A DNA stretch of 64,000 nucleotides from Nitrogeniibacter mangrovi (GTDB lineage Bacteria > Pseudomonadota > Gammaproteobacteria > Burkholderiales > Rhodocyclaceae): assembly GCF_010983895.1 (NCBI RefSeq), contig NZ_CP048836.1:3472001-3536000 (forward strand), in the 5' to 3' direction. The notes below the pieces were generated by a model that did no database searches, was not told the DNA's origin, and saw only the letters and a list, made by a program, of their open reading frames with translations. Made by a program: the position numbers and the translations under genes. This document shows, one piece after another, positions 1 through 64,000 of the stretch (the stretch's first letter is position 1; each line of letters starts with the position of its first letter).

Positions 1-1437
1 GCCTTCGCCCACACCGAAACCTGCGCCTACGCCGACGTGCTGCTGCCGGCCACCACCTGGGGCGAAAAGGACGGCACCGTCACCAACTCGGAACGCCGCA
101 TCAGCCGGGTGCGCGCCGCCGTGCCCGCCCCCGGCGAGGCGCGCCACGACTGGGCCATCGCCGCCGATTTCGCCCGCCGCCTCGGCGCGCGGCTGGGCCA
201 GGCCGAACTGGCCGAACGCCTGTTCGCCTACGACGGCCCCGAGGCGATCTGGAACGAACACCGCGACAGCACCGCCGGGCGCGATCTGGACATCACCGGC
301 CTGTCCTACGCCCTGCTGGAGCGGGACGGTCCGCAGCAGTGGCCGTTTCCGGCCGGCGCCGCCATGGGCAAGATCCGCCTCTACGAGGACAGCGTGTATC
401 CGACCGATTCCGGCCGGGCCCGCTTCGTCGCCACCGAATACACCGCCACCGCGGAAACGCCCAGCGCCCGCTATCCGCTGCACCTGATCACCGGCCGCCT
501 GCGCGACCAGTGGCACGGCATGAGCCGCACCGGTCTGGTGGCCCGGCTCTACAACCACGAGGCCGAGCCGCTGCTGCACATGCATGCGGACGACCTCGCC
601 CGCCGCGGCCTCGCAGACGGCGACATCGTCCGCGTCAAGTCGCGCCAGGGCGCCGTGGTGCTCAAGGTGCTGGCGGCCGACACCGTGCGTGCCGGCCAGT
701 GCTTCCTGCCCATGCACTGGGGCGGCAACGCCATGGCCGGCACCCTGGGCATCAACGCGCTAACGCCGGACGCCATCGATCCGTACTCCAAACAACCCGA
801 ACTCAAGCACGCCGCCGTGCAGGTGGAAACATTCACCCGCGGCCACCCGGTGGTCGCCATGCGCCGCATCGACACCGCGCAGGAGAACCCCTTCGAGGTC
901 ATGGCGCAGGTACGCGAACAACTGGCGCCCCTGCCCTACGCCAGCCTCACCCTCACCGGCCGCGAGACCCCGGTGGTGATGCTGCAGTCGCGGGTCGACA
1001 TCGACGAGCCGGCGCTGATCGCCGCGGTGGACGCGGCCTTCGGTCTCGACGACGCGAACCGGACCCTCAGCTACGCCGACCGCCGGCGCGACATCGCCAA
1101 GCGCGCCCGCATCGACGACGACGTGCTCATGGCGGTGCGTCTGGTGGGCGAGACCCGCGCCGCCGAGTGGCTCGCGCAGCTGATGATCGTGGGCGCCTCG
1201 GCGGCACCGATGCGCCGCTGGCTGCTCGCGCCCGTCACCCAGCCGCCGGAAGGCGGCCCGACCCGCGGCAAGGTGATCTGCAACTGCTTCGACATCGCCG
1301 AGGATGCGATCCAGGCCGCGTTTGCCTCGGGCGAGAGCCTCGAGCAGTTGCAGGCGCGCACCCGCTGTGGCACCAACTGCGGCTCCTGCCTCCCCGAACT
1401 GAAGCGACTCAAGGCTCACGCCCCCGCCACGGCCTGA
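1..1437 (+). CDS. nasA: Assimilatory nitrate reductase, large subunit (5' end outside window)
   Basis: Molybdopterin (bis-MGD) enzyme that reduces nitrate to nitrite in the cytoplasm for nitrogen assimilation. The reading frame is open from base 1, so only the C-terminal ~478 residues are visible; the N-terminal [4Fe-4S] region is off the window. Visible are the molybdopterin-oxidoreductase stretch (ATTWGEKDGTVTNSERR), the dinucleotide-binding domain around LITGRLRDQWHGMSRTG, and a C-terminal BFD-like [2Fe-2S] domain (VICNCFDIAED then TRCGTNCGSC). That appended domain is typical of NasA-type assimilatory enzymes and absent from periplasmic NapA. nirBD lies 6 kb downstream on the same strand, separated by an unrelated-looking metal/redox cluster. 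Family assignment is firm; the symbol rests on the domain layout and context. Confidence 0.9.
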   Translation, partial: AFAHTETCAYADVLLPATTWGEKDGTVTNSERRISRVRAAVPAPGEARHDWAIAADFARRLGARLGQAELAERLFAYDGPEAIWNEHRDSTAGRDLDITGLSYALLERDGPQQWPFPAGAAMGKIRLYEDSVYPTDSGRARFVATEYTATAETPSARYPLHLITGRLRDQWHGMSRTGLVARLYNHEAEPLLHMHADDLARRGLADGDIVRVKSRQGAVVLKVLAADTVRAGQCFLPMHWGGNAMAGTLGINALTPDAIDPYSKQPELKHAAVQVETFTRGHPVVAMRRIDTAQENPFEVMAQVREQLAPLPYASLTLTGRETPVVMLQSRVDIDEPALIAAVDAAFGLDDANRTLSYADRRRDIAKRARIDDDVLMAVRLVGETRAAEWLAQLMIVGASAAPMRRWLLAPVTQPPEGGPTRGKVICNCFDIAEDAIQAAFASGESLEQLQARTRCGTNCGSCLPELKRLKAHAPATA

Positions 1438-1553
1438 CTCGGGCCGTCGCCCGCGGCCCCGGCCTTCGGGCCGATGTCCGCCATGGAATCCGGGCGCGCG
1501 GCATAGTGTCGCAAACCGCGCCGGCGGCGCGTGAATCCCTTTACAGTCGCCGG

Positions 1554-1943
1554 ATGTCCGACGTGCGCGCACGGCTCCTCCGCTTCTTCGCCCTGGCCTG
1601 GGTCGCCACCCTCATGCTGGTGGTGGCCCCGTCCATCGCCCACATCGGCGCCGCGTCCGGCGGCACCTCCCTGACCGACATCTGCTCCGCGCTGGGCATC
1701 CAGCGCTTGCCGACGGATACGGACGAGTCGGGGCGCCGTCCCGAACCGGATGCCGCCCGTGCCGGCTGCCCCTGGTGCACGCAGCAGAGCCCAGCGGCGC
1801 TGCCGCCCGCCATGGCCGCCGCCGATGCGCCGCATCCGCACCAGACACCCCGGCGCGCCGCGCCGCCACCGGCCGATCCGCGCCACGCCGACGATCCGGC
1901 CACTCCGCCGCCCTCGCGCGCCCCGCCCCACCGGCATCACTGA
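1554..1943 (+). CDS. DUF2946 family small secreted/membrane protein
   Basis: A 129-residue protein with one N-terminal hydrophobic segment (residues ~7-27, LLRFFALAWVATLMLVV), then DICSALG, a CPWC motif and a low-complexity Pro/Ala/His tail ending in HRHH. This matches DUF2946 proteins, which usually carry an early hydrophobic helix, a DIC-type motif and a paired-cysteine motif, and often sit beside TonB receptors implicated in copper handling. The function is unknown; the Cys pair and His-rich tail would suit metal binding (inference). It lies 112 bases upstream of the TonB receptor on the same strand. The start is the ATG at 1554; no strong Shine-Dalgarno sequence is visible. Confidence 0.6.
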   Translation: MSDVRARLLRFFALAWVATLMLVVAPSIAHIGAASGGTSLTDICSALGIQRLPTDTDESGRRPEPDAARAGCPWCTQQSPAALPPAMAAADAPHPHQTPRRAAPPPADPRHADDPATPPPSRAPPHRHH

Positions 1944-2055
1944 GCCCATCCCGAACCGAGGTCCATCGCCTGCCGCCCCTGGCCGCCGGCCACCTCGTGT
2001 TGCGCCCGCCGCGGCCGGAACGCCACCGGCGCCAGATGTCCGAATGAGGTCTTTC

Positions 2056-4145
2056 ATGCAGGTATTTCGATTCGCGCCGGCCACCGCGGCGCTGCTCGGT
2101 GCGGTCCCCCTGTGCCACGCCCAGACGCCGGCCATGCTCGACGAGGTGAGCGTCACCGCCACCCGCGAAGCGCGCTCCACCGCCGACGTCCCCCAGGCCA
2201 TTGCCGTGATCGGCAAGGACGCCCTGGCCGGGAAGACGATGTACAACCTCAGGGAGGCGCTGCAGGACATCCCCGGGGTGCTGGTGAATTCCAAGAACGG
2301 TGGCTTCGACGCCCGCCTGATCATCCGCGGCGCCGGCCTCAAGGCCCCCTACGGCATCCGCGAGATCATGGTGCTGCGCGACGGGGTCCCGCTGACCGAC
2401 CCGGACAGCTTCACCCGCCTCGACTTCGTAGACACCCAGGACATCGAGCGCATCGAAGTGGCCAAGGGCCCGGGCAACCTGTTCGCCGCGGGCAGCGCCG
2501 GCGGCGCCATCCAGGTCATCTCCAGGTCGGTGTTCGACGACACCGCCAACAGTGCCCGCATCGGCCTGGGCACCCAGGATACCGAAAGCGTCCACCTGCG
2601 CTACGGCGGCATGATCAGCACCACCCAGGCGCTGGCGCTGACCGTCTCCCACCGCAACCAGGACAACGACTGGCGCGCCTGGAACAGCTTCGCCACCACG
2701 CAGACCTCGATCAAGCATGGCTGGCTCCTGTCCGACAACGACACCCTGGAGAGCGAACTGTCCTACGCCGAGGCCGACATGCAACTGCCCGGCAGCATGG
2801 ATGCGGCCCTGTTCAACGAGTACCTGCACAACGGTCGGCAAGCCGACACGGCCGAACCGTGGAAGCACTCGGGACGCTACTCCAAGGTGTGGTTCTTCAA
2901 CACCCGCCTGGAGATGGTGCGCGGCGACTTCACCTTCAAGCCGCGCTTCTACTACAACACCTGGCACCACTACCACCCGGTCACCGGCCTGATCAACGAT
3001 CCCTCGTCCTGGGTCAGCAATATCGGCACCGACCTGGAGGGTCATTGGCGCCACCCCGACGGCACCCTGGTGGCCGGGGTGTCGGTCCGCCGGGAGAACG
3101 CGCCGGATCAGAAGAAATACGAATACCGGGACGTGCGCACCCTGCCCGGCGGACGCATTCTCGCCACCCTGTCGGACGCCCGGGGCGATCTGGCGTCCAC
3201 CAGCGACAGCGAAAGCCTGCTCACCGGCCTCTACATCCAGGAGAGCTGGCGCCCCACCGAGCGCTGGATCGTGGACACCGGCCTGCGCTACGACGTGATC
3301 GACATGGACAACACCACCGACGAGATCACCCAGTACAGCTGGGCCCTCGGGCGCTATGTGGCCGGTGACGGCCATACGCACACGAAGAAGACCTTTCGCC
3401 TGCCGGCACCCAAGCTGGCCGTCACCTACAAGCTCGGGGGCGGGATCAACCTCTTCGCCATGATCGCCCAGGCCGCCCAGGTCCCGTCCTCGGGCGAGGT
3501 GTCGAGCAACCCCTCGCTGGACGCCTCGGTGTCGCGCAATATCGAGTTCGGCCTCAAGGGCCGCCACCGCGACTGGAGCTTCGACGCCAGCATCTATCAC
3601 ACCCGGGTGCGCGACGAGATCGTGCAGATCAACACCGGCGGGGTGACCGAATACGCCAACGCGGGCCAGACCGACAAGAAAGGGGTCGAACTGGCGGGCG
3701 ACGTGGCCGTGGGTCACGGCTTCAGCCTGGGGGCTTCTACGCCTGGTCCCACTACACCTACGACAAATTCAGCGAGCCGGTCCGGGTCGGCTTCGCCACC
3801 GTCAACCAGGACCGCGCCGGGAACGAGCTGCCCTACATTCCGCGCCACCAGTACGGCGCCCATGTCGCCTGGGCCGGCAGCGGCTGGCGGGCCCGGCTGG
3901 CCGGATTGAGCTGGGGCGAGTACTGGATGGACAACGCCAACACCGAGAAATACGCCGGGTGGCAGTGGGTGATGAACCTGTCGGTGAGCTACCGGCGCGC
4001 CCCCCACGCCCTGACCCTGAACGTGGACAACCTGACCGACAAGCGCTACGCCGTCGAAGCCAAAAAGGACACCGGCGGCAAGGTGAGCTATTCGGCCGCC
4101 GCGCCGCGCGCGGTGATGCTCACCTACCGCTACGACTTCCACTGA
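2056..4145 (+). pseudogene. TonB-dependent outer-membrane receptor, disrupted by a one-base frameshift
   Basis: The frame encodes a signal peptide (MQVFRFAPATAALLGAVPLCHA), a plug domain (LDEVSVTATRE, then VLRDGVPLTDP and IERIEVAKGPG) and most of a beta-barrel as far as about 3728. The remainder (GFYAWSHYTYDKF to the C-terminal YRYDFH, ending in the aromatic residue expected for an outer-membrane barrel) continues in another frame. The shift falls in a run of five G at 3729-3733; a sixth G would restore one 696-residue frame. The start at 2056 is preceded by TGAGG with 6-base spacing. An ATG at 2044 is also in frame. Neighbours suggest a metal or metal complex as substrate, but this is inference. 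A sequencing error, phase variation or a true pseudogene are all possible. Confidence 0.85.
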
Positions 4146-4155
4146 GGCGCCCCCC

Positions 4156-4983
4156 ATGAAGACCATCCTGATGGCCGGCCTCGTGGCCGCCAGCCTCCAT
4201 GCCCCGGCCCGGCACGCCCACGGCGGCGCGCCCGTCGACGCGCCAGCCGGCGACTGGAGCCACGCCCCGCGCCTGCTGCCCGCCGGCGGCGGGCGCGGCG
4301 AGGTGATGTTGCGGCTCGCCGACCTGCAGGCGACCGAGCTCACGGTGTTCGCACCGGGCGCCACCGGCGGCACGCCGGTACGCCGCGTCCCGGTCGCGGC
4401 CGGCCGCGCGGGGATCACACCCGCCGCCCCGATGCTGGGCAACTATCACTGGGTGCAGGCCCGCGATACCACCGGCGGCACGATCCGCGTGGCGACCACC
4501 GCAGTGTATTTCGCCAATCCGGGCCCAGCCCCGACGGCCCTGCTGGCCGAATCCAGAAGCGAGCTCGAGATCGTACCCACGCCCCTGCCGAGGGAGCATG
4601 CCCACTATCGCGAAGGAGAACGATGGCGTTTCGTCGTGCGCTGGCAAGGACGGCCGCTGGCCGGGCAGCCAGTGACGATGGAAACGTCCCGCGGCAGCCG
4701 CGCCCGGGCGATCAGCGCCGCCGACGGCCAGGTTGTCTTCATCTTCCCCCGCGACGTCGACCCGGGCGACCGCGATGCCGGCGGCCCGGGCCGGCCCGGT
4801 GCCGTTTTCGTGCTGTGGACCGAACGCCGCTTGGACGGCGTGCACTACCTCACCTCGTTCACCGGGCGCTATTCGCCGGAGCCGGGGCGCACCCGATCGC
4901 TGCCCTGGGGCACCGGTTTTGCGCTGTTCGGCATGGTCCTCGCCCTGCCCCTGTTGCGTCGCCGGGAGACCCGCCATGACTGA
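4156..4983 (+). CDS. Exported protein with C-terminal membrane anchor, unknown function
   Basis: A 275-residue protein with an N-terminal signal-like segment (MKTILMAGLVAASLHAPA) and one C-terminal hydrophobic helix (residues ~250-267) followed by RRRETRHD, so the body should be periplasmic and anchored to the inner membrane. The middle has beta-rich stretches (ATELTVFAPGA, WRFVVRWQGRPLAGQPVTME) recalling Ig-like or DUF4198-type periplasmic proteins of metal-uptake loci; I cannot assign a family with certainty. The gene starts 10 bases after the TonB receptor frame ends and its stop overlaps the start of the polyferredoxin gene by 8 bases, so translational coupling and a shared role are likely. 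Confidence 0.65.
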   Translation: MKTILMAGLVAASLHAPARHAHGGAPVDAPAGDWSHAPRLLPAGGGRGEVMLRLADLQATELTVFAPGATGGTPVRRVPVAAGRAGITPAAPMLGNYHWVQARDTTGGTIRVATTAVYFANPGPAPTALLAESRSELEIVPTPLPREHAHYREGERWRFVVRWQGRPLAGQPVTMETSRGSRARAISAADGQVVFIFPRDVDPGDRDAGGPGRPGAVFVLWTERRLDGVHYLTSFTGRYSPEPGRTRSLPWGTGFALFGMVLALPLLRRRETRHD

Positions 4984-6034
4984 TGCCACCCACACCTTCC
5001 CGAGCCTTGGCCGGGTTCGCCTCGGCGTCCAGCTGTTCATGTTCGTCCTGCTCGTCTGGGGCGCCAGCGTGGTCGGCCACTACTCGGCCGAGAAGCTCTC
5101 TGACGCCCTGCCCGCCCTGTCCTGCGCCTACGACATGGAAAATGCCGGCTATTGCGTGCTGATCCCGCTCCAGCACCAGATGCACCACCGGGTCGGCCAG
5201 GCCCTGGTCGCCGCCCAGCAGGTGGGCCTCAAGGTCGTCCTGCCCCTGGCCATGACCCTGCTCACCTTCCTGGCCTTCTTCTTCGTGCTCGGCAAGGCGT
5301 TCTGCGGCTGGGTCTGCCCTCTGGGGACGCTGCAGGAACTGGTGCAGCGGGCCGGGCGCCGTTTCGGCCTGCCCCTGCACGCCCTGGATACGACCGGCAC
5401 CCGCCGGGTGCGCCCGGTCAAGTGGCTGATCCTGCTCGGCCTGGTGCTGACCCTGCCCCTGCTCACCGGGCTGGGGATCACCCCGCACGAGTTCGGCAAC
5501 CCGTACTGCGACGTGTGCCCTGCGCGCATCGCCACCACCCTGCTCAGCGGCAACACGGAGCAACTGGCGCTCAACGCCGCCAGCCCCCTGAGCTTCGCCC
5601 TCGGCGCCCTGGGCAATACCGTGTTCGGCTTCGTCGCCGTGGCCGCCCTGGCGATCCGCCAGCCCTTCTGCCGCATCTGCCCGATGCTGGCCCTCAACGG
5701 CGCCTTCCGTCACCTGTCCCTCACCCGACTGGTCAAGCGACCCCATGACAAGTGTGCCCGATGCGGCATCTGCGCCCAGGCCTGCCCCATGGACATCCAC
5801 GAGATCCAGCGTGAATCGGGACGCAAGGCCTTCCACGAGGACTGCACCCTGTGCGGGCGCTGCGCCGAATTCTGCCCCGACGACGACGTGATCGCACTCA
5901 CGTTCGGCCCGTTCCGGTGGTTTCGCTCACGTCGAAGCTATTACAAGCGGCGTGTCCGGGCCGAGTCGCCCCAAGGCGAGCTCAAGCCGCTCAAATTCAT
6001 GCCACGGCCGGGTCCGTCGGCCGAACGGCCATGA
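4976..6034 (+). CDS. NapH/CcoG-like membrane polyferredoxin
   Basis: A 352-residue inner-membrane iron-sulfur protein with about five hydrophobic segments. Three CxxCP-type motifs lie at membrane boundaries (CGWVCPLG, CDVCPARI, CRICPML), as in the NapH/NosR/CcoG group. They are followed by two cytoplasmic ferredoxin-type [4Fe-4S] motifs (CARCGICAQACPM and CTLCGRCAEFCPDD). Family members pass electrons across or along the membrane to periplasmic partners. The start at 4976 is inside the end of the upstream gene, and the stop overlaps the next start (ATGA at 6031), so it is the middle of a tightly coupled operon. Probable role (inference): supplying electrons to reduce a metal or disulfide in the periplasm together with its DsbD-like neighbour. 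Confidence 0.8.
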   Translation: MTDATHTFPSLGRVRLGVQLFMFVLLVWGASVVGHYSAEKLSDALPALSCAYDMENAGYCVLIPLQHQMHHRVGQALVAAQQVGLKVVLPLAMTLLTFLAFFFVLGKAFCGWVCPLGTLQELVQRAGRRFGLPLHALDTTGTRRVRPVKWLILLGLVLTLPLLTGLGITPHEFGNPYCDVCPARIATTLLSGNTEQLALNAASPLSFALGALGNTVFGFVAVAALAIRQPFCRICPMLALNGAFRHLSLTRLVKRPHDKCARCGICAQACPMDIHEIQRESGRKAFHEDCTLCGRCAEFCPDDDVIALTFGPFRWFRSRRSYYKRRVRAESPQGELKPLKFMPRPGPSAERP

Positions 6035-6744
6035 GCCCGGACGCCCTCGCCGCGCTGATCGCTCCGGACGGCCACATCGGTCTGGCCGGCGCCCTGGTGC
6101 TGGGCCTGTCCATGGGGCTGACGGCGTGCACCGTCACCTGCCTGCCCTATATGGGCACCTGGGCGCTCGGGCGCGCCGGTCGCGGCCGCGAGACGCTCGT
6201 CCATACCGGCGCCTTCGTCGCCGGCCGAGTGGCGGCCTACACGGCCCTCGGCGCCCTGGCCGGACAGCTGGGTCAGTGGCTGGTCGACAGCCTGCAGGGT
6301 CCGCTCGGGCAGCGGGCCATCGGCGGCGCCAGCCTGTTCGCCGGCCTGTGGCTGATGCTGGCCGAGCGCCGCGCCCCCCGCGCCGCCCCGCCGACGCTCC
6401 ACTTCCATCCGCGCCGGCACGACCGTGCCAGGGCCTGCGCCGGCACCCGACTGGCCGCCGCGCCGCCGTTCCTGATGGGGGCCGCCCTGAGCCTGACCCC
6501 GTGCGCGCCCCTGGGCTGGCTGATCGGCATGAGCGCCGCCACCGGCAGCCTGGGCGAAGGCCTCGCACGCGGGCTGGCCTTCGGCCTCGGCGCCGGCATC
6601 ACGCCCTTGTTGCTGCTGGTGCCGGCCGCCGGCGTGCTCGGCCGGCGCCTGCGCCGCGAGCGTGCCTGGCTGGGCTTGTGGCTGCGGGTCGGCGCAGGCG
6701 GGGTGCTGATCTTCCTGGGCTCGCAACGGCTGTTCAGCGCCTGA
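6031..6744 (+). CDS. DsbD/TauE-SafE-like membrane protein with conserved cysteines
   Basis: A 237-residue, roughly six-helix membrane protein of the DsbD transmembrane / sulfite exporter TauE-SafE group. The first helix carries CTVTCLPYMGTW and the fourth carries SLTPCAPLGW. The spacing mirrors the two internally repeated cysteine positions that DsbD and CcdA use to carry reducing equivalents across the membrane. There is an Arg-rich, His-containing loop between the halves (RRAPRAAPPTLHFHPRRH). Translation is coupled to the polyferredoxin by the 4-base ATGA overlap. A role in thiol or electron transport is inferred from the Cys placement and neighbour; a metal exporter is the alternative. Confidence 0.7.
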   Translation: MSPDALAALIAPDGHIGLAGALVLGLSMGLTACTVTCLPYMGTWALGRAGRGRETLVHTGAFVAGRVAAYTALGALAGQLGQWLVDSLQGPLGQRAIGGASLFAGLWLMLAERRAPRAAPPTLHFHPRRHDRARACAGTRLAAAPPFLMGAALSLTPCAPLGWLIGMSAATGSLGEGLARGLAFGLGAGITPLLLLVPAAGVLGRRLRRERAWLGLWLRVGAGGVLIFLGSQRLFSA

Positions 6745-6816
6745 GCCATCCGCGGCGCCCGCGTTCGCAGGTCGCTGCTAGAATCGGCGCTGACCTCTCC
6801 CACCGGCCCTTCGATC

Positions 6817-7323
6817 ATGCTCGCCCTGCTCCAACGCCCCCGACTGCCCTTTTTCACCCTCGCCCTCGTGGTCATCGGACTGCTCGGCTTCGGCCTCTAT
6901 CTGCAACATGTCGAGGGCCTGGTGCCCTGCCCCATGTGCATCATGCAGCGCTACGCCTTCGTACTCGTGGCCCTGATCGCCCTGCTGGCCGGCGCGCACG
7001 GCAGCCGCGGGCGCGGGCGCAAGGGCTGGGCGCTGCTCATTGCCCTCGTCGCGGTGGCCGGGCTCGGCGTGGCGGCCCGCCAGAGCTGGATCCAGCGCTT
7101 CCCGCCGGACACCATCGACTGCGGCCCCGGCCTGGAGTACATGATCGACAGCTTCCCGCTGGGTGAGGCGCTGCCGATGATCTTCCAGGGCGCGGGCGAG
7201 TGCACCGCCATCGACTGGAGCTTCCTCGGTCTGTCCATCGCCAACTGGTCGCTGCTGTGTTTTGCCGCCGTGATCGGCTTTGCGCTGTGCATCATTTTCC
7301 GCCGCGCGCACCACAACGGATAA
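6817..7323 (+). CDS. dsbB: Disulfide bond formation protein B
   Basis: DsbB reoxidises the periplasmic thiol oxidase DsbA and hands the electrons to membrane quinone. The 168-residue length and four hydrophobic helices fit the family. The first periplasmic cysteine pair is CPMC followed by IMQR, and the second pair is in DCGPGLEY and GAGECTAID. It follows the DsbD-like gene after 72 bases on the same strand, which makes a thiol-redox grouping with that cluster possible, although DsbB is usually an independent housekeeping gene. The intergenic region after it holds the nirB control region. Confidence 0.93.
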   Translation: MLALLQRPRLPFFTLALVVIGLLGFGLYLQHVEGLVPCPMCIMQRYAFVLVALIALLAGAHGSRGRGRKGWALLIALVAVAGLGVAARQSWIQRFPPDTIDCGPGLEYMIDSFPLGEALPMIFQGAGECTAIDWSFLGLSIANWSLLCFAAVIGFALCIIFRRAHHNG

Positions 7324-7327
7324 ATGC

Positions 7328-7361
7328 GCACCAACGGTGCGTTTTGCACCGCACTGGTGCG
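7328..7361 (+). promoter_or_regulatory. NtrC-type enhancer sites upstream of nirB
   Basis: The stretch TGCACC-N5-GGTGCG at 7345-7361 matches the NtrC binding consensus (TGCACC-N5-GGTGCA) with one mismatch. A second GCACC/GGTGC pair with 3-base spacing lies at 7328-7340, and a further GGTGCGCA half-site at 7368-7375. They are 65-100 bases upstream of the sigma-54 promoter at 7425, the usual enhancer distance. Binding by NtrC is inferred from sequence only. Confidence 0.75.
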
Positions 7362-7424
7362 AAATTCGGTGCGCAGGCCACGACCGACGGCCAACACCCC
7401 TTGAAAACACAGGGTTTCATCCTG

Positions 7425-7440
7425 TGGCACACCCCTTGCT
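7425..7440 (+). promoter_or_regulatory. Sigma-54 (RpoN) promoter of the nirBD operon
   Basis: TGGCAC-N5-TTGCT is an exact match to the -24/-12 consensus with invariant GG (7426-7427) and GC (7438-7439). The predicted transcription start is near 7451, giving a leader of about 127 bases before the nirB start chosen here. Together with the upstream NtrC-type site it predicts expression under nitrogen limitation. Confidence 0.88.
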
Positions 7441-7456
7441 AGACATGGTTGAGTGC

Positions 7457-7519
7457 GGCGCACAATCAGGTGCGCCCCGAAAATCAGCGCATCATGCGGC
7501 CCTGGGTTGATGCCGACCC
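7457..7519 (+). promoter_or_regulatory. Candidate NasR/ANTAR leader RNA hairpins before nirB
   Basis: Hairpin 1 is a perfect 7-bp stem (7457-7463 with 7470-7476) with a six-base loop AATCAG, starting a few bases after the predicted transcription start. Hairpin 2 (7504-7519) has a 5-bp stem closed by a T-G pair and a six-base loop GATGCC. ANTAR target RNAs have two hairpins with hexaloops, A at loop position 1 and G at position 4. Hairpin 1 has the A but not the G, and hairpin 2 the G but not the A. No U-run terminator follows. Supported by the nasR-like gene at 13894; a candidate only. Confidence 0.45.
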
Positions 7520-7577
7520 GCCGCCTTCCGGTTCAACGGCGATCCGGAGTGCGAACACCATGAGCAAGGATGGAACC

Positions 7578-10019
7578 ATGAGCAAACTCAAGCTTGTGAT
7601 GGTGGGCAACGGCATGGCCGGCGTCCGCACGCTGGAAGAACTGATCAAGATCGCGCCGGAGATGTACGACATCACCGTCTTCGGCGCCGAGCCGCATCCG
7701 AACTACAACCGGATCCTGCTCTCGCCGGTGCTGGCCGGCGAGATGACGGTCCAGGACATCATTCTCAATGACCTGGACTGGTACAGGGACAACGGCATCG
7801 ATCTGCGCCTGAACAACAAGGTGACGAAGATCGATCGCAAGGGCCGCAAGGTGTTCGCCGAGGATGGCAGCGAGGTCGCCTACGACCGCCTGCTGCTGGC
7901 CACGGGCTCGAACCCCTTCATGCTGCCGGTGCCGGGCGCCGACCTGCCGGGCGTGATCGCCTATCGCGACATCGCCGACACCGACGCCATGATCGACGCG
8001 GCCGCCAACCACAAGCACGCGGTGGTGATCGGCGCCGGCCTGCTCGGCCTGGAAGCGGCCAACGGCCTGGCCCTGCGCGGCATGGACGTGACCGTGGTGC
8101 ACATCGCCGACTGGATCATGGAGCGCCAGCTCGACAAGACCGCCGCCGACATGCTGCAGAAGTCGCTCGAAGCCAAGGGCCTCAAGTTCAGGCTGCCGGC
8201 CTTCACCGCCGAGCTGCAGGCCGGCGAGTCGGGCCGCGTGAGCAAGGTGGTGTTCAAGGACGGTGCGTCCATCCCCGCCGATCTGGTGGTGATGGCCGCC
8301 GGCATCCGCCCCAACACCGCGCTGGCCGAATCCGCCGGCATCTACTGCAACCGCGGCATCGTGGTGAACGACACCCTGCAGACCTACGATCCGCGCGTCT
8401 ATGCGGTGGGCGAATGCGCCAACCACCGCGGCATCGCCTACGGCCTGGTGGCGCCGCTGTTCGAGCAGGCCAAGGTGTGCGCCAACCACCTGGCCATGTA
8501 CGGCATCGGCCGCTACGTGGGCTCGGTGACCTCCACCAAGCTGAAGGTGACCGGCATCGACGTGTTCTCCGCCGGCAACTTCACGGGCGGCGAAGGCACC
8601 GAGGACATCGTCCTGCACGATCCCGGCGCGGGCGTGTACAAGCGTGTCGTGCTGCAGGACGACAAGCTGGTGGGCGCGGTCATGTACGGCGACACCAAGG
8701 ATGGTGCCTGGTACTTCCAGATGCTCAAGGACGGTCAGGACGTGGGCGAGATCCGCGATCACCTGCTGTTCGGCAACAGTCACCTGGGCGACGCCGGCCA
8801 CAAGGGCGCGAATTCCGCCGCCGCCATGCCCGACGAGGCCGAGGTGTGCGGCTGCAACGGGGTGTGCAAAGGCGACATCGTCAAGGCGATCAAGGCCGAG
8901 GGCCTGTTCACCCTCGACGACGTGCGCAAGCACACCAAGGCCTCGAGCTCGTGCGGTTCCTGCACCGGGCTGGTCGAGCAGATCCTGGCTTCGACCATCG
9001 GCGGCGCCTACACCCCCGCCGATTCCAACACCAAGGCGGTGTGCGGCTGTACCGATCACTCCCACGGCGAGGTGCGCGCCGCCATCCGCGATCACAAGCT
9101 GCTCTCCGCCCAGGCGGCCATGGCCTTCATGGAGTGGAAGACGCCCAACGGCTGCGCCTCCTGCCGCCCGGCACTGAACTACTACTGCATCTCCTCCTGG
9201 CCCCACGAGGCCACCGACGATGCCCAGAGCCGCTTCATCAACGAGCGCGCCCACGCCAACATCCAGAAGGACGGCACCTACTCGGTGGTGCCGCGCATGT
9301 GGGGCGGGCTGACCACGCCCAACGAGCTGCGCGCCATCGCCGATGCGGCCGAGAAGTACCAGGTGCCGACGGTGAAGGTCACCGGCGGCCAGCGCATCGA
9401 CCTGCTCGGGGTGAAGAAGAACGACCTGCCGCTGATCTGGCACGACCTCAACAAGGCCGGCATGGTCTCCGGCCATGCCTACGGCAAGTCGATCCGCACG
9501 GTGAAGACCTGCGTCGGCGCCGAGCACTGCCGCTTCGGCACCCAGCTGTCCATGAGCCTGGGGGTGAAGCTGGAGAAGATGCTGTTCGGCATGTGGAGCC
9601 CGCACAAGGTGAAGCTGGCCGTCTCCGGCTGCCCGCGCAACTGTGCCGAGGCCGGCATCAAGGACGTGGGCGTGATCGGCGTCGATTCCGGCTACGAGAT
9701 CTACGTGGCCGGCAACGGCGGCATCAAGACCGAGGTGGCCCAGTTCTTCAGCAAGGCCAAGACCGAGGAAGAGGTGATGGAGATCTCCGGCGCCTTCCTG
9801 CAGCTGTACCGCGAGGAAGGCTACTACCTGGAGCGCACGGTGCATTACATCGACCGGGTCGGCCTCGACTACGTGAAGTCGAAGGTCCTCGACGACGACG
9901 ACAACCGCAAGGCCCTGTACGAGCGCCTGCTGTTCGCCCTGCAGGACTACAAGGATCCGTGGCAGGAGCGGGCCGAGGAGCCCCAGCTGCGCGCCGCCTT
10001 CGAAGATTTCGCCGTCTGA
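7578..10019 (+). CDS. nirB: NAD(P)H-dependent assimilatory nitrite reductase, large subunit
   Basis: Reduces nitrite to ammonium with six electrons in the cytoplasm. The domain order in 813 residues is: FAD/NAD(P)H-binding domains (VMVGNGMAGVRTLEEL at the N-terminus), two BFD-like [2Fe-2S] modules (EVCGCNGVCKG with SSCGSCTG, then AVCGCTDHSHG with NGCASCRP), a nitrite/sulfite reductase ferredoxin-like half-domain, and the siroheme-[4Fe-4S] domain with CVGAEHC and CPRNC. The start at 7578 is preceded by AAGGA with 7-base spacing; an in-frame ATG at 7560 would add six residues. nirD follows after 18 bases. Regulation by NtrC/sigma-54 and NasR is predicted from the upstream region. The siroheme cofactor could be completed by the CbiX-type chelatase at 34502. 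Confidence 0.96.
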   Translation: MSKLKLVMVGNGMAGVRTLEELIKIAPEMYDITVFGAEPHPNYNRILLSPVLAGEMTVQDIILNDLDWYRDNGIDLRLNNKVTKIDRKGRKVFAEDGSEVAYDRLLLATGSNPFMLPVPGADLPGVIAYRDIADTDAMIDAAANHKHAVVIGAGLLGLEAANGLALRGMDVTVVHIADWIMERQLDKTAADMLQKSLEAKGLKFRLPAFTAELQAGESGRVSKVVFKDGASIPADLVVMAAGIRPNTALAESAGIYCNRGIVVNDTLQTYDPRVYAVGECANHRGIAYGLVAPLFEQAKVCANHLAMYGIGRYVGSVTSTKLKVTGIDVFSAGNFTGGEGTEDIVLHDPGAGVYKRVVLQDDKLVGAVMYGDTKDGAWYFQMLKDGQDVGEIRDHLLFGNSHLGDAGHKGANSAAAMPDEAEVCGCNGVCKGDIVKAIKAEGLFTLDDVRKHTKASSSCGSCTGLVEQILASTIGGAYTPADSNTKAVCGCTDHSHGEVRAAIRDHKLLSAQAAMAFMEWKTPNGCASCRPALNYYCISSWPHEATDDAQSRFINERAHANIQKDGTYSVVPRMWGGLTTPNELRAIADAAEKYQVPTVKVTGGQRIDLLGVKKNDLPLIWHDLNKAGMVSGHAYGKSIRTVKTCVGAEHCRFGTQLSMSLGVKLEKMLFGMWSPHKVKLAVSGCPRNCAEAGIKDVGVIGVDSGYEIYVAGNGGIKTEVAQFFSKAKTEEEVMEISGAFLQLYREEGYYLERTVHYIDRVGLDYVKSKVLDDDDNRKALYERLLFALQDYKDPWQERAEEPQLRAAFEDFAV

Positions 10020-10037
10020 TCGCCCGAGGAATTCGCC

Positions 10038-10367
10038 ATGACCACCACCATCGACAACGCCACCTGGCACCGCATCTGCGCGCTCGAGGACATCCCGGTC
10101 CTCGGCTCGCGGGTCGTCAAATCCACCGCCCACGGCGACATCGCCATCTTCCGCAATCGCGAGGACGAGATCTTCGCCATGCATGACAAGTGCCCGCACA
10201 AGGGCGGGCCACTGTCCCAGGGCATCGTCTCCGGGCGCACCGTCACCTGCCCGCTGCACAACTGGAAGATCCAGCTCGACAACGGCGAGGCCGTCGCGCC
10301 CGACGTGGGCTGCTCCCGGCCTTTCGCCGTCAAGGTCGAGGACGGCACGGTACTGCTCCAGCTCTGA
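10038..10367 (+). CDS. nirD: Nitrite reductase small subunit (Rieske-type)
   Basis: The 109-residue partner of NirB. It has the Rieske fold with CPHKGGPL and CPLHNW, so both Cys-x-His ligand pairs of a [2Fe-2S] cluster are present (many NirD proteins lack some of them). It lies 18 bases after nirB with an AGGAATTCGCC ribosome-binding region, so it is in the same transcript. It is required for NirB activity in the NADH-dependent assimilatory enzyme. Confidence 0.95.
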   Translation: MTTTIDNATWHRICALEDIPVLGSRVVKSTAHGDIAIFRNREDEIFAMHDKCPHKGGPLSQGIVSGRTVTCPLHNWKIQLDNGEAVAPDVGCSRPFAVKVEDGTVLLQL

Positions 10368-10485
10368 AGCGCATCCCCCACCGCACGACCGCGGACGCCC
10401 ACGGGCGCCCGCGTCGGCGGCGCGCAGCCCATCGAAAAATCAATGTGCTGCAAAAACAGATAGTTAGCATTTAACGAGGTTAATC

Positions 10486-11955
10486 ATGAGTCAGGATAAG
10501 GGGTTCAACCTGCTGTCCTTCACCGGCAAGATGAAGATCCTCCATCTGTCGTGGATGGTGTTCTTCATCACCTTCTTCGTGTGGTTCAACCACGCGCCCA
10601 TGCTCGGTGCCATCGGCGCCTCCCTCGGCCTCGACAAGGCCCAGCTCAAGACCCTGCTGATCCTCAACGTGGCGCTCACCATCCCGGCGCGCGTGCTCAT
10701 CGGCATGCTCACCGACAAGTACGGCCCGCGCATCATCTACGCCGCGCTGCTGTTCATCTCCGCCATCCCCTGCTTCATGTTCGCCATGGCCGACAGCTTC
10801 ACCCAGGCGGCGATCTCGCGCTTCATGCTCGGCTTCATCGGGGCCGGCTTCGTGATCGGCATCCGCATGGTCAGCGAGTGGTTCCCGGCCAACGAGCTGG
10901 GCACGGCCGAAGGCATCTACGGCGGCTGGGGCAACTTCGGCTCGGCCGCCGGCGCCATGCTGCTGCCGACCATCGCGCTCATGTTCGGCGGCGAGAACGG
11001 CTGGCGCTGGGCCATCGGCCTGACCGGTGCGCTGTCGCTGGTGTTCTCCTTCATCTGGTACGCGAACGTGAGCGACACGCCCAAGGGCTCGACCTACTTC
11101 AAGCCCAAGAAGCATGGCGGCATGGAGGTGACCAGCACCGGCGACTTCTTCTTCCTGCTGGTCATGAAGATCCCCATGTACGCGGCGCTCGCCCTGCTCA
11201 CCTGGAAGCTCTCGCCGGCCGGCGTGAGCCTGCTGTCCGCCGGTGCCGCCGACATCCTCTACGTGGTGCTGGCCGCCATCCTCGCCTACGACTGCTGGGG
11301 CGCCTGGAAGGTCAACCACGAGGTGTTCGTCACGCCGGTGCCGCAGGTGCATCGCTACAAGTTCAAGCAGGTGGCGGTGCTCAACATCCTCTACTTCTGC
11401 ACCTTCGGCTCGGAGCTGGCGGTGGTCTCGATGCTGCCCCTGTTCTTCGCCGAGACCTTCCATCTCGATCCGGTCTATGCCGGCCTGGTCGCCTCCGCCT
11501 ACGCCTTCATGAACCTCATGTCGCGCCCCGGGGGCGGCTGGCTCTCGGATCGCTTCGGGCGCAAGAAGACCCTGCTCATCCTGACCGCGGGCCTGGCCGG
11601 CGGCTACGCCCTGATGGCGCTCACCAACGGCACCTGGCCGCTGGCGGTGGCGGTGCTGGTGGCCATGGCCTGCTCCTTCTTCGTGCAGGCCGGCGAGGGC
11701 GCCGTGTTCGCCGTGGTGCCGCTGATCAAGCGCCGCCTGACCGGCCAGATCGCCGGCATGACCGGGGCCTACGGCAACGTCGGCGCGGTGGTGTACCTGA
11801 CCGTGCTGTCCATGGTCAGCTACGAAGTGTTCTTTGCCGTGATCGCCCTGACCGCGGTCGTCGGTTTCGTCACCCTGCTGTTCATGGAAGAGCCCAAGGG
11901 CCACATGGCCGAGGTGCGCGAAGACGGCTCGGTGGAGCTGATCAGCGTCAGTTGA
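10486..11955 (+). CDS. narK: NarK/NasA-type nitrate/nitrite transporter (MFS)
   Basis: A 489-residue major facilitator with 12 predicted helices. It carries the nitrate-porter signature region (GFIGAGFVIGIRMVSEWF and YGGWGNFGSAAGAML), including the Gly-rich stretches and Arg residues that bind nitrate in NarK. A second porter signature is near GMTGAYGNVGAVVYL. Placement after nirBD supports an assimilatory role as importer or as nitrate/nitrite exchanger. CGAGG lies about 8 bases before the start codon. The 118-base gap after nirD holds an inverted repeat (GACGC/GCGTC arms, ~10393-10413) but no clear promoter, so read-through from the sigma-54 promoter is likely. The nrt ABC importer 6 kb away offers a second uptake route. 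Confidence 0.92.
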   Translation: MSQDKGFNLLSFTGKMKILHLSWMVFFITFFVWFNHAPMLGAIGASLGLDKAQLKTLLILNVALTIPARVLIGMLTDKYGPRIIYAALLFISAIPCFMFAMADSFTQAAISRFMLGFIGAGFVIGIRMVSEWFPANELGTAEGIYGGWGNFGSAAGAMLLPTIALMFGGENGWRWAIGLTGALSLVFSFIWYANVSDTPKGSTYFKPKKHGGMEVTSTGDFFFLLVMKIPMYAALALLTWKLSPAGVSLLSAGAADILYVVLAAILAYDCWGAWKVNHEVFVTPVPQVHRYKFKQVAVLNILYFCTFGSELAVVSMLPLFFAETFHLDPVYAGLVASAYAFMNLMSRPGGGWLSDRFGRKKTLLILTAGLAGGYALMALTNGTWPLAVAVLVAMACSFFVQAGEGAVFAVVPLIKRRLTGQIAGMTGAYGNVGAVVYLTVLSMVSYEVFFAVIALTAVVGFVTLLFMEEPKGHMAEVREDGSVELISVS

Positions 11956-11965
11956 GGGGGGAGAA

Positions 11966-12016
11966 GAACGCTCCGCCGCCCGGCACGGTCCTCGCCGGGC
12001 GGCATATGGAGCGTTC
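11966..12016 (+). repeat. Long imperfect stem-loop after narK
   Basis: Two nested complementary blocks, GAACGCTCC with GGAGCGTTC and CCGCCCGGC with GCCGGGCGG, fold into one large hairpin beginning 11 bases after the narK stop. There is no T-run, so it may stabilise or process the mRNA rather than terminate it. Confidence 0.55.
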
Positions 12017-12024
12017 CCTGGCGG

Positions 12025-12055
12025 GGGCGGCCCAGGCGGGCCGCCCGTGCCTTTT
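12025..12055 (+). terminator. Rho-independent terminator after narK
   Basis: A perfect 9-bp GC-rich stem (GGGCGGCCC at 12025-12033, GGGCCGCCC at 12038-12046) with loop AGGC, followed by GTGCCTTTT. The T-tract is short and offset, so termination may be partial, allowing some read-through into the kinase gene. Confidence 0.6.
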
Positions 12056-12120
12056 CAGCGCCCACCCCGGCACCGGATAATCGCCCCATCCCGTCACGCC
12101 CCGAGCGCACCCACGAGCCC

Positions 12121-13839
12121 ATGAGCGAACCCCTGAAAGTCCGATTCGGCGGTCATTCGAGCGCCGGCATCAAGGCCATCAACCAGGACGCCTTCGCCGC
12201 GCACCTGCCCGAGGCCGCCGGCGAGCGCGACCTCAAGGGCGCCACCGCGGTGATCTGCGACGGCGTCAGCGCGGCGGCCGAATCCGAGGTGGCCAGCCAG
12301 ATGGCGGTCACCGGCTTCATCACCGACTACTACGCCACCCCGCCGACCTGGAGCGTGCGCAAGGCCGCCGGCACCGTCCTCAACGGCCTCAACCACTGGG
12401 TCTATCGACAGAACGCGGCCCGCCAGGGCAGCCGCGACAGCATGCTCACCACCTTCTCCGCGGCGGTGATCAAGTCCAACACCCTGCATGTGTTCCATGC
12501 CGGCGACACCCGCATCTGGCACCAGCGCGGCGCGACCCTCGACTGCCTGACCCGCGATCACGTGATGACCGAAGGCGGGCGCGATTTCCTCGCCCGCGCG
12601 CTCGGGGCCGACTCGCATCTGGAGGTGGATTACCTGTCGCGCGAACTGGCGGTGGGCGATCGCGTCCTCCTGAGCACCGACGGGGTGCACGGCTTCGTGC
12701 CGCCCGCCCGCCTGCGCGAACTGCTCGGCGCCGCGGACGATCTGGAGACCATCGCCCGGCGCATGACCGACGAGGCGCTGGCCCAGGGTGCCGACGACAA
12801 CGTCTCGGTCCTGATCGTGGCGGTGGACCACCTGCCCCTGGAGACGCTGGAAGAGACCTACCGGCGCCTGATGCAGCGCCCGATCCCGCCGGTGCTCGCG
12901 CCGGGCAACCGGATCGACGGCTTCGAGGTGCTGGAGGTGATCTTCTCCGGCACCCGCAGCCACATGTACCGGGTCAAGGACAGCGACAGCGGCGCGCACT
13001 ACGTGCTCAAGGCGCCGTCGCAGACCTTCGCCGAGGACGCCATCTACCTCGACGGCTTCATCCGCGAGGAGTGGGTCGGCCAGCGCATCGACCACCCCAA
13101 CGTGATGAAGACCTACGAGAACCCGCGCGGCAAGCAGTTCATGTACTACCTGGGCGAGCACATCGTCGGCATGAACCTGCGCGAGTGGATGCAGGACAAT
13201 CCCAGCCCGCCGCTCGACGCGGTGCGCGCCGTCATCCGCCAGGTGATCGCCGGGCTGCGCGCCTTCCAGCGCGCCGACATGGTGCATCAGGATCTCAAGC
13301 CCGAGAACATCATGATCGACCGCGACGGGCGGGTGAAGATCCTCGACTTCGGCACCGTGCTCATCGCCGGCACCGACGAGATCGCCTCGCCGCTGGACAA
13401 GTCCGTGCCCCAGGGCAGCGTCAACTACGTGGCCCCCGAATACCTCATGGGCGAGCCGGGCTCGTTCCGCAGCGACCTGTTCTCGCTCGCGGTCATCACC
13501 TACGAGATGATCACCGGCGCCCTGCCCTTCGACGAACCGGCGATCAAGCGCACCCGCATCGGCTCCTACACCGAACTGCGCTACATCCCCGCGCGCCACC
13601 GCCGCCATGACCTGCCCATCTGGGTCGAAGCCTGCCTGAAGAAGGCGCTGCAGCCCAATCCGGCCCAGCGCTACGAGGCCTTCTCCGAGTTCGAGCAGGA
13701 CTTCACCGTGCCCAACCCGCTGCTCGAGGCCGACCTGCGCCGCCGCCCGCTGCTGGAGAAGGACCCGGCGCGCTTCTGGAAGGCGCTGGCCATCGCCCTG
13801 CTGGTGCTCAACATCGTGCAGCTGGCCTGGCATCACTGA
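12121..13839 (+). CDS. PP2C-type phosphatase fused to Ser/Thr protein kinase, membrane-anchored
   Basis: A 572-residue fusion. Residues ~1-240 are a PP2C phosphatase (NQD in SAGIKAINQDAF, CDG, GDTRIW, STDGV, ADDNVSV supply the metal-binding acidic residues). Residues ~260-540 are a Hanks-type kinase with VLK (ATP lysine), HQDLKPEN (catalytic loop), DFGT and VAPEYL. The glycine-rich loop is weak (FSGTRSHMYRV). A single C-terminal helix (residues ~551-569) should anchor it in the inner membrane with both domains in the cytoplasm. It sits between narK and nasR; similar fusions occur beside nitrate-assimilation genes in Pseudomonas (established synteny from memory). Its substrates are unknown; control of nitrate transport or NasR is a reasonable guess. 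Confidence 0.88.
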   Translation: MSEPLKVRFGGHSSAGIKAINQDAFAAHLPEAAGERDLKGATAVICDGVSAAAESEVASQMAVTGFITDYYATPPTWSVRKAAGTVLNGLNHWVYRQNAARQGSRDSMLTTFSAAVIKSNTLHVFHAGDTRIWHQRGATLDCLTRDHVMTEGGRDFLARALGADSHLEVDYLSRELAVGDRVLLSTDGVHGFVPPARLRELLGAADDLETIARRMTDEALAQGADDNVSVLIVAVDHLPLETLEETYRRLMQRPIPPVLAPGNRIDGFEVLEVIFSGTRSHMYRVKDSDSGAHYVLKAPSQTFAEDAIYLDGFIREEWVGQRIDHPNVMKTYENPRGKQFMYYLGEHIVGMNLREWMQDNPSPPLDAVRAVIRQVIAGLRAFQRADMVHQDLKPENIMIDRDGRVKILDFGTVLIAGTDEIASPLDKSVPQGSVNYVAPEYLMGEPGSFRSDLFSLAVITYEMITGALPFDEPAIKRTRIGSYTELRYIPARHRRHDLPIWVEACLKKALQPNPAQRYEAFSEFEQDFTVPNPLLEADLRRRPLLEKDPARFWKALAIALLVLNIVQLAWHH

Positions 13840-13893
13840 GGCCGTGGAAACAATGAGATACTTGCCACAGTCGCACAGGAACCCCGCCCCATC

Positions 13894-15192
13894 ATGTCCA
13901 CCGAACTGACGGTTTCCAACATCGTTCTGGTCGCCAAGCAGCACGAAATCGAGGAGCTCAGGCACCTCGAGGCCCGTGCCCAGCTGGTCGGCGACATCGG
14001 CGCCCTGATCCACTGCCTGCAGAACGAGCGTGGCGCCTCGAGCCTGTTCCTCGCCTCCGCCGGGGCGCGCTTCGGCGACACCCGCCAAGCGCTCATCGCC
14101 GCCTCGCGGGAACGCGAAGGCGCCCTGCGCACCAGCTTCGACACCCTGCTGCAGCACTCCAACCACGGCAGCGCCAAGCTCTACTCGCTGATGGCCTGGG
14201 TGCTGCTCGGCCTCGACGCCCTGCCCGCCCTGCGCGCCCAGGTGGACGCCCAGCAGCTCGGCCCCGACGAAGCCGTGGCCGCCTTCAGCCGGCTCATTTC
14301 GGGGCTCGCCTCGCTGATCTTCGAAGTGGCCGACACCACCGTCAATCCGGGCATCTCGCGCTCGCTGGTGGCGCTGTTCAACTTCGTCCAGGGCAAGGAG
14401 CTGGCCGGGCAGGAGCGCGCGGTGGGCGCCGCCATGTTCGCCTCCGGCCAGTGCGACGCACCCCACCAGCAGCGCATCCTCGATCTCATCGACGCCCAGG
14501 AACGCAACTTCCAGGTGTTCTGCGAATTCGCCGACGAGACCTCCCTCGCCCCCTGGCAGGAAATGCATGTGGCGCCCTACGTGGTCATCCTCGAGCGCCT
14601 GCGCCGGGTACTGGGCAGCGCCAAGCCCGGCGCCGCGCTCGACGCCAACCAGAGCGACAAGTGGTTCGAATGCTGCTCCGACCGGCTCGCCGCCATGTGG
14701 TCGCTGCAATGCCTGCAGGTGGAACGCCTGCAGGCCCAGTGCGCCCACCTGATCGCCGAGGCCGAGCGCGAGCTGACCGACTCCGAGGGGCTGCTCACCC
14801 AGCTGCGCAACAGCCCGCCGCCGAGCGCCGGTCTGGGCGAACGCTTCTTCGACCCCAACATCCCCATCGACCACGCGCTGCGCTTCACCCCCACCGAGGG
14901 CGGCGCGCCACCGGTCGAGCGCTCGATCATCGAAGTCCTCCAGGCCCAGTCCGAGCGCATCGCCAACATGGAAACGGAGCTGGATTCGGCACGCCGCGCC
15001 CTCAACGAGCGCAAGGTGATCGAACGCGCCAAGGGCGTGCTCATGGCCCGTTTCAACCTCACCGAGGAAGCGGCCTACAAGATGCTGCAGAAGACCTCGA
15101 TGGACCAGAACCGGCGCCTGGCCGAGGTCGCCGAGGCGGTGCTCGCCCTGCCCGCCTTCTTCACCCCGCAGCCGGCCACCCCGCGCCGCTGA
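13894..15192 (+). CDS. nasR: NasR-like nitrate/nitrite-sensing antiterminator (NIT-ANTAR)
   Basis: A 432-residue regulator. The N-terminal ~300 residues form an all-helical NIT domain (NERGASSLFLASAG is the conserved start region) that binds nitrate and nitrite. The C-terminal ~70 residues are an ANTAR RNA-binding domain (ERKVIERAKGVLMARFN and EEAAYKMLQKTSMDQNRRL). In Klebsiella, NasR bound to nitrate or nitrite prevents termination in the nasF leader. Candidate hairpin targets here are in the nirB leader (7457-7519) and the nrtA leader (20993-21107, - strand). It starts 54 bases after the kinase gene and probably shares its transcript. Confidence 0.92.
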   Translation: MSTELTVSNIVLVAKQHEIEELRHLEARAQLVGDIGALIHCLQNERGASSLFLASAGARFGDTRQALIAASREREGALRTSFDTLLQHSNHGSAKLYSLMAWVLLGLDALPALRAQVDAQQLGPDEAVAAFSRLISGLASLIFEVADTTVNPGISRSLVALFNFVQGKELAGQERAVGAAMFASGQCDAPHQQRILDLIDAQERNFQVFCEFADETSLAPWQEMHVAPYVVILERLRRVLGSAKPGAALDANQSDKWFECCSDRLAAMWSLQCLQVERLQAQCAHLIAEAERELTDSEGLLTQLRNSPPPSAGLGERFFDPNIPIDHALRFTPTEGGAPPVERSIIEVLQAQSERIANMETELDSARRALNERKVIERAKGVLMARFNLTEEAAYKMLQKTSMDQNRRLAEVAEAVLALPAFFTPQPATPRR

Positions 15193-15296
15193 GGGCACCC
15201 GGCCGGGGCCGGTCGTCATCGTTTTGCGCTAATCTGTCGTTCGTGGCCGGCCCGATGCGGCCGGCCGGCGATTTCGACACCGACCGGAGAACACAC

Positions 15297-15593
15297 ATGG
15301 CAAACGAGGGCTATCACGAACCCATCGGGGAACTGAGCGACGAGACCCGGGACATGCACCGGGCGATCACCTCGCTCATGGAAGAACTCGAGGCCGTCGA
15401 CTGGTACAACCAGCGCGTCGATGCCTGCAAGGACGAGGAGCTCAAACACATCCTCGCCCACAACCGCGACGAGGAAAAGGAGCACGCGGCCATGGTGCTC
15501 GAGTGGATCCGGCGCCGCGACCCGAAGTTCGACCACGAGCTGAAGGACTGGCTGTTCACCGACAAGTCGCTGAGCCACGGCGACGGCCACTGA
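15297..15593 (+). CDS. Encapsulated-ferritin (EncFtn) family protein
   Basis: A 98-residue two-helix protein matching the encapsulin-associated ferritin EncFtn of Rhodospirillum rubrum. The ferroxidase residues are present: E30, E60 and H63, with W36 and Y37 beside the metal site and E29/E32 at the entry position. EncFtn forms a decamer that oxidises Fe(II) and normally works inside an encapsulin nanocompartment. No encapsulin shell gene lies in the window, and the C-terminus (DWLFTDKSLSHGDGH) shows no obvious cargo-loading peptide. GGAGAA sits 7 bases before the ATG. The family is clear; whether it is ever encapsulated here is open. Confidence 0.88.
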   Translation: MANEGYHEPIGELSDETRDMHRAITSLMEELEAVDWYNQRVDACKDEELKHILAHNRDEEKEHAAMVLEWIRRRDPKFDHELKDWLFTDKSLSHGDGH

Positions 15594-15636
15594 TCGCGCG
15601 GCGTCGGCGGCCGGGTCCGTGCCTGCCGGATTGCCG

Positions 15637-16098
15637 ATGCCCGTCGCCCCGGCGACCGCGGACACCTGGCGCCTGTGGATCGACGGCACGGCCGCGCCCA
15701 ACCCGGGCCGGATCGGCCTGGGGGTCGTCCTCGAGTCACCCGACGGACAGCGCCACGAGAACGCCGTGCGCGCCACCGAGGGCTGCAACAACGTCGCCGA
15801 ACTCCAGGCGCTGCTCCACGGGCTGAGCCTCGCGCTGGACGCCGGCGCCCGGGCGATTGCGATCTACAGCGACAGTGATTTCGTGGTGCGCCACGTGGGC
15901 GGCGACGGGCACACCGACGTGGCGCCGCTCGAGGCGCTGGTCAGGCGCGCCCGCACCGCGATGGCGGCCTTCGCGGTGGCGACCCTGCACTGGATTCCCC
16001 GTCACCGCAACGGCGCGGCCGACCGGCTGGCACGGCAGGCGATCGGGCTGGCGCCCAAACCGGCCCTCCGGCCGGTCTCGCGCAAGCGGCGGCGCTGA
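15637..16098 (+). CDS. RNase H-like protein (RnhA superfamily)
   Basis: A protein of about 153 residues with the RNase H fold and its four acidic active-site positions visible: D in WIDGTAAPNPG, E in NVAELQALL, D in YSDSDFVV and D in NGAADRLA. Members cleave the RNA strand of RNA-DNA hybrids. It is shorter and more divergent than typical RnhA and resembles the second, cell-wall-free group of bacterial RNase HI paralogues. The start is uncertain: a GTG at 15619 would add six residues. It lies 43 bases after the EncFtn gene; no functional link is known. Confidence 0.78.
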   Translation: MPVAPATADTWRLWIDGTAAPNPGRIGLGVVLESPDGQRHENAVRATEGCNNVAELQALLHGLSLALDAGARAIAIYSDSDFVVRHVGGDGHTDVAPLEALVRRARTAMAAFAVATLHWIPRHRNGAADRLARQAIGLAPKPALRPVSRKRRR

Positions 16099-16110
16099 GC
16101 GCCCGAGCCG

Positions 16111-16416
16111 CTACTTCAACACCTGGACGATCTGTGCCCCGAGCTGGTACTGACCGGACTCGGTCCGGTGGCAGCGCTTGACCTCGACCCGCACATGCAG
16201 CGGCGGCCGGTCGACACCGCCGTCGGGTTGCCGCACCAGGACGTCGAGCACCTCGGCCAGTTGCGGCACATAGCTGCTCTCCAGGGTCAGCCCACCGGTG
16301 CTGATCTCGAGACAGCGCGCTTCGTAGCGGGTGTTCTGGTGGGGGGCTTGGATGAGGGCATCGCAGCCGAGCGGGATGCGCCGGGCACTGCGGCGGTCGT
16401 CACGGGCGTTGGTCAT
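16111..16416 (-). CDS. PilZ domain protein
   Basis: A 101-residue single PilZ domain, the cyclic di-GMP-binding fold. The N-terminal RRSARR matches the RxxxR motif and ISTGGLTLES matches the [D/N]xSxxG motif with a conservative change in the first position. Cyclic di-GMP binding is therefore likely. It converges with the RNase H-like gene, 12 bases apart. It stands alone, so its output is unknown. Confidence 0.82.
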   Translation of the reverse strand: MTNARDDRRSARRIPLGCDALIQAPHQNTRYEARCLEISTGGLTLESSYVPQLAEVLDVLVRQPDGGVDRPPLHVRVEVKRCHRTESGQYQLGAQIVQVLK

Positions 16417-16523
16417 GGCTCTCCAGTGTGGCCGGGCGCGGGCGGAATGCCGCGGTACTCCGAACTATATCGGCATCGACGCGGATTTCCGTAGCCGGAT
16501 TGCCGATTCGTTAACCCGAAAGT

Positions 16524-16549
16524 AAAAAAAACCGGCCTCGAGGGCCGGT
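16524..16549 (-). terminator. Rho-independent terminator of the nrt operon
   Basis: On the - strand, ACCGGCC(C)TCGAGGCCGGT is followed by a run of seven T (the A-run at 16524-16530 on the + strand). It lies ~100 bases downstream of the fused ATPase gene stop and is oriented to end the nrt transcript. Confidence 0.8.
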
Positions 16550-16647
16550 AAAGCAGAGAGCATTCGATATGCCGGGGTCTGCGGAGGTGAATCGGGAACC
16601 GCTCAGGTGCGTTCGCAGCAGGTGCGGCATGTGTTCTTCGCAGCCTC

Positions 16648-18414
16648 TCAGTGCTGTTCGCACTCCTCGAGGAAGCTGAGCAGCTCCTCGCGCAGGCGGT
16701 AGTAGTCGGGATGCTCGAGCAGCATCTTGCGGCTGCGCGGGCGCGGCAGGTCGATCTCGAGCACCTTGCCGACCCGGGCGTTGGGGCCGTTGGTCATCAT
16801 CACCACCCGGTCGGCCAGGAGGATCGCCTCGTCCACGTCGTGGGTGACCATCATCGCGGTCAGCTGGGTGCGGCTCCACACCTCCATGAGCACTTCCTGC
16901 AGATCCCAGCGGGTGAGCGAATCGAGCATGCCGAAGGGTTCGTCGAGTAGCAGCAGCTTGGGCGACAGGGCGAAGGCGCGGGCGATGCCGACACGCTGCT
17001 TCATGCCGTTGGAGAGCTCATGCGCCTTCTTGTCGAGGGCGTCGGCCAGCCCCACCCGGTTCAGGTAGTGGGTGCAGATGTCGTGGCGCTCCTGCCTCGT
17101 GGCGTGCGGATAGACCTGCTCCACGCCCAGCGCGACGTTCTCGTAGGCGCTCAGCCAGGGCACCAGGGACGGCGCCTGGAACACGATGCCGCGGTCGGGG
17201 CCGGCGGTCACCACCTCCTTGTTGTCGAGCAGGATCACGCCTTCGGAGATGTCGTTGAGCCCCGCCACCATGGACAGCACGGTGGATTTGCCGCAGCCCG
17301 AGTGCCCGATCACGGAGATGAACTCGCCCTTCTTCATGCGCAGCTCGAAGCCGTCGACCACTTTCACCGGGCCCTTCTTGGTGGGGTAGATCTTGGAGAC
17401 CTGCGAGAACTCCACATAGCGGTCGTGGTGCGGCAGCACCGGCGCTTCGGTATTGGCCGCACCGCTTTGCAGCGAGGCGAACTCGGCGCTGGTGTTGGGC
17501 AGCACCCCCGGCAGGGCGACCACGTTGTCGCCGGTGGCGGCCTGCTCGGCGCTGACCTGCATGAGGTACTCGGTGACGGCCTTGCGCAGGCGCTTGAACT
17601 CGGGGTCGTGGTTCATCCGGGTGCGATCGCGCGGGCGCGGCAGATCGACGGCGAATTCCGGCCCGAAGGTGGCGCCCGGCCCCGGGTTGAGCGGGATGAT
17701 CCGGTCCGCCATGATCAGGCCCTCGTCCACATCGTTGGTGATGAGGATGACGGTCTTCTTCTCCTTCTCCCAGATGCGCAGGATCTCGTCCTGCAGATTG
17801 GCCCGGGTCAGGGCATCGAGTGCCGAGAGGGGCTCGTCGAGCAGCAGGATCTCGGGGCTGGCCGCCAGGGCGCGCGCCACCGACACCCGCTGGCGCATGC
17901 CGCCGGACAGCTCCGCCGGCCGCTTCTCCAGCGCCGGGGTGAGGTTCACCATCTCGACGTACTTCTCGACCCGCCGGGCACGCTGCGCCGGCGACTCGTC
18001 CCGGAACACCTGGTCCACCGCCAGCGCCACGTTCTGGCGCACGGTCATCCACGGCATGAGCGAATAGCTCTGGAACACCACGCCCCGATCCGGCCCCGGT
18101 CCGCTCACCGGCGCACCGCGCAGCAGCACCTGGCCGGCATCGGCCTCGATGAGCCCGGCGATGAGCGAGATCAGGGTGGTCTTGCCGCTGCCCGAGAAGC
18201 CCACGATGGCGACGAATTCGCCCTCGCGGATCGACAGGTTGATGTCCCGGAGCACGTCGGTCACGTGCGAGCCGCTCCCATAGGACTTGGACAGCTGTTT
18301 GAGTTCCAGGAAGGCCGGCGCGGCCTCGTGCGCCGCCACCGGGCGCACCGGCGCCGCCTCGGCCACCGGGGCGCCGCCCAGCGGCAGCGCCATCTTCAAT
18401 TGGGTTGCAACCAT
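16648..18414 (-). CDS. Nitrate ABC transporter ATPase, two fused ATPase domains (NrtCD-like)
   Basis: A 588-residue protein with two complete ABC ATPases in tandem. Domain 1 has the Walker [10 protein letters not shown], signature LSGGMRQRV and Walker B ILLLDEP. Domain 2 has [18 protein letters not shown] and LLLLDEP. In cyanobacteria the two ATPases are separate proteins (NrtC, NrtD), and NrtC carries an extra NrtA-like sensor domain, which is absent here. The start at 18414 follows GAGGAGGATATCCCC, a near-perfect ribosome-binding site. An in-frame upstream codon at 18465 would overlap nrtB and is less likely. It powers the permease encoded just upstream. Confidence 0.9.
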
Positions 18415-18448
18415 GGGGATATCCTCCTCGTCTGTCGCGTTCCGTGGC

Positions 18449-19465
18449 TCACTGACCGGTTTCACCGAAGCTCACGAGCAGTTGCAGCGTGTGCATGATG
18501 CGGTCGAGCACGAAGCCCACGAAGCCGATGGTGAACACCGCCACCATGATGCGGCCGAGGGAATGGGAGGAGCCGTTCTGGAACTCGTCCCACACGAATT
18601 TGCCCAGGCCCGGGTTCTGCGCCAGCATCTCGGCGGCGATCAGCACCATCCAGCCCACCCCGAGGGACAGGCGCAGACCGGTGAAGATCAGCTTGAGCGA
18701 GGACGGCAGCACGATCTTGGTGACCTTGGTCCACCAGGACAGGCGCAGCACCTTGGAGACGTTGATCAGGTCCTTGTCGATGGAGGCCACGCCCACCGCG
18801 GTGTTGATCAGCGTCGGCCACAGCGAACACAGGGTCACGGTGATGGCCGAGACGATGAAGCTCTTCTCGAACATCGGGTCGGTGCTCACGTAGACCGCGC
18901 TGACCACCAGGGTGACGATGGGCAGCCAGGCCAGCGGCGAGACCGGCCGGAAGATCTGGATCAGCGGATTGATGGCGATCTGGAAGATCCGCGACAGCCC
19001 GCACAGGATGCCCAGCGGCACCGCCACCAGGGTGCCCAGGGCGAAACCGGTGAACACGGTGTACAGGCTGGTGACGATCTGGTCGAAGTAGGTCGGCTTG
19101 CCGGTGTAGGGGCGCAGCTTGAGCTCGGCCTGCGGGTTGCGCTCGAGGATCTTCGCATTGCGTTCCTCCTGGCGCTGGTAGAACTCGACCTCCTTCTGGC
19201 GCTCGGCGTGGTGCTCGTCGATCAGGCCCATGGCCTCGTCCCACACCTGCGCCGGCCCGGGAATGGCGCCGAGGCTGGTCTGCACGCCGGAGGCGAGGAA
19301 GTGCCAGCCCATGAGGAACACCACCAGCGCCACGACGGGCACGCCGATCTGGGTGAGGATGCTCTTGATCTGCTCGCGCGGGTCCTCGCCCTGGGCCAGG
19401 CGGATGAAGGGAACGAACCAGGTGAAGCCGGTCCGGGTAAAGAAGTTTGCGGTTGCGTTCAACAT
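18449..19465 (-). CDS. nrtB: Nitrate ABC transporter permease
   Basis: A 338-residue permease of the nitrate/sulfonate/taurine type. An N-terminal hydrophobic segment (~residues 40-60) is followed by a charged, glutamine-rich stretch (~80-120) and then a core of about five helices. The EAA-type ATPase-contact motif is near ISVSKVLRL-like sequence ([23 protein letters not shown]). It lies between nrtA and the fused ATPase in one operon. The sulfonate importer SsuC has the same fold; nitrate specificity is inferred from NrtA and the nitrogen-type promoter. Confidence 0.92.
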
Positions 19466-19536
19466 GATCTTGCCCTCTGCTCGCCACCGCCCCGGCCGCT
19501 GCCGGCCGGGGGGTGCAAGTCCGGTGGTGTGTGCGC

Positions 19537-20943
19537 TTACTTGACCTCGTCCTTGCCTTTCAGGCCGATCTTGAGGCTGTCGATGTAGGCGTTGGGCTTG
19601 GTCCCGTCATAGGGGATGCCGTCGATGAAGTCGTTCTGCACCGGCTTGAAACCCGTTTCGGTGGCGAAATCGGGGAAGTCGGAGGCCTTCATCTTGCCTT
19701 CGGCAATCAGCTCCTTGGCGGCCGCGGCGTAGATGTCCGGGCGATACACCTTCTTGGCGATGTCCATGTACCAGCTATCCGGCTTGTAGTCGGCAATCTG
19801 GCCCCAGCGGCGCATCTGGGTGAGGTACCAGATGGCGTCGGAGTAGTACGGGTAGGTCGCGTTGTAGCGGAAGAACACGTTGAAGTCCGGCACCTTGCGC
19901 ACATCCCCCTTCTCGTACTCGAAGGTCCCGGTCATGCTGTTGGCGATGACCTTGTAGTCGGCGCCGACGTAGTTGGAGGCGGAGATCATCTTCGCCGCTT
20001 CCTTGCGGTTCTTGTCGTTCTGCTCGTCCAGCCAGTAGGCGGCGCGGATCAGCGCCTTGATGACCGCCTTGTGGGTGTTGGGGTACTTGTCGTTCCACGC
20101 CTTGGTGACGCCGAACACCTTCTCCGGATTGTTCTTCTCGATCTCGTAGTCGGTGATGATCGGCGCGCCGATGCCCTTGAACACCGCCTGCTGGTTCCAC
20201 GGCTCACCCACGCAGTAGCCGTAGATGGTGCCCGCTTCCATGGTGGCCGGCATCTGCGGCGGCGGGGTGACCGAGAGCAGCACGTCGGCGTTGATGGTGC
20301 CCGCGGTGTCGCCCTTCTTGGGCGCGTAGTAGCCCGGGTTCAGGCCGCCGGAGGCCAGGTAGTAGCGCAGCTCGTAGTTGTGCGTCGACACCGGGAACAC
20401 CATGCCCATCTTGAAGGGCTTGCCTTCCTTCTTGTAGTCGTCGACCACCGCCTTGAGGTACTCGGCCTTGATCGGATGCACCGGCTTGCCGTCCGCCTGC
20501 AGCGGCAGCTTCTTCTTGAGCTTCTCCATGACCTCGTTGGAGACGGTGATGCCGTTGCCGTTCAGGTCCATGGAGAAGGCGGTGATGATGTCCGCCTTGG
20601 TGCCGTAGCCGATGGTCGCCCCCAGCGGCTGCCCGGCCAGCATGTGGGCGCCGTCGAGCTCGCCGGAAATGACGCGGTCGAGCAGCACCTTCCAGTTGGC
20701 CTGGGCCTCGAGGGTCACATACAGCCCCTCGTCCTCGAAGTAATGCTTCTCGTAGGCCACCGCCAGCGGGGCCATGTCGGTGAGCTTGATGAAACCGAAC
20801 TTCAGGTCCGGCTTTTCGACATCCTCCGGCGCGCCATGCGCGGTCGCGGCGAAAGCGCCGAAGGCGATCAGGGTGGACACGACGACGCCACGCAAACGCC
20901 CACTGAAGGTCGCCCGCGGCAGGGAAGTGGTGTGATGTTTCAT
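19537..20943 (-). CDS. nrtA: Nitrate ABC transporter substrate-binding protein
   Basis: A 468-residue periplasmic binding protein of the NrtA/CmpA type. The N-terminus carries basic residues then a hydrophobic stretch ending in TAHGAPEDV, a typical export signal. The body includes LKFGFIKLTDMAPLAVAYE and LAGQPLGATIGYG, characteristic of this family. CmpA (bicarbonate) is a close relative, so specificity comes from context: sigma-54 promoter and adjacent nitrate reductase and nitrite reductase genes. The start at 20943 follows AAGGAG with 8-base spacing; the in-frame codon at 20976 lacks such a site. Confidence 0.92.
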   Translation of the reverse strand: MKHHTTSLPRATFSGRLRGVVVSTLIAFGAFAATAHGAPEDVEKPDLKFGFIKLTDMAPLAVAYEKHYFEDEGLYVTLEAQANWKVLLDRVISGELDGAHMLAGQPLGATIGYGTKADIITAFSMDLNGNGITVSNEVMEKLKKKLPLQADGKPVHPIKAEYLKAVVDDYKKEGKPFKMGMVFPVSTHNYELRYYLASGGLNPGYYAPKKGDTAGTINADVLLSVTPPPQMPATMEAGTIYGYCVGEPWNQQAVFKGIGAPIITDYEIEKNNPEKVFGVTKAWNDKYPNTHKAVIKALIRAAYWLDEQNDKNRKEAAKMISASNYVGADYKVIANSMTGTFEYEKGDVRKVPDFNVFFRYNATYPYYSDAIWYLTQMRRWGQIADYKPDSWYMDIAKKVYRPDIYAAAAKELIAEGKMKASDFPDFATETGFKPVQNDFIDGIPYDGTKPNAYIDSLKIGLKGKDEVK

Positions 20944-20992
20944 GGATTCAACTCCTTGTGCGAAATAGAACTGCATTCGTAATCAATGAGTT

Positions 20993-21107
20993 GCCTCCAT
21001 CATCAGAGGCGGCGGCCGGACATCCTTGCCTGGCCCGACCCGGTCGGGGCCTTCTCGCTCGTATCAGCCTCCTTCCACGGACGGGCCACGCCCTTCATTG
21101 GGGTCGC
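20993..21107 (-). promoter_or_regulatory. Candidate NasR/ANTAR leader RNA hairpins before nrtA
   Basis: In the leader RNA, hairpin 1 (21107 down to 21088) has arms GCG(AC)CCC and GGGCGU and a six-base loop AAUGAA, with the A1 and G4 expected for ANTAR targets. Hairpin 2 (21010 down to 20993) pairs GCCUC with GAGGC and, if a U-G pair closes it, leaves the loop GAUGAU with G4 but not A1. A strong GC hairpin (21032-21051) lies between them, making the linker unusually long. No U-run was seen. Supported mainly by the presence of the NIT-ANTAR gene. Confidence 0.4.
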
Positions 21108-21136
21108 CAGAACGCGGAAGGCGTCGAACATGCTTG

Positions 21137-21152
21137 AGCAAAGCCTGTGCCA
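21137..21152 (-). promoter_or_regulatory. Sigma-54 (RpoN) promoter of the nrt operon
   Basis: On the - strand the sequence reads TGGCAC-AGGCT-TTGCT, an exact match to the -24/-12 consensus. The predicted transcription start is near 21126, about 180 bases before nrtA. It matches the nirB promoter at 7425 in both elements and spacing. Confidence 0.88.
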
Positions 21153-21229
21153 GACGCACCTTTCCAATGAAAAACAATGTGTTACGAAATTAGCACTTCC
21201 CCTTTCCCCGCACAGCCCAGGCGCGCGGC

Positions 21230-21282
21230 GCACCAATTCCGCCCATCGGTGCGGGCACCGCACGGCGATGGTGCGGCGCACC
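21230..21282 (-). promoter_or_regulatory. GCACC/GGTGC activator-type sites upstream of nrtA
   Basis: Five NtrC half-site pentamers occur in 53 bases: GCACC at 21230, GGTGC at 21248, GCACC at 21255, GGTGC at 21270, GCACC at 21278. They form two tight palindromes, GGTGC-N2-GCACC and GGTGC-N3-GCACC, rather than the canonical GCACC-N5-GGTGC. They lie 80-130 bases upstream of the sigma-54 promoter, a suitable enhancer position. NtrC or another activator may bind. Confidence 0.5.
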
Positions 21283-21326
21283 ACATGGCGGCACGGGACC
21301 GCCACCCGCGGCACGGCACACAAACA

Positions 21327-21352
21327 AAAGCCCGGCCGCAGGGCCGGGCTTT
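21327..21352 (-). terminator. Rho-independent terminator of the signalling operon
   Basis: A perfect 11-bp stem (AAAGCCCGGCC with GGCCGGGCTTT) with loop GCAG, followed on the - strand by TTTTGTTTG. It lies 22 bases after the stop of the REC-PAS-PP2C gene and insulates it from the nrtA control region. Confidence 0.85.
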
Positions 21353-21373
21353 CAAGACACGGGAGGAATCGTC

Positions 21374-22960
21374 CTAGATCGATGGATCAGCGCGCTCACC
21401 CGCCGAATCGGCGGCCTTGGCGTCGATCATGAGCAGGGACATGTCGTCATGCGCCGAGGCGCCGGCCAGATGCTCCGCGAGGGCGATCTTGGCCATGTCC
21501 ACCCGCTGGCGCGCCGGCCAGGCGGCGATGACCGCCTCGAGGCGCGCCAGACCGAAGTCCTCGCCCGCGTCGTTGGCCGCCTCCGTGACTCCGTCGGAAT
21601 GGAGCACGATCTGCTCACCCGGGGCGAGTACCACCTGCTCGGGGGCACAGCCCTCGCGGCAGCTCTCGACCACCCCGAGCGGCAACTGCTGCGATGGCAC
21701 GCGCGCCCGGATGCGGCCATCGGCCGTCACCACGAGCACCGCCGGCACGCCGCCGACCCACACGTCGGCGGCACACCCATCCGCGCTCAGGCTCATCATG
21801 GCGGCGCCGACGAAACGCCCGACCGGCAGCGTCTCGTGCAGCATGTGGTTGATCTGGCTGACCACGCCGGCCAGCGGGGTGTCCTGGGCGACCAGGGCAT
21901 AGAACAGCGGCAATACCGGCTGCACGCTGACGGCTGCCGACAGTCCGTGCCCGGTGGCATCGGCCAGCATGGCGTACAGACGTCCGCCCGGCGAGGTGGC
22001 CGCCACCACCATGTCGCCGGAGAAGTTCTGCGCCGGCATCACCGAATAGTGGATGCGCGGGTCGTTCATGGCCTCGGTGTTGACCTGGCTGGCCATGATC
22101 TGCCGCGCCAGCAACTGCTCACGCTGCTGCTCGTCGTGGTAGTGCTGCAGGTGGGCCGCGTGCTGTTCGCGTTCCTCACGCACCCGGACCCGCTCGCTGA
22201 TGTCCCGCAGCACCCCGATGAACAGGCGCCGGTCCTCGAACTTGAGTTCGGTCACCCCCAGTTCCAGCGGGAAGATCTCGCCGCCCGCGCGCGCGCCCTG
22301 CACTTCACGCACCGTGCCGATGACCGCCTTCGGCCCGCCGGCGAGGTAGCGGGCCAGATAGCCGTCGTGCTCCGAACGGATTCCGGGGGGCGTGAGCACG
22401 CTGACGTTCTGTCCGATCAGGCTGCCCGCCTCGTAGCCGAACATGCGGTGCGCCGCCGGGTTGGCCGACTGGATGAGGCCGGTCTCGTCCACGGTGACGA
22501 TGCCGTCGATCACCGCATTGGAGATGGCCTGCACCCGACCGAGCAGTTCGCGCTGACCCCGCTCCATCGCCAGCAGCCGCTGCATGGTGCGCATCTTGGC
22601 CGCGAACACGGTGAAGGATATCGGCTTGACCATGTAGTCGTCGGCACCGGCATCGAGGCCCGCCACGATGTCGGCGTCGGCATTGAGGGCCGACATGATC
22701 AGGATCGGCGTCCATTCGCCGCGCTGGGCGGCACGGATGCGTCGGGTCGCCTCGAAGCCGTCCATCTCCGGCATCATCAGGTCCATCAGGACGATGTCGG
22801 GGCGCTGCTCGACGTAGGCGTCCACGGCTTCGCGGCCGTCGGCAACACAGATCGACGCGAGGCCGAGCTTGCGCAGGAACACCGTCATCATGTTGCGATT
22901 CGCCGAGGTGTCGTCGGCCACCAGAACGGTCAGCGCCTTGGTGTGGAGGATGTCAGTCAT
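21374..22960 (-). CDS. Response regulator with PAS and PP2C (SpoIIE-type) phosphatase domains
   Basis: A 528-residue protein. Residues ~10-130 form a receiver domain (acidic pair VADD, phospho-acceptor D in IVLMDLMMPE, K in MVKPIS). Residues ~145-265 form a PAS domain with a PAC-like end (GVLRDISERVRVREE), followed by a short helical linker. Residues ~300-515 form an RsbU/SpoIIE-type PP2C domain (FSGDMVVAAT, LADATGHGLSA, GVTEAAND, HDDMSLLMID carry metal-binding Asp residues). Such proteins dephosphorylate anti-sigma-factor antagonists when the receiver is phosphorylated. It lies 24 bases after the REC-HATPase gene, so the pair looks like two arms of one output. No STAS antagonist is visible in the window. 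Confidence 0.9.
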   Translation of the reverse strand: MTDILHTKALTVLVADDTSANRNMMTVFLRKLGLASICVADGREAVDAYVEQRPDIVLMDLMMPEMDGFEATRRIRAAQRGEWTPILIMSALNADADIVAGLDAGADDYMVKPISFTVFAAKMRTMQRLLAMERGQRELLGRVQAISNAVIDGIVTVDETGLIQSANPAAHRMFGYEAGSLIGQNVSVLTPPGIRSEHDGYLARYLAGGPKAVIGTVREVQGARAGGEIFPLELGVTELKFEDRRLFIGVLRDISERVRVREEREQHAAHLQHYHDEQQREQLLARQIMASQVNTEAMNDPRIHYSVMPAQNFSGDMVVAATSPGGRLYAMLADATGHGLSAAVSVQPVLPLFYALVAQDTPLAGVVSQINHMLHETLPVGRFVGAAMMSLSADGCAADVWVGGVPAVLVVTADGRIRARVPSQQLPLGVVESCREGCAPEQVVLAPGEQIVLHSDGVTEAANDAGEDFGLARLEAVIAAWPARQRVDMAKIALAEHLAGASAHDDMSLLMIDAKAADSAGERADPSI

Positions 22961-22984
22961 GGGGATGCGTCGTCTCGCCCGCCT

Positions 22985-23896
22985 TCAGCCGCCGCCACAC
23001 CGTGACGGGCGGGAGACGACGGCTTTCACACAATTGCCCTTGCCCTGGAATTCCAGCTCGCTGAAGGCGAGCTGACGCGCCAGCGCGATGCCCCGTCCAT
23101 TGGGCGCGAAGGCTCGTTCCGGCGCCAGTTCCAGATAGTTGTGCCAGTCGAAGCCGTCGCCATCATCCTCGATTTCGAAGATCCACGCATCCTCGCGGGC
23201 CACGACGGACAGATGGGCACGCCGGCCGGCATACTGGGGCAGCGCGAGCCGGCGCTCGACCTCGGCCTCCCAGCGCCCTTCTTCGCGCAGGCGCGACTTC
23301 TCCGCGAAATCGATGGCCAGATTCCCGTGCTCGACCGCATTGATGAGCAGCTCCGACAACCCCAGCACCACGATCTCGGGCTCGTCGCACAGGGATGCGG
23401 TCAGGGCCGCGAGGGCATGGGCCTCGTCCAGGGTCCGGAAGGAGAAGCGTCCGTTTTCCAGCGTCCGCAACGCCCCCACGTGCAATTCGATGCGCTGGGA
23501 CAGGTTGCGCCGCTGGCGCAAGTCGTCGAGCGCGGCACGCACGATGCTCTGCAGGCTCTCCGGCTCGAAGGGCTTGGTCAGATAGTAGTAGGCACCGGCG
23601 GCGAGCCCCTCGCGGACCTGGTCGGGACTGGCCGCCGCGGTCTGCATGATGACCGGCAATTCGCCGAGGCGCGTGTCGGCCTTGATCCGCCGCAGCACCT
23701 CCATGCCATCGATACCCGGCATCATGCGGTCGAGAATCACCAGGTCGTAGCCATGCTGCGGGTTCTGCAGCAACTCCCAGGCCTCCTCACCACTGCCGGC
23801 CATGCCCAGATCGTAGCCTTCCTCGTCGAGATACTCGCTCACGATGTCGAGATTGAATGGCTCGTCGTCCACCACCAGAATGCGCGTCACGCTCAT
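22985..23896 (-). CDS. Response regulator with RsbW-type HATPase output domain
   Basis: A 303-residue protein. Residues ~4-120 are a receiver (VVDDEP, phospho-acceptor D in LVILDRMMPG, K in LTKPFE). Residues ~160-300 are a GHKL ATPase of the anti-sigma/RsbW kind, with the N-box ELLINAVEHGNL, the G1-like IEDDGDGFDW and NGRGIALARQLA. It has no phospho-accepting histidine region. RsbW-type domains act as Ser kinases of STAS antagonists or hold sigma factors. The start overlaps the stop of the sensor kinase (ATGA at 23893-23896), so the two are translationally coupled. A paralogue with the same arrangement lies at 32396. Confidence 0.88.
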   Translation of the reverse strand: MSVTRILVVDDEPFNLDIVSEYLDEEGYDLGMAGSGEEAWELLQNPQHGYDLVILDRMMPGIDGMEVLRRIKADTRLGELPVIMQTAAASPDQVREGLAAGAYYYLTKPFEPESLQSIVRAALDDLRQRRNLSQRIELHVGALRTLENGRFSFRTLDEAHALAALTASLCDEPEIVVLGLSELLINAVEHGNLAIDFAEKSRLREEGRWEAEVERRLALPQYAGRRAHLSVVAREDAWIFEIEDDGDGFDWHNYLELAPERAFAPNGRGIALARQLAFSELEFQGKGNCVKAVVSRPSRCGGG

Positions 23897-26800
23897 CCGT
23901 CCTTTCCCTCCTCCTGTTCTTCCCGTGCCCGCGTCGTCTGCGGAACACGGTCGAGCGGCAATTTCACCACGAAACACGCGCCGCCACCGTCGGCATCCTG
24001 TGCGTGGATGCTACCGCCATGGGCCTCGACGATCTCCTTGCAGATGGCGAGCCCGAGACCGGTGCCGCCGGCCCCGGTGCGCGTCTTGCTGCTTTGCACG
24101 AATTTGTCGAACACCACCTGCCTTTCATCGGCCGGAATTCCCGGGCCTTGATCGCTCACCGACAGGCACACCGCGTCGACCGCCCTCCCGGCGCCGTCCG
24201 GGCGCACCATCGTGCCCGGCTCGATGGCCACCGAAACCGCTCCCCCGACAGGGGAAAACTTCACCGCGTTGGCGATGAGGTTGCGCACCACCTGCCCCAT
24301 GCGCACCGGATCGGCCGCCACGCGCGGAACCGGCGTGTCGGTCAGCCAACCCAGACGGACCCGGCGCGCCACGCACAGCGCCTCGAATTCGTGCATCACT
24401 TCGTCGACCACCTCGTGCAAGGCCAGCGGCTGGCGCTCCAGCGTCATCTTCCGCGCCTCGAGCCGGGACAGGTCGAGCAGATCGTTGAGCAGCGCAAGCA
24501 GGCGGTCACCGCTGGTGCGGATGCGCTGGAAGTAGCCGCGGATGCGCTCGGGGTCCGCCGACCCGCTCTTGTCCTCGCCCAGGCGGGCGTAGCTGAGCAC
24601 CGCGTGCATGGGCGAGCGCAACTCGTGCGACATGTTGGTGAGGAACAGCGTCTTGGCGTCGCTGGCGCGCTCCGCGGCCTCCTTCGCCTGCATCAGGTCC
24701 GCCGTCTGTTCCGCCACCAGCTCGGCCAGGTGGTCGCGGTGGCGGCGCAGCTCGCGGTGGGCGTGATGGACCTCGGTCACGTCGGTCCCGCAGCCGATGA
24801 AACCGGCGAACTCGCCCTGTTCGCCGTGGCGCAGGGCGCCCACCAGCATGAGCCACACGTAACTGCCGTCCGGCCGCCGCACCCGGCATTCGAACTCGAA
24901 CGGCGTGCGCTGCTCGCACGCGGCACGCACCGTCTCGGCCACCCGGTCATGGTCATCCGGATGGAGGGAACCGAGCCAGCCGGTGCCGCGCAGCCGATCC
25001 AGGCCCAGCCCGGTCAGCTCGCGTCCGTAGCGATTCACATAGGTGATCATCATCACCTCGTCCGCCACCCAGATGAACGCCGGTGCAGCATCCGCCATGA
25101 GGCGGAAGCGCGATTCGCTCTCGCGCAGCGCCGCTTCCCGTTGCTGCCGCTCGGTGATGTCGCGCAGCAGCACCAGGACCCCGCCGGTGGCGACCGGCGC
25201 GATCCGCGCCTCGTAATGCTGCATCTCGCCACGGGCGTTGCGGGCGCTGTATTCGACGACCCGCATGCGGCGCTCGGCCATGACCTCGTGAAACACCGGA
25301 GCGACCTTCTCGAAGCGCTGTCGCGAGATGATTCTCGACAACGGCTTGCCCAGCACCCGCGCCGGATCGATGCGCATGGACTCGCCCTCGCTGGCCCGGA
25401 AGGCGGTGAAATGCAACGCCTCATCGAACTGGATCATGATGTCGGGCACCGCATCGAGCATCGACTTGTTGGTCGCGTTCATCCGCCGCAGGGCGGCCTC
25501 GGCGCGCTTGCGCTCGGAGATGTCCTCGACCACGGTCCACAGCCCCTGCTCACCATCGTCGTCGTGCACCAGGGCGCCGGTCAGCACCACCGGCACCTCG
25601 GAGCCGTCGGGGCGGAAGAACGCGCGCTCGTAGGCGCTCACATGGCCGCTGCACAGGGCGTCGACGGTTTTCTCGCGATCGAGCTTGTGGAAGCGCGCCG
25701 GGGTCAGCTCCCGGTAGAAACGTCCCACCAGATCGTTCTCGTCGCGTCCGACGATACGCGCGAAGGCCGCGTTGACCCGCCGGATCTGCCCCGCCTTGGA
25801 GATCATCGCCATGCCCAGGGAGGAATTGCGGAACAGCCCGTCGAGTTCGGCGAGCGAATGGCGCAGCGCCTCCTCGGCCCGGCGCAGGGCGGTCACGTTC
25901 GAGATCACCACCACCACCACCGGCTCACCGTCCGGATCGGTGAAGGCCGCCTTGCTGATGATCACATCCCCTTCGCGTCCGTCGTGGGTGCGCACATGGA
26001 ATTCGTGCGAAACCGCGAGGCCGCTGCCGATGACTTCGTCGTCATGGACCCGGTGCGGCGCCATCTGCCCGGGGAGCAGATCGCCCACCTCGCCGTTGAG
26101 CAACGCCTCGCGGGAGGCGCCGATGAAATCGCAGGCGGCCTGGTTGGCGAAGATGTAGCGCTGCTCGCGCGTCTTGATGAGCAGCGGGTAGGGAAACACT
26201 TCGAGCACCCGAGCATAGAAGCACTGGGTCCGCTCCAGATCCCGCTCGCGCTCGCGCAGCGCCGTGATCTCGGTGACAGCCCCGGCCAGACGGTCGACGT
26301 ATCCGAGCTCGTCCCATTGGGCCTGGCCGCGCACGCGCAGGGTCTGGGGATGCCCGCGGGCATCCGTGCGCACCAGTTCGACATCCAGCGGCGCCCGCTG
26401 TTTCAGATGCGCGCGCACCGCCGAGATGAGCACCGAACGCTCCGTACCCGGCAGCTGCCGGAGCACGGCTCGCAGGGACACATACCCCGCCGCGGCCTCG
26501 CGACCGAACACGATGTCGTACCCCCGGGCCGAGAGAAACAACCGCCCGCCGGCGGTCTGCCATTCCCAGATGCCGTCGCTGGTCGCGCTCAGCGCGAGCG
26601 CGAAACGCCGTTCGCTTTCCGCCAGCTCGGAACCGATCCGCTGGGCGGCATCCTCGGCACGAAACCGTCCGGCGAGCTGAACCATGGTCAGCCAGGCCAG
26701 CATCACGCTGAGCAGCGAACCGGCGGCGCGCGTCGCGGTCTCCACCAGCGGGGTCCCGGCCTTGACCACATCGTAGAAGCGCAACTGCAACCTGCGTCCC

Positions 26801-27702
26801 GCCAGGACCAGCGTCTGCCCGGCCCCGACCGGCGCCAGATGGTCGGGCGCGGCGATCACGCGGCGATAGCGCCCCGCCGACGGATCGACCAGTTCGACCC
26901 GGTAGCGATCCTTCCAGCCGGCAAGCACCGAATCGATCCACTCCTGATAGCGGACGCCGACCGCGACGATGCCATTGACCTTTTCAAGCGAGTTGAAGCC
27001 CACCGCCCGAGGTATCCCGTGTGACTCGATCGGCATCACCAGCAGGGCGACGAGCGCATCCGGCGCCCCCGGTCCCGCGGCGAACGGCGCCGACAGCACC
27101 GGGCCATCGACCGCCAGCGCGTGGAGCACGGCATCGCGACCGGCCGGCGTTTCGATCAGATTGCTGCCCACCAGGCCGCCGAGACGCGACACGTCGGGCG
27201 AAAAATACTGAATCGGAAAGCTCAGGCCGTGGTCGAAGCCGGAGATCTGCGCCGGGCGACCGTAGAGGGCCTGGATGTTGGCCTCCCATTCGGCGCGCTG
27301 GTGCCGTTCGACACGCGGCGCGAAGACGATGCCCAGCGCACCGCGCGCGGTGATCTTGTCGATCCCCGCAATGCCGACGAAACGCAGCCACTCGTCATAG
27401 GACACCTGATCCGAAGCGGAAAACAGGCCCGCCATGGCCTTGGCCTCGCCCTCGTAGTCCCGCATACGCGAGCGCAGCATGTCGGCCAGGTGGTGGACAT
27501 CCTCGGCCATCACGCGCGCCCGGTGCGCCTGCTCCATCTGGCCGAGCCAGTGACTGATGGCAGCGGTCGTCAGCAGCCCGAGCACACCCACCGCGCATCC
27601 CACGAGGACGACGGTATTGAAGAGCCGACTACGGATCGGCGTGCGGGGGTCGATCACGCCGCCAGACGGCGGCATGTCGGTGCTGAGGCCGGGATTCGCC
27701 AT
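23893..27702 (-). CDS. Membrane sensor histidine kinase with CHASE and five PAS domains
   Basis: A 1269-residue kinase. There is a transmembrane helix at ~25-45, a periplasmic CHASE-type sensor (~75-300, with FVGIAGIDKITARGALGIVFAPR), and a second helix near 330. Five PAS-like repeats run from ~365 to ~1010 (GIWEWQ, YPLLIKT, GMAMISK, DIMIQFD and AFIWVAD mark them). A coiled stretch leads to the HisKA domain with NMSHELRSPMHA, which retains the phospho-accepting His, and a HATPase domain (NLIANAVKFSPVG, DQGPGIP, GTGLGLAIC). It has no receiver of its own; the coupled REC-HATPase gene is the likely target. A TTG at 27723 is an alternative start; the ATG at 27702 is preferred. The signal is unknown. 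Confidence 0.9.
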   Translation of the reverse strand: MANPGLSTDMPPSGGVIDPRTPIRSRLFNTVVLVGCAVGVLGLLTTAAISHWLGQMEQAHRARVMAEDVHHLADMLRSRMRDYEGEAKAMAGLFSASDQVSYDEWLRFVGIAGIDKITARGALGIVFAPRVERHQRAEWEANIQALYGRPAQISGFDHGLSFPIQYFSPDVSRLGGLVGSNLIETPAGRDAVLHALAVDGPVLSAPFAAGPGAPDALVALLVMPIESHGIPRAVGFNSLEKVNGIVAVGVRYQEWIDSVLAGWKDRYRVELVDPSAGRYRRVIAAPDHLAPVGAGQTLVLAGRRLQLRFYDVVKAGTPLVETATRAAGSLLSVMLAWLTMVQLAGRFRAEDAAQRIGSELAESERRFALALSATSDGIWEWQTAGGRLFLSARGYDIVFGREAAAGYVSLRAVLRQLPGTERSVLISAVRAHLKQRAPLDVELVRTDARGHPQTLRVRGQAQWDELGYVDRLAGAVTEITALRERERDLERTQCFYARVLEVFPYPLLIKTREQRYIFANQAACDFIGASREALLNGEVGDLLPGQMAPHRVHDDEVIGSGLAVSHEFHVRTHDGREGDVIISKAAFTDPDGEPVVVVVISNVTALRRAEEALRHSLAELDGLFRNSSLGMAMISKAGQIRRVNAAFARIVGRDENDLVGRFYRELTPARFHKLDREKTVDALCSGHVSAYERAFFRPDGSEVPVVLTGALVHDDDGEQGLWTVVEDISERKRAEAALRRMNATNKSMLDAVPDIMIQFDEALHFTAFRASEGESMRIDPARVLGKPLSRIISRQRFEKVAPVFHEVMAERRMRVVEYSARNARGEMQHYEARIAPVATGGVLVLLRDITERQQREAALRESESRFRLMADAAPAFIWVADEVMMITYVNRYGRELTGLGLDRLRGTGWLGSLHPDDHDRVAETVRAACEQRTPFEFECRVRRPDGSYVWLMLVGALRHGEQGEFAGFIGCGTDVTEVHHAHRELRRHRDHLAELVAEQTADLMQAKEAAERASDAKTLFLTNMSHELRSPMHAVLSYARLGEDKSGSADPERIRGYFQRIRTSGDRLLALLNDLLDLSRLEARKMTLERQPLALHEVVDEVMHEFEALCVARRVRLGWLTDTPVPRVAADPVRMGQVVRNLIANAVKFSPVGGAVSVAIEPGTMVRPDGAGRAVDAVCLSVSDQGPGIPADERQVVFDKFVQSSKTRTGAGGTGLGLAICKEIVEAHGGSIHAQDADGGGACFVVKLPLDRVPQTTRAREEQEEGKDG

Positions 27703-27778
27703 GCGGCGATATCGGCCCGGCAAGCGAAAACTTGAGGTTTCGTCACGGTCGCGCGCGGCCCCTCGGGCTCAATCGCGC

Positions 27779-28003
27779 TCAGCTGCAGCCGATGCCGTCC
27801 TTGACGCCCAGCCGGCGCAGGATGGTCTCGAGCGGGCAGATGCGGGTGAAGCCGCTCTGGAACAGATTGGCGCCGACGAAGGCGGTGAACCACAGGAAGT
27901 ACTTGCTCACGAACAGCGGCGAGCCGTCCACCCCGAGCGCCAGCGAGATGAGCACGAAGGCGCCGGCGAAAATGCGAACGAACTGATTGACGGTCAGCGT
28001 CAT
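27779..28003 (-). CDS. DUF2892 small membrane protein
   Basis: A 74-residue protein with one or two hydrophobic segments (RIFAGAFVLISLALGV and FLWFTAFVGANLFQSGF), followed by CPLETILRRLGVKDGIGCS. This is the DUF2892/YgaP-tail type, often attached to or beside rhodanese and sulfide-responsive genes. The start overlaps the stop of the RND pump gene (ATGA at 28000-28003), so it is translated with the pump. The function is unknown; the link to sulfur stress is family knowledge, not seen here. Confidence 0.8.
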   Translation of the reverse strand: MTLTVNQFVRIFAGAFVLISLALGVDGSPLFVSKYFLWFTAFVGANLFQSGFTRICPLETILRRLGVKDGIGCS

Positions 28004-31000
28004 GCGATCACTCCTTCCTTGATGTCGGCCACCCGCTTGCGCATGGCCGCGTAGTAGAGCACCGGGATCACCACCAGGGTGAGCACGGTGGAGACGAAAA
28101 TGCCGAAGATGAGGCTGATGGCCAGGCCGTTGAAGATCGGATCGTCGAGTATGAACACCGCGCCGATCATGGCCGCCAGCGCGGTCAGCCCGATGGGCTT
28201 GGCCCGCACCGCCGCCGAATGCACCACCGCCTGGGCGAAATCGACGCCGTCGCGCACCTGGTGGTTGATGAAATCCACCAGCAGGATGGAGTTGCGCACG
28301 ATGATGCCCGCCAGCGCGATCATGCCGATCATCGAGGTGGCGGTGAATTGCGAGCCGAGCAGCGCATGGCCGGGCATCACGCCGATGATGGTGAGCGGGA
28401 TCGGCGCCATGATGATGAGCGGCACCAGGTAGCTCTTGAACTGGGCCACCACCAGCAGGTAGATCAGGATCAGCCCCACCGCGTAGGCGATGCCCATGTC
28501 GCGGAAGGTCTCGTAGGTGATCTGCCACTCACCGTCCCACTTGATGCTGTAGCCGGTGTAGGGATCGTGCGGCGGCTGGATGAACCATTCACCCAGCGTG
28601 CCGCCCAGGTGCGTGCCCACCAGCGGCAGATCGAGCAGGCGCGAACGGATGTCGAACATGCCGTACAGGGGCGAGTCGATGGCGCCGCCCATGTCGGCGG
28701 TCACGTACACCACCGGCAGCAGATCCTTGTGGTAGATGACCTGCTCGCGCTCGGTGGGCGCCACCGTCACCAGCTCCGAGACCGGCAGCAGGGTGCCGTC
28801 GCGGGCGCGCACCTTGAGCTGGAGCAGATGGTCGATGGACGACTGGCGCGCGGCCGGCAGCTGGATGCGCACCGGCACCTCGTACTTGTTCTCGTGGCCG
28901 TGCACCGGGGTCACGTTCTCGCCCTCGAGCCCCAGGCGCATCACGTCCACGATGTCGGCCTGGGCGACGCCCATGAGGGCCGCCTTGGCCTGGTTCACCC
29001 GCAGCACGAGCTTCTCGGCGACCTCGTCGATGGTGTCGTCGGCGGCGATGATGTCGGGGGTCGCCTCGAAGGTGTCACGCACCTTCTGCGCCACCGCCAG
29101 CTGCCCCGCGTAATCCGGGCCGTACACCTCCGCCACGATGGGCGAGAGCACCGGCGGGCCGGGCGGCACTTCGACCACCTTGGCGTTGCCGCCGTGGGCC
29201 CTGGCGATGGCCATGATGCGATCGCGCATCTCGATGGCGATCTCGTGGCTCTGCTCGTCGCGGTGGTGCTTGTCGATCAGGTTCACCTGCAGGTCGCCCT
29301 GCTCCGGCGCGCTGCGCAGGTAGTACTGGCGCACCAGGCCGTTGAAGTTGATGGGGCTGGCGGTACCGGCGTAGGCCTGCCAGTTGTCCACGTACTTGGA
29401 GCGCGAGACGTACTCGCCGATCTCCAGCAGCACCTGGGCGGTGTCCTCGAGCGGTGTGCCCACCGGCATGTCGAGCACCACCTGGTATTCGGACTTGTTG
29501 TCCAACGGCAGCATCTTGAGCACCACCAGCTTGACCACCGCCAGCGACACCGAGCCGGCGATCAGCGCCAGGATCAGCAGCCACAGCAGGGCGCGGTTGC
29601 GGCCGCCGCGCCGCTCGTCGAGCATCGGCCCCATGAGGCGGCCGAAGAAGCCGGACAGGCGCCGCGTCATGGCGTCCTCGCCGCCTTCGTGGCCGTGGCC
29701 GGCGCGCGACAGGAAGCGGTTCGCCAGCCACGGCGTGACCATGAAGGCCACCAGCAGGGAGATGAACATGCCCATCGAGGCGTTGATGGGGATGGGGCTC
29801 ATGTACGGCCCCATGAGGCCGGTCACGAAGGCCATCGGCAGCAGCGCCGCGATCACCGTGAAGGTGGCCAGGATGGTCGGCCCGCCGACTTCGTCCACCG
29901 CCCCGGGGATGAGCTGCCACAGGGGTTTGTCGGGTTCGAGGGTGTGATGGCGGTGGATGTTCTCCACCACCACGATGGCATCGTCCACGAGGATGCCGAT
30001 GGAGAAGATGAGGGCGAACAGGCTCACCCGGTTGAGGGTGAAGCCCCACGCCCAGGAGGCGAACAGGGTGGCGGCCAGGGTGAGCGTGACCGCGATGCCG
30101 ACGATGATCGCCTCGCGCCAGCCGAGGGTGAGCAGCACCAGCACCACCACCGCGCTGGTGGCGAACACCAGCTTGCCGATGAGCTTGCTGGCCTTGTCGT
30201 TGGCGGTCTTGCCGTAGTTGCGGGTGACGGTCACGTGGGCACCGTCGGGGATGACCGTGCCTTCCAGGCTCTGCATGCGCGCGATGAGCGCGTCGGCCAC
30301 GTCGGAGGCGTTGGCGCCCGGCTTCTTCGACACCGCCAGGGTCACCGCCGGGTAGACCCCGGGGGTGGCGCCGCCGGCATGGCCGGCGCCGGTGCCGAAC
30401 CACACGTAGCGCTCGGGCTGGTCGGGGCCGTCCTCCACCGTGGCCACGTCGCCCATGAACACCGGTTTGCCGTCGGTGACGCCGACCACCAGGTCGCGCA
30501 CGTCGCGCGCGGAGCTGATGTAGGTGCCGGTCTGCACCAGCACCTCGGCGTTGTCGCGCACCAGCCGGCCGGCCGGCTGCGAGGCGTTGGACACCTGCAG
30601 CGCCGCCTTCAGGTCGGCGGCGGTGACGCCATGGGCGTTCATGCGCGCGGTATCGAGCAACACCCGGATCACATGGCCCGGGCCGCCGATGGTGGTCACG
30701 TCGCGGGTGCCGTCGATGCGTTTGAGCTCGATCTCGGCGGCGCGCGAGACCTGCTGCATGTCGAAGCCGGCGCGCTCAGGATCGTCGGTCCACAGGGTGA
30801 AGCTGACGATGGGCACGTCGTCGATGCCCTTGGGCTTGACGATCGGCTGCAGCACACCGAGTTGCGGGCTGAGCCAGTCGCGATGCGACTCGAGGGTGTC
30901 GTAGAGCTTCACCAGGGCGTCCTGGTTCTTCACCCCGACCTCGAACTGCACGGTGATGATCGCCATGCCCGGGCGCGACACCGAGTAGGTGTGCTCGACC

Positions 31001-31257
31001 CCGGCGATGCGCGAGAGCACCTGCTCGGCCGGCGTGGACACGATCGCCTCCACGTCGCGCGCCGAGGCGCCCGGCCACGGCACCAGCACGTTGGCCATGG
31101 TCACGTCGATCTGCGGCTCTTCTTCCTTGGGCGTGATGAGCGTGGCGAAGATGCCCATGAGCAGCAGCACCAGCGCCAGCAGCGGGGTGATCGCGTTGCG
31201 GTCGAAGGCGGACGCCAGACGCCCGGAGATGCCGAGCTTTCGTTCCGTCGCAGCCAT
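28000..31257 (-). CDS. RND-superfamily efflux pump (AcrB/HAE-type)
   Basis: A 1085-residue inner-membrane transporter with the internal twofold repeat of RND pumps. The proton-relay aspartates are in helix 4 (GILVDDAIVVVENI). The porter entry region includes VEAIVSTPAEQVLSRIAGVE. The second half repeats the pattern (ALAGIIVRNSILLVDFI). It lies 4 bases from the adaptor gene stop and overlaps the DUF2892 gene, forming an adaptor-pump-small protein operon without an outer-membrane channel gene. Substrate unknown; it resembles poorly characterised HAE-type pumps rather than the metal-exporting CusA group. Confidence 0.88.
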   Translation of the reverse strand: MAATERKLGISGRLASAFDRNAITPLLALVLLLMGIFATLITPKEEEPQIDVTMANVLVPWPGASARDVEAIVSTPAEQVLSRIAGVEHTYSVSRPGMAIITVQFEVGVKNQDALVKLYDTLESHRDWLSPQLGVLQPIVKPKGIDDVPIVSFTLWTDDPERAGFDMQQVSRAAEIELKRIDGTRDVTTIGGPGHVIRVLLDTARMNAHGVTAADLKAALQVSNASQPAGRLVRDNAEVLVQTGTYISSARDVRDLVVGVTDGKPVFMGDVATVEDGPDQPERYVWFGTGAGHAGGATPGVYPAVTLAVSKKPGANASDVADALIARMQSLEGTVIPDGAHVTVTRNYGKTANDKASKLIGKLVFATSAVVVLVLLTLGWREAIIVGIAVTLTLAATLFASWAWGFTLNRVSLFALIFSIGILVDDAIVVVENIHRHHTLEPDKPLWQLIPGAVDEVGGPTILATFTVIAALLPMAFVTGLMGPYMSPIPINASMGMFISLLVAFMVTPWLANRFLSRAGHGHEGGEDAMTRRLSGFFGRLMGPMLDERRGGRNRALLWLLILALIAGSVSLAVVKLVVLKMLPLDNKSEYQVVLDMPVGTPLEDTAQVLLEIGEYVSRSKYVDNWQAYAGTASPINFNGLVRQYYLRSAPEQGDLQVNLIDKHHRDEQSHEIAIEMRDRIMAIARAHGGNAKVVEVPPGPPVLSPIVAEVYGPDYAGQLAVAQKVRDTFEATPDIIAADDTIDEVAEKLVLRVNQAKAALMGVAQADIVDVMRLGLEGENVTPVHGHENKYEVPVRIQLPAARQSSIDHLLQLKVRARDGTLLPVSELVTVAPTEREQVIYHKDLLPVVYVTADMGGAIDSPLYGMFDIRSRLLDLPLVGTHLGGTLGEWFIQPPHDPYTGYSIKWDGEWQITYETFRDMGIAYAVGLILIYLLVVAQFKSYLVPLIIMAPIPLTIIGVMPGHALLGSQFTATSMIGMIALAGIIVRNSILLVDFINHQVRDGVDFAQAVVHSAAVRAKPIGLTALAAMIGAVFILDDPIFNGLAISLIFGIFVSTVLTLVVIPVLYYAAMRKRVADIKEGVIA

Positions 31258-31261
31258 GGGC

Positions 31262-32293
31262 TCAGTCCGCCGTCGGGGCTTTGAGGGTCAGGCTGGCGCG
31301 GATCGGATCGAGCGCCACCTGCTCGCCGTCCTTGAGCCCGGCGAGCACCTCGATGCGCCCGTCGGCCACGCTCTCGCCCGGGCGGATCTGGCGCAGGTGG
31401 AAGCCGTCCCCGGTCTTCACATAGACCGCGGTGATCTCGCCCCGGCGCAGCACCGCCGAGGCCGGGATCGTCACCCGTGCCGACTCACCCACGAACAGAT
31501 GCATGCGCGCGAACTGGCCGGGCACGAGGCCTTTGGTCGCCGCCGGCACGGTCGCGCGCACCTCGACCGTGAAGGTGCGCGGATCGGCCGCCGGCAGCAC
31601 CGTGACCCGCTCCGCCGCCACCTTCAGGTTCAGCGCCGGCACCTCCAACTGCGCCCGCAGCTGGCCATTGCCGGCACGGCCGATCACCGACAGCGGCACC
31701 TGGGCCACCACCCGCATCGCCCCCGGCGCATACACGTCGATGAGCGCCCGCCCCGGCTGCGCCATGTCACCGGCGTCCACATGGCGCACCGCGACGATGC
31801 CGTCGAAGGGCGCCGTGATGGTGGTGAAGTCGCGCGCCACCACGGCCTGGCCGCGGCCGGCCTGGGCCGCCTTGAGGCTGGCCTCCGCCGCGCGCAGCGC
31901 CGCCTGCGCCTGATCCACATGGGCCTGGCTGACGAACTTCTGGTTGAACAGGGCCTGGGTGCGTTCCCATTCGGCCCGCGCGTTGGCATAGGCCGCCTGG
32001 GCCCGCGCCACGTTGGCCACCGCCGCGGCCACCGACTGGTTGGCCTCGGCGGCATCCACGCGCATGAGCACCTGCCCCCGGCGCACCGTGTCACCGGCAT
32101 CGACCGGGGTGGCGAGGATGCGCCCCTGCACCTGGGCGGCGACGGTGGCGCTGGTCACGGCCTCGACGACGCCCTCGGCCACATGCTGGCTCGCCACCGG
32201 TGCGCGCTCGACCGGCGCGGTGGCGACCGGTTCGGCATGGACAGGGAACGCCACGACGGCGATCAGGAGGAGGAAGGTCTGGCGGATTTTCAT
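31262..32293 (-). CDS. RND efflux periplasmic adaptor (membrane fusion protein)
   Basis: A 343-residue adaptor with an N-terminal signal peptide (MKIRQTFLLLIAVVAFPVHA). It has a lipoyl-like half (VQGRILATPVDAGDTVRRGQ), a coiled hairpin (~90-160, Ala/Gln-rich), and beta-barrel and membrane-proximal regions. It links the inner-membrane pump to an outer channel that is not encoded nearby. The ATG at 32293 has no Shine-Dalgarno sequence; AT-rich sequence with a palindrome lies just upstream, so a leaderless or very short 5' leader is possible. Confidence 0.88.
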   Translation of the reverse strand: MKIRQTFLLLIAVVAFPVHAEPVATAPVERAPVASQHVAEGVVEAVTSATVAAQVQGRILATPVDAGDTVRRGQVLMRVDAAEANQSVAAAVANVARAQAAYANARAEWERTQALFNQKFVSQAHVDQAQAALRAAEASLKAAQAGRGQAVVARDFTTITAPFDGIVAVRHVDAGDMAQPGRALIDVYAPGAMRVVAQVPLSVIGRAGNGQLRAQLEVPALNLKVAAERVTVLPAADPRTFTVEVRATVPAATKGLVPGQFARMHLFVGESARVTIPASAVLRRGEITAVYVKTGDGFHLRQIRPGESVADGRIEVLAGLKDGEQVALDPIRASLTLKAPTAD

Positions 32294-32301
32294 GTTTATT
32301 A

Positions 32302-32317
32302 GTATATGCTTATATAC
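32302..32317 (-). promoter_or_regulatory. AT-rich palindromic operator before the efflux operon
   Basis: GTATAT-GCTT-ATATAC is a perfect 6-4-6 palindrome centred about 17 bases upstream of the adaptor start, inside an AT-rich island (32287-32325) that contrasts with the GC-rich surroundings. Its form resembles ArsR/SmtB-family operators. No such regulator gene lies next to it, so the binding protein is unknown. Confidence 0.55.
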
Positions 32318-32395
32318 AAGGATATCAAGCGCTATCTGCGCTTGTCTTGCCACCCGCAGTGCGCCCGCGCACCCACCCCGCGCGCGGCGATCCAC

Positions 32396-33316
32396 TCAGG
32401 CGCGAAAGCGCGGCCGGGGGGTCGCCTCCGCCTCGATGCGGCGGCCGCCGTCAGCGAACACGAGTGCTGGAAAAGCCAGCTGCCGCGCCAGCGCGATGCC
32501 GCGCCCGTTCAGGCGGACCGGATCGTCGGGCATCTCCTGGAAACGGGTCCAGTCGAAGCCCTCGCCCTGATCCTCGATGACGAAGCGCACGGCGTCGGCT
32601 TCGACGCTCACCGCCAGTTGCGCCACGCGGTGACGAAACGCCGCGGCGCCCTGGCGACGATCGATTTCCTCGCGCCAGCACCCCGACTGCATCAGCTGCT
32701 GCTTGGCCTCGAACCCCAGCCCGAGATTGCCGTGCTCCACCGCGTTGACGAGCAGTTCGGCGAGCGCGATGCGCACCAGGTCGGGCTCGGCGCACAAGCG
32801 GGCGACGGCGCGTGCGAGTGCCGCGGCTTCGTCCACCGTGCGGAAGCGGAACACCCCCTGGCCGAGCAACGCCAGGCTGGTCTCCATGTCGGCGGCCTGC
32901 TCGGCCAGCTGCACCCGCTCGCGGGACTGACGCAACGCCGCGCGCACCATGGCGGAGAGCGCCTCGATGCGGAAGGGTTTGGTCAGATAGAAATCGGCGC
33001 CCGCCTCGATGCCCTCGGCCACCTGGACCGGATCGGCGACGGCGGTCTGGAGAATCACCGGCAGGTGCGCCAGCGTCGGCGAGGCGCGGATATGGCGCAG
33101 GATCGCCATGCCGTCGGGCGCCTGCATGCGCCGGTCCAGGATCACCAGATCGAACTCGCAACGGGCATCGTCGAGCAGGCGCAGCGCGGCGCGTCCGTCC
33201 TGCAGGGCGGTCACCTCATAGGCTTCACCGAGCACCTCGGAGACGAGTTCGAGACTGAACGGCTCCTCGTCCACGGCGAGGATGCGGGCGCGCAGCGCCG
33301 TGGGATGCGGCATCAT
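32396..33316 (-). CDS. Response regulator with RsbW-type HATPase domain (paralogue)
   Basis: A 306-residue paralogue of the protein at 22985. The receiver covers ~10-128 (VDEEP in place of VDDEP, phospho-acceptor D in LVILDRRM, K in LTKPFR). The GHKL domain has ELLVNAVEHGNL, IEDQGEGFDW and NGRGIALARQLA. The start overlaps the stop of the upstream kinase-like gene (ATGA at 33313-33316), the same coupling as in the first module. Output is probably a protein kinase or anti-sigma activity, inferred from the domain. Its partner kinase lacks the usual histidine. Confidence 0.85.
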   Translation of the reverse strand: MMPHPTALRARILAVDEEPFSLELVSEVLGEAYEVTALQDGRAALRLLDDARCEFDLVILDRRMQAPDGMAILRHIRASPTLAHLPVILQTAVADPVQVAEGIEAGADFYLTKPFRIEALSAMVRAALRQSRERVQLAEQAADMETSLALLGQGVFRFRTVDEAAALARAVARLCAEPDLVRIALAELLVNAVEHGNLGLGFEAKQQLMQSGCWREEIDRRQGAAAFRHRVAQLAVSVEADAVRFVIEDQGEGFDWTRFQEMPDDPVRLNGRGIALARQLAFPALVFADGGRRIEAEATPRPRFRA

Positions 33317-34383
33317 CCGGGCGCCTCCGCGGACACGGAGCCCGCCCGGCGCAGACCGGGCAACCACACGCGGAACACCGCCCCGCCCGCCGCCCGGTTG
33401 CCGGCCTCGATGCGGCCGCCGAAAATCTCGACGTGCTGACGGCAGATCGACAGCCCGAGGCCGCCGACCGGAACCGCCATCGACCCAGTCGCGCCGTCCC
33501 GACCATAGGCACCGAAGAGTCGTTCCGGCACCTCCTCGGCCAGACCGGTCCCCTGGTCGGCCACCTCGAGGACCACGTCACCTGCGCCATCGGGCGCCTC
33601 ATGCAGGCGAATGTCGATCCGCGCGCCGACCGGAGAAAACTTCACCGCGTTGGAAAACAGGTGCTCGGCCACCTCACGCAGACGCGCTTGGTCGGCATGC
33701 ACAGGCGTCAGATCCGGCGCCACGTCCATGGACACCGACAGACGTTTGGCACGCAGCAGGGCATCGCCACGCGCAACCACCTCTCGGCACACCGCCGCCC
33801 AGTCGACCGGCCCCAGCGCGACGGGTCCGCCTGTCCGGGTGGCGCTGGGCAGATCGCACAGTTCGGTGACCATCGTCAGCATGTGCTGCGCGCTGCGATC
33901 GATGCGCGAGAAATAGACATGTTCACGCGCCGCCTTGCCGGTCGCCGCACACCCCAGCTGCGCATAGCCGCCGATCGCATGCAGGGGGCCGCGCAACTCG
34001 AGCGCCAGGCCGGCGAGAAAGTCCGCTTGCGCGCATCGGGCGCGCTCAGCCGCCTCCTTGGCCAGCAGCAGGTCCACCGTCTGCTCGGCCACCAGCTCGG
34101 CCAGGTCACCGCGATGGCGCGCCAGCTCGCGTTCCTGCGCCTGGATGCGGCTCTCCAGGCGGTTCGCCCGGGTGCGTTCGCGTCGCCACCGGGCCCCGAC
34201 GCCGATCGCGACCATCGCCAGGATCACGCAGGCGAGCAGGGCGCCGGCGAGCGCCGTCGGCGCACTCGGGGACGCCCCCGCCGCCCGCACCTCGATCATG
34301 GGATAGACCGCGAGCACCGCCACGACCGCCCTGAGCCGACACGTGCACACGCCACGGGATGTCCATGCTGGACCCAATGCCAC
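33313..34383 (-). CDS. Histidine-kinase-like protein lacking the phospho-acceptor histidine
   Basis: A 356-residue protein with one or two N-terminal hydrophobic segments (~18-30 and ~43-62), a coiled linker and a HisKA-HATPase core. The H-box reads FLAGLALELRGPLHA, with Leu (codon CTC at 34000-34002) where the histidine should be; the similar kinase at 23893 has FLTNMSHELRSPMHA. The ATP-binding half keeps its N-box (HLFSNAVKFSPVG), DQGTGLAE and GGLGLSIC. It may bind ATP without autophosphorylating in the normal way, or may regulate a partner. The GTG start follows GGAGG by 4 bases; an ATG at 34299 is an alternative. Confidence 0.82.
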   Translation of the reverse strand: MALGPAWTSRGVCTCRLRAVVAVLAVYPMIEVRAAGASPSAPTALAGALLACVILAMVAIGVGARWRRERTRANRLESRIQAQERELARHRGDLAELVAEQTVDLLLAKEAAERARCAQADFLAGLALELRGPLHAIGGYAQLGCAATGKAAREHVYFSRIDRSAQHMLTMVTELCDLPSATRTGGPVALGPVDWAAVCREVVARGDALLRAKRLSVSMDVAPDLTPVHADQARLREVAEHLFSNAVKFSPVGARIDIRLHEAPDGAGDVVLEVADQGTGLAEEVPERLFGAYGRDGATGSMAVPVGGLGLSICRQHVEIFGGRIEAGNRAAGGAVFRVWLPGLRRAGSVSAEAPG

Positions 34384-34501
34384 AATACCTCCGCCGCTGG
34401 AACCGGGCCTCGGCCCGATGCCTCCTCAACGGCGGGGATCCCCTCCACTTGAGTGTGACGTATTTCACACCGCCGGCAACGGCCGGCGTATGCCTGAAGG
34501 A

Positions 34502-34894
34502 TCAGGGCGCAATGGCGTAACGGGCGATCGCTTCGACCACACCCTCGGCTTCCCCGGCGGCGGTCGCGAGCGACAACCCGACGGCGGGATGGCGTTCGGC
34601 CGCCCGACCGACCGCCAGCGGCACATCACGCTTGAGGTGCCCGCCCTGGGCGAGAAACACCGGCACGATGCGAATCGAGCGCACCCCACGCGCCACCAGG
34701 TCGTCCACCGCCTCGTCCAAGGTGGGCCGCATGAACTCCATGAAGGCCAGGCTGACCGGACATGCCGGGTCGAGCGCGGCGATCCGCGCCGCAATGCGCT
34801 GCATCGGCCCCGCCCACTCGGGGTCGCGGGCGCCATGGCCAAAAAGAATGATGCCGTGCCTGTCGGCGCTGCTCTGTGCTGTCACGATTCGCAT
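34502..34894 (-). CDS. cbiX: CbiX-type sirohydrochlorin chelatase
   Basis: A 130-residue short CbiX-family chelatase, which inserts Co or Fe into sirohydrochlorin. The metal-site His is in ILFGHGARDPEW and a second is in FLAQGGHLKRDV, as in the homodimeric short CbiX proteins. In a bacterium that makes NirB, Fe insertion to give siroheme is a plausible role; cobalt insertion for cobalamin is the alternative. It stands alone, 45 bases from the divergent M23 peptidase gene, which is not obviously related. Confidence 0.85.
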   Translation of the reverse strand: MRIVTAQSSADRHGIILFGHGARDPEWAGPMQRIAARIAALDPACPVSLAFMEFMRPTLDEAVDDLVARGVRSIRIVPVFLAQGGHLKRDVPLAVGRAAERHPAVGLSLATAAGEAEGVVEAIARYAIAP

Positions 34895-34939
34895 TCCCGT
34901 GTGCGTCCGCCGGCCCGGTTGGGCCCGCTTGGTTATCAT

Positions 34940-35782
34940 ATGCCCATGCTGACCCGAAACCTGCCGAGATTGTTCCGATCCATGCCCGCATTGCTGGCGA
35001 TGGTGAGTCTGCCACTGCTCGCCGCGCCGCGCGAGGCACTCGTGCCCGGCGGCGTCGGCCGTCTGGCGCTGGGACCGGCCAGCGGCCCGCGACCGGAGGT
35101 GCACCTGGACGGCCATCCGGTGCTGGTGCGCAAGGAAGGCGAGGTGTGGGCCGCCTGGGTCGGCCTGCCGCTCGATCTGGCCCCGGGCCCCCATCCGGTC
35201 GAGATCCATTCGGGCACCCATGCCGACACCCGCATCCTCGAGATCCAGCCCAAGACCTACCCGGTCCAGCACCTGCATGTGAAGAACCGGCACATGGTCA
35301 ATCCCGACCCGGACGAACTGGCCCGCATCCAACGGGAGGCGGCCACCCAGAACGAGGTGAAAACGCTGTTCCGGCAAGAGTCGTCGCCGCCGCTCGACTT
35401 CATCGCGCCGGCACCGGGGCGCCGGTCCAGCGCCTTCGGCCTGCGCCGCACTTTCAACGGCGAACCGCGCGCCCCGCATCGCGGGCTCGACATCGCCGCC
35501 GGGCGCGGCACCCCGGTGGTGGCACCGGCCGGTGGCATCGTCACCCATGTGGGCACCTTCTTCTTCAATGGCAACACGGTGTTCGTAGACCACGGCCAGG
35601 GACTCATCTCCATGTTCTGCCACCTGGACCGTGTCGACATCCGCGCCGGCCAGCGGGTGCGCCAGGGCGAACGCCTGGGCTCCGTCGGCAGCACCGGCCG
35701 GGTCACCGGACCGCACCTGCACTGGAGCCTGTTCATGAACGGCACGCCGGTGGACCCGGCCCTGTTCATCGACGCCCGCTGA
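34940..35782 (+). CDS. M23 family (LytM-type) peptidase, exported
   Basis: A 280-residue protein with a signal-like segment (residues ~14-32, SMPALLAMVSLPLLAAPRE), an N-terminal beta-rich domain, and a C-terminal M23 metallopeptidase domain (~155-280). Zinc ligands are H and D in HRGLDIAAG and the second H in GPHLHW. Such proteins cut peptidoglycan cross-bridges or activate amidases. A second ATG lies two codons further in (34946); neither has a strong ribosome-binding site. It converges with tcdA, 3 bases apart. Confidence 0.87.
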   Translation: MPMLTRNLPRLFRSMPALLAMVSLPLLAAPREALVPGGVGRLALGPASGPRPEVHLDGHPVLVRKEGEVWAAWVGLPLDLAPGPHPVEIHSGTHADTRILEIQPKTYPVQHLHVKNRHMVNPDPDELARIQREAATQNEVKTLFRQESSPPLDFIAPAPGRRSSAFGLRRTFNGEPRAPHRGLDIAAGRGTPVVAPAGGIVTHVGTFFFNGNTVFVDHGQGLISMFCHLDRVDIRAGQRVRQGERLGSVGSTGRVTGPHLHWSLFMNGTPVDPALFIDAR

Positions 35783-35785
35783 GCC

Positions 35786-36565
35786 TCAGGCCGCGGGGCG
35801 TGCCAGCGCCTCGAGCACCCGGGCGGCAGCCGCCAGCCCGAAGCTGGCGGTCACCGCCATGCTGGAACCGAACCCGGCACAGCTGAGCCCCTGGGGCCCG
35901 GCATCGGTCTCGCAGGCAGCCTCCGGGTAGTGCAAGGGTTCGGTGGAGTAGACCGCGTCGACCCGGAAGCGCTTGCCGGCCCCGCGCGGAAATCCGTAGT
36001 CGCGCCGCAGGCGCGCGCGCAGCTTCGCCAGCAGCGGATCCTGAGTGGTGCGTGCCAGATCGGCGATCTCGATACGGGTCGGATCGACTTGTCCGCCGGC
36101 GGCGCCGAGGGTGATCACCGGCACCCCCTGGCGACGGCACCAGGCCACCATGGCCGCCTTGCCACGCACATCGTCGATGGCATCGACCACGTAGTCGAGC
36201 GGCGCGGCCAGCACTTGCGCCACATTGTCTTCGGTGACGAAATCATCGACCGTCTCGACCACGGTGCGCGGGTCGATGCCGGCGATGCGCTCGGCCATGG
36301 CCAGGACCTTGGCCTGCCCCAGGGTCGCCTCGAGGGCATGGATCTGGCGGTTCATGTTCGACTCGGCGACATGGTCGAGATCGATCAGGCGCAGGGAGCC
36401 GACGCCGCTGCGGGCCAGGGCCTCCACCACCCACGAACCGACCCCGCCGATGCCCGCGACGGCCACCCGGGCCGCGCGCAGGCGCGCCAGGCCCTCGGCG
36501 CCATAGAGGCGCACGATGCCACCGTAGCGACGCGCCTCGTCCACCGCCGCATTGCCCTCACTCAT
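35786..36565 (-). CDS. tcdA: tRNA threonylcarbamoyladenosine dehydratase
   Basis: A 259-residue ThiF/E1-like enzyme that cyclises the t6A modification at tRNA position 37 to ct6A. The ATP-binding loop is GIGGVGSWVVEALARSG, the Arg in SNMNRQ and Asp in VVDAIDD are the conserved E1-like residues. The length and the C-terminal region (CAGFGSSMAVTASFG) are typical of TcdA/CsdL. Divergent from the Sel1-repeat gene, 56 bases apart. Confidence 0.93.
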   Translation of the reverse strand: MSEGNAAVDEARRYGGIVRLYGAEGLARLRAARVAVAGIGGVGSWVVEALARSGVGSLRLIDLDHVAESNMNRQIHALEATLGQAKVLAMAERIAGIDPRTVVETVDDFVTEDNVAQVLAAPLDYVVDAIDDVRGKAAMVAWCRRQGVPVITLGAAGGQVDPTRIEIADLARTTQDPLLAKLRARLRRDYGFPRGAGKRFRVDAVYSTEPLHYPEAACETDAGPQGLSCAGFGSSMAVTASFGLAAAARVLEALARPAA

Positions 36566-36621
36566 TGCACTGAACTCCGTCCCCGCACCGCGCTCAAAGC
36601 GAAAAGTCCCCGAGGTTCCGG

Positions 36622-37284
36622 ATGACCGTTCGCCCCGCCGCGCTGGCGCTTGCGCTGCTGCTGTCCTTCCCCACCCTGGCCACGACCCCGGCCGCGAGCG
36701 CCCAGACCCTACCCACCGTGCAACTGGCGCTGGCCGGCATCAACGCCTATGACGCGGGCGACTTCGACCAGGCAGCGCGGTGCTTTCACATCGCCGGGCG
36801 CCGCGGCAACCGCCTCGCGCAATACAACTACGCGATCATGCTGGCCCGCGGCGAAACGAGCAGCGCGGAGCCCAATCCGGTCTGGCGCTGGCTGCGTCGG
36901 GCGTCCCTGTCCGGACTGCCGCAGGCGCAATACGCCTTCGCCCTGCTCTACACCAATGGCGACGGCGTGAGCCGCAATCCGCGCACGGCGGCGCAATGGT
37001 ATCTCAAGGCGGCGGTGCAGGGGCACGCGGCGGCGCAGACGGCACTGGCCCATCAGCTCCTCGACGGTGCCGGCGTCCCCAGGGACGAACGTCTGGCCGC
37101 GCGCTGGTTCGGCGCTGCGGCCCGCGCGGGCGATCGCGACGCCCAGCGCGAACTGGCCCAGCTGTTCGAGACGGGCGAGGGCGTCGACCAGGATCTGGCC
37201 GCGGCACGCTACTGGTACGACCGCGCCGCCCGGCAGGGCGACGCCCACGCCCGGGAGCGCCTGCGCATTCTCGGCGGCGACTGA
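36622..37284 (+). CDS. Exported Sel1-repeat (TPR-like) protein
   Basis: A 220-residue protein with a signal peptide (MTVRPAALALALLLSFPTLA, cleavage near ASAQT). It has five Sel1-like repeats recognisable by the AxxxYxxGxG and AAxWYxxAAxxG patterns (for example YAFALLYTNGDGV and AQWYLKAAVQGH). Such alpha-helical solenoids mediate protein contacts in the periplasm. The partner is unknown. It converges with the MBL-fold gene with one base between them. Confidence 0.8.
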   Translation: MTVRPAALALALLLSFPTLATTPAASAQTLPTVQLALAGINAYDAGDFDQAARCFHIAGRRGNRLAQYNYAIMLARGETSSAEPNPVWRWLRRASLSGLPQAQYAFALLYTNGDGVSRNPRTAAQWYLKAAVQGHAAAQTALAHQLLDGAGVPRDERLAARWFGAAARAGDRDAQRELAQLFETGEGVDQDLAAARYWYDRAARQGDAHARERLRILGGD

Positions 37285-37285
37285 G

Positions 37286-38236
37286 TCAGGCGGCGGCCTG
37301 ACGATCCAGCCACACCTCCAGCCCCTGGGCGTTGAGCTCCAGATCCATGGCGAACAGCTCGAACAGGTCGTTCTCGCTGATCGGCCACTGCTGGCGTGCG
37401 GCCTCCTGACGCATGAGCGCCGACAATCCGGCGCGGATGATCTGATGGCGCCGGTCCACCGCGTTGGCCCCGGAGCGCGCGATGGCCACGTGGGCATCGA
37501 TGAGGCGGTGCAGATCGCTGGCCAGACGCGGCAGATCGGTAACGCGCGAGTAGTGGGTCAGGTACATGGCCGTGGGCTGCTCGGCCATGAGGCGGTCGAT
37601 GGACGCATGCAGGGCGTCGGGGTCGAACTGCACTGGCGTCGTGGTCGGGAAGACGAAGGCGCGGCCATCGTGATCGAGCTCGCGATAGGACAGGCCAAAG
37701 GTGTCGCCGGTGAACCAGGCGCGGGTCTGTTCGTCGAAGTAGCACACATGATGCAGCGCATGGCCCGGCGTTTCCGCCACCCGGATCTTGCGCCCGTTCA
37801 GATCGACGACGCGCCCGTCGGTCGCCTCGACGATGCGCTCGGCGGCAACGCTCTGGATGCGCCCGTACTTGGCGATCGCGTCGTCCTCACCATAGACCGC
37901 GACGGTGCCGGCCCACAGCTTCGACGGATCGACCATGTGGCGTACACCGCGCGGATGCACCACCAGCGCGGCGTTGGGGCAGGCGGCCATGAGGGCGCCA
38001 GCGCCGCCGGCGTGATCGAGGTGGATGTGGGTCAGCAGGACGTAGCGCACCTGTTCGGGGCCGAATCCGAGCGATGCCAACGCCTCGAGCACACGCGGCA
38101 CGCTCTCGTTGTTGCCGCTATCGACGATCGCCACCGCGTCGCCGGACACGATGGCGTGGATGGCCGCCAGCTGTGGACGCTCGTAGCCGGATTCGATGGC
38201 GTAGATGCCCTCCGGATAGGTAATGACAGACTGCAT
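37286..38236 (-). CDS. Metallo-beta-lactamase-fold hydrolase
   Basis: A 316-residue metallohydrolase with the full HxHxDH motif (THIHLDHAGG), ETPGHALHH for the second metal site, and GDTFGLS for the bridging Asp. The C-terminal ~90 residues are helical. The substrate is unknown; the sequence resembles the glyoxalase-II-like group acting on thioesters or lactones. The start at 38236 is set by AGGAG with 6-base spacing. Confidence 0.8.
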   Translation of the reverse strand: MQSVITYPEGIYAIESGYERPQLAAIHAIVSGDAVAIVDSGNNESVPRVLEALASLGFGPEQVRYVLLTHIHLDHAGGAGALMAACPNAALVVHPRGVRHMVDPSKLWAGTVAVYGEDDAIAKYGRIQSVAAERIVEATDGRVVDLNGRKIRVAETPGHALHHVCYFDEQTRAWFTGDTFGLSYRELDHDGRAFVFPTTTPVQFDPDALHASIDRLMAEQPTAMYLTHYSRVTDLPRLASDLHRLIDAHVAIARSGANAVDRRHQIIRAGLSALMRQEAARQQWPISENDLFELFAMDLELNAQGLEVWLDRQAAA

Positions 38237-38290
38237 GCATAGCTCCTGACCCAGTATCAACGCCCATTTTAACGGGCATCGGCAACGGCA

Positions 38291-38304
38291 TTGCCAAAGA
38301 TCAA
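38291..38304. promoter_or_regulatory. Possible FNR/CRP-type half-conserved site
   Basis: TTGCC-N4-ATCAA matches one half of the FNR consensus exactly (ATCAA) and the other in three of five positions. It lies 55 bases upstream of the MBL gene and 110 bases upstream of the small gene at 38414. Weak evidence. Confidence 0.25.
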
Positions 38305-38413
38305 TAACGGCCGCACCGTCGCATGCTTCAATGAAAAGTGACGAAATCCAACGGCCGTGCCCCGCGCCGTGGCGGCACGGCGCGACATGCCTTGTGTCCG
38401 AGGAGGGGCCGCC

Positions 38414-38677
38414 ATGCTGACACTGGAAGACTGCATCGAACTGTCGGAACTGACCGAGGAAGAGATCCTCGCCATCGCCGAACATGAACACATTCCCGAA
38501 ATGGCCGCCGTGGAACTGGGCAACTACCTGACTCACACCGCCCGCGGCGAAAAGCGCATCAAGCGGATGATCGCCGACGATATCGAGGAAGCCCGTGCCA
38601 AGCGCGACACCCATCGGGTCGCGATGCTGAAGATGGTGCTCAAGCACTTCGTGGAACATCATCACAGCGGCGCCTGA
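38414..38677 (+). CDS. Small helical hypothetical protein
   Basis: An 87-residue protein of unknown function with no transmembrane segment. It is predicted to be helical and charged throughout (EELTEEEILAIAEHEHI-like acidic start, then RIKRMIADDIEEARAKRD), with a His-rich end (FVEHHHSGA). The start is well supported by AGGAGG with 7-base spacing. It lies alone between the divergent MBL gene and patB. Confidence 0.72.
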   Translation: MLTLEDCIELSELTEEEILAIAEHEHIPEMAAVELGNYLTHTARGEKRIKRMIADDIEEARAKRDTHRVAMLKMVLKHFVEHHHSGA

Positions 38678-38809
38678 CGAGACCGCGATATGCACAGACC
38701 CCCGGTGCCTGGCGCCCCCTCATCGGCGCGTCATGAGACACTTGTCCACGGGTGACAGGGCCGAACGGCTTCCCCTACACTCGAAGTCCACCCTTGAGCA
38801 CGACTTCGC

Positions 38810-39964
38810 ATGCGCCCGCGCCCACCCGAGTTCGATTTCACCACCCCCGTCGATCGCCGCGCCGTCCCCGGCGACAAATGGGGGCGCTACGCCGGACGCG
38901 ACGTCATCCCCATGTGGGTGGCGGACATGGATTTCGCCGCCCCGCCCGCCGTGCTCGAGGCCCTGCACGCCCGCATCGATCATGGCGTGTTCGGCTACAC
39001 AGACGCCTGGCCGAGCCTGATCGAAGCGGTCGTCGAAGGTATCGCCCGCGACCATGACTGGCACATCGAGCCGGACTGGCTGGTCTGGCTGCCGGGGGTG
39101 GTCACCGGCTTCAACGTCGCCTGCGCGCTCGCCGGCGGCAGTGGGGACGGGGTATTTACCGCCACGCCGGTCTACCCCCCCTTCCTGGGCGCACCCGCCA
39201 ATGTCGGCCGCCAGCTGCAACGCGCCGACCTGGTCTGCGCGGCCGACCACTGGCAGTGGGATTGGGAGGCGGTGGACGCGGCCATCGACGCGCGCACCCG
39301 CATGATCCTGCTGTGCAACCCGCACAATCCGGTCGGGCGGGTGTTCACCCGGGACGAACTGAGCGCCGTGGCCGACAGGGCGCTGCGCCACGACCTGATC
39401 ATCTGTTCGGACGAGATCCACTGCGGCCTCGTGCTCGACGGCACCCATGTGCCGATCGCGGCCATCGATCCGCACGTCGCCCGGCGCACCATCACCCTGA
39501 TGGCGCCCAGCAAGACCTGGAACATCGCCGCGCTGTACAGCAGCTTCGCCATCATCCCGGACCCCGTGCTGCGTCGCCGCTATCGTCGCGCCATGCGCGG
39601 GCTGGTGCCGCATCCGAATGTGCTCGGGCTGGTGGCCACCGAAGCGGCCTACCGTGAGGGCAACGCCTGGCGCCTGGCGCTGCTCGACACCCTGCGGCAC
39701 AACCGCGACCAGGTGATGGCCGCCGTCGCCGCCCTGCCGGGTCTGCGCACCACCGTCCCCGAAGCGACCTACCTGGCGTGGATCGACTGCCGCGAGGCCG
39801 GTCTGGACGATCCGGCGGCGTTCTTCGAGGCGCATGGCGTCGGATTGTCCGACGGCAAGGCCTTCGGCGCGCCAGCGGGCTGGCTCCGCCTCAATTTCGG
39901 TTGTCCGCCGGTCACGCTGCAGGCCGGACTGGATCGCATGGCCACCGCCCTGTCGGCACGATGA
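38810..39964 (+). CDS. patB: PatB/MalY-type PLP-dependent C-S lyase or aminotransferase
   Basis: A 384-residue fold-type I PLP enzyme. The N-terminal WVADMDF is characteristic of the PatB/MalY group, CNPHNPVGRVF and SDEIHCGL hold cofactor-binding residues, and the PLP lysine is in APSKTWNIA. The group cleaves cystathionine or other cysteine S-conjugates. It precedes the MDR reductase by 50 bases on the same strand. The ribosome-binding site is weak. Confidence 0.87.
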   Translation: MRPRPPEFDFTTPVDRRAVPGDKWGRYAGRDVIPMWVADMDFAAPPAVLEALHARIDHGVFGYTDAWPSLIEAVVEGIARDHDWHIEPDWLVWLPGVVTGFNVACALAGGSGDGVFTATPVYPPFLGAPANVGRQLQRADLVCAADHWQWDWEAVDAAIDARTRMILLCNPHNPVGRVFTRDELSAVADRALRHDLIICSDEIHCGLVLDGTHVPIAAIDPHVARRTITLMAPSKTWNIAALYSSFAIIPDPVLRRRYRRAMRGLVPHPNVLGLVATEAAYREGNAWRLALLDTLRHNRDQVMAAVAALPGLRTTVPEATYLAWIDCREAGLDDPAAFFEAHGVGLSDGKAFGAPAGWLRLNFGCPPVTLQAGLDRMATALSAR

Positions 39965-40014
39965 CCACCCGCAGCAACATCTTCCCAACCCCAAGAAAAA
40001 CCGCTGGAGACATC

Positions 40015-41031
40015 ATGCAAGCCTACCAACTTACCGCAGGCCAGTCTTTCAAGAGCCTCACCCGCATCGACCTGCCGGCACCGACCCCGGGACCGAACGA
40101 AGTCCAGGTCCGCGTCAAGGCCGTTTCGCTCAACTTTCGCGACCTGATGATCGCCGACGGGCTTTACCCGGTCGGCAGTGACGCGCCGGTCATTCCCTGC
40201 TCCGACGGCGCCGGCGAGGTCATCGCCATCGGTGCGGGGGTCACCCGCTTCCAGGTGGGCGACGTGGTCGCCGGCAGCTTCTTCCCCGACTGGATCGGCG
40301 GCGAACAGACCCCCGCCGCCGTTGCCCGTTCGCTGGGCGCCAACATGCCCGGCATGCTCGCCGAGGAGGTCGTCCTGCCGGAGAGCGCGCTGGTCAGGGC
40401 TCCGGCCCATATGAGCGCCCGCGAAGCGGCCACCCTGCCCTGTGCCGCGCTGACCGCGTGGCGCAGCATGTTCGAGGTGGGCCAGCTCAAGCCCGGCCAG
40501 CGGGTCCTGCTGCTGGGCACCGGCGGGGTCTCCATCTGGGCGCTGCAGATGGCCCACGCCGCCGGGCTGGAGGCCATCATCACCTCCTCCAGCGACGCCA
40601 AGCTGGCGCAGGCGCGCGCGCTGGGTGCGGCGGCCACGATCAACTATCGCGACACCCCCGAGTGGCAGGACGAAGTGCTCAAGCTGACCGGCGGCAACGG
40701 CGTCGATCTGGTCGTGGAGGTCGGCGGCCAGGGCACCCTGCGCCGCTCCATCAACAGCACCTGCATGGGCGGCATGACCGTCATCATCGGCGGCGTCAGC
40801 GGCTTCGGGGGCGATTTCGATCCGCTCGGGGTGATTCTGGGTGCCCGCCGCATGAGCGGCGTCTTCGTCGGCAGCCGGCAGATGTTCGAGGACATGAACC
40901 GCTTCCTCGAGATCAGCGGCCTGCGTCCGGTCATCGATCGCGGCTTTGCCTTCGACGACGCCGCCCAGGCCTATGAGCACCTGGCGAACGGCCGCCATTT
41001 CGGCAAGGTGGTGATCGACGTGAACGCCTGA
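40015..41031 (+). CDS. Zinc-free medium-chain dehydrogenase/reductase (quinone oxidoreductase-like)
   Basis: A 338-residue NAD(P)-dependent oxidoreductase of the MDR family. The Rossmann fold contains GTGGVSIWALQMA. The catalytic-zinc cysteine is replaced (NFRDLMIADGLYP) and the structural-zinc cysteines are absent, pointing to a quinone oxidoreductase or enoyl-reductase rather than an alcohol dehydrogenase. GGAGA lies 5 bases before the start. A terminator follows at 41052. Confidence 0.86.
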   Translation: MQAYQLTAGQSFKSLTRIDLPAPTPGPNEVQVRVKAVSLNFRDLMIADGLYPVGSDAPVIPCSDGAGEVIAIGAGVTRFQVGDVVAGSFFPDWIGGEQTPAAVARSLGANMPGMLAEEVVLPESALVRAPAHMSAREAATLPCAALTAWRSMFEVGQLKPGQRVLLLGTGGVSIWALQMAHAAGLEAIITSSSDAKLAQARALGAAATINYRDTPEWQDEVLKLTGGNGVDLVVEVGGQGTLRRSINSTCMGGMTVIIGGVSGFGGDFDPLGVILGARRMSGVFVGSRQMFEDMNRFLEISGLRPVIDRGFAFDDAAQAYEHLANGRHFGKVVIDVNA

Positions 41032-41051
41032 GCGCGAACACCGGAAACGAC

Positions 41052-41078
41052 AACGGCGCCCCGGGGGGCGCCGTTTTT
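41052..41078 (+). terminator. Rho-independent terminator after the MDR gene
   Basis: An uninterrupted GC-rich inverted repeat (AACGGCGCCCC with GGGGCGCCGTT) followed by TTTTT (41074-41078). It lies between the converging MDR and ssb genes. Confidence 0.82.
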
Positions 41079-41098
41079 CATGCCTGCACGACCGCCGA

Positions 41099-41587
41099 TC
41101 AGAACGGGATGTCGTCGTCGAAGTCGCCGAAGCCCCCGCCCGAGGCCGCCGGTGCGCCACCGCCCTGGGCCGGCGCCTGGCTGGGCGCGGGGCGGCTGCT
41201 TTGCTGGGGAGCCCCGTAGCTGTCGCCGCCCATGGGGGCATCGCCGCCTTCGCCACGCCCGCCGAGCATCTGCATCTCGTTGGCGCGGATCTCGGTGGTG
41301 TAGCGGTCCTGACCGTTCTGATCCTGCCATTTGCGGGTCTGCAGGCGGCCTTCCACGTAGATCGAACGGCCCTTCTTGAGGTACTGGCCGGCGATTTCGG
41401 CGAGCTTGCCGAAGAACACCACCCGGTGCCACTCGGTCGCCTCGCGCTTTTCGCCGCTTTGCTTGTCGCGCCAGGTGTCGGTGGTCGCCAGGCTGACGTT
41501 GCAGATCGCGTCGCCCGACGGGGCATAGCGGATTTCCGGATCACGCCCGAGATTGCCGACCAGAATGACCTTGTTCACCGATGCCAT
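41099..41587 (-). CDS. ssb: Single-stranded DNA-binding protein
   Basis: A 162-residue SSB. The OB-fold domain covers ~1-110 ([31 protein letters not shown]). A Gly/Pro/Gln-rich flexible tail ends in the acidic tip DDDIPF, the protein-interaction motif. It lies immediately downstream of the YajR-type transporter gene (1 base apart) and opposite uvrA; the order uvrA-MFS-ssb is common in betaproteobacteria. Confidence 0.96.
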
Positions 41588-41588
41588 T

Positions 41589-42968
41589 TCATTTTCCTTG
41601 TTTCATGAGTTCAAGCGCGCCCGACTCGTCCCAGCCGGCCATTTTGACCTTCAAGTATGCCACGCCCTCGGAGGCGATCACGACCGCCTCGACCACGCCC
41701 GGCACATGCGCCAGCGCGCTCGACAGTTCCTTGCCGCGATCCTCGCTCATCTCGCCGACTTCGAACAGGCGCGTGCGCACCGCCGGGGGCGGCTGCATCG
41801 AGATCGCCAGCATCAGCCACGCCGCGGCGAGCCCGGCGGCGAACACGAACAGGGCGGCATCGCCCACGTGCTGGACCAGAAAGCCGCCCAGCGCACCGCC
41901 CAGGAACAGGCCGAGGAACTGGAAGCTGTTGTAGACGCCGATCGCCGTGCCCTTGCAGCCCGAGGGCGCGATCTTGGAGACCAGCGACGGTAGCGTCGCC
42001 TCGAGCAGGTTGAAGGCGAGGAAGAAGCCGAACAGGCTCGCCACGATGCCGGTGAAATTGCCCACCAGCAGCGCCAGCGAGAGAGTCGAGACGAACAGCA
42101 GGGCCACCGCCGAGACAAACACCGGCTTCATCTTGCCACGCGCCTCGGCGAGGATGATGGCCGGAATCGAGCCGATGAAGGAGATCACCATGATCGGCAG
42201 GTAGACCTCCCAGTGTTTAGACACGTCCAGCCCGCCGACCTGCACGAGCAGCAGGGGCACCACCACGAACAGCCCGCGCAGCGCGGCATGCAGGCTGAAG
42301 ATGCCGAAGTTCAGGCGTTGCAGCTCGGTGTTGCGCAGCACGTCCGTCACCATGGCCGGCACGGTTTCGGCGTCGGCATGGACGCGACTGACGGCCGGAT
42401 CGGGCACCACGAAGCGCACCACCGCCATGGCGCCGAGGGCGAGCACGCCGGTCAGCGCGAAGATGCCGGGCACGCCGATCAGGTGGCTGAGCGCGGGGCC
42501 GAGCACCATCGAGGCGCCGAAGGTGAGGCCGATGCTCATGCCGATCACGGCCATCGACTTGGAGCGGTGCTCCTCGCGGGTCAGGTCGGCGATCAGCGCG
42601 ATGATGGCCGAGGCCACAGCGCCGGTCCCCTGCATCAGACGGCCGAGGATGATGATGTAGATGTTGGGCGCCAGCGCGGCCACGAAGCTGCCGATGGCGA
42701 ACAGGGTCAGGCCCATGTAGATCACGCGCTTGCGCCCGATGCGGTCGGACAGCAGCCCGAAGGGCACCTGCAGGAAGGCCTGCGCGAGGCCGTCCACGCC
42801 CAGCGCGAGGCCGATCATGAAGGGGGTGACTTCGCCCGGCAGGCTGCGCGCGTAGAGCGCGAGCACCGGCAGGATGGAGAACATGCCGAACATGCGCAAA
42901 CCGAACACGGCGGCGAGCGAGAAAGTCGCGCGCCGTTCGAGTCCGGTCATGGTGACAGCGTCTTTCAT
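41589..42968 (-). CDS. MFS transporter with C-terminal ferredoxin-like domain (YajR-like)
   Basis: A 459-residue major facilitator with 12 helices. The motif A loop is visible ([12 protein letters not shown]). After helix 12, ~70 residues form a soluble domain ([22 protein letters not shown]) like the YAM domain of E. coli YajR. The substrate is unknown, as for YajR. The start could also be the ATG at 42950; neither has a strong ribosome-binding site. Divergent from uvrA. Confidence 0.85.
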
Positions 42969-42970
42969 GC

Positions 42971-43000
42971 TTGAGAGGGCTTGCGTAAAGCAACTATAGT
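42971..43000 (+). promoter_or_regulatory. Sigma-70 promoter candidate for uvrA
   Basis: TTGAGA (42971-42976), 18-base spacer and TATAGT (42995-43000), ending 40 bases before the uvrA start. No LexA box (CTGT-N8-ACAG) was found in the intergenic region. Confidence 0.55.
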
Positions 43001-43040
43001 AACCGGTTAGCCGCCCCTCCCGCCACCGACGTAGGTACGC

Positions 43041-45896
<2,856 letters not shown>

Positions 45897-46018
45897 GCAC
45901 ATATTGCAGCAGTAGCCGATTACCCGCCAATCCCGGCCGGACGGCGCGCATTTGCGCCGAACCGGGTGCAAAATGCTAGCGTTTGGACGATACGACTTAG
46001 GTAAGAGAGGCACACGCC

Positions 46019-46324
46019 ATGGCTGAAGATGCGATCACCGAAGATCCGGAAGCCCGGTACCTGAACCGGGTCGAGCGCCGCCTCCGGGTGCTCGAGACGC
46101 TGGAGAAGGCCGGCCTCGGCCTCTACCTGCCACCCGACGCCCGCCAGCGCAAGGCGGCCATCGACATGCTGGCACGGCTCATCGCACGCCAGCGGGAGCT
46201 GCCGCGCCTGTCGCGCGACACGCTGGCGAAGGCGGCCAGTGACCTGGAAAAGCGTCTCGAATCGATGCAGAAGCAGTTGCCCAGCGACGTGCAGTACCGC
46301 AACCGGATCCGCAGCAACTGGTAA
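46019..46324 (+). CDS. Small helical hypothetical protein
   Basis: A 101-residue protein of unknown function. It is predicted mostly helical and rich in Arg, Leu and Glu (YLNRVERRLRVLETLEKAG, ASDLEKRLESMQKQL). No signal peptide, membrane helix or catalytic motif is visible. It lies 122 bases after uvrA on the same strand with GAGAGG 9 bases before the ATG; it converges with the MarR gene. Confidence 0.7.
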   Translation: MAEDAITEDPEARYLNRVERRLRVLETLEKAGLGLYLPPDARQRKAAIDMLARLIARQRELPRLSRDTLAKAASDLEKRLESMQKQLPSDVQYRNRIRSNW

Positions 46325-46351
46325 GGCGCCGGCACGGCGGCGACGCCCGGC

Positions 46352-46813
46352 TCAGAGTTCGGAGAACGGCTCGTTGACCGTCTCCACCTCGACCGCCATG
46401 GTGTTGGCGAGGGCCTGCAGATCGTTCGAAAGACGACCGAGCACCTCGTCGGGCAGGCGTCCGAGCGCATCGGGCAGCAAACCCGCGACGGGCTCGGGCG
46501 CCTTGGCCAGCACCGCCTGGCCGGCCTCCGTCAGGTAGAGCTGCACCACCCGTTGATCGCGAGCCGAGCGTTCGCGCCGGATGAGGCCGCTGCGTTCGGC
46601 CTTCGCGAGCAGGTTGCTGGCTGTAGACGGATGGATGGCCATCGCCGAGGCCAGTTCGGTCACGCGGATGCCGGGTTGCCTCGCCACCATCGCCAGCGCC
46701 CAGACCTGGGCGCCACTGGCACCGCAACGACGTTCCACTTTCTGCAGGTGCTGACGCACCGCGGCGTAGATGGATCGAAACAACCGCAACGCCTCATGCG
46801 CGGAAGGATTCAC
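46352..46813 (-). CDS. MarR-family transcriptional regulator
   Basis: A 153-residue winged-helix regulator. The recognition region is GIRVTELASAMAIHPSTASNLLAKAERSGLI (described here in parts: TELASAMAI, PSTASNLL), followed by the wing RRERSARDQR. N- and C-terminal helices would form the dimer. It has a GTG start, with a short inverted repeat just upstream. Target genes and ligand are unknown. Confidence 0.88.
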   Translation of the reverse strand: MNPSAHEALRLFRSIYAAVRQHLQKVERRCGASGAQVWALAMVARQPGIRVTELASAMAIHPSTASNLLAKAERSGLIRRERSARDQRVVQLYLTEAGQAVLAKAPEPVAGLLPDALGRLPDEVLGRLSNDLQALANTMAVEVETVNEPFSEL

Positions 46814-46827
46814 GAGTGACCGCCAGC

Positions 46828-46845
46828 CTTGTGTTCACTTACAAG
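46828..46845 (-). promoter_or_regulatory. Inverted repeat upstream of the MarR gene
   Basis: CTTGT-N8-ACAAG is an 18-base imperfect palindrome 15 bases upstream of the MarR gene start. MarR regulators often bind such sites in their own promoters. Autoregulation is an inference with weak support. Confidence 0.3.
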
Positions 46846-46899
46846 CCCGGATCATAGGCCCCGGCACCACCGCACGTCCACTCCCCCTTCGAACGCTGT

Positions 46900-47919
46900 T
46901 CAATCGGTGAAACCCTCGGGATTCCGGGACTGCCAGCGCCACGCATCCTCGCACATGGCATCGAGCCCATGCTCGGCGCGCCAGCCCAGTTCCCGGACCG
47001 CCGCGGCCGGATCGGCATAGCACATGGCGATGTCGCCGGGGCGTCGCGGCGCGATGCGGTAGGGCACCGGGCGACCGGAGGCCCGCTCGAAGGCCTTGAC
47101 CACATCGAGCACGCTGTAGCCCCGCCCGGTGCCGAGGTTGAGCGTGAGCACACCGTGGCCGCTCATGAGCCGCTCGACCGCGCGCACATGCCCCTTCGCC
47201 AGGTCGACCACATGAATGTAGTCGCGCACCCCGGTGCCGTCCGGCGTCGGGTAGTCGTCTCCGAATACCTGCAGCTCGGGGAGACGCCCGATGGCCACCT
47301 GGGCGACGTAAGGCATGAGGTTGTTGGGAATGCCGTTCGGGTCTTCGCCGATGCGGCCGGAACGATGCGCCCCCACCGGGTTGAAGTAGCGCAACAGGGC
47401 GACGTGCCAGACCGGGTCGGACGCCGCGATGTCGGCCAGGATGTATTCGAGCATCCACTTGGTCCGCCCGTAGGGATTGGTCGGCCCGGTGGGAAAATTC
47501 TCCCGGATGGGAACGCTGGCCGGATCACCGTACACCGTGGCGGAGGAACTGAACACGATCCGCTTGAGCCCGTGGTCGGCCATCGCCTCGGCAAGGCACA
47601 CGGTGCCGCTCACGTTGTTGTCGTAGTAGGCCAACGGCTGGCTGACCGATTCGCCCACCGCCTTGAGCCCGGCAAAGTGGATGACGGCGTCGAAGTCATG
47701 GCCGCCCAGGATCCGGTCCAGGGCGGACCGATCACGGATGTCAGCCGTGTATTCGGCCGTCAGCGGTCGGCCGGCAATCTGCGCCACCCGCGCCAGCGCC
47801 GCCGGTTTGCTGTTGCAGTAATTGTCGACCACGACCACATCGTGGCCGGCCTCGAGCAGTTCGACACAGGTATGGGAACCGATATAGCCGGCCCCACCGG
47901 TCACGAGCACACACGCCAT
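46900..47919 (-). CDS. galE: UDP-glucose 4-epimerase
   Basis: A 339-residue short-chain dehydrogenase-type epimerase that interconverts UDP-glucose and UDP-galactose. NAD binding is shown by TGGAGYIGSH, and the catalytic pair by S in SSSATVYG and YxxxK in YGRTKWM. The length matches bacterial GalE. It is not in an obvious polysaccharide cluster; the MarR gene is 86 bases downstream on the same strand. Confidence 0.94.
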   Translation of the reverse strand: MACVLVTGGAGYIGSHTCVELLEAGHDVVVVDNYCNSKPAALARVAQIAGRPLTAEYTADIRDRSALDRILGGHDFDAVIHFAGLKAVGESVSQPLAYYDNNVSGTVCLAEAMADHGLKRIVFSSSATVYGDPASVPIRENFPTGPTNPYGRTKWMLEYILADIAASDPVWHVALLRYFNPVGAHRSGRIGEDPNGIPNNLMPYVAQVAIGRLPELQVFGDDYPTPDGTGVRDYIHVVDLAKGHVRAVERLMSGHGVLTLNLGTGRGYSVLDVVKAFERASGRPVPYRIAPRRPGDIAMCYADPAAAVRELGWRAEHGLDAMCEDAWRWQSRNPEGFTD

Positions 47920-48041
47920 GCGACTTTTCGCTCCATCACGGGTATTACCGGCGCATCATACCGTCATCGTGGGATGCTGACTGTGACGAAATGGAAGAAC
48001 CGCCCACAGGGGGCGGCTGCCGCGTCGCGCCCGCGCGCGAA

Positions 48042-48503
48042 TCAGTTGTGGTGCATCATGCCTGCCGCCCCGAGCGGGCGTACCGGTGCCTCCACCCGTT
48101 GCTCAGACACCTGACCGTGCGCATCACGCAGACGCAGGACAATCTCCACGGTCTGCCCTTCGGCCAGTGGCGCCTTCAGTCCCATCAACATGATGTGGTA
48201 TCCGCCCGGCGTGAGCGCCACAGGCTTGCCCGCCGGCAGATCGAGGCCGTCGATCGGGTGCATCTTCATGATGTCCTTGTCCATCGTCATCTCATGGACT
48301 TCGGTCACCTTGGCGACCGACGTGCTGGCGCCGAGCAGGCGCATGTCTTCGGGTGCCGTCAGGCGCATGAACGCCCCGCTCGCCTTCTGCGCCGCCACCG
48401 TGCCACGAACCCAGGCATTCTCCACTTTCACCTCGCCGGCCCACACGCTCAACGATGAAAACATCAGACAGGCGGTGGCGATCAGGGGTAGTGACTTTGA
48501 CAT
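48042..48503 (-). CDS. Periplasmic PCu(A)C copper chaperone
   Basis: A 153-residue exported protein (signal MSKSLPLIATACLMFSSLSVWA) with the copper-binding pattern H-M, M and H-x-M (VHEMTMDKDIM, then GGYHIMLMG). PCu(A)C proteins deliver Cu(I) to the CuA or CuB centre of cytochrome oxidases. The extra methionines and the terminal MMHH may add Cu ligands. It is divergent from the RegB/RegA pair, 108 bases apart, reminiscent of the senC-reg arrangement in photosynthetic bacteria. Confidence 0.9.
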   Translation of the reverse strand: MSKSLPLIATACLMFSSLSVWAGEVKVENAWVRGTVAAQKASGAFMRLTAPEDMRLLGASTSVAKVTEVHEMTMDKDIMKMHPIDGLDLPAGKPVALTPGGYHIMLMGLKAPLAEGQTVEIVLRLRDAHGQVSEQRVEAPVRPLGAAGMMHHN

Positions 48504-48611
48504 CGTACTCTCCGGTTGTTGAGCGCGTTAGGGTAGCGCGCCGCCGGGGCTCAGGCGTGCGACGCGTTGTCGCAGGATGGGAGCCCCGCGCCCAGTGGGT
48601 GATAATAGGCC

Positions 48612-49886
48612 ATGAGTCCAGACACTGCGGCGCTCGTGCGTCCGACAACGCCCCCAGACGCCGCCGCTTCCCCGCCACTCGCGCGGCTCGTGTCCCTGCG
48701 CTGGGTGTCGGCCGCACTGATGTTCGCGGCAGCCATCGGCGCACGGCCAATGTTCGGCATCACCGTCCCGCGCGAAGCAATATTCGTTGTCGCCGGCACC
48801 CTCGCCCTCTGGAATCTGATCACCCGACGTCTCGGCGCAGCGACGCCGGGAACCAGTTGGCCGCTGTTCGTCGAGCTGGTCGTGGATCTGGCCGGGTGGG
48901 GCAGCTTTCTGTACCTGACCGGCGGCGCCACCAACCCCATGATTTCCCTGCTGCTGCCCATCATCGCCGTGGGCGCGGCGATTCTTCCGGTGCGGCAGGC
49001 CTGGATGCTCGCAGCGCTCTCCATCCTCGTCTACGCGTGGCTGTGGTCGTTCCACATACCGCTCCAGCTACCCTCCTCGGCACATGCCGCGCTGTGGCAT
49101 CTGGCCGGCATGTGGGCCACGTTCACCGTATCGGCGATCGTCATTGCCTGGTATGTCTCCCGCATGACTCGCGCCATGCGCGCTCGTGACCAGGCACTGG
49201 CCGACGCGCGCGAACAGCGTCTGCGGGGCGAGCGCGTCATGGCCCTGGCCAACCTCGCCGCCGGCGCCGCCCATGAGTTGGGCACACCGCTGGGCACGAT
49301 GCGGCTACTCGTGTCCGAACTGCGCCGCGGCACTCATCCGCCCGACATCCAGGAGGATCTGGCGCTGATCGACCAGCAGATCGAGCAGTGCAAGAGCATC
49401 CTTGGCCGGCTGACCGAGGCCGCCGGACGTGCCCGGGCCTCCGATATCGCCGCCCGGCCGATCAACGCCTGGCTGGACGAGTTGCTGGGCAGGCTGCAGG
49501 CGCAACGCCCGGAGCTTCACCTCGTACGCCGTGGGGAAGACGTCGACGCCTCGATCGCGATCGACATGGCTTTCACACAGGCCATTCACAACGTGCTCAC
49601 CAACGCACTGGCCGTTTCCCGCGATGCGCCGGTGGAGCTTGATGTCTGCCGGCGGGGCGCACTGCTCGATCTGTGCATTGCGGACCGCGGCCCCGGCCTC
49701 CCCGACGACGTTCGCGCTGCCATTGACGCGCCCCACCTGCGCGAGCGCCTGCCGACGGAAGGACTCGGGATCGGTCTTCTGCTCTCGGTCGCGTCCATCG
49801 AACACGCCGGCGGCTCCCTGCACTTCTCGCCACGCCCCGGCGGTGGCACGATTGCCCTGATCACCCTGCCTGTCGCCCGCCCATGA
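48612..49886 (+). CDS. regB: RegB/PrrB-type redox sensor histidine kinase
   Basis: A 424-residue kinase with six N-terminal helices (~residues 28-190). The quinone-site motif GGATNPMISLLLP is present between helices. The H-box AAGAAHELGTPLG carries the phospho-accepting His, and the ATP-binding half has NVLTNALAVS and GLGIGLLLS. A cysteine in IEQCKSIL occupies the region of the redox-active Cys of RegB. It should sense the quinone-pool or thiol redox state and phosphorylate RegA, whose gene overlaps by 4 bases. Confidence 0.9.
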   Translation: MSPDTAALVRPTTPPDAAASPPLARLVSLRWVSAALMFAAAIGARPMFGITVPREAIFVVAGTLALWNLITRRLGAATPGTSWPLFVELVVDLAGWGSFLYLTGGATNPMISLLLPIIAVGAAILPVRQAWMLAALSILVYAWLWSFHIPLQLPSSAHAALWHLAGMWATFTVSAIVIAWYVSRMTRAMRARDQALADAREQRLRGERVMALANLAAGAAHELGTPLGTMRLLVSELRRGTHPPDIQEDLALIDQQIEQCKSILGRLTEAAGRARASDIAARPINAWLDELLGRLQAQRPELHLVRRGEDVDASIAIDMAFTQAIHNVLTNALAVSRDAPVELDVCRRGALLDLCIADRGPGLPDDVRAAIDAPHLRERLPTEGLGIGLLLSVASIEHAGGSLHFSPRPGGGTIALITLPVARP

Positions 49887-50434
49887 CAACCCTTACCCCA
49901 ATCCACCACGCGCTTGTCGTCGACGACGACCCGACGTTCAATCGGGTGCTTCAACGCGCCCTTGGACACCGCAACATCGACGCCACCGGCGCAACCACCG
50001 AAAGCGACGCGCTGGACTTGCTGCGTCGCGATCCGACGATCGATGCCGTCATCCTCGACCTGAATCTCGCCGGCCGTTCCGGGCTGGACCTCATCGAACC
50101 CATACTCGCGTTACGTCCCCGGGCGCGCGTGCTCGTCCTGACGGGCTATGCGAGCATCGCCACCGCGGTCGAAGCCGTCAAGCGAGGCGCCTATCAGTAT
50201 CTGGCCAAACCCACCGACGTCGAGACCATCCTGCGCGCCATGGACGGCGGCGTCGGTACGCCAGCGCCGACCGTCATGGACATTGCGCCGATGTCGGTGA
50301 ACCGGCTCGAGTGGGAACACATTCAACGCGTGCTGGCCGAAAACGATGGCAATATCTCGGCTACCGCGCGCGCCCTCAAGATGCATCGCCGCACCCTGCA
50401 AAGAAAGCTTTCGAAACGCCCCAGGAAAGAATGA
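49883..50434 (+). CDS. regA: RegA/PrrA-type response regulator
   Basis: A 183-residue regulator. The receiver covers ~8-125 (VVDDD, phospho-acceptor D in VILDLNLA, K in LAKPTD). A short linker leads to a Fis-type helix-turn-helix (DGNISATARALKMHRRTLQRKL), nearly identical in form to RegA/PrrA/ActR. It controls energy-metabolism genes such as terminal oxidases in relatives. ATGA overlap with regB upstream and with the Hsp15 gene downstream makes a three-gene coupled unit. Confidence 0.92.
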   Translation: MTTLTPIHHALVVDDDPTFNRVLQRALGHRNIDATGATTESDALDLLRRDPTIDAVILDLNLAGRSGLDLIEPILALRPRARVLVLTGYASIATAVEAVKRGAYQYLAKPTDVETILRAMDGGVGTPAPTVMDIAPMSVNRLEWEHIQRVLAENDGNISATARALKMHRRTLQRKLSKRPRKE

Positions 50435-50826
50435 GTACGACGCCCGCCGATCCGGACAAATTGCGCTTCGACAAATGGCTCTGGGCCGCCCGCTTCTTCA
50501 AGACCCGCTCCGTGGCCAGCGCCGCGATCGAAGGGGGGCATGCGCACCTGAACGGCGCGCGGGTGAAGCCGGCCCACCCCATCCGGATCGACGACCGGGT
50601 CGACATCACGCGCGGCCAGGAGCGCCTCACGGTCCGGGTCGTGGCGCTCTCCGATCGACGCGGCCCCGCACCGGTGGCACAGACGCTGTACGAGGAAACG
50701 CCGGAAAGCTTGGCGCGCAGGGCGACCCCTACCGCCGCACCGGTCGAGTCCGGACGCCGTGGTGGACGCCCGACCAAACAGGACCGCAGACGCATCGATC
50801 GCTACCGCCACGGGGACGGCGAATAA
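50431..50826 (+). CDS. hslR: Hsp15-type S4-domain RNA-binding protein
   Basis: A 131-residue protein with an N-terminal S4 RNA-binding domain (LRFDKWLWAARFFKTRSVA, HLNGARVKPAHPI) and a basic C-terminal tail (GRRGGRPTKQDRRR). Hsp15 binds stalled 50S subunits carrying a nascent chain after heat stress. The start overlaps the regA stop by 4 bases; a terminator follows 18 bases after the stop. Confidence 0.9.
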   Translation: MSTTPADPDKLRFDKWLWAARFFKTRSVASAAIEGGHAHLNGARVKPAHPIRIDDRVDITRGQERLTVRVVALSDRRGPAPVAQTLYEETPESLARRATPTAAPVESGRRGGRPTKQDRRRIDRYRHGDGE

Positions 50827-50843
50827 CCCCCCTCGGAAGACAG

Positions 50844-50869
50844 AAAAGCCGACCCTGAGGTCGGCTTTT
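50844..50869. terminator. Bidirectional rho-independent terminator
   Basis: AAAAGCCGACC-CTGA-GGTCGGCTTTT is a perfect 11-bp inverted repeat with A and T runs on either side. It can end the regBA-hslR transcript (+) and the alpha ribosomal operon after rplQ (-). Confidence 0.9.
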
Positions 50870-50890
50870 CCTTCGGCGACGGTCGCTGAC

Positions 50891-51301
50891 TTATGCGGCC
50901 TGCTCTTCCTGACCGGCGGCCTCTGCAGGCGCCTCACCCGCCTCCGGGCGGTCCAGCAGCTCGACGTACGCCATCGGTGCGTTGTCGCCATCACGGAAAC
51001 CGAATTTGAGGATCCGCAGGTAACCACCATTACGGGTCGCGTAGCGCGGCCCGAGCTCGTCGAACAGCTTCACGACCATGTCACGATTGCGCAGGCGGCT
51101 GAACGCCAGACGACGATTCGCGACGGAGGGCTTCTTACCCAGGGTGATCAGCGGCTCGACGACGCGACGCAGCTCTTTTGCCTTGGGCAGGGTGGTTTTG
51201 ATCGCTTCATGCTCCAGCAGCGAGTTGGCCATGTTGCGCAGCATCGCCTGGCGATGCGAACTCGTGCGGTTCAGTTTGCGAAGACCGTTACGGTGACGCA
51301 T
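50891..51301 (-). CDS. rplQ: 50S ribosomal protein L17
   Basis: 136 residues, starting [12 protein letters not shown], a highly conserved L17 N-terminus near the exit tunnel. The C-terminal ~15 residues are an Ala/Glu-rich extension ([14 protein letters not shown]) relative to E. coli. Last gene of the alpha operon, followed by the bidirectional terminator at 50844. Confidence 0.97.
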
Positions 51302-51326
51302 GATCTCGTTCCTTTATCCCGACCGA

Positions 51327-52307
51327 TCAACCGAGCTTTTCAAGCCCGGCCGGCGGCCAATTTTCCAGTTTCATGCCGAGAGTCAGGCCACGGGAGGCCA
51401 GCACTTCCTTGATCTCGTTCAGCGACTTGCGACCGAGATTCGGCGTCTTGAGCAGTTCGGTTTCCGTCCGCTGGATCAGGTCACCGATGTAGTAAATGTT
51501 TTCCGCCTTCAGGCAATTGGCCGAGCGCACGGTCAGCTCCAGATCGTCGACCGGGCGCAGCAGCACCGGATCGATCGCCGGGGCCTGAGCCTGCTCAACC
51601 TCGACCGGAGTGCCTTCGAGATCGGCAAAGACCGAAAGCTGATCGACGAGCACACGCGCGGCATAGCGAATGGCTTCTTCAGGATCGACGGCACCGTTGG
51701 TCTCGATGTCGATGACAAGTCGGTCCAGGTCGGTACGCTGCTCGACCCGAGCACTCTCAACCTGATAGCTCACTCGGCGCACCGGGCTGAACGAAGCATC
51801 AAGCATGATGTGACCAATCGCACGCGATTCAGCGCTGGCCGGCCGTTGGTTGGCCGGTTGATAGCCACGACCTTCCTCGACCTTGATCTGCATTTCCAGC
51901 TTGCCGCCGGGTGCCAGGTGTGCAATGACGTAATCGGGGTTGATCACTTCCACATCATGGGTGGTCTCGATATCCCCGGCGGTCACGACACCCTCGCCGG
52001 ACTTCGACAGCTGCAGGGTCACTTCACCACGGTTGTGCATCTTGAGCACAACACCTTTCAGGTTCAACAACAGGTCAACGACGTCCTCGCGGACGCCGTC
52101 CAGCGTCGAATACTCGTGCAGGACGCCATCGATACTCACTTCCGTCGCCGCACACCCGGGCAGCGACGAGAGCAGGATTCGGCGCAGTGCATTGCCCAGG
52201 GTATGCCCGAAACCACGTTCGAACGGCTCCATGGTCACGCGAGCGTGCACCGGAGACAGGCTTTGTACATCAATGATGCGCGGTTTCAGCAGTGCATTGC
52301 TTTGCAT
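51327..52307 (-). CDS. rpoA: RNA polymerase alpha subunit
   Basis: 326 residues. The N-terminal assembly domain (~1-235) includes [22 protein letters not shown] flexible linker ([20 protein letters not shown]) leads to the C-terminal domain (~245-315) with [16 protein letters not shown] and [14 protein letters not shown], the UP-element and activator contact surfaces. Located between rpsD and rplQ as usual. Confidence 0.98.
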
Positions 52308-52345
52308 CAGCAGTCCTTGGTTCGCAAATTACGTCAGACCCGCCA

Positions 52346-52975
52346 TTAGCGGGAATAAAGTTCGACCACGAGACCTTCATTCAGGGTCGCAGGCAGCTCG
52401 GCGCGTTGCGGGTAAGCCTTGAACGTACCCTTGCCGGCCTTGACGTCCACCTCGATCCACTCGGGGAAACCACGCGACTCAGCCGCTTCGAGGGCCGCCT
52501 TGACGCGCAGCGAAGCGCGCGCACGCTCGGTCAGCTCGACGACGTCGCCGGGGCGCACGTTGTACGACGGAATGTTCACACGGCGACCATTCACCAGAAC
52601 GCCGTTGTGGCGAACCACCTGACGGGATTCGGCACGCGACGCGCCGAATCCCATGCGGAAAGCGACGGAATCCAGGCGACCTTCAAGCAACTGAAGGAGG
52701 TTTTCACCGGTCTGCCCCTTGCGGCGGTCGGCTTCCGCATAAACTTTGCGGAACTGGCGCTCGAGGACGCCGTACAGACGACGGATCTTCTGCTTTTCGC
52801 GCAGCTGCACGCCGTAACCGGACATGCGCTGCCCCGAACGCTGGCCGTGCTGGCCGGGGGCGTAGGCGCGACGCTCGATGGCGCATTTGTCGGTGAAGCA
52901 CTTTTCGCCTTTGAGGAAAAGCTTCTCGCCTTCACGACGGCACTGGCGGCACTTGGGATCAAGATTGCGAGCCAC
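52346..52975 (-). CDS. rpsD: 30S ribosomal protein S4
   Basis: 209 residues with the S4 RNA-binding domain (~98-160). The N-terminus has four cysteines, C9, C12, C26 and C31, the zinc-binding (C+) form known from Bacillus-type S4 and absent in E. coli S4. S4 starts 30S assembly and usually represses its own operon. Confidence 0.97.
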
Positions 52976-52989
52976 GTTTTAACTCCTTG

Positions 52990-53379
52990 TCAGATACGGC
53001 GCTTCTTGGGCGGCCGGCAACCGTTGTGCGGAATCGGCGTGATGTCGGTGATGCTCGTCACCTTGATTCCCAGTGCATTGAGTGCACGCACCGAGGACTC
53101 ACGACCGGGGCCGGGCCCCTTGATTCGCACTTCCACGTTCTTCACACCGCACTCCTGGGCCGCCTTGCCGGCCGCTTCGGCCGCCACCTGGGCAGCGAAC
53201 GGCGTGGACTTGCGAGAGCCCTTGAAGCCGGCACCACCCGCGGTAGCCCACGACAGCGCGTTGCCCTGCCGGTCGGTGATGGTGATGATGGTGTTGTTGA
53301 AGCTCGCGTGGACGTGAACGATGCCTTCGGCAACGTTCTTCTTGACCTTCTTGCGAACCTTGGTAGCAGTCTTAGCCAT
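52990..53379 (-). CDS. rpsK: 30S ribosomal protein S11
   Basis: 129 residues; the conserved [14 protein letters not shown] and C-terminal [18 protein letters not shown] are typical. It lines the mRNA exit (platform) region of the 30S subunit. 12 bases after rpsM and 14 before rpsD in the alpha operon. Confidence 0.97.
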
Positions 53380-53391
53380 ATTTTTTCTCTA

Positions 53392-53754
53392 TCACTTCTT
53401 GCCGGCGATCGCCTTGCGCGGCCCTTTACGGGTGCGAGCGTTGGTACGGGTACGCTGGCCGCGGCACGGCAGCCCACGGCGATGACGCAGGCCGCGGTAG
53501 CAGCTCAGGTCCATGAGTCGCTTGATGCTCATCGTGACTTCACGACGCAGATCACCTTCGACAACGTACTGACCAACCGCATCACGCAGGCGCTCCATGT
53601 CGCTTTCGGTCAGATCCTTGATCTTGACCGAGCGCTCGACACCTGCCGCGTCGCAGATTTTCTGCGCGCGGGTGCGGCCAATACCGAAAATTGCGGTCAG
53701 CGCGATTTCGGCGTGCTTGTGATTGGGAATGTTTACCCCAGCAATACGGGCCAT
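53392..53754 (-). CDS. rpsM: 30S ribosomal protein S13
   Basis: 120 residues starting [19 protein letters not shown] with the H2TH region near [12 protein letters not shown] and the basic tail [13 protein letters not shown] that contacts tRNA and the 50S subunit. First gene of the alpha group after rpmJ. Confidence 0.97.
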
Positions 53755-53807
53755 CCGATCACCCCAGAAAGCTAAACTTTAAATTATAACCTTGATAGCC
53801 TGAGCTA

Positions 53808-53921
53808 TCAACCTTGGCGCTGCTTGTGGCGCGGATCCGTGCAAATCACACGAACGACGCCTTTGCGTCGAATGACCTTGCAGTTGCGGCAGATTCGCTT
53901 GACTGAAGCCTGCACTCTCAT
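53808..53921 (-). CDS. rpmJ: 50S ribosomal protein L36
   Basis: A 37-residue gene read directly from the sequence: it begins [14 protein letters not shown] and ends HKQRQG. The zinc ligands C11, C14, C27 and H32 are all present, so this is the zinc-binding (C+) form. It lies between infA and rpsM, the expected place. No second copy was seen in the window. Confidence 0.95.
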
Positions 53922-53943
53922 TTTGATACTCCCGTAAATTCAA

Positions 53944-54162
53944 TCACTTCGAGCGGAAAACAATCCGCCCTTTTGTCAGGTCGTACGGGGTCAGCTGCAC
54001 AGTGACGCGATCCCCGGGCAAAATCCGGATGTAATGCATGCGCATCTTTCCGGAAATGTGCCCCAATACTTCGTGGCCGTTTTCCAGACGCACCCGGAAG
54101 GTGGCATTCGGGAGGTTCTCGAGGACCTCCCCCTGCATTTCAATGACGTCTTCCTTCGCCAT
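53944..54162 (-). CDS. infA: Translation initiation factor IF-1
   Basis: 72 residues, a single OB fold ([20 protein letters not shown] at the start, [13 protein letters not shown] at the end). It binds the A site of the 30S subunit during initiation. Located between secY (5 bases) and rpmJ, common in betaproteobacteria. Confidence 0.97.
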
Positions 54163-54167
54163 CTCGA

Positions 54168-55493
54168 TTACCGCATCGGCAGTCCCGCACCCTTGAAATT
54201 CGCCTTCTTGAGAAGACTTTCATACTGGTGCGACATGATGTACGCCTGGACCTGCGCCATGAAATCCATCGTGACGACCACGATGATCAGCAGCGAGGTA
54301 CCCCCGAAATAGAACGGAACGTTCCACTTCAAAATCAAAAACTCCGGCAACAGACACACGAGGGTGATGTAGATCGCCCCGGCGAAGGTCAGTCGCATGA
54401 GAATGCGGTCGATGTACTTCGCGGTCTGCTCACCCGGACGAATCCCCGGAACGAACGCGCCACTCTTCTTCAGGTTGTCCGCCGTCTCCTTGGCGTTGAA
54501 AACCAAAGCGGTATAGAAGAAGCAGAAAAACACGATCGCGGTGGCATAAAGCATCACGTAGATCGGCTGACCGGGTGACAGCGTGGCCGACACGTCCTTG
54601 AGCCAGGACATTCCCGCCGACTCGCCGAACCACTGCCCGAGGGTTGCCGGAAACAGGATGATGCTCGACGCAAAAATCGGCGGGATCACCCCGGCCATGT
54701 TGAGCTTCAGCGGCAGATGGGAACTCTGACCACCGTAGACCTTGTTGCCGACCTGACGCTTGGCGTAATTGACCAGAATCTTTCGTTGGCCACGCTCGAC
54801 AAACACGACCACACCCGTCACCAGCACCACAAGCACGCAGATGAACAGCGCCGTGAAGGGATGCATGGCACCCGTGCGAACCAGTTCGAACAATCCCCCG
54901 ATCGCATGCGGCAACCCCGAAGCAATCCCCGCAAAGATAATCAGGGAAATACCGTTGCCCAGGCCGCGCTCCGTGATCTGTTCGCCAAGCCACATCAGGA
55001 ACATCGTCCCGGTCACCAGTGTCGCCACCGTCACGAAGCGGAACATCATCCCCGGATCGACGACGAGACCCTGCTGGCCTTCGAGCGCGACGGAAATCCC
55101 GACCGCCTGGAACAGCGCAAGCGCGACCGTACCGTAGCGGGTGTATTGGGTAATCTTCCGTCGACCGGCTTCCCCTTCCTTCTTCAGCGCTTCGAGCTGT
55201 GGCGATGCCACGCTCATGAGCTGCATGATGATGGAAGCCGAAATATACGGCATGATCCCGAGCGCGAAGATGGTGAATCGCTTCAGCGCGCCCCCGGAGA
55301 ACAGGTTGAACACCCCGAGGATGCCACCCTGTTGGGACTGGAAGATCTCTGCCAGGCGATGCGGATCGATGCCAGGCACCGGAATGTGCGCGCCGATCCG
55401 ATAAACGACCAGCGCGCCGATCAGGAACAGGAAGCGGCGACGCAGGTCGCCGAACTTGCCCTGGTTTCCGATTGCTGCGGGTTGCTTTGCCAC
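54168..55493 (-). CDS. secY: Protein translocase subunit SecY
   Basis: 441 residues with ten predicted transmembrane helices. Recognisable parts are the plug region (IFSQSQQ-like [20 protein letters not shown]), helix 7 ([18 protein letters not shown]), and the C-terminal cytoplasmic tail used by SecA and the ribosome. Forms the protein-export pore with SecE and SecG. It follows rplO in the spc operon. Confidence 0.97.
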
Positions 55494-55505
55494 GAGCGTT
55501 TAACC

Positions 55506-55940
55506 TTACTCGGCGACCGAACCGCCGGCAGCCTCAATGGCAGCGCGCGCACCCTTGGTGACGGCGACACCCTTGAGACTCACCTTGCGGGTGATGGCCC
55601 CGGACAGAATGACTTTCGCGGACAAGGCATCGGACGCAATCACGCCCGCCTGCTTCAGAACGAGCAGATCCACGTCATCGACGGGAAGCTTGTCCAGCTC
55701 GGACAGGCGCACCTCGGCCTTGCGGCCCTTCTGCAGCGACACGAAACCGCGTTTCGGCAGACGGCGCTGCAGCGGCATCTGACCGCCCTCGAAGCCGACC
55801 TTGTGAAAGCCACCGGCGCGTGATTTCTGGCCCTTGTGGCCTCGACCTGCCGTCTTTCCCAGACCGGAGCCGATACCGCGACCGACCCGTTTGGCGGCGC
55901 GCTTGGAACCCTCGGCAGGTTTGATGGTATTGAGTCGCAT
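55506..55940 (-). CDS. rplO: 50S ribosomal protein L15
   Basis: 144 residues; the Gly/Arg-rich N-terminus ([19 protein letters not shown]) and the [17 protein letters not shown] motif are typical. One base from rpmD upstream in the spc operon. Confidence 0.97.
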
Positions 55941-55941
55941 C

Positions 55942-56124
55942 TTAACCCTCGCACTTCACCAGATAGGCGACCTTGTTGACCATGCCCCGCACTTCGGGCG
56001 TATCCACCAGCTCAACCGAATGGTTGAGGCGACGGAGCCCGAGGCCACGAACCGTGGCACGGTGGGACTGCTTGGTACCGATCACGCTCTTGACGAGCGT
56101 GACTTTGATCTTCTTCTCAGCCAT
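55942..56124 (-). CDS. rpmD: 50S ribosomal protein L30
   Basis: 60 residues: [19 protein letters not shown] and [20 protein letters not shown] match the short bacterial L30. Lies between rpsE and rplO with 1-4 base gaps. Confidence 0.96.
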
Positions 56125-56128
56125 GGCC

Positions 56129-56653
56129 TCACCCGATCAGTTCTTCGACCGTCTTGCCGCGCTTGGCAGCAATCTCGGACGGAGTGCGCACGGAGAACAA
56201 GCCGTTCAGCGTGGCACGCACAACGTTGTACGGATTGGACGAACCGATGCATTTGCAAATGATGTCGGTCACACCCATCACCTCGAACACCGCGCGCATC
56301 GGACCGCCGGCAATGATACCGGTCCCGTGGGGCGCCGGTTGCATCAGCACGGTCGCCGCGCCATGCTTGCCGATCACCGCATGGTGGAGGGTCCCATCCT
56401 TCAGGGACACTTTCGCCAGCTTGCGGCGCGCCTCGTCCATGGCTTTCTGCACGGCCACCGGCACTTCGCGCGCCTTGCCCTTGCCCATGCCGACACCGCC
56501 ATCACCGTCACCGACCACGGTCAGTGCGGCAAAGCCGAGAATGCGACCGCCCTTGACAACCTTGGTGACGCGATTGATCGCCACCATCTTTTCGCGCAGG
56601 GAATCGTCCCGCTCTTCGGCTGCCTGGGCGCGCTTGGTTTGCTGTTTCGCCAT
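56129..56653 (-). CDS. rpsE: 30S ribosomal protein S5
   Basis: 174 residues with the double-stranded RNA-binding fold ([18 protein letters not shown]) and the fidelity-related region [15 protein letters not shown]. The N-terminal tail ([15 protein letters not shown]) is basic and flexible. Follows rplR by 12 bases. Confidence 0.97.
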
Positions 56654-56665
56654 TGCTACCCTCGC

Positions 56666-57019
56666 TTAGAACTTGAGGCCGGCTTCTCGGGCCGCCTCAG
56701 CCAACGCCTTGACGCGGCCGTGATAGTGAAAACCCGCACGATCAAAGGCCACCTGCTCGATGCCAGCGGCTTTCGCCCGCTCGGCGATACGCTTGCCGAC
56801 GTCGACAGCAGCGGAGACCGTACCGCCTTTGCCACCTTCGGCACGTGCACCCTTCTCGTTCGTGGAGGCCGAAGCCATCACGCGAGAGCCGCACCCCGAG
56901 ATGATCTGGGCGTAGATGTGCTGATTGGAGCGATAGACCGTCAGACGGACCGTCTTGAGCTCGGAAATTTTGGCTCGAGTTTTGCGAGCCCGGCGCAGAC
57001 GCACCGCTTTCTTGTTCAT
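56666..57019 (-). CDS. rplR: 50S ribosomal protein L18
   Basis: 117 residues ([18 protein letters not shown] to EAGLKF), the 5S rRNA-binding protein. An ATG one codon earlier (57022) is also possible; the length with the second ATG equals that of E. coli L18. In the spc operon between rplF and rpsE. Confidence 0.96.
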
Positions 57020-57034
57020 CATGACAAACCGCCC

Positions 57035-57568
57035 TTACTTCTTCTTGGTTTCCCGGAGGACCACACGCTCGTCGGAGTACCGCACACCTTTGCCCTTGTA
57101 CGGCTCCGGCGGACGATAGCCACGCACTTCGGCAGCGACCTGGCCAACCAACTGCTTGTCCACCCCCTTGATGAGGATTTCCGTTTGCGACGGCGTTTCG
57201 GCCGTCACACCTTCCGGCAGTTCATGCTCGACCGGGTGGGAGAACCCGAGACTGAGGTTCAGCTTCTTGCCTTGAGCCTGAGCGCGGTAACCCACACCAA
57301 CCAAGTTCAACTTGCGCTCGAAACCCTTGCTCACGCCCGTCACCATGTTATTGACCAGCGCACGCATGGTCCCGGACATCGAACGGGAGGCCTTGCTGCC
57401 GTCGATGGCCTTGCACACCACCGCGCCATCTTCCTGGGCCACGGACACGGACGGATGTAACGCGCGGGACAGCTGACCCAGCGGACCTTTGACGCTGATC
57501 TCTCCGCCTGCGATCTTGACCTCGACGCCGGCGGGCAACGCGACCGGATTCTTAGCAACTCGAGACAT
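57035..57568 (-). CDS. rplF: 50S ribosomal protein L6
   Basis: 177 residues with the duplicated L6 fold; the conserved C-terminal signature [15 protein letters not shown] is complete. The ATG at 57568 (MSRVAKNPV) is preferred over an upstream extension that would run into rpsH, because it gives the usual L6 N-terminus. Confidence 0.97.
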
Positions 57569-57578
57569 CTTCGCCCCC

Positions 57579-57974
57579 TTACGCCACGATGCAGATGACT
57601 TCACCACCCACGCGATTGGCTCGCGCGGCGCGGTCGGTCATCACACCTTTCGGCGTCGAAACAATCGCAACACCCAAGCCGTTCATGACGCGCGGCAGGT
57701 CGTTGCTTCCCTTGTACACACGCAGACCCGGCTTGGACACACGCTCGATACGCTCGATGACCGGCTCGCCGGCATAGTACTTCAGCGTCAGGTCGAGCTC
57801 GGGCTTTCCACCGCCCTCACGTACGTTGTAACCGTCGATATAACCTTCTTCCTGAAGCACCTTGGCAATTGCCACCTTGAGCTTCGAGGACGGCATTGCC
57901 ACCGTGGCCTTTTGCGCCATTTGACCGTTGCGGATGCGCGTCAGCATATCGGCGATCGGATCGGACATACTCAT
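57579..57974 (-). CDS. rpsH: 30S ribosomal protein S8
   Basis: 131 residues ([18 protein letters not shown]), with the C-terminal [19 protein letters not shown] motif. S8 binds 16S rRNA and in E. coli represses the spc operon. The start at 57974 is supported by AAGGAG 7 bases upstream; an in-frame ATG two codons later lacks it. Confidence 0.97.
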
Positions 57975-57985
57975 TTCGTCTCTCC

Positions 57986-58291
57986 TTACCAGCTCGCCTT
58001 GGTCATGCCGGGCACTTCACCCCGGAATGCCACTTCACGCAGCTTGTTACGACACAGACCGAATTTGCGGAACACACCACGCGGACGACCGGTCAGCGAG
58101 CAGCGATTGCGCTGGCGCGTCGGGTTGGCATTGCGCGGCAGCTGCTGCAGCTTGAGACGCGCACTCATGCGCTCTTCTTCCGACAGGCTGGTGTCCTTGA
58201 TTTGCGCCTTGAGCGCAGCCCGCTTGACGGCAAACTTCGCCACCAGCTTGGCGCGCTTTTCTTCGCGATTGATCAGAGCCAATTTCGCCAT
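57986..58291 (-). CDS. rpsN: 30S ribosomal protein S14
   Basis: 101 residues, the long zinc-free (C-) type: only two cysteines occur ([11 protein letters not shown] and [10 protein letters not shown]) and no CxxC pair. Start [13 protein letters not shown]. The zinc-free form contrasts with the zinc-binding L36 and S4 encoded in the same operons. Confidence 0.97.
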
Positions 58292-58298
58292 ATCGCCC

Positions 58299-58838
58299 TC
58301 AATTCTTGAACGGGAACTTGAACGCAACGAGGAGCGCACGCGCCTCGGCATCCGTCTTCGCCGTAGTCGTGATACTGATGTTCATACCGCGCACCGCATC
58401 AACTTTGTCGTACTCGATTTCAGGAAAGATAATCTGTTCCTTGACACCGAGGTTGTAGTTGCCACGACCATCAAAACCCTTACCGCCAATCCCGCGAAAA
58501 TCGCGAACACGCGGCAACGCGACACTCACCAGGCGGTCGAGGAATTCAAACATGCGCGGACCGCGCAGCGTGACCATGCAACCGATCGGATAACCGTCGC
58601 GGATCTTGAAGCCGGCGATCGACTTGCGCGCCTTGGTGACCACCGGCTTCTGGCCGGCAATTTTGGTCATGTCACCAACGGCGTGCTCGAGCACCTTTTT
58701 GTCACCGACCGCTTCACCCACACCCATGTTCAGCGTGATCTTGGTGATACGCGGCACTTCCATCACCGACTTGTAGCCGAATTGCTGCATCAGCCCCGGC
58801 GCGACGGTGTCCTTGTAGAAATCTTGCAAGCGAGCCAT
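58299..58838 (-). CDS. rplE: 50S ribosomal protein L5
   Basis: 179 residues ([17 protein letters not shown]) including [16 protein letters not shown] and [17 protein letters not shown]. Binds 5S rRNA in the central protuberance. Between rplX and rpsN in the spc operon. Confidence 0.97.
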
Positions 58839-58848
58839 CACGGAATCC

Positions 58849-59166
58849 TTACGCGTCGACCAGTTCGCCGTTCGACTTGAAGACGCGCACCTTGCGACCA
58901 TCCTCAAGCGTCTTCACCCCAACACGATCCCCTTTCTGGGTCGCGGGATTGAACAGCGCAACATTCGAGACATGAATCGGCATCTCCTTTTCGACGATGC
59001 CACCAACTTCGCCCTTCATCGGGTTCGGACGAACATGCTTCTTGACGCGATTGACGCCTTCAACGACCACGCGCTCTGCATCCACGCGACGCAGCACCGT
59101 GCCACGACGGCCACTATCCTTGCCCGTCAGCACCACGACTTCGTCGCCAGTACGAATCTTGTTCAT
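58849..59166 (-). CDS. rplX: 50S ribosomal protein L24
   Basis: 105 residues with the KOW motif ([20 protein letters not shown]). An early-assembly protein near the exit tunnel. 9 bases downstream of rplN. Confidence 0.97.
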
Positions 59167-59175
59167 GGTCGCTCC

Positions 59176-59544
59176 TTACAGCACTTCAGGCGCCAGGGAC
59201 ACGATCTTCATGAAGCGCTCGGTACGCAACTCGCGCGTCACCGGGCCGAAGATACGAGTGCCGATCGGCTCCAACTTGGTGTTCAGCAACACAGCGGCAT
59301 TGCCGTCAAACTTGATCAGCGCGCCGTCCGGACGGCGAACGCCCTTGGCCGTACGCACCACCACCGCGTTGTACACATCACCTTTCTTGACGCGACCACG
59401 AGGCACCGCCTCCTTGACCGCCACCTTGATGATGTCACCCACCCCGGCGTAGCGACGCTTCGAGCCGCCAAGCACCTTGATGCACATCACCGAACGCGCG
59501 CCGGAGTTGTCGGCGACGTTCAGCACCGTCTGCATTTGAATCAT
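59176..59544 (-). CDS. rplN: 50S ribosomal protein L14
   Basis: 122 residues ([20 protein letters not shown]), the classic first gene of the spc operon. A sigma-70 promoter lies ~85 bases upstream (59630-59658), in the largest gap of the ribosomal block. Confidence 0.97.
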
Positions 59545-59629
59545 GAATTAAATCTCCAACTTAACCCGCAACAAGCGGTCAGTCTTGGAACCCGTCAGGG
59601 TAAAATGCCCGAAAAGGCAAAGAAGCGGA

Positions 59630-59658
59630 ATTATAGGGGCTTGACAACGCTTTGCCAA
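59630..59658 (-). promoter_or_regulatory. Sigma-70 promoter of the spc operon
   Basis: On the - strand: TTGGCA (59658-59653), 17-base spacer, TATAAT (59635-59630), a near-consensus promoter. It lies in the 130-base gap between rpsQ and rplN, predicted start near 59623. An inverted repeat (GGGGCTTG/CAAGCCCC, 59636-59663) overlaps it. Confidence 0.85.
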
Positions 59659-59674
59659 GCCCCCGACATCATTT

Positions 59675-59944
59675 TCAGATGATTCGCGCTTTTTCCACGA
59701 CGCGGGAGACGCGCCAGGACTTGGTGCGGGAGATCGGACGGCACTCCTGGATCTCAACCGTATCGCCCGCACCCGCCACGCCGTCTTCGTCGTGAGCATG
59801 GTACTTGGCGGAACGGATGATGACCTTCCCGTAGAGCGGGTGCTTGACGCGGCGCTCGACGAGCACCGTGACCGTCTTCTGCATCTTGTCGCTGACGACT
59901 TTGCCGTACAGCGTACGGGTCGCCTTAACCGTTTCCTGACTCAT
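59675..59944 (-). CDS. rpsQ: 30S ribosomal protein S17
   Basis: 89 residues with an OB fold ([36 protein letters not shown]). Last gene of the S10 operon as arranged here; its start overlaps the rpmC stop by 4 bases (ATGA). Confidence 0.97.
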
Positions 59945-60135
59945 TGCTGGACCGCCTTTTCACGCAACAGGGTACGGACACGCGCGATGTCGCGGCGCAC
60001 CTTGCCCAGTTGGCTGGTATTGTTCAACTGCTGGGTCGCATGCTGCATGCGCAGGCTGAACTGGGCCTTGAGGAGCTCCAGCAGTTCCGTGTTCAGTTCT
60101 TCGACGCTTTTCGCGCGGAGTTCACTTGCGTTCAT
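59941..60135 (-). CDS. rpmC: 50S ribosomal protein L29
   Basis: 64 residues, two helices ([37 protein letters not shown]). Located at the exit tunnel, where it helps dock SRP and trigger factor. Two bases from rplP. Confidence 0.96.
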
Positions 60136-60137
60136 GA

Positions 60138-60551
60138 TTACCCCACATGCCGCGTGACAAAGGTGGTCGCGAACGGCAGCTTGGCGGCCGCAAGGCGGAA
60201 GGCCTCGCGCGCCAGCGATTCGTCCACGCCATCCATTTCATAGAGCACCTTGCCCGGCTGAATCTCGGCGACCCAGTACTCCGGGTTGCCCTTGCCTTTA
60301 CCCATCCGGACTTCGGCAGGCTTGCGCGAAATCGGCTTGTCGGGGAAGACACGGATCCAGATGCGCCCGCCACGCTTGATGTGTCGGGTCATCGCACGAC
60401 GTGCCGACTCGATCTGGCGCGAGGTCAGGCGGCCACGGCCGGTGGCCTTCAGACCGAACTCCCCGAACGACACCTTGGCGCCGCGCGTCGCCAGGCCGGT
60501 GTTACGGCCCTTTTGCTCTTTACGATATTTTCTGCGTTTCGGCTGAAGCAT
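60138..60551 (-). CDS. rplP: 50S ribosomal protein L16
   Basis: 137 residues ([17 protein letters not shown]), with [19 protein letters not shown]. Sits by the A-site tRNA in the 50S subunit. The start overlaps the rpsC stop by one base (TAATG). Confidence 0.97.
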
Positions 60552-61327
60552 TATTCACTCCTGCTCTCAGCGCCGCCTTCCGTGCGCTCGGCGTCACGAC
60601 GACCACCACGGCGGGCACCGCGACCTTCGCCGTCACCGCGACCACGACGGTTGCGACGCGGTTCGTTTTCAGTTTCGCCGGCAGCGGGCTGCTCGTTGCG
60701 GCCCAGCACCTCGCCCTTGTACACCCACACCTTGATGCCGATGATGCCGTAGGTCGTCTTGGCCTCGGAGACACCGTAATCGATGTTGGCGCGCAGGGTG
60801 TGCAGCGGCACGCGACCCTCGCGATACCATTCGGTACGCGCGATCTCGATGCCGTTCAGACGGCCGGCGCTCATGATCTTGATACCCTGGACACCGAGGC
60901 GCATGGCATTCTGAATGGCGCGCTTCATGGCACGACGGAACATGATCCGGCGCTCGAGCTGCTGCGCGATTGAATCGGCAATCAGCTGGGCGTCGGTTTC
61001 CGGCTTGCGCACTTCCTCGATGTTGACGTGCACCTGCACGCCCATCATCTTCTGAAGCTCGGCCTTGAGTTTCTCGATGTCCTCGCCCTTCTTGCCGATC
61101 ACCACGCCCGGGCGTGCCGAGAACAGGGTGATGCGTGCATTCTTGGCCGGTCGCTCGATCAGGACGCGACCCACGGATGCATGCGCCAGGCGCTTCTTCA
61201 GAAAATCGCGTACTGCCAGATCGTCTGCCAGAGTTTTCGCGAAGTCCTTCTTGTTTGCATACCAGCGCGCCGTCCAGTCACGCGTGACGGGGAGGCGGAA
61301 ACCGGTAGGATGAATTTTCTGTCCCAT
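60551..61327 (-). CDS. rpsC: 30S ribosomal protein S3
   Basis: 258 residues. The KH domain includes [19 protein letters not shown], and the C-terminal domain [20 protein letters not shown]. The last ~40 residues form an Arg/Gly/Glu-rich tail ([19 protein letters not shown]) longer than in E. coli, as in other betaproteobacteria. Part of the mRNA entry channel. Confidence 0.97.
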
Positions 61328-61336
61328 AAGTCCCCC

Positions 61337-61666
61337 TTAGTCACCCACCGTGACGAACACGTGGCAGGTCGGTTTCAGGATGCGGTTGCCACGGCCTTTC
61401 GCCCGCGCGGTGAAGCGCTTGAGCGTCATGCCTTCCTCAACGTGAATGGTTTTCACCTTGAGGGCATCGATGTCCGCACCGTCGTTGTGCTCCGCGTTGG
61501 CAATGGCGGACTCGACCACCTTCTTGATGATCTTGGCGCCCTTTTTCGGCGAAAAGGCGAGGATGTTCAACGCCTGCTCGACGGACTTGCCGCGAATCTG
61601 ATCAGCCACCAAGCGCCCCTTCTGGGCACTGAGCCGCACACCGCGGAGAATGGCTTTCGTTTCCAT
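61337..61666 (-). CDS. rplV: 50S ribosomal protein L22
   Basis: 109 residues ([19 protein letters not shown]) with the tunnel-lining loop near [17 protein letters not shown], where macrolide-resistance changes occur. The start at 61666 has AAGGAG 8 bases upstream; earlier in-frame ATG (61672) and GTG codons are too close to it. Confidence 0.96.
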
Positions 61667-61678
61667 TTCCATCACTCC

Positions 61679-61954
61679 TTAGCGCCTGGCCTTCTTGCTG
61701 TCGAGATGCCCCTTGAACGTCCGCGTCAGGGCAAATTCGCCAAGCTTGTGGCCAACCATGTTTTCGGTCACGAACACCGGCACGTGCTGACGACCGTTAT
61801 GGACAGCGATGGTCAGACCGATGAAATCCGGCAGGATCGTGGAGCGACGCGACCAGGTCTTGATCGGACGCTTGTCATTGCTTACCCGCGCCGCATCCAC
61901 CTTTTTCAGAAGGTGCGCGTCGATGAACGGGCCTTTTTTCAGAGAACGAGTCAT
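61679..61954 (-). CDS. rpsS: 30S ribosomal protein S19
   Basis: 91 residues ([19 protein letters not shown]) with [19 protein letters not shown]; contacts 16S rRNA in the 30S head with S13. Between rplB and rplV. Confidence 0.97.
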
Positions 61955-61964
61955 CTGTTATCCC

Positions 61965-62789
61965 TTAACGCTTGCGGCGCTGAACGATCATGGAACTGGT
62001 GCGCTTGTTCCGACGGGTGCGATAGCCCTTCGTCGGCTGACCCCACGGGCTCACCGGATGGCGACCACCGGAAGTCCGGCCCTCACCACCACCGTGCGGG
62101 TGGTCGATCGGGTTCATGACCACGCCACGAACCGTCGGACGCACGCCACGCCAGCGCTTGGCGCCGGCCTTGCCGAGCTTGCGCAGGCTGTGTTCGCCGT
62201 TGCCGACTTCACCCACGGTGGCACGGCATTCGACATGCACGCGACGGATCTCGCCGGAGCGCAGACGCAACTGAGCGTAACTGCCTTCACGCGCCAGCAA
62301 CTGCACCGAGGCACCGGCAGAACGCGCCAGCTGAGCACCTTTGCCCGGCTGCATTTCGATGCAGTGGATCACGGTACCGACCGGAATATTGCGAATCGGC
62401 AGAGCATTGCCCGGCTTGATCGGCGCTTCCGAACCGCTCATGATCTGCTGCCCGACCTCCAGGTAGCGCGGCGCAACGATGTAGCGACGCTCACCATCGG
62501 CGTAGCACACCAGCGCGATGTGCGCCGACCGGTTCGGATCGTATTCGATACGCTCGACCGTCGCCGGAATATTGTCCTTGTTGCGACGGAAGTCGACCAC
62601 ACGGTAGTGCTGCTTGTGACCACCACCCTGGTGGCGCACAGTGATGCGGCCCGCATTGTTGCGGCCAGCACGCTTGCTCTTTTTCTCAACGAGACCGGCA
62701 AAGGGCTTGCCCTTATGCAGATCCTTGTTGACGACCTTGACGACAGCACGACGGCCAGCGGAGGTCGGTTTGACTTTTACCAACGCCAT
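61965..62789 (-). CDS. rplB: 50S ribosomal protein L2
   Basis: 274 residues. The peptidyl-transferase-proximal loop [18 protein letters not shown] is intact, and the C-terminus is basic ([17 protein letters not shown]). Essential for subunit joining and the catalytic centre. Confidence 0.98.
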
Positions 62790-62796
62790 GACTCAA

Positions 62797-63108
62797 TCAC
62801 TCCCCTGCCGCAAAGTTGATTTCTTGGCCGGGCTGCAGGCACACAAACGCCTTCTTCCAAGCCTTGCGCCGACCCATGATGCGGCCGAAGCGCTTCTCCT
62901 TGCCCTTGACGTTGGCGATCTGAACCGATTTCACCTTGACGTCGAAGAGCTGTTCGACCGCCGCCTTGACTTCCGGCTTGGTCGCATCGGAAGCCACACG
63001 GAACACGATCTGCTCGTTCTTGTCGGCAACGTAGGTTGCCTTTTCCGAGATCTGCGGGGCGAGCAGCACCTGGAGCAGACGCTCTTGCTGAAGCTGGCTC
63101 ATTGCCAC
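62797..63108 (-). CDS. rplW: 50S ribosomal protein L23
   Basis: 103 residues ([38 protein letters not shown]). The main docking point for SRP and trigger factor at the exit tunnel. Its start overlaps the end of rplD by 10 bases. Confidence 0.96.
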
Positions 63109-63719
63109 ACCTCCTGCATCTTGGCCAGCGCACCCTTGGTCACGACGACCTGCGGGAAACGCACCAGCGACACCGGATCCGCCTCGGAAACATCCAGCAC
63201 CAGCACATCGCGCAGATTGCGCGACGACAGGAACAGGTTTTCGTTCAGATCATCGGTAATCACGAGAACCGACTCCAGCCCCATGCCCTTGAGCTTTCCC
63301 GCCAGGAGCTTGGTCTTGGGAGCCTCGAGCGAGAAATCCTCAACCACACTGATACGCCCCTGACGCGCCAGCTCCGACAGGATCGAAGCAACACCCGCAC
63401 GGAACATCTTGCGGTTGATCTTCTGGCTGAAGTTTTCGTCCGGGGTGTTCGGGAAGATCTTGCCACCCCCACGCCAGATCGGGCTGGACGCCATACCGGC
63501 ACGGGCGCGACCCGTCCCCTTCTGACGCCACGGCTTGCGCGTGGATTTCTGCACCTCGGCGCGACCCTTCTGCTTACGATTGGCAGAACGGGCATTGGCC
63601 ATGTAGGCCACCACCACCTGGTGCACCAGCGCCTCGTTGAATTCGCGACCAAACAGCGCGTCGGAAACCTGAACGGTTTCTGCGGACTGACCTTGGTCGT
63701 TAAGAAGCTTCAGTTCCAT
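63099..63719 (-). CDS. rplD: 50S ribosomal protein L4
   Basis: 206 residues ([19 protein letters not shown]), with the tunnel loop [19 protein letters not shown]. In E. coli L4 represses the S10 operon. The start shares one base with the rplC stop (TGATG). Confidence 0.97.
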
Positions 63720-64000
63720 CACGCCCCCTTCACGGCCGGTCGCACGACCACATTGCCGCCCTTGGCACCCGGAACCGCACCCTTGATCAGCAGCAGCTGA
63801 CGCTCGGCGTCCACACGGATGATTTCGAGGTTTTGCGTCGTGGTGCGCACAGCACCGAGATGACCCGCCATACGCTTGCCCGGAAAAATGCGACCAGGAT
63901 CCTGCGCCTGACCGATGGAGCCGGGCGCACGATGCGACAGGGAGTTACCGTGCGACGCACGGTTGGACGAGAAGTTGTGGCGCTTGATCGCACCGGCAAA
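63719..64000 (-). CDS. rplC: 50S ribosomal protein L3 (C-terminal part; gene continues beyond window)
   Basis: The last 93 codons are visible, from [13 protein letters not shown] to [10 protein letters not shown]. Diagnostic L3 stretches are [22 protein letters not shown] and [11 protein letters not shown] (given in parts: [18 protein letters not shown]). The N-terminal half lies past base 64000, where rpsJ would be expected next. Confidence 0.96.

Follow-up and report, generated by a model that had tools for sequence, protein, structure and literature searches.

The combination of a histidine kinase with a regulator made of a receiver (REC) and an RsbW-type domain is already described, as TciK/TciR and LvrB/LvrC. 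In Vogesella indigofera, the kinase TciK is followed by TciR, a receiver with an RsbW-like domain, in an apparent two-gene operon. In the accessible part of that report, the kinase residues of TciR are said to be conserved and the host is reported to have no RsbV homologue (PMC12826045). In Leptospira, LvrC is a regulator with a receiver and a Bergerat domain of the anti-sigma type (PDB 9QIH), and LvrB is a kinase under REC control on which LvrA acts; the sigma target is left unnamed and no STAS protein appears in the main text, as far as it was accessible (PMC13269768).

In HsbR/HsbA of Pseudomonas (PMC6482189) and CrsR/CrsA of Shewanella (PMC9855816), receiver, PP2C and GHKL functions act on an anti-sigma antagonist, and the phosphorylated receiver of HsbR goes with phosphatase output (PMC6482189). 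The RsfS/RsfR-RsfB system of Mycobacterium smegmatis has a histidine kinase and a receiver-PP2C protein acting on a STAS-type antagonist. This was shown for RsfR, the phosphatase activity of which is lowered by phosphorylation of its receiver (PMC10950880). For RbaY of R. capsulatus, the action of a receiver-PP2C protein on a STAS antagonist is predicted, and rbaY is unlinked to rbaVW (PMC3999984). In SypE/SypA of Vibrio fischeri, an RsbW-like kinase and a PP2C with a receiver act on a STAS protein (PMC12826045). These accounts follow the accessible portions of the respective papers.

The locus considered here lies in a 64-kb window, by which the whole stretch of analysed DNA is meant. The gene set was taken from the list of open reading frames and from coding-model gene calls; domains were assigned by Pfam profile matches. 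All genes of two regulatory modules and of a pump operon are on the minus strand, at the coordinates given. Kinase A of module A (23893..27702, the longest reading frame extending to 27723) carries a CHASE domain, PAS repeats (Pfam matches to PAS_4 in four stretches and to further PAS models), HisKA with the HELRSP motif and HATPase_c. Its gene overlaps in the letters ATGA with that of REC-GHKL A (22985..23896), in which a receiver (PF00072, E 4e-29) is joined to an RsbW/SpoIIAB-type ATPase (PF13581 HATPase_c_2, E 1e-8); this protein is a putative STAS kinase or anti-sigma factor. The third gene (21374..22960) encodes a REC-PAS-PP2C response regulator of the SpoIIE/RsbU type (PF00072, E 1.8e-25; PAS; PF07228, E 2.3e-32), putatively the phosphatase of a STAS protein. 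Its translation contains the PPM motifs FSGD, LADATGHG, HSDGVTEA and HDDMS. The C-terminal 208 residues gave no match among PDB sequences at 0.001. Pfam and the gene coordinates thus bear out the composition first read for module A, a CHASE/PAS kinase, an ATGA-coupled REC-GHKL and a REC-PAS-PP2C.

The same gene order was seen again in other genomes, and the arrangement of the cassette is therefore more than chance. Of 70 named loci in which a REC-GHKL gene was called, a histidine kinase gene lies directly upstream of it in 42 and a REC-PP2C gene directly downstream in 39. In agreement with the first-pass annotation, neither a STAS nor a sigma factor gene was seen in the region: PF01740 had no match within the 64-kb window, and visual inspection of the called genes showed no recognisable sigma factor. 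The RsbVW/SigB-type operon of Gram-positive bacteria, with STAS and sigma genes beside the rsbW gene, is thus not found in the window. Systems of the SiaABC and PhyR types were considered as well; Pfam gives GHKL and not a sigma-like domain.

By its sequence and predicted fold, the GHKL domain of REC-GHKL A is of the RsbW/SpoIIAB type. Among 27 homologues, the phospho-acceptor D56 is invariant, K108 and T86 are nearly invariant, and the residues of the GHKL N and G boxes are invariant or nearly so. The protein thus has two features of the TciR/LvrC-like class, a receiver with Asp and Lys and a C-terminal RsbW/SpoIIAB-type Bergerat domain. Structure models of REC-GHKL A reached pLDDT values of 90.9 and 87.3. 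Its GHKL domain, to which the following fold matches refer, was modelled alone because receiver domains filled the structural-match list. The best Foldseek match of this model was LvrC (E 8e-9), followed at about 2e-4 to 2e-3 by SpoIIAB in complex with its antagonist (1th8, 1til) and by RsbW of RsbV/RsbW complexes (6m36, 6m37); ATP domains of histidine kinases and CheA came at E 0.027 or worse. A PDB sequence search with the domain gave one marginal match, 9qih (E 0.0076), with the molecule name SenB. Among 30 HATPase_c_2 loci of the own genome, A (E 1e-74) and its paralogue B (1e-57) are the sole strong matches to the REC-GHKL family profile, the next being at 5e-7.

The locus is likely to encode a split partner switch of the HsbR/CrsR type, in which two response regulators next to a single sensor kinase carry the kinase and the phosphatase separately. 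Partner switching, already suggested in the first-pass annotation, remains the best reading of an RsbW-type kinase and an opposing PP2C with conserved catalytic residues, although the architecture is not an undescribed one. The suggestion that the final target is missing did not survive the search of the complete genome, which has an RpoS gene and, about 0.9 million bases from the cassette, a single-domain STAS protein of 99 aa (C1:2571261-2571557, the same as L042:6259-6558; PF01740/PF13466). The latter belongs to the main chemotaxis operon, where its gene follows cheB and precedes an MCP gene (cheR-cheD-cheB-STAS-MCP). Its solved relatives are the anti-sigma antagonists TM1442 and SpoIIAA, and the D-S motif was present in all 57 of the STAS matches scanned, so that the genome holds a STAS antagonist with a phosphorylatable Ser, as in HsbR/CrsR systems. 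This protein is probably the "missing" target of REC-GHKL. A second candidate STAS protein with the D-S motif is encoded in a second che operon of the same genome (L043:5948-6280). The product of L093:7753-8130, beside one cassette, is a SpoIIAA-like protein (PF11964) and not a PF01740 STAS protein, and was set aside.

The first-pass annotation had proposed a search for STAS proteins co-occurring with REC-GHKL across genomes, and such a search gave a strong association. The sets of positive genomes were compiled manually from match listings at thresholds chosen by the analyst. In 150 genomes of the family, REC-GHKL was found in 68, STAS in 74, both in 66 and neither in 74 (Fisher 1e-30, genomes treated as independent); STAS is thus present in 66/68 carriers. 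The counts were 61/2/6/33 (p 2.5e-18) for the 102 CheD-positive family genomes and 37/0/4/27 when the family was counted by genus, and the association also appeared within all three classes of genome size (p 3e-7, 5e-7 and 6e-15). Within the order (n=300), STAS accompanies 66/69 carriers versus 31/231 non-carriers; by genus, these values are 31/33 versus 11/102. The genomes behind the named loci had STAS in 12/12 and 15/16 cases. Where REC-GHKL varies within a genus (seven genera), STAS co-varies in five (g2, g7, g20, g21, g66) and does not fully follow in two (g32, g60); in five further genera (g17, g24, g25, g28, g38) STAS alone varies. A SpoIIE-type PP2C relative was present in 68/68 family carriers, in a set hand-picked from the listing.

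These data bear on a different interpretation, in which REC-GHKL proteins are receiver-gated anti-sigma factors binding sigma directly, with no STAS substrate, in line with the models put forward for TciR and LvrC. It is favoured by those published models, by the match of the GHKL fold of A to structures of anti-sigma factors in complex with the cognate sigma factor (1l0o, 8jzt) and by the RpoS gene in the genome, and yet it predicts neither STAS in nearly all REC-GHKL carriers nor the constant PP2C relative, and the conserved kinase-box residues and the frequent downstream REC-PP2C gene also argue against it. We consider it unlikely. Co-occurrence with RpoS lends no support to RpoS as the target, since this gene is nearly universal in the family (over the cut-off in 130/150 genomes).

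Gene linkage and domain fusions connect the same parts in some relatives. At one locus (L131), 34 bp separate STAS from the REC-GHKL gene downstream of it; a REC-PP2C gene is divergently oriented there, and cheB and cheD belong to the same cluster. Two Burkholderiales MAGs (L192/L253 and L225/L252) have REC-GHKL 8 and 12 kb upstream of a cheB-STAS pair on the same strand, and in G272 it is 5 kb upstream of such a pair. Single chains of REC-GHKL-REC-PP2C also exist (L134, L135). A REC-PP2C-GHKL gene, the HsbR/CrsR order, directly follows STAS in 8/10 chosen regions of relatives, most of them picked for a PP2C match adjoining STAS; among the best 30 STAS loci, the gene after STAS is of the PP2C type in only 5. 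BLAST of the GHKL domain of A against long STAS-adjoining proteins from eight loci gave matches in three (L108, L245, L259; 31-38% identity over 67-127 aa); several of the other proteins are truncated where their locus ends. In this genome, the fused gene is not in the slot after STAS. STAS is not close to the cassette here or in most other genomes, and was found beside it in 0/70 of the named loci in which REC-GHKL was called (flanks of at most 8 kb). In four genomes (G020, G029, G036, G133), an HsbR-type protein adjoins STAS and a separate REC-GHKL is also present, so the latter could serve another STAS protein there; G029 has seven STAS matches.

The MFP-RND-DUF2892 operon (27779..32293) lies between the modules according to gene calls, as first annotated. 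It is a conserved neighbour, and no evidence was found of its being part of the switch. A local target, either this pump or the adjoining nitrate-assimilation genes (NrtABC, NasT), regulated through another substrate, would fit the RND gene in 12/70 and the NrtA and NrtB genes in 11/70 named loci (counted over flanks of up to 8 kb on each side), as well as receiver-less GHKL proteins persisting beside RND operons (L085, L086, L099, L100). It is nevertheless improbable: most of the 70 loci show neither neighbour within flanks of at most 8 kb, REC-GHKL occurs with neither in the stretch examined at, e.g., L093, L096 and L098, and no candidate substrate was seen in the nitrate or pump operons.

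In module B, REC-GHKL B (32396..33316; PF00072, PF13581) has the same conserved motifs as REC-GHKL A and is 48% identical to it over 295 aa. Its gene overlaps, again in ATGA, with that of kinase B (33313..34323, the longest reading frame extending to 34383), a short protein with HisKA and HATPase_c and no matched sensor domain. The kinases are 39% identical over 280 aa, and MSHELRSP of A aligns to LALELRGP of B; kinase B (LELRGP) therefore lacks the His, and the first description of module B as a histidine-less kinase coupled to a paralogous regulator stands. Its counterparts in three same-genus relatives (585, 856 and 859 aa) keep HELR, and kinase B is probably a degenerating pseudokinase. 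The GHKL tree places the B proteins of this genus together with GHKL proteins that are linked to pumps in one other genus (97/93), outside the A clade (99/99), which makes REC-GHKL B an old paralogue; a recent tandem duplication was set aside on this tree. The "duplicated" modules of the first-pass annotation are thus not recent copies, module B being an old pump-linked paralogue with a kinase that has probably degenerated here. That module B and possibly A are relics of no coherent function, with kinase B dead and REC-GHKL B on its way out, agrees with the His-less kinase B, shorter than in relatives, and with the weak receiver match (E 5e-4) of a B-lineage protein elsewhere (L084), but is highly improbable in view of the intact frames and conserved catalytic residues of A, B and the PP2C and of the 71-81% identity and synteny of REC-GHKL A in three same-genus genomes.

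The split partner switch is built on observed parts, motifs, predicted folds, co-occurrence, gene linkage and domain fusions. In the steps that we infer, including every phosphotransfer and binding event, the direction and the final target, kinase A would phosphorylate the receivers of REC-GHKL A and REC-PAS-PP2C. The GHKL domain would act as a Ser kinase and the PP2C as the opposing phosphatase on a shared substrate, the 99-aa STAS protein, presumably at the Ser of the invariant D-S motif. As to how the receiver state affects the enzymes, we lean to the HsbR direction over that of RsfR. Depending on its phosphorylation, STAS would then make the GHKL proteins hold a client or leave it free; the likeliest client is the sigma factor RpoS, which has this role for CrsR and HsbR. 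Alternatively, STAS may bind a different protein, as it does FlgM or a diguanylate cyclase in Pseudomonas. REC-GHKL B may be an additional kinase, acting on this STAS protein or on a different one, and is left with no working cognate histidine kinase.

A broader joint reading seems to us possible rather than probable. REC-RsbW regulators may be a widespread kinase class acting through a trans-encoded che-operon STAS protein, with receiver-gated kinases (A, B) and phosphatases (REC-PAS-PP2C, PAS-PP2C) competing for this single hub. Membrane sensors, nitrate- and pump-linked modules and the chemoreceptor operon might thereby converge on a Ser switch controlling RpoS and motility, of which the fused HsbR/CrsR would be the compact form. 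If true, this distributed network would give TciR, and perhaps LvrC as well, its missing partner. The papers on TciR (2025) and LvrC (2026) describe receiver-RsbW regulators with the partner left unnamed. Near-obligate co-occurrence, the cases of adjacency and of fusion, and the gene of the HsbR/CrsR type after STAS in some relatives make the che-operon STAS protein a concrete, testable candidate. They also suggest a way for a two-component system to control a Ser-phosphorylation switch with parts far apart in the genome.

The architecture, held in the first-pass annotation to be a candidate for an undescribed system, has precedents, with TciK/TciR, LvrB/LvrC, RsfSR, HsbR/HsbA and CrsR/CrsA already known from the accessible parts of the literature (PMC12826045, PMC13269768, PMC10950880, PMC6482189, PMC9855816). 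A link from REC-RsbW to a che-operon STAS protein was not found in the literature searched (work on TciR, LvrC, HsbR/CrsR, SypE, RsfSR and Rba); it may be in print in Bouillet 2016, 2017 or 2018 or in the Galperin 2006 census, outside that literature. Module A resembles TciK/TciR in the coupling of a histidine kinase to a REC-RsbW regulator. For TciR, no PP2C partner was found in the part of the report available, whereas here REC-PAS-PP2C adjoins and a STAS protein is proposed (PMC12826045). LvrC is the best structural match to REC-GHKL A over both domains (Foldseek E 3.7e-18, 24% identity), but the two domains are arranged otherwise than in the model of A (rmsd 14 over 283 residues), and LvrB is itself REC-controlled, under LvrA, in the accessible text (PMC13269768).

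The genes crsR and crsA are located in the che1 locus, and STAS is likewise in a che operon here, with the regulator gene not adjoining (PMC9855816). HsbR and CrsR, as described in the parts seen, are single REC-PP2C-GHKL chains, whereas the window has two separate regulator genes, far from STAS and beside a membrane-type kinase. In SypE, too, kinase, REC and PP2C domains are united in a single chain, unlike the separate chains here; sypA sits in the syp cluster. RsbK/RsbY of B. cereus likewise has a histidine kinase and a receiver-PP2C acting on a STAS-type antagonist (PMC3999984). In RsfSR, RsbK/RsbY and RbaY, going by the portions available, the receiver is on the phosphatase only and the RsbW-type kinase has none, whereas at this locus both the kinase and the phosphatase carry a receiver.

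The genome of Nitrogeniibacter mangrovi consists of one contig (C1) of 4.24 Mb, on which the window lies at C1:3472001-3536000. Gene calls and domain matches agree with the layout in the first-pass annotation. All genes concerned are encoded on the minus strand and are transcribed in this order: kinase B (33313-34323), the receiver-ATPase fusion REC-GHKL B (32396-33316), MFP (31262-32293), RND (28000-31257) and DUF2892-like (27779-28003) genes, kinase A (23893-27702), REC-GHKL A (22985-23896), REC-PAS-PP2C (21374-22960) and NrtABC transporter genes (16648-20976), where RND, MFP, DUF2892 and NrtABC are names that we assume from resemblance. The annotated ATGA coupling was read at both kinase/regulator junctions. 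The MFP-RND-DUF2892 operon (27779-32293) is conserved, and in two genomes of the same genus (L082:6432-7706; L083:12801-14087) a flavoprotein gene, by resemblance presumably sulfide-quinone-reductase-like, lies between MFP and RND.

Genes that we take for NasT (ANTAR-like) and for NrtA and NrtB of nitrate transport are often close to REC-GHKL/REC-PP2C genes, both in the window (16648-20976) and in other fetched loci (L156-L158, L160-L162, L164, L165, L167, L170, L188). These nitrate-gene neighbours hint at a nitrogen link. Apparent nitrate/nitrite transport genes also adjoin the genes of two PP2C-type proteins (12121-13839; L046:5904-7640), each about 575 aa long and with a long stretch of frame outside its PP2C part.

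HATPase_c_2 matches exceed the cut-off in both REC-GHKL proteins. Across 27 homologues the receiver Asp, N186 of the N-box, D244/G246/G248 and G267-R268-G269-I270 are conserved, and E182 of the N-box is nearly invariant. The predicted structure of REC-GHKL A (pLDDT 90.9) has as its best PDB match LvrC of Leptospira, the only entry among the best 50 labelled as aligned over both domains. Modelled alone (pLDDT 87.3), the GHKL domain has its best matches in LvrC, in SpoIIAB and in RsbW as found in RsbV/RsbW complexes; the ATP domains of histidine kinases and CheA follow at E 0.027 or worse. By sequence and predicted fold the domain is thus of RsbW type. The genome holds 32 HATPase_c_2 matches; among the 30 loci fetched, only A and B scored strongly against the REC-GHKL-homologue profile, and one locus (L012) matched neither the REC-GHKL-family profile nor the kinase profile.

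Modules A and B had been described as duplicated, but a 35-row tree of GHKL domains does not bear out a fresh duplication. One clade (99/99) comprises the A proteins of the genus; those of module B cluster (97/93) with pump-linked GHKL proteins that come from two genomes in a single other genus (L084, with only a weak receiver match, and L089). B is therefore an old paralogue. GHKL-only proteins adjoin MFP-RND-DUF2892 operons in L085, L086, L099 and L100 and do not cluster with B (80/61, weak). As annotated, kinase B lacks the His, with LELRGP at the site where kinase A has HELRSP. HELR is kept in all three same-genus relatives examined, whose proteins are longer (585, 856 and 859 aa), so of the genomes seen only this one has lost the His. 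Module A recurs as a cassette: a scan kept 80 named loci, and of the 70 with a called REC-GHKL gene (10 uncalled were dropped before counting) 42 have a histidine kinase gene immediately upstream, 39 a PP2C gene immediately downstream, and 30 have both.

The STAS partner, missing from the region, has a candidate elsewhere in the genome. Six STAS matches were found, which neighbouring genes and frame lengths sort as follows: three are long, SulP-sized frames (672, 687 and 561 aa; by eye, one looks like a transporter), one is a two-STAS protein with tol-type genes on one side and hslV on the other, one belongs to a second che operon, and one is a 99-aa protein encoded between cheB and an MCP gene in the main che operon (L042:6259-6558). 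The last matches Pfam STAS/STAS_2 and resembles solved anti-sigma antagonists; from gene neighbourhood and motif we take it to be HsbA/CrsA-like. The Asp-Ser motif is kept in 57/57 STAS hits of the loci scanned, some of which share a genome. The single STAS protein of the second che operon (L043:5948-6280; FDSAGVQ motif, next to a CheA gene) would be an alternative candidate substrate. A protein encoded beside hslV-hslU (L044:4386-5381) has STAS-like halves which, judged by eye, seem to be without the Ser. In one relative a SpoIIAA-like (PF11964) gene (L093:7753-8130) and the cassette's REC-PAS-PP2C gene are in convergent orientation, and a Sedimenticola genome (L257) has two tandem STAS genes after an MCP gene. 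N. mangrovi itself encodes another candidate phosphatase for STAS, a PAS-PP2C protein without receiver (L045:5620-6852) that shares 45% identity with the window phosphatase over residues 248-520 of the query.

STAS proteins co-occur with REC-GHKL across genomes, as the proposed search showed. In 150 genomes of the family (best E 1e-60 or better for REC-GHKL, 1e-14 or better for STAS), the counts of both/REC-GHKL only/STAS only/neither were 66/2/8/74 (Fisher 1e-30; all such statistics are uncorrected for phylogeny), and the two REC-GHKL-only genomes are 79% complete (G016) or in 1240 contigs (G085). CheD, the control for chemotaxis, gave 63/5/39/43 against REC-GHKL; the association with STAS persisted within CheD-positive genomes (61/2/6/33, p 2.5e-18), with 5/0/2/41 in CheD-negative ones. 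By size the tables were 9/1/1/30 (under 3.0 Mb), 14/0/5/21 (3.0 to under 3.8 Mb) and 43/1/2/23 (3.8 Mb and over), and by genus 37/0/4/27. SpoIIE-type PP2C relatives, hand-picked from the listing and including fused HsbR-type phosphatases, occur in 68/68 REC-GHKL and 73/74 STAS genomes of the family. The order set (n=300; 1e-35 and 1e-12), partly overlapping the family set and with partial matches in 2/69 REC-GHKL hits, gave 66/3/31/200, and 31/2/11/91 by genus. In seven genera REC-GHKL varies between members, and STAS follows it in five of them and only partly in the other two; five more genera show variation in STAS alone. In genomes reached through 28 of the 80 named loci (STAS E up to 1e-4), several of which their coordinates place in the family or order set as well, so that not all are independent, STAS was present in 12/12 of a first batch (including Zoogloea, Methyloversatilis, Azonexus, Dechloromonas, Deefgea, Chitinibacter, Andreprevotia, Iodobacter, Thiocystis and Asticcacaulis) and in 15/16 of a second, the miss being a 2.1 Mb Sideroxyarcus MAG. 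Iodobacter and Andreprevotia share the order Neisseriales with Vogesella.

Physical linkage was also found. In L131, STAS is followed after 34 bp by REC-GHKL on the same strand; next come a divergent REC-PP2C gene and, after it, REC-Hpt, cheB and cheD. In L192/L253 (overlap confirmed by sequence) and L225/L252, each pair on one contig by coordinates, kinase and REC-GHKL are followed by two opposite-strand genes and a che cluster, with cheB-STAS-REC-PP2C on the same strand as REC-GHKL and 8 and 12 kb from it, respectively. In G272, 5 kb separate STAS and REC-GHKL, which share contig and strand; in L195 and Asticcacaulis L215 the distance would be 10-14 kb if both lie on the same contig. Single chains REC-GHKL-REC-PP2C occur in L134 (by Pfam) and L135. 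The gene after STAS in the best 30 STAS loci is PP2C-type in five; in the other 25 it encodes an MCP, CheW-REC or another protein, or falls outside the view. Ten STAS regions were fetched, from six of the eight STAS-only family genomes (G109 and G138 left out) and four carriers chosen for PP2C beside STAS; in eight of these chosen regions STAS precedes a 526-598 aa REC-PP2C-GHKL protein in HsbR/CrsR order, both with REC-GHKL in the genome (G020, G029, G036, G133) and without it (G037, G046, G087, G101). The latter would explain half of the STAS-only genomes; no fused gene lies beside STAS in G090, and in G084 the contig ends there. The N. mangrovi operon is cheR-cheD-cheB-STAS-MCP, with no fused gene in it and no SpoIIE-type match next to STAS.

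We consider it fairly probable that the STAS protein of the main che operon is the partner. Kinase A would be expected to phosphorylate both neighbours, REC-GHKL A and REC-PAS-PP2C, and phosphorylation of the receivers would tip the distant STAS protein towards more or less Ser phosphorylation. Every phosphotransfer step is our inference, as is the role of RpoS as client; the RpoS gene, at C1:2370107-2370943, adds no weight to RpoS as target because it is near-universal.

The system had been proposed as undescribed, but REC-RsbW regulators are already known in TciR (PMC12826045) and LvrC (PMC13269768). As far as covered here, both papers leave the partner open, and the TciR authors report no RsbV homologue in their own strain (PMC12826045). 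In a literature search with most subscription journals outside its coverage, we found neither a histidine kinase beside a separate receiver-gated kinase and phosphatase nor a link of REC-RsbW regulators to a che-operon STAS protein. REC-PP2C phosphatases of STAS antagonists are likewise known (RsfR, RsbY, RbaY), and phosphorylation of RsfR, a receiver-PP2C protein, is described as lowering its activity (PMC10950880). According to two further papers (PMC6482189, PMC9855816), HsbR sets the phosphorylation of HsbA, which binds HsbR and HsbD when phosphorylated and FlgM when not, and CrsR/CrsA, whose genes belong to the Shewanella che1 locus, control RpoS. HsbR, as described there, is a single chain that combines a receiver with both phosphatase and kinase, whereas in N. 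mangrovi the functions joined in it would sit on separate kinase and phosphatase response regulators.
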